A DNA stretch of 32,981 nucleotides from a virus. Position 1 is the stretch's first letter, and every line of letters starts with the position of its first letter. Made by a program: the position numbers and the translations under genes. This document shows positions 1-32,981 of the stretch, piece by piece. The DNA is taken from positions 1-32,981 of the IMG/VR virus record IMGVR_UViG_3300023116_000181. One strand, given 5' to 3'. Under the pieces are notes generated by a model. It saw only the letters and a program-made list of their open reading frames with translations. It was not told the DNA's origin and searched no databases.

Positions 1-367
1 TAAAATCATTATTTAAATAAATCAATGCACTGTAATGTCTATTTGAATAAGGATGCGGAGACCCATCAAGGTGTTCTGCATCTGCATGAGGCGGATCAAG
101 TTTATCGCCTGGTCTCCAGCGTACTAATTGCAGTGTTTCAATATCTACAGAAGTGTTTTCGTAGTTTTCTACTACGTCTTTAACTCGGTTTGATATATCT
201 TGAACTAATGTAGAAATGTCACTATCATTAATAGTTTGGAAGTTAATAAAACGCCCAGACCAATGATCTTGTGTTGTTTCCCACAGAGCATCAGTTTGAA
301 GATAATTATTAAGCGTTTCTAGTTCTTGTTTTGATAAGAAGTCATAGTTTATATTGATATCAGCCAT
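1..367 (-). CDS. 2-oxoglutarate/Fe(II)-dependent dioxygenase, prolyl 4-hydroxylase-like (partial, 3' end missing)
   Basis: The ATG is at 365-367 and the frame stays open for 122 codons to the left edge, so the C-terminal part lies outside the window. It begins MADININ. Residues 82-121 resemble the double-stranded beta-helix core of 2OG/Fe(II) oxygenases: VRWRPGDKLDPPHADAEH gives the iron-binding HxD pair (His94, Asp96), and HYSALIYLNNDF is the usual following strand. The distal His and the Arg that binds 2-oxoglutarate would lie beyond the edge. Enzymes of this family hydroxylate proline or other residues using oxygen and 2-oxoglutarate, and they are common in T4-like marine phages. It is the last gene of the structural run, 42 bases after an adhesin gene. 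No Shine-Dalgarno sequence is visible before the start. The family call is fairly sure; the substrate is unknown. Confidence 0.85.
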   Translation of the reverse strand, partial: MADININYDFLSKQELETLNNYLQTDALWETTQDHWSGRFINFQTINDSDISTLVQDISNRVKDVVENYENTSVDIETLQLVRWRPGDKLDPPHADAEHLDGSPHPYSNRHYSALIYLNNDF

Positions 368-370
368 ATT

Positions 371-402
371 ATTATACTAACATCAATATACACTTTTGTC
401 AA
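371..402 (-). promoter_or_regulatory. Possible sigma70-type promoter before the dioxygenase gene
   Basis: On the minus strand TTGACA (397-402) is followed 17 bases later by TAGTAT (374-379), or 20 bases later by TATAAT (371-376). Either pairing resembles a host-type promoter. It would place the transcription start at or very near the ATG at 367, giving an almost leaderless message, which agrees with the lack of a ribosome binding site. In such AT-rich DNA a chance match is quite possible. Confidence 0.3.
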
Positions 403-409
403 ATACTAT

Positions 410-3400
410 TTAGGTTTCGGAATCGTCTTCGGAATCGTCTTCGGATAATGGTATGCCGCTGCCCTGCCAGTTTATAATAGCAATAGTACTTAGTGTTGAT
501 CCATCAGCGTTTGTCCAAGTGCCAACAACGTATCTATATTGATTAGGAAATCCTACAACTTGAACAGTAGCTTGAACTTCAACCACATTATCAGTAGCAG
601 ATCCAGAACTAATTGTTATAGAAACAAAGCCTACTCCAGAACCTTGCGAGAAAGACCAACTACCGTTGGCATTTGATGGTTGTGTGGCAAACTCAAAGTA
701 AATATTTTCGCCTATAGCACTTGCATTGGCAGCAATTGGAGATCTAGTTAAACTAGTTGCATTAATATTAGATGGTTCATTAACTGTAGCAGAAGCAGAT
801 TTTGATATACCATCTGAAGTTATTGTTGCTGTCCAGGTACCTGATTGACCTAGTGTTTGAGATACGCTTCCCGAATTTGCCGACGAAATAGTTCCAGAGC
901 CGCTGTTCGGACCTACATAAGTTACCGAAGTACTAGCCGGTGTAGGACCGTTTTGACCCCAACTTACTGTAAAAGTAGTAGAGTTTTTAGTACCAGTTGA
1001 AGGTGTAAACGTAATAAATGGATCAGCTGGCGCTGCCGTAATTGTTGCACTATCTGTATCTAATGTGGAAGTGCCGTGTGCTAGTACTGCTGTAAGAGTT
1101 TCGCCTGGGTAACCTGCTGTATCAAATACTAATTGACCTGATGTACCATTGCCAGAAGCAACTAACGTATTAACATCACGATACATATATGCTGTCACTG
1201 TAGTAGTTGTATTTGATGTTGACCAAGTTGCAACTGCTGAATCACCTTCTGTATAAGAATTTGCATCAAAGTTAATTAATCCGCTAGGCGCAGGTGCAAC
1301 ATACGCAAGATCAAATGTATCTGAAGCTACATCAGGACTTGCAGGATAATAAGAATTACTAGCAGTACAAGTAGCAGTATATATTCCATAATTGTTGCAG
1401 GTAACAGCTCTACTACCAGAAGAACTTGTTGAAGTATAAAGAACTCCGTTTGGACCAGTTAATGAAACATATACACTAGTAGCATTACTTGAACTCCAAC
1501 TTGCTGTTGCTGTGCCACCGATATTTGTTGCTGTACCAGACCAATTAATTGAAGCAGTTGGTCTATTAGCACAAACAGCACTTGCACTTGTAGATCCAGA
1601 ATTTGAACTACTTGCAGAATAAGTAAAGTCAACTTGGCCGGTGTGTGCGCCTGAAAGTGACCAATTACCGTTTGCATCTAGTTGAATTGTTCCGCTGCCG
1701 GCTGTCCAAGCACCCCCGCTTGGTATTAGTGTTCCACTAGTATTATAAGTTATAGTATCATAAGGAGCGCCGCCGGTAATTTGAACAGTATACGTGTCGC
1801 CGACCTCAAAGAGAGACGGTGATATGGACATAGACATTTGATATCCAACCGATGTTGAATCTGAATCAGAATCACTACTATAGGCGCCCGATGCACTCCC
1901 TTCCATTGTATAAGTTCCAGGTTGTACATTGCCAACTTGAATACTTCCGTTTCTTGTCGAAGTAGTTATACGGTCTGAACCAATTGTTTGACCGTTTGGA
2001 TTTTTAAGTGTAACTAGTCCTGTTTCGTCGCCTTCACCTGAAATACTCCAAGTACCTGTAATAGAGCCGCCTATACTTGCGGTGCTCGGCATACTAACAG
2101 TAAGTGCAGCTGGTTGGTATACCGTAAATCCTACAGAATCTCTGACTGTTCCTCCCGAAGATAGCGTAACAGTTTTATTACCTCTAGTGTTATACGACGC
2201 GGATTGAAAACCTATACCACTTGCATTTGTGGTGCTGGACCCTACAGCAGATGTACTAAATGCAGTAAGTGGCGGTCCATTAATAGTAAATTGTACTATT
2301 CCACTTACTGCATAAGATGTTTTATCAGTAACTATACTCCAATTTACTGGTGGATTTACTGTTAGTCCTGTTGTCAAAGAACCTTGAGAATATGCGTCAG
2401 GACTAAGATTTGAAAGTGTATTTGTAAAATTACCATAGTCAGTATGTACACCTGTTGAGCTAAAACTTCCATTAGAGTCTAATGTTAGAGAACCAGATCC
2501 GGAATAAGGTCCTCTATCATAAGACCATGACCAATTTGCTGTTCCTCCTGGAGGACCAGTAACTGTGAAAGTGAACTGATCCGAAACAGAACCATTAAAA
2601 TTAACTGTTGTTGGGCTAACTGATAGTGTCCAAGTTGCTTGTGTAATTGGTTGAGTAAAGGTTTTACTAACTCCTCTTGAATCAGCGTTTCTTATGTTTT
2701 CAGCAATTAATGCCCATGATGCAGATCCAGAACTGTTAGACGTTACGCTTCTACTCCCTGAAGTTGCAACCGATTCATCTGTGCTAAATCCCGGGCCGTT
2801 CATTGTAGCAGTATCAGCATTAGATGTGTTCCACGCCACTGTTACATTATCGCCTGTATAAACTATTGTAGGATTCGACGGTGTTACCGATAGGGTTGTA
2901 ATTGACGGATTAGGCACTGCTGTATTAACAGTTAATGTAGCAGGAATATTTGTTGAGCCGCCGGCACCTGATAATGATAAAAGTGCATTTATAGTTCCGT
3001 TACTATTAGAAGTTATAGGGCCATAAGAACCTGATGCACTAGAACTAATTGCGGAGCCATCCAGCGTAACCGAAACACTTGTTGCATTAGAACTACTCCA
3101 AAAAAGTGTCGATGAATCAGGATATGATGTTTTAGCATTAGCATCTGCAGGATACATAGAAGATGGACTAAAATATATGCTTCCTGTAGGCGGCGGCGGA
3201 ACATCAACAACACTAGTAGATAATGAAGTATTAGCATCACTACCGTTTGGATCTGAACGATTAGCTGTTAAATCAACCGATAAAGTACCAAGCCCTTTGC
3301 CCGATGTAGAAATTGTAACACTGCCGTCAGCTGGTCTACTAGTGAGGCTGTTATCAAAAGAGCCATCTGGATAATTAATAACTACATCAACATCAGTAGC

Positions 3401-5452
3401 GTTTGTTGTTGTCCAAGATGCTGTAACACTATCGCCAAGCTGTACACTTGATGTTATATTTGATGAATCAAATCGGGCATTCAATGCTGGTGGAGTAACT
3501 GTAGTGTCGGCAATGCCTATAGGATCAACAGATTTAAGTAATCCTGAATTATAACCATTTCGCCATATGCTTATTGTATAAGATTCTGAACCTTCTGTTA
3601 TGTAATCTGCTGTTGCATTACGCACAATCGAAGCAGTACCTGATGAATTAATTGTTCCTGTTCCACTAGTTTTGTTATCAGTAAAATCTGCTGAGGATGC
3701 TGTACCAGTTGTTGTCCAATAAAATGTTGTACCTTGTGCTACATTACTTGTAGTTATGTTAATAGTGTGCGTATACACACCTTCGTTAATTACATTATTA
3801 AAGCTCGGATGATTGGTACTTGATGTAAAGTTCCACACTTCTGGACTTTGAGATGTGTCATTTATAGTAACTGTTGCACTTTCAGCTACTTTATTTGTGT
3901 AACTAGAATCAGTATAAAGATGTATTTGGTATTGCTCTGTTGTACTTTCTGTAAACGTATCGTTTGTTAACGTTCTTGGAATATTTGCAGTACCGGCATT
4001 ATAAGAGCCCGTAATCTGCACACTGCCTTGATTTTTATTATCAGTAAAATCAGCAGCAATAATATTTCCACTAATAGGAGCCAATGCCCAATACAATGTA
4101 GTTCCTGTGTTTACTTTTGTAGTGTCAACTACAAAGGTAATTGTAGCACCTTCGTTTTGACTGGTTGCAGAAGGTGTAATACTGTATGTAGGAACAACTA
4201 CTGGTACTTGAACTGTACCTGTAACTGTTGTTATCGCAGAGCCGCCTGGTCCAATAGCAGTTAATCTAGCACTCGATGTTCCAGCTGTAGACCAAGTATA
4301 TGATCTATTTCCACTAGTAGATAATCCTGTCCCCGAATCAATTGTTCCGTCTGGGTTAGTAATATAATAATTAACAGATGTAGAATTTGTTGTTGTCCAG
4401 TAAACTGTTTGAGCAACTCCTGTATTTACTGTAGACGGTTGCCAATATGCCGAAATAGTTGGTGGATTTGGCAGTGCTACTCCATTAAAGACTGCAACAT
4501 TTTGCCCGACCGGGAGATCTGTTATTACAACTGTGTCTGTTGGAGTGCCGCCTATGTTTACTGAGCCGCTCGGAACTGCTATTTTAATATTATTAAATAA
4601 TGTTCCAAATACATCTTCGTCTATGTTTTCAGTTGATGTATCTTTAAAGTAAATTCTAAACTGAATTTCGTTGCTAGAAAGTTCAAGAGCATATACTTCA
4701 TAATAGCTACCACTGTACAGTGCTCCTGATTGTCTATACACTAATTGATAAGAAGATGTAAGTTGATAATTACCTATAGACGTAGGACTTCCAACACCTA
4801 ACGAACTATCGCATCCACTAGCACTAAATCTAACAGAACCCATTCCACTTAGTAGATTTTTCCAGTCATTAGTTTTGCTTTGAGAAAATGCCCAAGTTAG
4901 TCCTGCATCGAGTCTAATTTGACCACCTGCATTAAAAAAATGCCTACGTTGTTGTGCTGTATTAAAAGTTACCTTAAATATATGACTTAAAATACCATTC
5001 CAGGAACCTTGCGCTTCAGGTCTTTCAACATCTATAGAATTATTATTAATATCGGTTAAAGGTATAACGCTGTACTGACTAGAATCTATTTCAAACTTAT
5101 CTTGTTCAATAGAAGTCATTACATTTTCTAAATATGTAATATAAGTTTCTTCAATTTTATCTGCATTTGTTCCGTTTAAATCAAAATTACCAACTGGTGT
5201 TGATAGTTGTGAAAATGTACCTCCTATTTGATGTACTCTTGCTCTAATAATATCTCTATAAAGAGTTTCGTATTCTTGAGGGGAAATTAAATCAGTGTTG
5301 ACAGTGTTTACATCATAGTCGCCAGTTACAGTACTTGAACTGTACGATTGCCCATAACCAAACTGTGGATTACTAGACAACGAAGTACCAAGGACTGTCC
5401 TTATTCTATTTTGTAAATTGTTAAATCTAGTCGCTAGTACACTATTTGGCAT
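410..5452 (-). CDS. Large virion adhesin with N-terminal attachment module and about twelve Ig-like/Calx-beta-like domains
   Basis: The protein has 1680 residues from the ATG at 5452. An in-frame TTG at 5458 is less likely, because GAGG at 5460-5463 is seven bases from the ATG and the paralogue also begins at the matching residue. Residues 1 to about 330 match the N-terminus of the 733-residue neighbour: FNNLQNRI, ARVHQIGGT, RRHFFNAGGQIRL, IGNYQLTSSYQ. The rest is a chain of Ser/Thr/Gly-rich beta-sandwich modules of about 80-110 residues. Two, near residues 422-532 and 533-650, look Calx-beta-like (NEGATITFVV, SADFTDNK). Others share a WSSSNATSV-type motif. The tail is SEDDSEDDSET. There is no signal peptide or membrane segment, as expected for a virion part. 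Ig-like and Calx-beta chains commonly act as spacers or surface-binding arms, so an adhesin or fibre role is inferred. The exact virion position is unknown. Confidence 0.85.
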   Translation of the reverse strand: MPNSVLATRFNNLQNRIRTVLGTSLSSNPQFGYGQSYSSSTVTGDYDVNTVNTDLISPQEYETLYRDIIRARVHQIGGTFSQLSTPVGNFDLNGTNADKIEETYITYLENVMTSIEQDKFEIDSSQYSVIPLTDINNNSIDVERPEAQGSWNGILSHIFKVTFNTAQQRRHFFNAGGQIRLDAGLTWAFSQSKTNDWKNLLSGMGSVRFSASGCDSSLGVGSPTSIGNYQLTSSYQLVYRQSGALYSGSYYEVYALELSSNEIQFRIYFKDTSTENIDEDVFGTLFNNIKIAVPSGSVNIGGTPTDTVVITDLPVGQNVAVFNGVALPNPPTISAYWQPSTVNTGVAQTVYWTTTNSTSVNYYITNPDGTIDSGTGLSTSGNRSYTWSTAGTSSARLTAIGPGGSAITTVTGTVQVPVVVPTYSITPSATSQNEGATITFVVDTTKVNTGTTLYWALAPISGNIIAADFTDNKNQGSVQITGSYNAGTANIPRTLTNDTFTESTTEQYQIHLYTDSSYTNKVAESATVTINDTSQSPEVWNFTSSTNHPSFNNVINEGVYTHTINITTSNVAQGTTFYWTTTGTASSADFTDNKTSGTGTINSSGTASIVRNATADYITEGSESYTISIWRNGYNSGLLKSVDPIGIADTTVTPPALNARFDSSNITSSVQLGDSVTASWTTTNATDVDVVINYPDGSFDNSLTSRPADGSVTISTSGKGLGTLSVDLTANRSDPNGSDANTSLSTSVVDVPPPPTGSIYFSPSSMYPADANAKTSYPDSSTLFWSSSNATSVSVTLDGSAISSSASGSYGPITSNSNGTINALLSLSGAGGSTNIPATLTVNTAVPNPSITTLSVTPSNPTIVYTGDNVTVAWNTSNADTATMNGPGFSTDESVATSGSRSVTSNSSGSASWALIAENIRNADSRGVSKTFTQPITQATWTLSVSPTTVNFNGSVSDQFTFTVTGPPGGTANWSWSYDRGPYSGSGSLTLDSNGSFSSTGVHTDYGNFTNTLSNLSPDAYSQGSLTTGLTVNPPVNWSIVTDKTSYAVSGIVQFTINGPPLTAFSTSAVGSSTTNASGIGFQSASYNTRGNKTVTLSSGGTVRDSVGFTVYQPAALTVSMPSTASIGGSITGTWSISGEGDETGLVTLKNPNGQTIGSDRITTSTRNGSIQVGNVQPGTYTMEGSASGAYSSDSDSDSTSVGYQMSMSISPSLFEVGDTYTVQITGGAPYDTITYNTSGTLIPSGGAWTAGSGTIQLDANGNWSLSGAHTGQVDFTYSASSSNSGSTSASAVCANRPTASINWSGTATNIGGTATASWSSSNATSVYVSLTGPNGVLYTSTSSSGSRAVTCNNYGIYTATCTASNSYYPASPDVASDTFDLAYVAPAPSGLINFDANSYTEGDSAVATWSTSNTTTTVTAYMYRDVNTLVASGNGTSGQLVFDTAGYPGETLTAVLAHGTSTLDTDSATITAAPADPFITFTPSTGTKNSTTFTVSWGQNGPTPASTSVTYVGPNSGSGTISSANSGSVSQTLGQSGTWTATITSDGISKSASATVNEPSNINATSLTRSPIAANASAIGENIYFEFATQPSNANGSWSFSQGSGVGFVSITISSGSATDNVVEVQATVQVVGFPNQYRYVVGTWTNADGSTLSTIAIINWQGSGIPLSEDDSEDDSET
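416..445. repeat. 12-bp tandem repeat encoding an acidic C-terminal tail
   Basis: The unit ttcggaatcgtc occurs twice in full and then half again. It lies at the very 3' end of the 1680-residue adhesin gene and encodes the Ser-Glu-Asp-Asp repeats of the tail SEDDSEDDSET. The unit is a multiple of three, so copy number could change without breaking the frame. Confidence 0.8.
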
Positions 5453-5459
5453 TATCAAT

Positions 5460-5463
5460 CCTC
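5460..5463 (-). promoter_or_regulatory. Ribosome binding site that decides the start of the 1680-residue adhesin
   Basis: GAGG on the minus strand sits seven bases before the ATG at 5450-5452 and only one base before the alternative TTG at 5456-5458. The spacing favours the ATG. Confidence 0.7.
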
Positions 5464-5470
5464 TATACGA

Positions 5471-5480
5471 TATTTATCGT
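5471..5480 (-). promoter_or_regulatory. Candidate T4-like late promoter, ACGATAAATA
   Basis: The 42-base gap between the two adhesin genes holds ACGATAAATA on the minus strand, one base from the T4 late consensus TATAAATA. Transcription would start around 5464, just before the GAGG ribosome binding site. The motif is followed by TCGT, so ACGAT and ATCGT can pair around AAAT. Similar motifs occur in three other gaps or junctions of this window. Confidence 0.55.
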
Positions 5481-5500
5481 TTTAAAAAACTGCGTATAAA

Positions 5501-7702
5501 TTACGAAGATCTGTTAACGCCAGTCCATGAACGCCTAAATACTTGTCCGTCGCCTTCAGCTTTAAGGAATGTAAACGAGCCTGAACCACTACCAACTGTC
5601 AAAGGTCTAATACAAAGATTAACCATAACTGTTTGACCTGTAACCAGTGAATAGTTTTGAGTAGCATATCCACTGTCGATATTACTGCTGCCTTTCCCGT
5701 CAACTAGTACTGCCCAAGCTGTTGGACGACTAGTTTCTTGTACCGTAACTGTACCGCTTCCGCTTGTACATTGTATAGTATACGAATAACATACATCTCC
5801 ATAGGTTTGAGGAACATTAAAGTTCATACCAACAGTTGGTGTCACTGTAAACGTAAATGTTGACGGTGGCGGTGGTGGAGGTGGAGGTGGTGGAGGTGGT
5901 GGCGGAATTTGGAACGCTGGCATTGATCTATCATGCGGTTTAGCCCATCTTTCCCCACTCATACTTGGTTCAACTAATTGTAGTCCTGCATTTGCAACTC
6001 TTGTTTTAAAATAATCATACGATGCTTGAACTTGTTTAGTTGTCATACTGCCTGAATTATCAATAGATAAAGATACAACGGCGCCTTGTTGTAAAGAACT
6101 TAAATTTGCTAGTCCAAACCAATCTTCTCTACTTCCAGTAGATCCGTTGTCTCTGCGTATACTTGTTTGAAGTGATCCGTTGTAACTGCTTGGTATTTTT
6201 AATCTATCAGATGAATAACCAGTTGGCTGTAATAATACAAATCTTCTGTTTGGATAATGAGAACTAAAACTATTCCAATCTGACTCAATTGTACCCGACG
6301 ATGGACTACTTTCGTCAATCACCGAAATACACACAGTTCCATCATATGATAAAACATTTGATGCAGGTGGTGGTGGCGGTGGTGGAGCCGATGATCCATA
6401 ATACTGACAATATGTGTAAGTAGCTTTAACTCCGCCTCTTGCTAGTTCAGGTTGTTTTGAAATATCAAATTGAGCTTTTGTAGCTGCTTCTCCGGCACTA
6501 ACCCATAAGTTGTACCAATAATTTAGTCCTTCGTATTCTGCAGGTCTACCTAAATCGCTTAGATACCAACCATTAATTGTAGAAGCAGCAGATGTTTTGG
6601 TTGACGTAACTAAAGATCTATTATTAAATACGTTATTATCATTATATACTAAAACCATGCCAGGCTGATATATAGCCAAAGAATCTGAGAAAGGAGCAGG
6701 ATCTTGGCACGGTGGAGGTGGTGGCGGAGGTGGTGGTGCCGGAGCAGGTGGTGGTACCGGAGTAGCAAACGAAGATAGTGCTGTAATTGTACTATACGTT
6801 GGTGCTGCTACTGTAACATTTGTTGTATCCGCTCTATAATGCTGAACAGTTGTTGATAAATTACCATCAACATTATTATCTATTTGTGGATCTGCTACTA
6901 CGTCATTAAATTCTAATCTAAACTCTATAGTACTTGCACTTGACTCTTTGGCTTTAATAGTAAACAAATTTCCAGCATATATACCACTGTATGTCCCAGC
7001 GCCTGTTTTAGAATATATTGTTTGGTAAGAGCTTGTTAAATCATAATTTCCTATTGCCTGACCACTACCCGAATTGGTAGTTGTTGTAGTTGTATGATTA
7101 AAACTTATTGTACCAACTTCATTTAATAATGCCGACCAATCTCTTCCCTTTGGAGTTGAAGCACTAGCATTTGCTGCTGAAATCCTAATTTCGCCGCCAC
7201 TGTTGAAAAAATGTCTACGATGATCTGCGTCTGCAAATACTACACTAAATGTATGATAAATTAATCCGTTCCATCCGGATTGTCTAGAACTTCCTATACC
7301 TGGCTCTAAACTTGCTTGGCCAATATCCATTAAAAACTTATCAGTTTCTATCGAAGTCATTAAATTTTCAAAGTCAGCAATTCCTTTTAATGCGCCTGAA
7401 GGATCTTGAACTGAAATACCAGAATCGTTAACATAAAAGCTGGATTCATCGGCAATAATGTTTAAGTTTCTAATTAGTTCTTGAATTTCTGTAGGTGTTG
7501 TACCAACTTGGTGCAACCTAGCCCTTACCATATCTGCATATATAGCATTTATATCTGCTGCTAGGACTAACTGACCGCTAGTGTTTGAAACTTGATAACT
7601 TGAAACTGATTCGCCGTATCCGTTTTGACCGGCGCCATTTCCCATAATTGCTTCAATTCTTGCTTGTAAGTTATTGAGTCTTGCTGCACTTATTTCTGCC
7701 AT
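5501..7702 (-). CDS. Virion adhesin with poly-proline linkers, DUF4214-like segment and von Willebrand A-like domain
   Basis: The 733-residue protein starts at the ATG at 7702; AAGGA lies six bases before it and overlaps the TAA of the preceding gene. Residues 1 to about 310 are homologous to the N-terminus of the 1680-residue neighbour (LNNLQARI, ARLHQVGTT, HRRHFFNSGGEIRI, IGNYDLTSSYQ). Three proline tracts then separate the modules. Between the first and second, around residues 367-424, YLSDLGRPAEYEGLNYW resembles the DUF4214 motif. Between the second and third, around 445-605, is a von Willebrand A-like domain with a DxSxS metal site (Asp548, Ser550, Ser552, in SIDNSGSM). After the third tract, residues 615-733 look like a beta-sandwich. 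Such domains bind proteins or carbohydrates, so a host-contact role is inferred; a cell-surface ligand is not identifiable. Confidence 0.85.
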   Translation of the reverse strand: MAEISAARLNNLQARIEAIMGNGAGQNGYGESVSSYQVSNTSGQLVLAADINAIYADMVRARLHQVGTTPTEIQELIRNLNIIADESSFYVNDSGISVQDPSGALKGIADFENLMTSIETDKFLMDIGQASLEPGIGSSRQSGWNGLIYHTFSVVFADADHRRHFFNSGGEIRISAANASASTPKGRDWSALLNEVGTISFNHTTTTTTNSGSGQAIGNYDLTSSYQTIYSKTGAGTYSGIYAGNLFTIKAKESSASTIEFRLEFNDVVADPQIDNNVDGNLSTTVQHYRADTTNVTVAAPTYSTITALSSFATPVPPPAPAPPPPPPPPPCQDPAPFSDSLAIYQPGMVLVYNDNNVFNNRSLVTSTKTSAASTINGWYLSDLGRPAEYEGLNYWYNLWVSAGEAATKAQFDISKQPELARGGVKATYTYCQYYGSSAPPPPPPPASNVLSYDGTVCISVIDESSPSSGTIESDWNSFSSHYPNRRFVLLQPTGYSSDRLKIPSSYNGSLQTSIRRDNGSTGSREDWFGLANLSSLQQGAVVSLSIDNSGSMTTKQVQASYDYFKTRVANAGLQLVEPSMSGERWAKPHDRSMPAFQIPPPPPPPPPPPPPPSTFTFTVTPTVGMNFNVPQTYGDVCYSYTIQCTSGSGTVTVQETSRPTAWAVLVDGKGSSNIDSGYATQNYSLVTGQTVMVNLCIRPLTVGSGSGSFTFLKAEGDGQVFRRSWTGVNRSS
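5864..5905 (-). repeat. Poly-proline tract of 14 codons
   Basis: Fourteen consecutive CCN codons, mixed in third base, lie between the von Willebrand A-like domain and the C-terminal beta domain of the 733-residue protein. It should form a stiff polyproline II rod between domains. A run this long normally stalls ribosomes unless EF-P is present. Confidence 0.95.
6044..6061 (-). other. MIDAS-type metal site DNSGSM in the von Willebrand A-like domain
   Basis: The codons give Asp548-Asn-Ser550-Gly-Ser552-Met after a hydrophobic strand (VVSLSI). This is the DxSxS pattern that holds Mg or Mn in von Willebrand A domains. The other two MIDAS residues could not be assigned by eye. Confidence 0.6.
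6365..6385 (-). repeat. Poly-proline tract of 7 codons
   Basis: Seven consecutive proline codons separate the DUF4214-like segment from the von Willebrand A-like domain of the 733-residue protein. The tract is flanked by alanines. Confidence 0.95.
6710..6760 (-). repeat. Pro/Ala linker with a run of nine prolines
   Basis: The coding strand gives PVPPPAPAP followed by further prolines, ending in a run of nine before a Cys. It joins the shared N-terminal module of the 733-residue protein to its DUF4214-like segment and marks the point where homology with the 1680-residue paralogue stops. Confidence 0.9.
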
Positions 7703-7711
7703 GATGATTCC

Positions 7712-9166
7712 TTAAACTTTTAGCACACATTCTACTAGTTTTTCACCTTCATCATTATTAGTTTCGAGTGCAATTCCTACTAAACTGTTAGATGCTATAG
7801 TTGATGCTGCACCTTCTTCACTGGCAACATATACTTGTTGTCCTTTACTAACTGGTCCGACTACTCTAACAGGAACACGCCCTTTGAGACCAATATATTG
7901 ACCTTCAATGTCGCTGTTCATCATATAAGCAGGATTTTCTGATATAACACCAATTGCTATATCTCCAACCTTAGTTGGCCTAGCTTCTGCTTCGCCGCCA
8001 ACTGCCATCACAGTTCCTACTGGATGTTCTTCTTCTGTAGTATATTTTTCTGCTAAGTCAGCATAACGTGCTGCTGTTGCAGTACCTTGGAATAAATTTG
8101 CCGCAACATTACCTGTTGCGTCTCTAACTGCAACTGTGTTATTTGTTGCACTTACTGCTGCTGTTCTAAAATCACTTCCTACACGCAAACTTGTTGCTTT
8201 TGTTGCTTCACCAACAAAATTAACAGCATGTACATCTTGCCAACGCAGCGAAGTAGTACCAATATCGTAAGTATTATCAAGAGCTGGAATAAGTCCTGTA
8301 ATGTTTATTTTACTTACTGTAGTAGGAGTACCTAAGTTATTAGTAACTTTAAATAAAATTTCATTGTTAACGCTGGCTTGATTTTCTAATACTGCCGAAG
8401 TGCCATCCATGTATATTTTAAAATCACCAATTAATAAACCATCATCTGAAAACTCAACTAATTGATCAAACGTTGTTGTTTCTCCTGGTGATGAAACAAC
8501 AAAATTACTTGCATCAATACCGCCTAATTTTAATGCGTTAGATGATGTACCCCAAAAGTAATGATCTGTGGTTGTAACGCCTGTAGTAGGAGTATTAATA
8601 AGTGTAATACCCTTTTTAATTGTAGTAAAGCCGGTTATAGGGGTTGCGTCATTTAATGTAAATTCAACACTACTAAGTGTAGCAATAACTTCATCTTCTA
8701 ATGTTGCTGCAATAACTGATCTAGTTGTACCTTGTAAATCTAAAACCTCTAGGCTTACCATTTGTGTTACGCCTTCGCCGGCGTTTTGAGGTCCAATCAA
8801 TACAAAATCACTACCATTATATACATACAGTTGATCGTTTGCAGAATCCCACCAGAAGTCTCCTGACGTAAGTCCTGTTGGCTGCGATGAACTTACAGCA
8901 GAACCTCCTGTTGTTCTCCATTGTGTTCCATCATAAAATTTTAATTTGCTGTTTGCAGTATCAAACCAAATCTGTCCGCTAAGTGCCCTTGGTGGTTGAT
9001 TTGCTCCTGCAAAATTTTCCAACAAGAATAAGAAATTTTCGTTTTGTATTTCGCCGTAACCAGCGTAGTTTTTACCAATAAATTTAAGATCAGTAGTTTG
9101 GTCAACTGTACCGTCCTCAACTATTGTTAAAACTGTATTATTGTATCTGTCAATTTGATAAGCCAT
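7712..9166 (-). CDS. Fibre-like virion protein, third member of the paralogous trio
   Basis: The 484-residue protein begins at the ATG at 9166. Residues 1 to about 130 carry the domain shared with the two genes before it: GYGEIQNENFLFLLENFAG, SGQIWFDTANSKLKFYDGTQW, then a second copy of the same motif, GDFWWDSANDQLYVYNGS. The middle contains the fibre-type segment NTYDIGTTSLRWQDVHA. The C-terminal 120 residues begin YADLAEKYTTEEEHPVGTV and contain AIGVISENPAYMMN, a domain seen at the ends of tail-fibre-like proteins of marine phages. Its stop codon overlaps the ribosome binding site of the next gene. A tail-fibre or baseplate-fibre role is inferred from the domain layout and neighbours; the receptor is unknown. 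Confidence 0.85.
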   Translation of the reverse strand: MAYQIDRYNNTVLTIVEDGTVDQTTDLKFIGKNYAGYGEIQNENFLFLLENFAGANQPPRALSGQIWFDTANSKLKFYDGTQWRTTGGSAVSSSQPTGLTSGDFWWDSANDQLYVYNGSDFVLIGPQNAGEGVTQMVSLEVLDLQGTTRSVIAATLEDEVIATLSSVEFTLNDATPITGFTTIKKGITLINTPTTGVTTTDHYFWGTSSNALKLGGIDASNFVVSSPGETTTFDQLVEFSDDGLLIGDFKIYMDGTSAVLENQASVNNEILFKVTNNLGTPTTVSKINITGLIPALDNTYDIGTTSLRWQDVHAVNFVGEATKATSLRVGSDFRTAAVSATNNTVAVRDATGNVAANLFQGTATAARYADLAEKYTTEEEHPVGTVMAVGGEAEARPTKVGDIAIGVISENPAYMMNSDIEGQYIGLKGRVPVRVVGPVSKGQQVYVASEEGAASTIASNSLVGIALETNNDEGEKLVECVLKV

Positions 9167-9200
9167 CTTCGTTAAACCCCTAATATAATAGTGCTTTAAG

Positions 9201-9210
9201 TTATTTATCG
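9201..9210 (-). promoter_or_regulatory. Candidate T4-like late promoter, CGATAAATAA
   Basis: The 48-base gap before the 484-residue fibre gene contains CGATAAATAA on the minus strand, four bases after the upstream stop codon. It is one base from the T4 late motif TATAAATA and matches the motifs at 5471 and 32809. A message from here would have a leader of roughly 30 bases containing AGGGG at 9177-9181. Confidence 0.55.
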
Positions 9211-9214
9211 TATT

Positions 9215-11206
9215 TTACGGATAAGTGGTCGTCGACACATAATCCCATGTAGTTCCATTACTTTCAAACACCATCATTGTTCTAGCAGGTGTCAAGCTAA
9301 CAACACCTGACGCTGTATTTCCTGCTGCAACGTCTTGCACAGCAGATTCATTCAATGGTGCGCCTGCATCAACTGCAACTTTTGAAAGAACTAATACTTC
9401 TCCATTATCTGGATCTGTATTATCTCTAATGTTAACTACAATACCACTAACTGTTGCACCTGCATACGATGTACAGTGTATTCTTGCTATTTTCCCTTCA
9501 TTTCCCGGTATAGCAGGATATAAATCATTTAAATATCCTGCTATAGAATTTTGTAATCCTGCACCAGTTCCTAAACCAGTAATATCCATACTAAATGTAA
9601 TAGGTGAATTTAATACTTCGTCATCTACATATTCTTTGGTTGTAACAGAGCTATCGTCATCTTCTGTTAATGATCCTCCACTTGCGGCTGCAACTCTTGC
9701 ACTGATAGGTGTCCTTGCACCGTAAATTAGTTGATTTTCATTAACTGTAATTGTGCCTTCTGACGGTGTTGTTATTCCTGTAACAAATTTTAAACTATTC
9801 GTAGATGATAATATTAAATTAGAACCTGTGTTTCTTATTTCGTTCGAACCTATTCCGCTATCAGTGTCTCCAATACTTATGTTCTGTACATTTAAATAAT
9901 TTAATTGACCAATTTCTATTAAATCAGGTGCATAAAGAATGTTTGTTAGACTATCTGTTGTTAATTTAGGACTTCCGTTAACCATATACGAAAGTGAATT
10001 TGATTCCAAATTAAAGTTTTGATTAGATGTCCATGCCGGATAAACTTGATCTTTTACCCAAGTAAGTGTTTTATTTGAATCTGATGACGCAATTATAATA
10101 CCTGCACCATCAATGACTGTGTCATCGCCTATACTACTATCATTTAATGCTGCTAATTCAATATGTTTATCTTCTACACGAAGTGTACTAACTTCAATAA
10201 GCGTAGAATCACCTTCGATTAATAAATTTCCGGTAACACGTAAATCGCCTTCAACATCTAAGGTATACTCTGGTAACCTATCAGTTGTAAAAATACCAAC
10301 TCTTGCCGTGCCAGCATCAACGTAAACAGCATCGACAATAACACTCTCAAATTGACTAGATCTTACACGTAAACTTAAATCATGGTCTCTTAGTTGATTT
10401 TCTATATAAAAACGATCTTGAACAACTTTCTGTACATTATTTTGAGAAAGTCCAATTGTTAAACCACCTTGGTTTTGGATAGTTAATGTACCTATTGTTG
10501 TGCCGTTATTGTCTGATGGTAAAAAACTGTCAGCTGTTCTAATGGTACCATTAGCTGTAACTAACGCATTGGCTGAGTTTGCAATTCCTCTAAATTTATA
10601 ATTAGCCGAATCAATAATATTAAAACCAGGATAAATTGTTCCTTCTGGATTATTCTCTGTAACTAGCCCTAATATTCTTTCAGAGTAAATAGGAGTAAAT
10701 TCGATATCACTAACAATTGCTGTTAAAGTTCCTCCAACAAACAATTTTGCTATAGTTCTCGATCTACTAGTAGCATCAAGTATGCTTTCGATTATAAATC
10801 CGCTTGTTCCTTGTGACTCGGTATAATCAGGCCCTATTAGTATAGTATCTGATCCATCATATGCATAAACTTGATTATTTAAATTATCAATCCATAAGTC
10901 ACCTGCAACCATTTGCGGTCTATTATCTTGTACATATGGGCCGCCGCTTGCTTTCCAAATTGTTCCGTCATATACTTTTAAACGTTGTTCTGTAGTGTCC
11001 CACCAAAGTTGTCCGCTAAGTGGGTTACTTGGTGCCGCAGTGCTTGAAAAATTTTCAAGCAGTCTTATAAAGTTTTCGTTAAATGCCTCACCGTAACCTG
11101 TATAATTTCTACCTACAAGAGTTAAATTGGTGCTATCAGTATCTATCTGCCCATCTATTAAATTAGTTAATATTGTTCCGTCTGTTCTGTTTAATTGATA
11201 GCTCAT
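9215..11206 (-). CDS. Fibre-like virion protein, second member of the paralogous trio
   Basis: The 663-residue protein starts at the ATG at 11206, one base after the stop of the preceding gene, so translation is probably coupled. The N-terminal domain matches its neighbours: LTLVGRNYTGYGEAFNENF, SGQLWWDTTEQRLKVYDGT, and the second copy GDLWIDNLNNQVYAYDGS. The middle has beta-rich fibre segments such as YTLDVEGDLRVTGNLLIEG and TLRVEDKHIEL, which are typical of phage fibre stalks. The last 120 residues contain KIARIHCTSYAGATVSGIV and end in SNGTTWDYVSTTTYP; I do not recognise this terminal domain, and it is not a collar domain. Fibre identity is inferred from shared architecture and position. 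Confidence 0.82.
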   Translation of the reverse strand: MSYQLNRTDGTILTNLIDGQIDTDSTNLTLVGRNYTGYGEAFNENFIRLLENFSSTAAPSNPLSGQLWWDTTEQRLKVYDGTIWKASGGPYVQDNRPQMVAGDLWIDNLNNQVYAYDGSDTILIGPDYTESQGTSGFIIESILDATSRSRTIAKLFVGGTLTAIVSDIEFTPIYSERILGLVTENNPEGTIYPGFNIIDSANYKFRGIANSANALVTANGTIRTADSFLPSDNNGTTIGTLTIQNQGGLTIGLSQNNVQKVVQDRFYIENQLRDHDLSLRVRSSQFESVIVDAVYVDAGTARVGIFTTDRLPEYTLDVEGDLRVTGNLLIEGDSTLIEVSTLRVEDKHIELAALNDSSIGDDTVIDGAGIIIASSDSNKTLTWVKDQVYPAWTSNQNFNLESNSLSYMVNGSPKLTTDSLTNILYAPDLIEIGQLNYLNVQNISIGDTDSGIGSNEIRNTGSNLILSSTNSLKFVTGITTPSEGTITVNENQLIYGARTPISARVAAASGGSLTEDDDSSVTTKEYVDDEVLNSPITFSMDITGLGTGAGLQNSIAGYLNDLYPAIPGNEGKIARIHCTSYAGATVSGIVVNIRDNTDPDNGEVLVLSKVAVDAGAPLNESAVQDVAAGNTASGVVSLTPARTMMVFESNGTTWDYVSTTTYP

Positions 11207-11207
11207 C

Positions 11208-13280
11208 TTATTGTCCAGTGTATATTATATAATTGATCGTCAAGTACGGATTCATTGTGTCTATTGGTTGTCCTAAAGTTTGTGATGTTAGTACTCCTCC
11301 ACTAGTTGAAAATCCTTGAGTTCCGCCGGCGCCGGGTTCAATTGGTAAATTAATTGCTTCAACATCTAACGGAGCCCCAGATCCAACTCTAATTCCGTAA
11401 TATTGTGTTCCGCTTGGTCCTTCTAAATCGTGTTCGTGTTCAGGTAAGTTTTCAATACCAATAGTGTTTTCTTCTGAACCTCCACTATTGCCTACTGCAT
11501 CTGCACCTAGGTCTGTAACACGGTTGGCACTAGGTCCTCCCATATTGTCTGCACCAAGCGCAAATCTTCCTCTTAAATCAGGCAGTGTAAAGTAACTTAC
11601 TCCATTATCAGACACTAACGATGGATCTTTAAAATTATGTCCAATAGCATTCCAAAGGTCATTATAATCTGATTTTTTAACTTCTCGTCCATCACACAAC
11701 AACCAACCTTCTGGTGCAGTTAATCCTCCATAAGGGACAATAACACCCGGCGGAGTTAATGGAATAGTTTTTAAGAAATTACGTTTCGAAACTCTATATA
11801 GTCCAGTAGTACCTATAGTTTTATTAATTAATATTTCGTCTGCGTTTTCAACATCATATGTAACATTCTTGTTTGAGATAAAACTGTTTGTAATTCTTAC
11901 ATCAAATGTCTTAGTACTTCCGCCAGTTTGGCCGTCGAACGCAAAACTATTAGTAGCTACATCTCCACTAACAGTAAATGTAGTTGCACTTGACAATCTA
12001 TCAGCACTACCTGCTCTTCCTGAAACAGTTCCGTTTACATTACCTTGGATATTTCCATAAAATGTATTAGCATAAATTTGATCATATTTGTTAGCTGCTG
12101 TTCCGATATTTCTTACGCTTGCATTATCAGGTGCAATATTACCAGTTGTTATTACGCCTGCACTTCCTTCGCCTTGTTTCATAACAAGATCGCCGCTTAC
12201 ATATAAATTTTGTGCAATACTTGCGCCGCCTTTGATGACAACAGAACCTTCTCCTGTGTCGGTTGCATTAATTGTACTTTCTATGAAAAGTCTACCAGAT
12301 AATTCTTCACCAACTGTTGGAGAAATTTGTACATTACCAACAACATCAAGTTCTTCGTCTGGTGCAATATTATTAATTCCTACTTTTTTAGTACTATCTA
12401 TTCTTAAAACAGTACTAGTAGTTGTGCCGTCTCTTAATTTAAAGTCAATATTCGAACCACTAGTTGTATTTTCAATAACACCAGCAGTGCCTTCTATTTG
12501 TATTTTTAATTGTCCGCCTGTTCCAATTTCAATCCCGTCATTAGACTTTACTTTTAATTGGTAGTTAGTTGTAGAGGCGCCGTCGCCTCTTAAAAAGTTT
12601 GCTGCGGAAACTGTTTCGCCAGCAATTACAAGAGATTCTGCCTTTTCAGCAGTTCCATAATATTTTAATATTTCAAGACCAACCAATGGTTCTGCAGATA
12701 AATTATATCCTGCTTTGATTCCTGATCTAAATCCTGGAATTGTTGTTTTAGGAACAAATGCTTGTTTTGAAATAATTGCGGCAGGTTTGTCTTCAATTTT
12801 AACTGTTAACACATTATAAGTTATATCATCCGAACCTATAATAGCTTCTGATTGTGCCCCAGTTAATAAACCATCTGAAAAACTAGGCCCTACTAAAACC
12901 CAGGCGCTTCCAGTAAATAGGTAAAGTTGCTGGGTATCAGTATTAACCCAAAGGTCTCCTGCAACAGAGTTAGCAACTGCTGGTTCTGCTGTTGCTTTTT
13001 TGAGCCCGCCTGCTGCACTCCAGGTTGTACCGTCATACACTTTTAATTGGTCAACGCCTTCTGTATTATCATACCAAAGTTGTCCTTCAACTGGACGACC
13101 AGGCGCAGTAGCGTTTGCAAAATTTTCAAGTAAGTGTAGGAAGTTTTCTGCTACTGCTTGTCCATAACCTGTACTTGATCTACCAGGAAGTGTTAAGCTA
13201 GTTTCAGTATTAAGTGTAGAATCCTCAACAATTATTGTGCCTTTGTTTACTGTATCAGTGTAACGAACTTCATATGCCAT
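11208..13280 (-). CDS. Fibre-like virion protein with C-terminal phage tail-collar domain
   Basis: The 690-residue protein starts at the ATG at 13280, with GGGAG at 13287-13291 six bases before it. Residues 1 to about 135 hold the trio's shared domain (GYGQAVAENFLHLLENFAN, EGQLWYDNTEGVDQLKVYDG, AGDLWVNTDTQQLYLFTGS). The middle contains fibre-stalk segments such as EELDVVGNVQIS and a Gly/Asn-rich stretch, FYGNIQGNVNGTVSGRAGS. Residues from about 510 form a phage tail-collar domain as in T4 gp12: VPYGGLTAPEGWLLCDG, FTLPDLRGRFALGADN, the His-containing LPEHEHDLEG, and the ending NPYLTINYIIYTG. In T4 gp12 the corresponding HxH pair binds zinc. This is the best short-tail-fibre candidate in the window, though its N-terminus is not like that of gp12. 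Confidence 0.9.
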   Translation of the reverse strand: MAYEVRYTDTVNKGTIIVEDSTLNTETSLTLPGRSSTGYGQAVAENFLHLLENFANATAPGRPVEGQLWYDNTEGVDQLKVYDGTTWSAAGGLKKATAEPAVANSVAGDLWVNTDTQQLYLFTGSAWVLVGPSFSDGLLTGAQSEAIIGSDDITYNVLTVKIEDKPAAIISKQAFVPKTTIPGFRSGIKAGYNLSAEPLVGLEILKYYGTAEKAESLVIAGETVSAANFLRGDGASTTNYQLKVKSNDGIEIGTGGQLKIQIEGTAGVIENTTSGSNIDFKLRDGTTTSTVLRIDSTKKVGINNIAPDEELDVVGNVQISPTVGEELSGRLFIESTINATDTGEGSVVIKGGASIAQNLYVSGDLVMKQGEGSAGVITTGNIAPDNASVRNIGTAANKYDQIYANTFYGNIQGNVNGTVSGRAGSADRLSSATTFTVSGDVATNSFAFDGQTGGSTKTFDVRITNSFISNKNVTYDVENADEILINKTIGTTGLYRVSKRNFLKTIPLTPPGVIVPYGGLTAPEGWLLCDGREVKKSDYNDLWNAIGHNFKDPSLVSDNGVSYFTLPDLRGRFALGADNMGGPSANRVTDLGADAVGNSGGSEENTIGIENLPEHEHDLEGPSGTQYYGIRVGSGAPLDVEAINLPIEPGAGGTQGFSTSGGVLTSQTLGQPIDTMNPYLTINYIIYTGQ

Positions 13281-13292
13281 TGTCTACTCCCG

Positions 13293-13895
13293 TTACCCTG
13301 CTAAACTCTGAATACGCACTGTGTAGTCTATTTGAATAAGTCTATTCAAACTCTTCTGCACAGGATGAAAAATAACATGAGTGATTAGTCTGCCGTCACC
13401 TGAAGAACTGTAGCTTCTTAACCCTAGTTCATCAAATACATATGCATCATCTGTATTTGTTGCTGTGTCAAATGCAAGTTGGCCGCTCGGCTCACCATAA
13501 TCAAGCAAACAACTAACTATAACATCAGTATAATTAGTTCCGCTTACGTGTCTAATTTCTGTATAGTTACGTGCAGGATCTAGATTGTTAACGCTACGAT
13601 CATCAATTACTTTTGTAAAAGTTTGATTGTATAGTGTAGCGTTTGTACCTGTTGAGTTTGGTGTTAGGTATGTAATAATACCACTATCGTCAACACTAGT
13701 ACCTCCATTACCAAAACTCATTTCGTAAATAAATCCTTCGCCAGCATTAGACAGGCTTTCAGCTAATGCTATACTCATATTCTCATAATGAATAGCATTA
13801 CGCTTATCTACGTAAATTTCTTTTGTTTCAGGGTCACTTATTTTTATGTGTCCTTGAACTACTACTCCGTTTTTATCATGCATAATTTCGCTCAT
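13293..13895 (-). CDS. Small conserved virion structural protein
   Basis: The 200-residue protein starts at the ATG at 13895 with AGGA at 13901-13904. It has no signal peptide or membrane segment. Conserved-looking stretches are VVQGHIKISDPETKEIYVD, NAIHYENMSIALAESLS, GFIYEMSFGNGGTSVDDSG, and the beta-rich end IQIDYTVRIQSLAG. I recall similar proteins in T4-like marine phages at this position, annotated only as structural or hypothetical. It lies between the giant baseplate protein and the fibre trio, so a connector between baseplate and fibres is a reasonable guess but not shown. It is shorter than T4 gp8 (334 residues), and I see no sequence basis for equating the two. Confidence 0.8.
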   Translation of the reverse strand: MSEIMHDKNGVVVQGHIKISDPETKEIYVDKRNAIHYENMSIALAESLSNAGEGFIYEMSFGNGGTSVDDSGIITYLTPNSTGTNATLYNQTFTKVIDDRSVNNLDPARNYTEIRHVSGTNYTDVIVSCLLDYGEPSGQLAFDTATNTDDAYVFDELGLRSYSSSGDGRLITHVIFHPVQKSLNRLIQIDYTVRIQSLAG

Positions 13896-13910
13896 TGTTT
13901 TTCCTACACT

Positions 13911-13920
13911 GTATTTATTC
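13911..13920 (-). promoter_or_regulatory. Candidate late promoter, GAATAAATAC
   Basis: GAATAAATAC on the minus strand overlaps the stop codon of the giant gene (13915-13917) and lies 16 bases before the ATG of the 200-residue gene. It resembles TATAAATA and the other gap motifs in this window, but it differs from them at one more base, and its overlap with a stop codon makes chance more likely. Confidence 0.35.
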
Positions 13921-16900
13921 TGGTAGCGCAGTTGTTCCTGCTCTCAAGAAATATCCTATGTCATTTTGTGTTTCACCTAATGTTGTTCCAGGTTCTGACC
14001 ATAATTTACCAATTTTCCTTACAACAACTACTTTTTCAGCTTCACGAGGTATACTTTGCAGGACAATAGTACTACTTAAAATATTACCCTGTTCATCAAT
14101 ACTATTATCTAATCTAAAATCTGCAGGTAATACAAAATCACCTTTACTACTATCAAGTGCTTTAGTTGGATCAAATACTACTTTTTCATTTTTATTAAGA
14201 CGTCTTCCTCCAACAAACACTTCAAATTCATTAACAGAATTTGCTATAAAATTAAGATCAACAGTATTAGTTCCGTATGTAACTTCTTCCTGTATTTGAG
14301 TTATGTCTTTATAAGGAATTGTTTTACTAATACCTTGGTCATAAACTCCTGTTCCTGCAGGATTTATATCTTTAACACCTGTGCCTAATGTACCTCTACG
14401 TAGTTGACGCAACATATTTTCTTCTTTAACAAAATATTCAATTCTTTCGCCATTAATAAAAATAACTCCCGGAATATTAGAATACTTGTTAGGTTCTGGC
14501 AATCTGCTTGCATCATCTACTTCAATTCTTAAATCATAATAATTTAAATCTTTTACCAATTTTGCTTCAGGGGAATCAAGTCGCTTAAAGTGGGTTCTAT
14601 TAAGCATATCTTTAAATTGTCTAAATGCAAATTTTGGTCTGTTTACTTCTCCAGCAAAATGTACAATATCTATAACGTCATTTTGATTTGGTTTCTTAGA
14701 TAAAATTACAGTTGTTTTATCATCACTTAACCTATAATCTCCACTAGGCGATAGTAACTCTCCGTTAACTGATACCCAAACATATTGAGTATCATGTGCA
14801 GGTTTACGTAATTTAATTTCGCCCACAGTTAATCTTTGATATGTAACATACTGAATGTCTTCTTCAAGCAAAATATCTCGAGTAATTACATCATAATTAA
14901 TTCTTTCAAAAGACTGTATGTTGTGATTACTGAATTTAAATACTTCTACAGATTCATTTTGCGCAGGAGCTACATTAAGTACTAATCTATCACCATTAAT
15001 TTGATATTCACCGTCAGTAACTACAAACACTTCTAATATATCACCTGCATTAGCAATACCTTCAGAAATTTCAATACTGCTAGTAAAAATATCAATCCTC
15101 CAATCAACAGGGGTTGAAAGTTCTTTTCCATTTAAAAACACTCTTAAATCACTTGCTTGTAATGCATTTCCAGGTTGTTGGAATGTTTCTAATTCAAATA
15201 CTTGTAGTGTTGATTGTGTTACATCAAACTGTATACTATATCCTGCATTTAATATTCTATTACCTACTTTAACTAAAACATTATATGCTGTAGGTTCACT
15301 ATAAAATGGTGCTGCTGATAACGTATATTCAACATTATTTCCGTTACCAACAAAACTGTCTTTTGTTACTTGACTATAATTAATCTCATCACTATTATTA
15401 AAGGCTGAATAATGTATTACCTTACCTTCTTCAGGAGTAATTTCAAACAATATTCCTACTCTTGTAGAATTAGGAATTTGTTCTATATAAACAGGAACTT
15501 TAACACCGTCTAGTGTTACATGAACTTGCATATCTTCTACATATTCTAAGTTTGTTTCATAGAATGCCGTAGAACCATCTGCTATAGTTTTTCCAAAATC
15601 AAGTATATCTTGGCCGGTTCTTTCAATTGCTACAATATTAAGCTCTGATGGTGTTAAAGGATTTTCAATTGTTACAGTATTATTTTTCCAATTAATAGTA
15701 TAAGTATTTTCAGATAAAATTACGTCATTAAGTTTAACTATTACAGAAGGATTACTTCCTGGAGTAATACCCAATTTGTAAGTTAATTCTGCTGGACCTG
15801 TACCATCTAAGAAATAATTTTGACATTCTATTCTAGCAGTTCCGCCTGACTCTCTAGTGTAAACTTTAATATCTACCGTATCACTAACGTGTCCCGGAAC
15901 AAACTCTTCCGGGCCGCCTGAAGTTGTTGGTGTTACAAAGCCGTCACCGTCAACTATTATTTCTTCTGCATTTACACCTTTAGCACTTGCATACGCAAGT
16001 GTGCCGCCGGTAAGTTGTGTATCATAACTTTCGGGATCTGGAATAAAACTACCATCACTTGTATTCTTACGTACTATTAATACATCATTATCTAATAATG
16101 TTATGTCATCTGCGCCCAAATCTAATACAGTTGTAACACCGTCACCGGTAATACTTTGCATTAATGCATTTGGGTTATTTATAGTATTAGATGTTCCGTA
16201 ATTAGGATCGTCAACTCTGATTGGAACAAGTTCTCCTGAACGCTTAATATAAACATTATAAATTACATCTTGTTCAAACGGTTCTGGTAATTCAATAGCA
16301 GTAGTAGATCCATCAAATGTGAAAACATAATCTTCGTAACTATTATCAAATTTGTCCCAAGTATCTGTATACCATCCATCTGTATCCCAGCCAGCTGGAC
16401 CACCAAAATCAAAACTTGTTATTTCAACTCCGCCATAGTCAATCCCAGACATAAGCTGTGCTAAATCTTTGCCAAACATATTGTCTAAAGGATCGTACCC
16501 ATGATTAATTCTATCAGATGCTGTTAACATTGAAAGTGGCTTTTTATATTCAACTCTTATGTTAGCCAAGTATGCAGGTGGTGACGTAAAATTAATCTGT
16601 CCTTGAGATCTAGTATAACCTGCATCTTTGTTAGTTACGTTTTTAAAATTATAACTACTTCTTAATTGTTCTACATCATCAATATATACAATTACACTGT
16701 CGTTACGTAAATCCATTGGCCATTCTAAATCAAATTTAGTATTTAAATTGGTTCCGGTGAATTCTTCAATTTGTGCTAATGTTTCAATAAAATAACTTCC
16801 TGAAACTCTATCAAATTTAATAGTAACACTTGGATTTCTAACTACGCCTTTTCCTAAAACAGGAAATGCTTTTGCAGGGGTGCCGCCATCTTGTATTGCA

Positions 16901-19900
16901 CCTTCAATAATGATTGTAGGAGCAGTTATGTATCCAGATCCCTCATTAGTAACTTTAATACTAGTAACTTTGCCATATCCTAAATATGCTTCTGCTGTAG
17001 CGCCAGTGCCGCCACCGCCTTCAATTTTAACAACAGGTTTATAAGTATATCCATTACCGCCATCAGTAACATTTATACTAGTCACTTTATAACCACTATT
17101 ATCTAACCAGTGCTTACGAGGATATATTTTTATATTCTCATCAACATCAACAATTTGAGATCCATTTACTTTTGCAATTGACGGATTAATTGTTTTAGTA
17201 ATATCGTCATATGCAGGAGCAAGATCAAAATCAGTTATAGAACTATTTGTATTATCAAGAGATTCGTAAGAACTTACAAATTCTCTAATAACTGTTTTAT
17301 AAGGTTTTACTTCTTCAATATATGATTTATAACTATCAAGTGTATCTGTATTGAAGGTTACATCTTGTTCTAGGTATCCTAAATTATGTTTTGCTTTTAC
17401 AAAACTTGTTTTAAATGCCCAATCAACATAAGGCTGTTCTGCAAATACATAGCGTAAACTTGCTAAGAACAGCTGATTATATTCTACTTTTAATTTATTA
17501 ATAAAAATATTTTCTTTAATTGCTTTAAAAATAATTCTTAATTCGTTAATAGGATTATTATCATAGAAATAACTATCAAAACTTCTATTATCATATCCTA
17601 CTGTATTTTTAGAATAATCATATAAAGAATCGTTAAATTGTAAAGTACCATTCTCTCGACCTATAGTTTCATAGTTTACTGTATAGTCTTCGGTATCTTC
17701 ATCTGCAATTTTTCTAAGTAATAGCCAACCACCTGTTCCGACGTTATTAATTTTTACAATGTCTGTAATCACATCGTTAACAGATTGTAACTGATTAGAT
17801 TCTTCTATAATAAAGTCAGGTATTGTAAATTCATTATAACCGTCAGCATACCAATCAATGTAAGACCAATATCTCGAAACATCATAATCTTGAATACTTT
17901 TTCTATACCATTCTTTTTTAATTTGATCCCAAGAATAAAGTGCCCATTTGCCTAATACTTCATTATCAGAATTAACCAATACTGTAAACGGCCTTACACC
18001 TATAGTTGTTTTACTGTCGTAACCTTTTCCTGAATTGTTTATTGTAATTTCAGATATTTGTCCTAAATTATTAATAGAAACTGTAAACTCTGCTTCAACA
18101 CCAGTACCATAAATTTTATAGCTTGGCGGACGTTTATATCCTCTACCAGGGTCAGTTATTTTTACACTAACAAGTTTGCCATTGTTAATTATAGGAGTTA
18201 ATTTTGCAGGTGATATTTTATTTGTTCCAACAAATCTTAGTTCTTCAATAGTATCAACAGTAACATCAAATTCATTTGTTACTTCGTTTGGAGCAAGTTC
18301 TTTACTGTTTAACAAACTAATATTATATTCATCAACAATTATATTTTCTTTTAATACAATATTAATACGTTCAATTGCTTGTTTTAACGCTTCGAAGCGA
18401 TTTATAAACATACTTTGACGTGGACGGTTTTGAACTCCATACTTTTGTTTAACAGTTAATTCAGGATTAGGAACTTGTCTGTAATTAGTATCATAACCGA
18501 TTAAACTATCTAACCACTTACGTTCAATATCAGGATGTATTTCGCTTGTTGACAACCCATCACTCATAATGTAATATGCATTATGTACATTTTGTCCTAA
18601 TTTAGGACCGGTTGAATAACGAACATTTAAAACAATATCATCATTATAAATTAAACTGTCGCAATTGTTTAAAATAAATCTATTATCGCCTGCAAAACTA
18701 ATGTGTCTATATCCTTGTTCTCTAGGCTGTGCAATTAATCTTGCAATATCATATACACTCAATGATCTATTTTCAACATCTGGAATAGTTAATTTTCTTT
18801 CAACCCAGAAATAATATTTTGAATTAAAAGTTTGAGAAATATCATCATAAGTAAACTTTCTAGAATATTGTGCATCGCCATAAACACTTGTTCCGCTTAC
18901 TCCGGTTTTCATTCCTATTTCAGTATCAGCTATTTCGTCCCACTGACTAGGAAGTAAACTACTTTCAACCCATTCATATACATCAATACTTGCACCTGGC
19001 TGTAACTCATTCCAATGTGCTTTCTGATACTGTATGTCTCCTTGGTAGGGATATACAAAACGAGCAGTACTTAAATTCCACCAAACTTCACCTACATGCT
19101 CTTCAGCCCAAAATACATCAGTGTCTAAACCAGTATATGTACTAATATTATATTTTGCAGGATCGTATCCTACTTTATGAGTAATTTCTTGTTCTGCGGG
19201 ACCCGCAATTTTGCCTTGTATTGGATCAATGTAATCCAAATAAGTTACAATTTGATTTTGTCTTTTATTGTAAAGGAATGCACCCCTAAGTCTTGAAACA
19301 TCAACCGGTGGCACTAATTCTCTAATTCTATTCCAAGCAAGTAACCCTTTACCTTTTCTGTAATCTACTACTGTACCTACAGAATCTGTTACTTGATTTC
19401 TTGGCATTCCTACATACACATGATTATTATTTGCTAACAATGTTTCGCCAAACATTAATTCTGCTGAAGGATATCTAAAAGACTCTGAGAATACTAATGT
19501 ATCTTCAATATTTTCATAGACGTAAACAACACCAGTGTCTTTAATAATATTTCTAAATTCTGTAAAGCCTAGATCAAACGTAGTTTCATTTTCGTAGCTT
19601 ATATCAAATGTTGTTGGAATTTTCATATCTCCGTTGAGACTAGAAATAACTAAGTTATCAGAACTAAAACTTATACTTGATCCAAATTTTTCGCTTTCTT
19701 CGTTGTTTGGAGACTCTAATGTTTGATAAAACACAAATGCTCCGTTAACTTGTTTATAAATGTGGACTTGACCTTGGTTTATTTTAATATCGTCGTTTGA
19801 AGGTTCACTAATAGCAATTACTGTACCTTGAGGATTGATTTTTACACTATCTGCAAATTCTGTTAAACTGTCACTGCCATCAATTATTTGGCTAACAGAG

Positions 19901-22900
19901 TATTTGTCGCCGTCAAGTCTATAAATAACAACTTGTTTTCTAGTAGAACCAGCAAAACTACTATCAGTATCATCTAAAATACTCACTACTACTAGTATAG
20001 ATCCGTCTAAACTAACATCAAAAGTATGACTAAATTTACTAATATTGTCTGCAGGATCATATACTGTCTCGTCATAAAACGCATTACCAGTTAAATTCGG
20101 CAAATAACCTAAATAATCTAATTCAGATGTAATGAGGGTCCAGTCATTTAAACTTAAAGTACTATTTGCTGCAATGTTAGTCTTTGCTTTATACAATCTA
20201 CCATCAATGTTTACTACAGAATTAATAGCATATGCTTGCGTATTATTATATTCTCCTCTGTAATATTGATCTTTACCTGATTTCCAACTAATATTAATCC
20301 ATTTAGTAGTATCAAATATAGAATTAGTAGTTTGATCTGCTGCTGTTATATCTTTAAGTGCAACATAATAGTCATTAACATGTTTTACAATATTGTTTTG
20401 ACTATAATCATTTAAAGAATTCCAATCTCCGGCAAAATCTTCTTCATCTGTATAACCGTGTTTAAAAATTTCAATAGAACCAGGATCTTCTCTAGTACCA
20501 TTTCCTTCACTAGATATTAATAAAGTGTACAACCCGTCTTTTTTAACAAATTGTACTTTTGACCCAAACTGTCTATTATTAGTAGTGTATTCACTAGTTA
20601 ATATCTTTGTGAGTTGATATGTTCCATTTGATATTTTAACATAAATTGCAACAGCGCCTTCATTATTATAGCCGCTGGCTACACCATATGTGTCTCCCGG
20701 AATGTGATATACTTGTGTATAGTCCTTACTTAATGCGTTTGGAGGATTTGCACTTCTAGCAGCGCCTGGAACATTTGTTGCTTCTTTAAAGAACCAGTAC
20801 TCTTCGTCTGCTATTGGTACAACTTCATTCCAAACAGTTGTAGAATCAAAAGATGAACTTGCTTCAAATACTGCTAATTTACCAGCAGGGCTTGTTGGTC
20901 GATTATCGAGAACCACACTATTATTAAAGTTTTCAATAGTTCCCATTGTACGGTCAACATCGTTATTACCACGGATGCTAGGATTAACAGTATTATTTGC
21001 TCCTGATTTTCTACGTAACTGAATTTTTCCAATATTATTAAGTTCTACCCAGTTACCTGTTATATTTTTAACGTAAACTCTTACAGTATTAAAATTTCTT
21101 TGATAAAATACAACTTCAGCAGTACTTGTAGAATAACTTGTTTGAGCAAGGCCGCCAAACTCGTCAAATGGAGTTTGAATATCTTCAATTATATCTCCAA
21201 TTGCTGGCTCAAATACATTTCCTTGGAAATCAAATTCTGTAAATTCAAAGTCAATATATCCATCCCATAAATCAATAATTGTTTGATTTTTATTTAAAAG
21301 CTCATATGTAAATCCAGAACTAGCTACATCAATTGTTCTATTATCCAAATTATATAAATTAAAATCAATATTAGTTAATCCTGATTCAATTAAATCATCA
21401 AAGTCTCTAGATACTCTAGCTACCCATTTATTACTAGGATATGGTTGTTCAATTCCGCCAGCGTCACCAAAATAACTTAGATGCGTTATAAAACTTGCTC
21501 TATTATTGTTTGTAATATAAGAACCAATTTCACCTACAGTACTTTGTACGTTATAGTACTCGAAAGAATCCCTTGTTTCGTCTGCCCTCAATACATCAAC
21601 ATACACTAGTCCTCGGCCTATATCATAATTTACTCCAGCATTATAATGAAGAGGTGCTGAAATTTTCCAGAAACCGCCCAAATCTTCTGATAGATTATAA
21701 GTATCTTCTTCGGTATATAGACTTATAAATTCATTGTTTAAGAAAAGTTCACCCGAAATATCAAACACACCAGTAACATTATTGATATAAACCACACCAG
21801 AATCTCTATCTGATTCAACATATGCAACCTGTCCTGAACCTGTATCGGTTGTGATCAAATCACCTATTTGAGGAAGTGCTAGATATGCAGGTAATCTAAA
21901 TACATGATCTATCTTCTCCTGTATTGTATGTAAATCGTTAATATAACTTACTGTAATTTCAGGTATTTGTTGATCAAATGGATAATAATTGTCAAGTGTT
22001 GGATATGCATAACTTCTTATGTTCCAATAAAGTTTTATTTTATCACCAACTGCTGTACCTAGGTACATATCTTTTGGTGCTCTAACAAGTATATGATCGG
22101 CTCTAGTTTCTGGTAATCCTGAATTACCTGCTACTAATAATCTAATACTTGTAGAATCTGCATCAGTTCCACTAGCAATATTTGTATACGTATCAAAAGT
22201 CGAAAATGGTTGGCTTCCTATTTGTGGTAAAATCTCTCTATTTGCTCTCCACAAACTTTCTCTATATTTTACAATATCACCTTTAACGTAAGATGCTGGA
22301 TTTTCTTCGGTACCGTTGGGTCCAAAACTATTAAACAATCCTTTAAATTTAGTTTTTACATTACTTGCATTTGGTATGCTAACTGCTAAGTATTGTCCAT
22401 CTTTAGAAACAGAAACACTTTTACCAAATTTTGCATTCTCTATTTCAAAGTAATCTTCCGGAATGCTAATTATAGGATCTTGTACAAAAGGATTAACGTC
22501 TCTAGTACGTCTATAATGGTAAACTTCGCCATTTCCTTTTTCTGGAATACCAAAAAACAAATTGTTGTTATCATCAGTAACTGACATTATTTCGCCAAAG
22601 CGATGCAAGTCGTCATTTATTTCAACTGGATTATTGAATTCATAATTTTGAGAGTATACTGGAGTATTTTTAAATACTCCCCAAGAATCTTCATTATAAT
22701 TATCTACCCAAACTGTTTGATTGTCATATACTTTTTCTTGTACAATAGTATTCAAACCGTCAAGTGTTTCTACTCTAACTTCTCTTAGTTTAATTAATAC
22801 GTAGTTTTCTTGATCAAACTCAATTGCTTCGTTGTTAACAGGCAATTCAATTTGTATTGTTGCACCGCTTATATTATAAATTTTGTACATACCATTTAGT

Positions 22901-25900
22901 GCAAAATCTTGTGCGCCTTTAACTGCAACAATATCTCCTATGTTTAAAATAGGAGCAGCCCATTTATCAAGTGTTAGTGTAAATAATGATTTTCCTCCCG
23001 GTGATGTTGTTTCATTATCAGTTAATGTAGTAACATTTGCAATACTGTTTGAAATTTGATAAACTTTCCAATCGTCGGTAACAGTTCTAGCCAACCAAAT
23101 GTATTCTCCAATTGAAAGTTGATTTATATCTCCGCTATTTAAATCTTCAATTGATCCTGCTTTATATTCAACATCGTCATCATGTACATATCCGCCACTT
23201 ACAACGTATTCTTTAAGTTTAGTTGTTGGGAAAGGTTTATGATCGTAACCTTCTGGTTTATCATAAACTTCATCAGGCTTAATTCTAAATATTTTATCAA
23301 ACGATTCTTTAGGAATAGTATTAACAAGTTCGACACATTGTGGAGATTCTTTAATATCATCTTCTTTAATTATGTATTCAACTTGTTCAATATCGTTTGT
23401 TGCGCCATAACGTCCGACTTGAATTGCCCAATCTTCATAAAATTCAATACTGTCTTTATTTGCACTGCTTAATGGATCAAATAATTTAGTAATAGCATTT
23501 TTAGTACCTTTGTCCTGTATAAATCCTTGATAAAACTTATATTGGCTTACATCATCTGTAATAATATTAGCAAGGTAATTGCGCTTTTGATAACCTATTA
23601 AATGCTGAGCCATACGCTGTTGTTCAGCATCAAAATTATCGCTATCTAAATCATAAAAATCAGCAAACTGATTAATTCTATAGTCAAAGTTAGTAAGTAG
23701 TTTTGGTTCAGGTTTTTCAGAAAGTCTATACCAGTATGTACTAACAAATTCTTCAGAACCAGGAACTTTGTATGTTGCTACATAATAAAATTGTTTATGT
23801 TTAACAAGATCACCGATGTTGTAATCTTTCCATGATTCCCATTCTGTAATTAAAGCTGAATCATAAACAAAACCAGGAATGTTTAATCCGCCATTCCAAT
23901 TGTCTGAGCGGTAGCCTAAAACCTTAATACGTTCTTGTCTATATCCAGTCGAAGGATCATAAATTAAATCATTAAATACTGTTTTATTATCAATTAATAA
24001 CACATGTTCTTTCTGTACTAGCGGCATTGACAAGTTGTATATGCCATCATCCGAATTAACTGATGTTAAGTTAAAACTATTATCTTCTCTAAAAATAGAT
24101 ATATTTTCCTTTGGCAAAACTCTTCCATCAGATTTAAATAAATCATAAGAATAAAACTCATCAAATATATCATCAACTACGCTATATTTTGACTGTAAAA
24201 ATAATTGTTTTGATGCAGGACTTAATGATATTGTTGTTCCGGCTGACCATCCTTGTGTAGTCCAGAATAAAAATTCTCTAGCAGCATGATCCCAATTTTC
24301 TACATAGTTAGTTTCTGTATTAAAGAAATCAAATTGTAAACCTTGCGATTTTAAAAATTCTTCATGTCCTAGTAAGAAGTCTACAACAGCTTGAGAATTT
24401 TTTAACGAAGTGCCGTATGGTAATTTTTTAATACTAGATTTTAAAAAATTACGTCTAAAAATGGCTCTCTTGCCACCTACAATTGGTAGCTCAGGCAATA
24501 TAGCTAAATTATCTGTTTCAAAACTAGTTCCGCTAGTAAAGTTTTTAATAACTCTATAGTATTTGAAATTATTTTCTACTACTTGACCTTTAAAATAATC
24601 TTTATCTTCTTGCCATGTTACTGTACTTTCAGAAATGCCTCCGACAGTTATAGCAACATCAGATGAAGTTGATTTTGTTTCAAAATATTCAAAGTACGGA
24701 GTTGCTTCATTATAACCTCTAATAACAAACCCGCTAGGTTGTTTTTCAACAATAACACCACTATATACTAATGTTTTAACAGGAGAACTAGTATTTAAAA
24801 ATAGCTTATAGTTTTCTTCTGGAACGTATATATTGTTTTCTTGAGTCGTTAGTGGAGTTCTACTATCTAAAATTAGTTTGAATTTAGTCTTATCACTAAA
24901 TCCTCCAATTTTTATACCTAATTGATTAGTAATAGATTTTAAATTTTCTCTATAATCATTATAAACGTTAAGTTGATTACTTGCTACTAAGTTGTATACA
25001 AAATTTACTAATCCAGAAGTAATAATACGAGAAGAATCTTCAACAGTATTAGGCATACGTAGTTGATCTAGTTTTATATTTTTAGCTGTAGTAGAATAAA
25101 CATACTGCCCTGCTAAATTCTTTGTAATCCTAGATTTATCAAATCCTAAACCCATAACTTTTGCAGGTTTGTTTAGTAACCATGCTCTCAATAATGCAAA
25201 TGGGTATTCAGAACTTTTCCTCCAAGCACTTTCTACAGGACTATAATCACCAAATACAAACCCTGCAGGAGTATTTCTAAAAAATGGGTTTTGTGCGTAG
25301 TTTGATTCAATAGGATGCTTTAAATTACCTTGACCGTCTACAGGAACAAAGTTAGCTAACCCAGGTCTAATATAGTTGTTTAATACTCTTATTTGTTTGC
25401 CAGGTTCTTTAACATATCCATTTTCTAAATCGCTCCACATGTTAAGGTTATTACCTGTGTAAGGAGCAGGACCATATACTTCATTCCACCAACTAGGTTT
25501 AATACTAAAGCCTAACATTTCCCAAGGATGTGTGTGTGGACGATCTGTATCGTAAACTTCTTTATAAACTCCTCGCCAAAATCCTGGTAGATATTCACCG
25601 TCTACTACGCTGTTCATTTTAGCATAGTTAAATGTAAACGGATTAGTTCTATCATAAAAATTATTTAAAGTGTAGTCATTGTCAACTAGTTTTAACCACT
25701 GAATAAAATCTTTTAATAGTGTGTTATTAATTTGTGTTCTTGTATAATCTGTTTTTCTAAATTTGCTTGGAACAAAATTATCAATATCAAGATAAGATTT
25801 GTCATATTTAGATTTAATGTTGTTAAATATCCTGCTTTCAAATTCTAAAAGCAAGTTATCTCTATAATCTTTCCATGCTTTAACTAAACTTCCATCATGC

Positions 25901-28900
25901 CCTTGTATCATTGCTATACCAGGAACATGTTCTTCATAATCAAAAGTATCTTGCCCGCCTAGAGTAGTTCCAGTTACAGGGGCATAAAAAATCTTATTCA
26001 ATCCTTTAAATTGTATTTTAATACTTAAAGAATTTGTATCAGCGTTTTCTGCTTGTTTTTTATTGTTATATAACGGATAAAACCAACCAGACTTTCCAAC
26101 TTGATCACTAAAAGTATCAATTTCTCCATATACTTTAAAAGGGCTAGATGTTGTATTAGCATCTGTTGATATAAAAGTATCATTAATAACTATCTGTGGT
26201 TGAAATTTAGGATACAACCCTAGTTTGGTTGGAGTAGGTGGAATATAACTACCATCAGTGTTGCTATATTCATAAATTTCAATTATATCACCTTCTTTCT
26301 GGTAGCTTTCGATTATTACAAATCCACCATTATCAAACGTATAATCAATTTCGTTTAATAATTGTTTACCGTTTAAGTAAATTAAAACACTTTGAGCTGT
26401 AAGTTCAGTTAATGTAAATTTTTCTGATAATGCATAATATTTTGTTCTAGGATCTAAAACTTCATATTCAATTCTATTTTTTAAATTTCCAATTGGAAGC
26501 ATATCAGAAAAATAAAATGGTTGTGTTTTAATTTTATCTTTATTAATTTGTTTTAATATATTATCAACATGAATCCTAGTAGGACCATCAAATCCTAAAT
26601 TAGTTGCAGTTTCTACAAATACTCTTTTAAATCTCGAATATTCATTTTTACTATTTTCGATTGCCTTAACAATGTTATACTCTTTATTTGTAACATGATA
26701 AAGAGGTAAATTATTTGGGCCGCTGTGTTTTACAAAACGTTTACCAAATATTCCTACATTTCCTAAATCTCTAATATTACTAACACCGGGATGTATTCCA
26801 TTAAATCCTGGAATATCTTCTATCATAGTATTAACATGATCAATAACACTACCTAATGTAAATTCAGTAATTTCTTCATTAAGAGGATTGCGTTCATGGT
26901 TTATTGGAATTTCATAATGTCCATTTACATTTTTAGGCTGACTACTAGTTGTCTTTATAATAACTATATCATCAATTTCGGTATCATTATTAAATGTTAT
27001 AAACGCACGTTTGTTTATTCTATTAATTTCATAATCAATATTGCTAATTTGGAATTTACCGTTTAGAAAAACCGATGTTTTTAAATCAATTAATTCACCT
27101 GCGTTTTCATATACATCAATTTCAAAATTGTTATTAATTTCTGCTGTTGAAACATACTGGCGTAAAACCTTTTGAGTAGTTTCAACAGGAATACTTGACC
27201 AACCGTTAACCCAAGTGTATGTATTAAGATCAGAATATTTTCTTAAATTTGATGTATCAGTACTAATTTCAATTGTGTCATCATCTTGCTGGATTATAAA
27301 TTTATCTGTTAGTAGATTAAATTCAAATACAATATCACCACTATTTTCTAAATTTCTATAAGTTAATGGGAATCCTAATTCTGTATCAGAAACACCTGAT
27401 CCTTCTTTATAAGAAAAAATCTTAGTTCCGCTAAATGTAGTACTATCGAATATTGTAGGATCAGCATATTCGTTTCCTTGAGGACAGCACAAATCAAACA
27501 TAGGTGGCTGATTTGTTTTAGTTTTTATTTGCGAAAGTTTCCATTCACTACCTGTATAATGGAAAGTTTTTCCAGAATAATTAGAACCTTGTTTAACAAA
27601 TACAACCTCATTTTCAATTGGATCTGTGTCGGCTGTTTCTATTAAACTTAGTAATGAATCGTTGCCAATAGTTATACGTTTTACAGTATAAATTTTTCCT
27701 TTAACTAATATATCTGTGTCAGCAGTAAATAGTACTCTCATACCTTGAGCAAGTTCTACACCGTCAACATTATAACCTAATGCTCCTTCAATTGTACTAA
27801 AAACATCTTTAGTAGAAGTGTCAATAAGATCTACATCTTGTTTTGACCCTGTACCATAGTTATATAACTTTAACCCTGCTTCAAATTCAATAATAGGTCT
27901 TCTTGCACGGTGATTTTCATCAACTGCAACAGGTTGATTGTTAACTTTTAATGCATATTCAATTATGTCTCTATGAAACCATCTATTATATCTAGTCCAA
28001 GGATTTCTATCTTGACTTGCTCTGTTAATAACAATGTAATCTCTAGTTCCAGGATATGCACTAGCATTTTCAAAAGGTAGTACATCGTATTCATTATTTC
28101 CATAAGGTACTAAATTAGGATCAGTATATGTGGCAGGAATTACTAAGTCGTTTTCGTTAATAAGTTGAATTTCTGTTCCAACACCTTCAACATAATAGTA
28201 TCCATTTTCGTATTTTGCCGGTGCAGTATTTCCTTGGAACTCAACTTTCATTCCATTTGAAAGTTGTACTCCGTTTGCACTTTTGTATGTTTTCTTGCCA
28301 ATAATATCTGATTCTACATCTAAGAAAGTATTTTCTTCAATATCATATATTTTTACTCTGCCGCTAACATCAACATCGTTGCGACTAATATAGAATAAAT
28401 TGTTAGGTGCATTTACTGGAATAGTAAATTCAATTACACCTTTTTCAATATAAACGTTTGCAACTTCTTCTCCTGCTTCGCCTAATTTTCTAATTCCATC
28501 AGGATAAAGAGTTGAAACATTTTCATCTTCATCAAATGTTACGCTGCCGCTGCTAGGTAGTACAATGTACTCACCTGTATCGTAGTCGTTGCCGTAAAGT
28601 TGTGCATCAAATAAACCCGGGGCCTTTACACCTTCAGACCCTGCAACAATTATTGCATTTCCTGGCGTAAACGATCTCGAAATTGCAAACGCCATAGGGT
28701 GTTCAGGAGTGTCAATTTCAAAACGATATGTTTGGCCTCTATAAAGTTTTAGTGTTGGGTTTGCTGTTTTTCCATCAGGTGTAAATAGATAAGAAACATT
28801 GTCTCCATTATCTACCAAAGTTACTGTATATGTACTAACAACTTCTCTTCCTTGGCCTCTAACAGGAACACTTAAAGGACCAGTGGGCATCCAATAGTAT

Positions 28901-29337
28901 TCACGGAAATTAGCAAACTTGTCCCAATCAATATGAGGGTTCCATGGATACGAAATTTGATTGTTTATTTTACTGTGATCTTCTGTATTAGCACCAAAAT
29001 TTGTGAGCTGATTAATATAATCATTGTAATCTTTATAAAACGTTACATTGTCTAAGTCATCTTTAATTACAACAGCAGGTTCAAACTGGTATGCTTGTCG
29101 CTGATCTGTAACATCATTTACATAAGTGTCGCCCACTTTATAAGCCTTAGCAATAGTCCTGCCAAAGAAGCTATTAATTTTTTCAGCTACACCAGGTTGT
29201 ACTAATTGATCTAATGTAGATTGTAAGAATTTTTTATTTGCTTCTGTTCTAAAGAAACGAGGTAACAAATCTGAAGAAGCTCTTTTATTATTTCCTGGAG
29301 TTGGTAGAGCTGATTCTGTTTGATTTATTTGAGACAT
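13915..29337 (-). CDS. Giant multi-domain baseplate/tail structural protein (position of T4 gp7/gp8)
   Basis: One uninterrupted frame encodes 5140 residues from the ATG at 29337, two bases after the gp6-like stop; GGAGG at 29350-29354 lies inside the end of that gene. Modules by approximate residue: 1-160 conserved head (PRFFRTEANKKFLQST, HIDWDKFANFREYYWMP); 176-320 cupredoxin-like (LYRGQTYRFEIDTPEHPMAF); five CBM5/12-like motifs near 1575, 1830, 2345, 2970 and 3025; 1875-1990 conserved core (FYDLDSDNFDAEQQRMAQHL); FG-GAP-like propeller repeats within 2290-3310; Gly-rich repeats near 3710-3790 and 4082-4162; then many fibre-anchor-like NG..L..DY modules from about 4180 to the end. T4 places gp7 (1032 residues) and gp8 after gp6, and this gene occupies that slot. 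Structural role is firm from context; equivalence to gp7 or gp8 is inferred. Similar large proteins occur in marine T4-like phages. Confidence 0.85.
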   Translation of the reverse strand: MSQINQTESALPTPGNNKRASSDLLPRFFRTEANKKFLQSTLDQLVQPGVAEKINSFFGRTIAKAYKVGDTYVNDVTDQRQAYQFEPAVVIKDDLDNVTFYKDYNDYINQLTNFGANTEDHSKINNQISYPWNPHIDWDKFANFREYYWMPTGPLSVPVRGQGREVVSTYTVTLVDNGDNVSYLFTPDGKTANPTLKLYRGQTYRFEIDTPEHPMAFAISRSFTPGNAIIVAGSEGVKAPGLFDAQLYGNDYDTGEYIVLPSSGSVTFDEDENVSTLYPDGIRKLGEAGEEVANVYIEKGVIEFTIPVNAPNNLFYISRNDVDVSGRVKIYDIEENTFLDVESDIIGKKTYKSANGVQLSNGMKVEFQGNTAPAKYENGYYYVEGVGTEIQLINENDLVIPATYTDPNLVPYGNNEYDVLPFENASAYPGTRDYIVINRASQDRNPWTRYNRWFHRDIIEYALKVNNQPVAVDENHRARRPIIEFEAGLKLYNYGTGSKQDVDLIDTSTKDVFSTIEGALGYNVDGVELAQGMRVLFTADTDILVKGKIYTVKRITIGNDSLLSLIETADTDPIENEVVFVKQGSNYSGKTFHYTGSEWKLSQIKTKTNQPPMFDLCCPQGNEYADPTIFDSTTFSGTKIFSYKEGSGVSDTELGFPLTYRNLENSGDIVFEFNLLTDKFIIQQDDDTIEISTDTSNLRKYSDLNTYTWVNGWSSIPVETTQKVLRQYVSTAEINNNFEIDVYENAGELIDLKTSVFLNGKFQISNIDYEINRINKRAFITFNNDTEIDDIVIIKTTSSQPKNVNGHYEIPINHERNPLNEEITEFTLGSVIDHVNTMIEDIPGFNGIHPGVSNIRDLGNVGIFGKRFVKHSGPNNLPLYHVTNKEYNIVKAIENSKNEYSRFKRVFVETATNLGFDGPTRIHVDNILKQINKDKIKTQPFYFSDMLPIGNLKNRIEYEVLDPRTKYYALSEKFTLTELTAQSVLIYLNGKQLLNEIDYTFDNGGFVIIESYQKEGDIIEIYEYSNTDGSYIPPTPTKLGLYPKFQPQIVINDTFISTDANTTSSPFKVYGEIDTFSDQVGKSGWFYPLYNNKKQAENADTNSLSIKIQFKGLNKIFYAPVTGTTLGGQDTFDYEEHVPGIAMIQGHDGSLVKAWKDYRDNLLLEFESRIFNNIKSKYDKSYLDIDNFVPSKFRKTDYTRTQINNTLLKDFIQWLKLVDNDYTLNNFYDRTNPFTFNYAKMNSVVDGEYLPGFWRGVYKEVYDTDRPHTHPWEMLGFSIKPSWWNEVYGPAPYTGNNLNMWSDLENGYVKEPGKQIRVLNNYIRPGLANFVPVDGQGNLKHPIESNYAQNPFFRNTPAGFVFGDYSPVESAWRKSSEYPFALLRAWLLNKPAKVMGLGFDKSRITKNLAGQYVYSTTAKNIKLDQLRMPNTVEDSSRIITSGLVNFVYNLVASNQLNVYNDYRENLKSITNQLGIKIGGFSDKTKFKLILDSRTPLTTQENNIYVPEENYKLFLNTSSPVKTLVYSGVIVEKQPSGFVIRGYNEATPYFEYFETKSTSSDVAITVGGISESTVTWQEDKDYFKGQVVENNFKYYRVIKNFTSGTSFETDNLAILPELPIVGGKRAIFRRNFLKSSIKKLPYGTSLKNSQAVVDFLLGHEEFLKSQGLQFDFFNTETNYVENWDHAAREFLFWTTQGWSAGTTISLSPASKQLFLQSKYSVVDDIFDEFYSYDLFKSDGRVLPKENISIFREDNSFNLTSVNSDDGIYNLSMPLVQKEHVLLIDNKTVFNDLIYDPSTGYRQERIKVLGYRSDNWNGGLNIPGFVYDSALITEWESWKDYNIGDLVKHKQFYYVATYKVPGSEEFVSTYWYRLSEKPEPKLLTNFDYRINQFADFYDLDSDNFDAEQQRMAQHLIGYQKRNYLANIITDDVSQYKFYQGFIQDKGTKNAITKLFDPLSSANKDSIEFYEDWAIQVGRYGATNDIEQVEYIIKEDDIKESPQCVELVNTIPKESFDKIFRIKPDEVYDKPEGYDHKPFPTTKLKEYVVSGGYVHDDDVEYKAGSIEDLNSGDINQLSIGEYIWLARTVTDDWKVYQISNSIANVTTLTDNETTSPGGKSLFTLTLDKWAAPILNIGDIVAVKGAQDFALNGMYKIYNISGATIQIELPVNNEAIEFDQENYVLIKLREVRVETLDGLNTIVQEKVYDNQTVWVDNYNEDSWGVFKNTPVYSQNYEFNNPVEINDDLHRFGEIMSVTDDNNNLFFGIPEKGNGEVYHYRRTRDVNPFVQDPIISIPEDYFEIENAKFGKSVSVSKDGQYLAVSIPNASNVKTKFKGLFNSFGPNGTEENPASYVKGDIVKYRESLWRANREILPQIGSQPFSTFDTYTNIASGTDADSTSIRLLVAGNSGLPETRADHILVRAPKDMYLGTAVGDKIKLYWNIRSYAYPTLDNYYPFDQQIPEITVSYINDLHTIQEKIDHVFRLPAYLALPQIGDLITTDTGSGQVAYVESDRDSGVVYINNVTGVFDISGELFLNNEFISLYTEEDTYNLSEDLGGFWKISAPLHYNAGVNYDIGRGLVYVDVLRADETRDSFEYYNVQSTVGEIGSYITNNNRASFITHLSYFGDAGGIEQPYPSNKWVARVSRDFDDLIESGLTNIDFNLYNLDNRTIDVASSGFTYELLNKNQTIIDLWDGYIDFEFTEFDFQGNVFEPAIGDIIEDIQTPFDEFGGLAQTSYSTSTAEVVFYQRNFNTVRVYVKNITGNWVELNNIGKIQLRRKSGANNTVNPSIRGNNDVDRTMGTIENFNNSVVLDNRPTSPAGKLAVFEASSSFDSTTVWNEVVPIADEEYWFFKEATNVPGAARSANPPNALSKDYTQVYHIPGDTYGVASGYNNEGAVAIYVKISNGTYQLTKILTSEYTTNNRQFGSKVQFVKKDGLYTLLISSEGNGTREDPGSIEIFKHGYTDEEDFAGDWNSLNDYSQNNIVKHVNDYYVALKDITAADQTTNSIFDTTKWINISWKSGKDQYYRGEYNNTQAYAINSVVNIDGRLYKAKTNIAANSTLSLNDWTLITSELDYLGYLPNLTGNAFYDETVYDPADNISKFSHTFDVSLDGSILVVVSILDDTDSSFAGSTRKQVVIYRLDGDKYSVSQIIDGSDSLTEFADSVKINPQGTVIAISEPSNDDIKINQGQVHIYKQVNGAFVFYQTLESPNNEESEKFGSSISFSSDNLVISSLNGDMKIPTTFDISYENETTFDLGFTEFRNIIKDTGVVYVYENIEDTLVFSESFRYPSAELMFGETLLANNNHVYVGMPRNQVTDSVGTVVDYRKGKGLLAWNRIRELVPPVDVSRLRGAFLYNKRQNQIVTYLDYIDPIQGKIAGPAEQEITHKVGYDPAKYNISTYTGLDTDVFWAEEHVGEVWWNLSTARFVYPYQGDIQYQKAHWNELQPGASIDVYEWVESSLLPSQWDEIADTEIGMKTGVSGTSVYGDAQYSRKFTYDDISQTFNSKYYFWVERKLTIPDVENRSLSVYDIARLIAQPREQGYRHISFAGDNRFILNNCDSLIYNDDIVLNVRYSTGPKLGQNVHNAYYIMSDGLSTSEIHPDIERKWLDSLIGYDTNYRQVPNPELTVKQKYGVQNRPRQSMFINRFEALKQAIERINIVLKENIIVDEYNISLLNSKELAPNEVTNEFDVTVDTIEELRFVGTNKISPAKLTPIINNGKLVSVKITDPGRGYKRPPSYKIYGTGVEAEFTVSINNLGQISEITINNSGKGYDSKTTIGVRPFTVLVNSDNEVLGKWALYSWDQIKKEWYRKSIQDYDVSRYWSYIDWYADGYNEFTIPDFIIEESNQLQSVNDVITDIVKINNVGTGGWLLLRKIADEDTEDYTVNYETIGRENGTLQFNDSLYDYSKNTVGYDNRSFDSYFYDNNPINELRIIFKAIKENIFINKLKVEYNQLFLASLRYVFAEQPYVDWAFKTSFVKAKHNLGYLEQDVTFNTDTLDSYKSYIEEVKPYKTVIREFVSSYESLDNTNSSITDFDLAPAYDDITKTINPSIAKVNGSQIVDVDENIKIYPRKHWLDNSGYKVTSINVTDGGNGYTYKPVVKIEGGGGTGATAEAYLGYGKVTSIKVTNEGSGYITAPTIIIEGAIQDGGTPAKAFPVLGKGVVRNPSVTIKFDRVSGSYFIETLAQIEEFTGTNLNTKFDLEWPMDLRNDSVIVYIDDVEQLRSSYNFKNVTNKDAGYTRSQGQINFTSPPAYLANIRVEYKKPLSMLTASDRINHGYDPLDNMFGKDLAQLMSGIDYGGVEITSFDFGGPAGWDTDGWYTDTWDKFDNSYEDYVFTFDGSTTAIELPEPFEQDVIYNVYIKRSGELVPIRVDDPNYGTSNTINNPNALMQSITGDGVTTVLDLGADDITLLDNDVLIVRKNTSDGSFIPDPESYDTQLTGGTLAYASAKGVNAEEIIVDGDGFVTPTTSGGPEEFVPGHVSDTVDIKVYTRESGGTARIECQNYFLDGTGPAELTYKLGITPGSNPSVIVKLNDVILSENTYTINWKNNTVTIENPLTPSELNIVAIERTGQDILDFGKTIADGSTAFYETNLEYVEDMQVHVTLDGVKVPVYIEQIPNSTRVGILFEITPEEGKVIHYSAFNNSDEINYSQVTKDSFVGNGNNVEYTLSAAPFYSEPTAYNVLVKVGNRILNAGYSIQFDVTQSTLQVFELETFQQPGNALQASDLRVFLNGKELSTPVDWRIDIFTSSIEISEGIANAGDILEVFVVTDGEYQINGDRLVLNVAPAQNESVEVFKFSNHNIQSFERINYDVITRDILLEEDIQYVTYQRLTVGEIKLRKPAHDTQYVWVSVNGELLSPSGDYRLSDDKTTVILSKKPNQNDVIDIVHFAGEVNRPKFAFRQFKDMLNRTHFKRLDSPEAKLVKDLNYYDLRIEVDDASRLPEPNKYSNIPGVIFINGERIEYFVKEENMLRQLRRGTLGTGVKDINPAGTGVYDQGISKTIPYKDITQIQEEVTYGTNTVDLNFIANSVNEFEVFVGGRRLNKNEKVVFDPTKALDSSKGDFVLPADFRLDNSIDEQGNILSSTIVLQSIPREAEKVVVVRKIGKLWSEPGTTLGETQNDIGYFLRAGTTALPE

Positions 29338-29339
29338 TG

Positions 29340-32300
29340 TTAGTATGAACCTCCGCTAGAACTTTGTACTCCACTAGTACTGCTTGATACGCTTGTAATT
29401 ACAGTACCGCTTGACTGTAAGTTTGATGCTGTGATTTCGTCAACTATTTCAACGTCTGCTACAGTTGCAGCGTTGATGAATATTTCATCAGATTCTGATT
29501 TTATTTCAAACAAACTACCAAAAGTTTGACTTGTTTGTTTTGGAACAATTACTATGCTGACTAGTTCTGGTGATAAGCTATTCATTACATACGCACTAAG
29601 TTCTTGGAAATAAAATGTATCTCCAAAATTCCAATATTCAATACTAAAAAATCTATTAACTGAATCGATAACGTTTGCTTTTAATTCATTGTTATTAATA
29701 GTTAGTCCTGGATTTTTTACTATTTTAAATGTAACTTGTAAATCTTCTCTAGCTTTACTTCCAAACAGCATTTTATACTTAACTGGATGATAAATTACTT
29801 CATCACTAATTGATTTGATTTTCGCAATATCACTTCCGTAACTTCTATACAATTGATCACTGCTAGGAGGTAATGGTTTTGTAGGTATTGTGCCGTTTAA
29901 ATATTTTCTATATTGTGTATCATAATTCTTAGTTAACAGGTATACATCAATAATATTTGAAGATCCTGGATCAATTCTGTAATTACTATCGGCAACATGC
30001 ACATAATGAAATTTTAATCCACTACGTCCAGTAAACGCTTTATATTCGCTTGTAATGTCTATACTATTATTAACTTTGTCTATTTGTTTAAATACTGCTT
30101 CATCAACTAGATAAAATACTTGATTATTATTATCATATAACGTCCAAGAACCTATAGTTGATTCATTTTGTTTGATAATAATTTCGTTATTAGAATTATC
30201 AAAATATTTGTAATCTTCAACACCGTCTGAAGTTGTATATCTTTGTTGGAAGATTATTTTACTATTAGGACTAACTGTTGGAGCTACTATGTCATCAAAT
30301 AGATCAGGATTATCAATTATACCGTCATCGTCTTGATCAAAGAACTTAACTTGTATTTTTCTAGTGTCAACATAACCATCTGCATCTCTATAAGCATCTG
30401 TTATAGACCATTTATAATCTTGAGTAAATGGGTTAAGACTATCTGGTGCTCTGTTAATATTTAATACTTCAATTTTGTCTTTAATAAGTTGACCAGATTT
30501 TGGATCATAAATTTTGTCAGCACTATCAAAGAAAAATCTTATTTCATCTTTACTTTCAAATATGTATCTTAAACCTCTGTAAGTAATAGTGTAAGTATCT
30601 CCATTGGTTTTAAAATAAAGCAACCAACTTGAATCTAAATTTTGTCCATTTGTATCGCCTGCCTTACCTACACTAAAATCATTATTTGTGTTAATATTTT
30701 CTGCTGTTATTAACTTCCACTGTCTGTCTGACTGATCATATCGTAAAGCATAATCTTTGTATGCAAATGTTCTATCAATAATTTGTGCTTTAATATCGTC
30801 TATTAAAATTCTTGATAGTTTCGGTATTAGTGATGATAATATAGCACCTTCAGGAATATAATCATTAAACACTACTGGGCCCGAACCATTGTTTTCTAAA
30901 GTTGTTCCGTCACTGTATACACTTATTACTTTAGACCATTTATATGTACTAATACCTAGCAAAGATGCATCAGTTGTTAATGAGCCGTCTTCTTTAAAAT
31001 ATTGTACATTTCCTGATGAGTCAACAGGTGCAATAAATTTACACAATGTACCTGGTTCAAAAAATCTTAAACTATTTGCAGTATAAGAGCCTAACGTAAA
31101 TTTAATACCTTCATTGTGGAAAAATCCAGTTGTTCTATTTGTAGCAGATGTTGTTAAATTCCACGCTGCTCCTAAATCTTCAACAATTACTTTATTGTAT
31201 TTTGACAAGTAAAAATTCATTGTATCTGTATTTGAAAGTAACGGTTCAATTATATTGTAAATTGCTCCTTCAATATCACTTTGTGTTACAAAACTAAAAC
31301 TTGTTTTATTTGTATATTCTTCTTTATATACAATTCCGTCATCAGCAAACAAACTTGTGTTAGAATATTTTCCGCTAGGATCTTTAAGATCATAGTATCT
31401 ACTAATTCCGCTTGCAATTCTATTGACAGATTTTGTTTTAATGATATCTTGACTAATACCTAAAGGACCAATATTATAATCTTCTGCTGTTATTAATCTA
31501 TTTTGAGTATAATATGTTGCAGGTGCATTTTGTTTAACGTCTATATCAGATTCAGTAGTTGTTCCATTACTTACAGTTTGTTTTAAACTTAATCCAATTG
31601 TAAGAACTTCTGCTGTATTATTTTTACTAATATAAGGTATTTCAATAGAAATGTTAGTTAATGAACTAGGATTAATAATAATGTTTCTATTTGCACTAGT
31701 TCTATAATATATTTTAAAGTTACCAGACGGTAAGTTGCCAAAGATACCGTCGCTGAATACAAGATTAATTCTGTCTTCAATTCTAGATGTTACAGCATAA
31801 ACATTTCTTACACCCTTAAACAAACTATTATAGATAATGTTATTACCTTCGACTGCTTCTAGTTTATTCCAAAGTGCATTTTCAAAACCATTTGAATCTA
31901 CACTATAAAGCCAAACATCTGAATTGTTAATGTTTATTGAATCAATTGCTACTGTTTGGTTTGGTGTTGGATTGTCTATTCCAAATGTTCCGGTATCTAA
32001 ACGTCCTTGACGGAAATGCATAAAAAATCCGCTATTAGATGAACCTGCTCCTTGACCGTTGTCTCTGTAAAGTATAGTAGGATTATTACCAGGCAATGGC
32101 GGCTCTTCGACGATATTTCCATTTTCAATATTTGAACTAGTAACTTCAAAACGTGTGCTTACACCTTCTACATTTCTTGTAAAAGGAAATATAGGTACAT
32201 CAGTATTAGTTGCATTAAAACGGTATACTTCTGTAGAAACACCAGAAATTACTTCTGAGTTAACCGGGCGGCCAAATGTTCCATTTACAGGAAGTGCAGC

Positions 32301-32783
32301 ATTCATAATTTTAATAAATTGTTCAAGATAGTTAGTGTTTGATCTATCATTCCATAAAATTGTTAAACCTGCTAAATTTAAACCAGTACTATCAATTACA
32401 GTTTCAGTAGTTTTAACTGTATCAACTTTTAGTAAACCGTTTGCTGCTTGGTTACGTGTTACATTATAAGACAACAAACGTGCAAGACGTAGTATACTTT
32501 CTCTACGTTCTGCTGTTTCGAGGAAGTTTTCTCTAGCGTTTAAATCAATACGGAATGATAAGTTTTGCCCGAGGAAAGCAATCATATCAATTAGTGCAAG
32601 ATATTCACTTGACTCAATGTAATCGTTAAAATCTTCTGGATAGTTTTGACGCAGATAGTTAATCATCGTGCGACGAAGGTTGTCAAAATCGTAACTCTGG
32701 AAATCAGCGTTACGGAAAGATTGGTAAATTGCTTTCCAATCTTCTGTTACTAAAAGTCTTGATTGTCTGTCAGTTGAAGACAT
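29340..32783 (-). CDS. gp6: Baseplate wedge subunit, gp6-like
   Basis: The 1147-residue protein starts at the ATG at 32783, with GAGGA at 32792-32796. The N-terminus shows the gp6 signature: NYPEDFNDYIESSEYLALID, AFLGQNLSFRIDLNARENFL, RRESILRLARLLSYNVTR. The centre has ITAEDYNIGPLGISQDIIK and GISRYYDLKDPSGKYS, and the C-terminal part has FKIVKNPGLTINNNELKANV and FFSIEYWNFGDTFYFQELS, as in the baseplate-J/gp6 core. In T4, gp6 forms the iris-like ring of the wedge around the hub and contacts gp7, gp25 and gp53. T4 gp6 has 660 residues; the extra length lies mainly between the two conserved ends and includes an EF-hand-like loop at residues 816-827. It follows the gp25-like gene as in T4. Identification is strong. 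Confidence 0.93.
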   Translation of the reverse strand: MSSTDRQSRLLVTEDWKAIYQSFRNADFQSYDFDNLRRTMINYLRQNYPEDFNDYIESSEYLALIDMIAFLGQNLSFRIDLNARENFLETAERRESILRLARLLSYNVTRNQAANGLLKVDTVKTTETVIDSTGLNLAGLTILWNDRSNTNYLEQFIKIMNAALPVNGTFGRPVNSEVISGVSTEVYRFNATNTDVPIFPFTRNVEGVSTRFEVTSSNIENGNIVEEPPLPGNNPTILYRDNGQGAGSSNSGFFMHFRQGRLDTGTFGIDNPTPNQTVAIDSININNSDVWLYSVDSNGFENALWNKLEAVEGNNIIYNSLFKGVRNVYAVTSRIEDRINLVFSDGIFGNLPSGNFKIYYRTSANRNIIINPSSLTNISIEIPYISKNNTAEVLTIGLSLKQTVSNGTTTESDIDVKQNAPATYYTQNRLITAEDYNIGPLGISQDIIKTKSVNRIASGISRYYDLKDPSGKYSNTSLFADDGIVYKEEYTNKTSFSFVTQSDIEGAIYNIIEPLLSNTDTMNFYLSKYNKVIVEDLGAAWNLTTSATNRTTGFFHNEGIKFTLGSYTANSLRFFEPGTLCKFIAPVDSSGNVQYFKEDGSLTTDASLLGISTYKWSKVISVYSDGTTLENNGSGPVVFNDYIPEGAILSSLIPKLSRILIDDIKAQIIDRTFAYKDYALRYDQSDRQWKLITAENINTNNDFSVGKAGDTNGQNLDSSWLLYFKTNGDTYTITYRGLRYIFESKDEIRFFFDSADKIYDPKSGQLIKDKIEVLNINRAPDSLNPFTQDYKWSITDAYRDADGYVDTRKIQVKFFDQDDDGIIDNPDLFDDIVAPTVSPNSKIIFQQRYTTSDGVEDYKYFDNSNNEIIIKQNESTIGSWTLYDNNNQVFYLVDEAVFKQIDKVNNSIDITSEYKAFTGRSGLKFHYVHVADSNYRIDPGSSNIIDVYLLTKNYDTQYRKYLNGTIPTKPLPPSSDQLYRSYGSDIAKIKSISDEVIYHPVKYKMLFGSKAREDLQVTFKIVKNPGLTINNNELKANVIDSVNRFFSIEYWNFGDTFYFQELSAYVMNSLSPELVSIVIVPKQTSQTFGSLFEIKSESDEIFINAATVADVEIVDEITASNLQSSGTVITSVSSSTSGVQSSSGGSY
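30303..30338 (-). other. EF-hand/dockerin-like calcium-binding loop in the gp6-like protein
   Basis: Residues 816-827 read DQDDDGIIDNPD. Acidic side chains at loop positions 1, 3, 5, 9 and 12 and the Gly at position 6 fit the 12-residue EF-hand calcium loop, with Asp replacing the usual Glu at position 12. The flanking helices of a classical EF-hand are not evident, so a dockerin-type or thrombospondin-type loop is as likely. Confidence 0.55.
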
Positions 32784-32808
32784 ATTCCGTTTCCTCGTTT
32801 ATATTAGA

Positions 32809-32816
32809 TATTTATC
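32809..32816 (-). promoter_or_regulatory. Candidate T4-like late promoter, GATAAATA
   Basis: The 57-base gap before the gp6-like gene contains GATAAATA on the minus strand, within AGATAAATATCT, whose AGAT and ATCT ends can pair. It differs from T4 TATAAATA at the first base only. Expected transcription start is near 32802, giving a leader of about 20 bases that includes GAGGA. Confidence 0.55.
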
Positions 32817-32840
32817 TGATATGATAAAGTGCTAACTTTA

Positions 32841-32981
32841 TTATTTAAGGCCAGCAGCCTGATCAAAACGGAATAAAAGTTGTTCTGAAATATTGTATGG
32901 CAAATATGAAATAGTACAGTCTACAGTTATTCCTGACTCGTAAGTATCTACTAAAATCTGTTCTACATTTACCCTTGGATC
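32841..32981 (-). CDS. gp25: Baseplate wedge subunit, gp25-like (partial, N-terminal part outside window)
   Basis: An open frame enters at the right edge and ends at TAA (32841-32843), giving the last 46 residues: DPRVNVEQILVDTYESGITV, then a beta strand TISYLPYN, and the ending FRFDQAAGLK. This fits the C-terminus of the T4 gp25/GPW family, in which an E/D-P-R-V motif is followed by beta strands. In T4, gp25 is a small wedge protein between gp6 and the sheath start. Its position directly before the gp6-like gene matches T4 order and supports the call. The evidence is limited to this short end. Confidence 0.75.
   Translation of the reverse strand, partial: DPRVNVEQILVDTYESGITVDCTISYLPYNISEQLLFRFDQAAGLK

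Follow-up and report, generated by a model that had tools for sequence, protein, structure and literature searches.

A 5,140-residue protein encoded in the window (the whole 32,981-nucleotide stretch of viral DNA analyzed, positions 1 to 32,981 of IMG/VR record IMGVR_UViG_3300023116_000181) belongs to the tail base of a large phage of marine type, and it is probably a baseplate structural protein of a jumbo myovirus of the RaK2/PA5oct/Atu_ph07 type, most plausibly the wedge-organizing subunit, as gp7 is in T4. The chain is intact and conserved, belongs to a recognized family, follows gp6 and carries modular inserts. That the protein fills the gp7 role is likely, not proven; we favor this role because the position fits and because T4-type gp7 and gp8 are both missing from seven related jumbo genomes in which gp6 is present.

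Gene Context and Selection

The gene occupies positions 13915..29337 of the minus strand, which the initial annotation did not specify and to which all coordinates below refer, as a single, uninterrupted ATG-to-stop frame of 5,140 codons. Its counterparts in close relatives were intact single frames in 22 of 22 cases, ranging from 4,451 to 5,583 aa, and dN/dS measured against five relatives was 0.20-0.49 in each of five segments, indicating purifying selection. Directly upstream, and like the giant and its downstream neighbor running right to left, is a gp6-like baseplate wedge gene of 1147 aa (29340..32783; PHROG 10646, E 2.5e-292; PHROG 219, which is T4 gp6, E 3.5e-22), and the giant starts two bases past its stop. 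In 160 of 165 loci the ORF immediately preceding the giant is gp6-like, and the same order is seen in the named phages RaK2, 121Q, CBB, PA5oct and Atu_ph07. The intact relatives, the low dN/dS and this adjacency together exclude a chance origin of the frame, and they uphold the initial annotation of a single intact frame following a gp6-like gene.

The initial annotation also assigned the protein to a gp7/gp8 slot, which held on the gp6 side only. Nineteen bases after the giant begins a 200-aa gene (P0003; 13293..13895) of PHROG 11259, a conserved neighbor that immediately follows the giant in all 22 close relatives (in L095 it is cut off by the contig end). This product was ruled out as gp8 by hhalign and by fold comparison, so the gene order departs from the gp6-7-8 series of T4.

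Family Membership and Presence in Virions

Three separate 1000-aa pieces of the protein matched PHROG 10938 (E 3e-99, 2e-138 and 5e-68), which on profile evidence places it in a family known from jumbo phages, and tblastn linked it to RaK2, 121Q, PA5oct, Atu_ph07, Munch and others. The named jumbo members of this family resemble the giant in having core regions that align in order along the chain, a gene directly after gp6, and homologues detected in virions. They are 700-1800 residues shorter (RaK2 ORF070, 3326 aa; 121Q gp582, 3323; CBB_236, 3340; PA5oct gp355, 3857; Atu_ph07 gp180, 4449), carry zero or one CBM5/12-like module where the giant has five, and, except for Atu_ph07, mostly lack its middle stretch, residues 2000-3350.

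The proposal that this is a virion protein is supported by homologues: phAPEC6 gp245 (381.9 kDa) was found in virions by mass spectrometry with 17 peptides (PMC7247149), CBB_236 with 21 peptides (PMC5259590), and PA5oct gp355 was detected in virions by ESI-MS/MS. No mention of the product of the homologous gene was found in the full text of a 2023 paper on RaK2 adsorption.

T4 gp7, with 1,032 aa, is indeed about one fifth as long as the giant. The size is less surprising than the initial annotation implied, because proteins in the same slot are also huge in cyanophages (4.7-5.2 kaa) and in the jumbo homologues (3.3-4.4 kaa).

Conserved Core and Inserted Domains

Alignment to homologues indicated that the protein is a conserved core plus inserts, in agreement with the head, core and inserted domains first proposed. 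The N-terminal head (residues 1-150; 28888..29337; LPRFFRT...HIDWDKFxNFREYYW) aligned in all jumbo homologues, with 32-42% identity over residues 101-150. Core residues 441-1030 (26248..28017) were covered over most of their length in all homologues, and residues 3330-4060 (17158..19350) were conserved among the jumbo homologues, some of which show gaps at 3700-3800. Between these lies a core region, residues 1155-2070 (23128..25875), represented by an 84-sequence alignment and by a confident AlphaFold2 model (mean pLDDT 84.0, pTM 0.68). A variable insert separates head from core (residues 151-440; 28018..28887); it is present in close relatives and partly in Atu_ph07, and largely absent from RaK2 and 121Q.

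Five sugar-binding-like modules resemble the ChiA1-type chitin-binding domain (CBM5/12; 1ed7), sharing its fold of about 45 residues and its sequence pattern. Their profile matched 1ed7 and deacetylase modules, while single-sequence Pfam scores fell below the curated cut-off. Module 1 (residues 1575-1618; 24484..24615) matched 1ed7 both by profile and by Foldseek (prob 1.00, TMt 0.73), and module 2 (residues 1833-1877; 23707..23841; columns 191-240 of alignment A1) is inserted in the core, at a site where six jumbo homologues have no such module. The remaining modules are at residues 2345-2391 (22165..22305), 2972-3021 (20275..20424) and 3030-3074 (20116..20250).

Residues 2246-3330 (19348..22602) contain beta-propeller-like FG-GAP repeats, roughly seven blades when counted by eye, with inserts breaking up the series; Pfam FG-GAP_2 scored above cut-off at residues 3207-3237, and a blade-5 profile matched residues 2303-2329 at 2.5e-6. 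An insert of about 520 residues within the propeller (residues 2361-2880; 20698..22257) is absent in some close relatives, where alignment spans drop to 0, and the same blades are compactly spaced in L104 and L110. Two GGxGY repeat units follow, the first at residues 3700-3790 (17968..18240) and the second at residues 4080-4165 (16843..17100), which matched PHROG 708, 460 and 22827. The first aligned to a domain of cyanophage gp7 by hhalign (prob 96, E 6e-10); this unit is a mobile domain and no marker of gp7. The C-terminus is a beta-sandwich-like string (residues 4180-5140; 13918..16800), with repeats visible by eye, that varies between groups and has low identity to far homologues; its PF03906 match was below cut-off.

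Relationship to gp7

Searches for gp7 itself gave little. HMMER found no match between the giant and gp7, the gp7 profiles (PHROG 964; Pfam Gp7_helical, Gp7_5th and Gp7_6th) had no match in it, and no gp7 family was among the PHROG and Pfam matches of 43 members of its family. Foldseek comparison of the residue 1155-2070 model with the PDB returned the chitin-binding insert and unreliable matches only, with no gp7 among them, though that database includes structures of T4 gp7. T4 gp7 (1032 aa; 5hx2, 5iv5) is five times smaller, and comparisons of sequence and of the modelled fold showed no significant similarity; what the giant appears to share with it is the gene slot and a short helix-KG-helix motif. 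This motif spans residues 1931-1973 (23419..23547; YKFYQGFIQDKGTKNAITKLF), with K1943 and G1944 invariant in the 84-sequence alignment and the helices present in the model. It matched residues 198-239 of cyanophage gp7 weakly (hhalign E 0.0047; none of 100 column shuffles did as well), and it aligned in register, not significantly, with T4 gp7 at about residues 734-755. The same profile also matched PDB 3e78, an unrelated transport protein that carries FYRGMIWIKG, and the motif can therefore arise by chance. A kinship with gp7 is weakly supported by this motif; the modelled residues 1155-2070 gave no fold match.

The closest parallels in size are the giant gp7 proteins of cyanophages, P-SSM2 gp7 (5195 aa) and the S-T4 frame (4749 aa), which occupy the same slot after gp6. 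They have the weakly matching KG motif and GGxGY domains in common with the protein described here, but significant alignment runs only through the mobile GGxGY domain. P-SSM2 also carries a recognizable gp8.

As a wedge-organizing subunit, the giant would be a large protein packed on gp6 in about six copies per baseplate. Residues 1-150, 440-1030, 1155-2070 and 3330-3620 would form the scaffold bound to gp6, and the chitin-binding-like modules, propeller, Gly-Gly-x-Gly-Tyr units and sandwich string may face outward, where they could stabilize the rim of the baseplate, hold fibres, or contact surface sugars weakly.

Alternative Explanations

It is also conceivable, if rather unlikely, that the giant belongs to the baseplate periphery or the adsorption apparatus, for example as a fibre platform, and lies after gp6 by chance, with another, unrecognized protein as the true gp7 equivalent. 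The prevalence of fibre-like modules in the accessory part of the chain would suit this arrangement, as would the failure of both sequence and fold to match gp7, and in Salicola phage SCTP-2 the homologue is kept apart from gp6, which we count against a gp7 role. The nearly invariant gp6-giant order argues otherwise, as do a core conserved across phages whose fibres differ considerably (RaK2, Atu_ph07, PA5oct) and a KG motif that lines up with the one in cyanophage gp7.

A more ambitious version of the wedge-subunit reading, in which a gp7 relative grew fivefold by domain insertion, gaining among others the chitin-binding-like modules and a propeller with inserts of its own, and the wedge would also act as an adsorption platform that senses sugars and sets off contraction, seems to us doubtful.

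We consider it very improbable that the giant is made as a precursor and cleaved at assembly into several wedge and decoration proteins. The modular make-up is compatible with this, the proteins of L229 and L238 end near residue 3620, so that the C-terminal string may be lacking or exist apart from the rest, and the published tryptic coverage of homologues (7.6-7.7%; PMC7247149, PMC5259590) is too low to tell against cleavage. No evidence of cleavage was found, however, and the frame is in one piece in every close relative. The splits in L201, L207 and L221 look like frameshifts; that in L221 (2241 + 1529 aa) was judged to be one, since a single frame in L220 gives 100% matches to both flanks.

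A fusion of T4 gp7, gp8 and gp10 into one chain, the merger of wedge and decoration functions first suggested, is the least credible reading: the absence of a T4-type gp8 from the seven related genomes and sandwich units that align weakly with gp10 (E 0.04-0.06) speak for it, but gp8, gp9, gp10 and gp11 profiles had no significant match in any 600-residue slice, and a gp10/collar-like gene (P0004) is separate, downstream.

Implications

We found no structure of any giant in the gp7 slot. Such giants occur in at least two widespread phage groups, the cyanophages and the RaK2-like jumbo phages, and most are annotated merely as "virion structural protein" or as hypothetical. The layout of core and inserts indicates which parts of the giant to express or to locate in a map of the baseplate, and opens the question of whether such giants are enlarged gp7s to direct testing.

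Gene order and conservation of the giant frame

The giant gene (29337-13915, minus strand) comes second in transcription order, its 5,140 codons starting two bases after the stop of the gp6-like gene (32783-29340, minus strand). The window comprises the complete record, a viral contig 32,981 bases long. The single long intact frame after gp6 described in the initial annotation held up on comparison. No internal stop occurred at the match in any of the 23 close IMG/VR relatives searched, the protein is 4,451-5,583 residues long in the 22 that were fetched, and a gp6-like frame lies immediately upstream in 160 of 165 loci, with a median overlap of one base. Against five relatives, dN/dS was 0.20-0.49 in each fifth of the giant, with the highest values mostly in its propeller-like stretch, although these figures are rough because synonymous sites are near saturation. 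The giant is a real, conserved, structurally rich protein. The proteins of relatives L220 and L221 are identical, yet a frameshift in L221 breaks the giant into what seem to be two separate genes; comparison with L220 identified this apparent split as an assembly or sequencing error, a pitfall for annotation.

The giant is covered by PHROG 10938, whose profile has 3,324 positions and whose annotation reads 'virion structural protein'. Searches by tblastn found 87 phage records, every one below 60% identity, chiefly Asteriusvirus (121Q, PBECO4), RaK2, K64-1, Munch, PA5oct, Atu_ph07, SCTP-2 and a Vibrio phage, and the homologues in these named phages are 3,323-4,449 residues long. Presence in virions has been shown for homologues by mass spectrometry: phAPEC6 gp245 (381.88 kDa, 17 unique peptides; PMC7247149) and CBB_236 (21 peptides; PMC5259590). 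We identified the latter as the 3,340-residue neighbour of gp6 in CBB. Detection by mass spectrometry is also stated in the sequence record note of PA5oct gp355.

Relation to gp7

The size of the giant alone is not new, since in cyanophage P-SSM2 the protein in the gp7 slot, annotated gp7, has 5,195 residues, and S-T4 has an unnamed 4,749-residue frame there. The giant is a further member of a known, poorly studied kind of protein. T4 gp7 (727-913) aligns with P-SSM2 gp7 (199-385) around a helix-Lys-Gly-helix motif (hhalign probability 92-95), the only segment at which a PHROG 964 search matched P-SSM2. The best alignment of the window family to the cyanophage N-terminal profile fell on this motif, at residues 1931-1973 (E 0.0047; 0 of 100 column-shuffled profiles scored as low, the next best being 0.0067), and T4 gp7 was placed there too, though without significance (E 0.3). 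Across 84 relatives K1943 and G1944 never vary, and helices flank them on either side in the predicted model.

Counting against a gp7 reading, an unrelated PDB protein has a similar Lys-Gly motif. HMMER comparison of the giant with gp7 gave no match, the PHROG and Pfam matches listed for 43 family members included no gp7 family, and a PDB fold search with the model of residues 1155-2070 (pLDDT 84.0) did not recover gp7, although T4 gp7 is in the PDB. In seven related jumbo genomes these profiles found gp6 and neither T4-type gp7 nor gp8, leaving the neighbour of gp6 as the best gp7 candidate by elimination. One exception is Salicola phage SCTP-2, where the giant is about 90 kb from gp6; directly upstream of it, in place of gp6, is a 9.3-kb frame. 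The giant likely works like gp7, and its membership of the gp7 family is unproven.

Core and inserted modules

Alignment with far homologues divided the giant into a core (residues 1-150, 440-1030, 1155-2070 and 3330-4060) and variable regions (151-440, 2070-3330 and 4060-5140). A CBM5/12-like module at 1833-1877 is a clean insertion within a segment that is unbroken in six jumbo homologues. Five such modules were found in the window giant, 2-6 in close relatives and at most one in far homologues; their profile and predicted fold both fit the chitin-binding domain of ChiA1.

Residues 2246-3330 carry FG-GAP-type propeller repeats, seven blades as counted by eye. One repeat exceeds the Pfam cut-off, and a single-blade profile picked up a distant second blade at E 2.5e-6 (200 shuffles gave one match at E 0.1 or better). 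These two blades are about 860 residues apart in the window giant versus about 165-175 in L104 and L110, two of the shortest close relatives, and therefore much of the length difference consists of inserts within the propeller. Natural short giants, 49% identical to each other, occur in L229 (2,492 residues) and L238 (2,608 residues) and end near window residue 3620, so some lineages can do without the C-terminal string. The frame that follows them, without a PHROG match, has 1,416 residues in L238; in L229 the contig stops before this frame is complete. In L218 and L219 (2-2902), the gp6-position frame before the giant holds a copy of the domain from giant residues 159-338, so this module is present in both genes.

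Downstream genes

All downstream genes are on the minus strand. The 200-residue P0003 (13895-13293) is more conserved than the giant (72-88% identity in many contigs), and its homologue follows within about 25 bases in 22 of 22 close relatives (in L095 it is cut off by the contig end). Its model is confident and beta-rich (pLDDT 86.8); a PDB fold search with it gave no convincing match, and P0003 as gp8 was rejected by both sequence and fold.

Next come P0004 (13280-11208), a tail-collar/gp10-like gene, and the fibre-like P0005 and P0006. These three successive fibre-type proteins (7712-13280) have a related N-terminal domain in common (PHROG 14394/15511). Their C-termini differ: that of P0004 is collar/gp10-like, that of P0005 had no match, and that of P0006 is a Peptidase_G2 domain of the self-cleaving chaperone type. 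In the structural protein P0007 (5501-7702) several long poly-proline tracts set the domains apart, and PHROG 29022 matches one stretch only. P0008 (410-5458; 1,682 residues), which starts with TTG, consists of Ser/Thr-rich Ig-like repeats and had no match in a PHROG search. The last gene, P0009 (2-367), is cut by the window edge, with only its start present, and shows weak matches to 2OG-Fe(II) oxygenase and endonuclease V families (PHROG 61, 2297, 274).

Proposed role

The proposal that several wedge proteins were merged into one chain is unsupported, as gp8, gp9, gp10 and gp11 profiles match no slice of the giant and a separate gp10/collar-like gene, P0004, lies downstream. On the best-supported reading, the giant would serve as a scaffold of the baseplate wedge, packed against gp6 and with its inserts turned outward; for the giant itself we infer baseplate location, copy number and sugar binding. 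It offers a concrete, testable case for proteins of the gp7-slot giant type.
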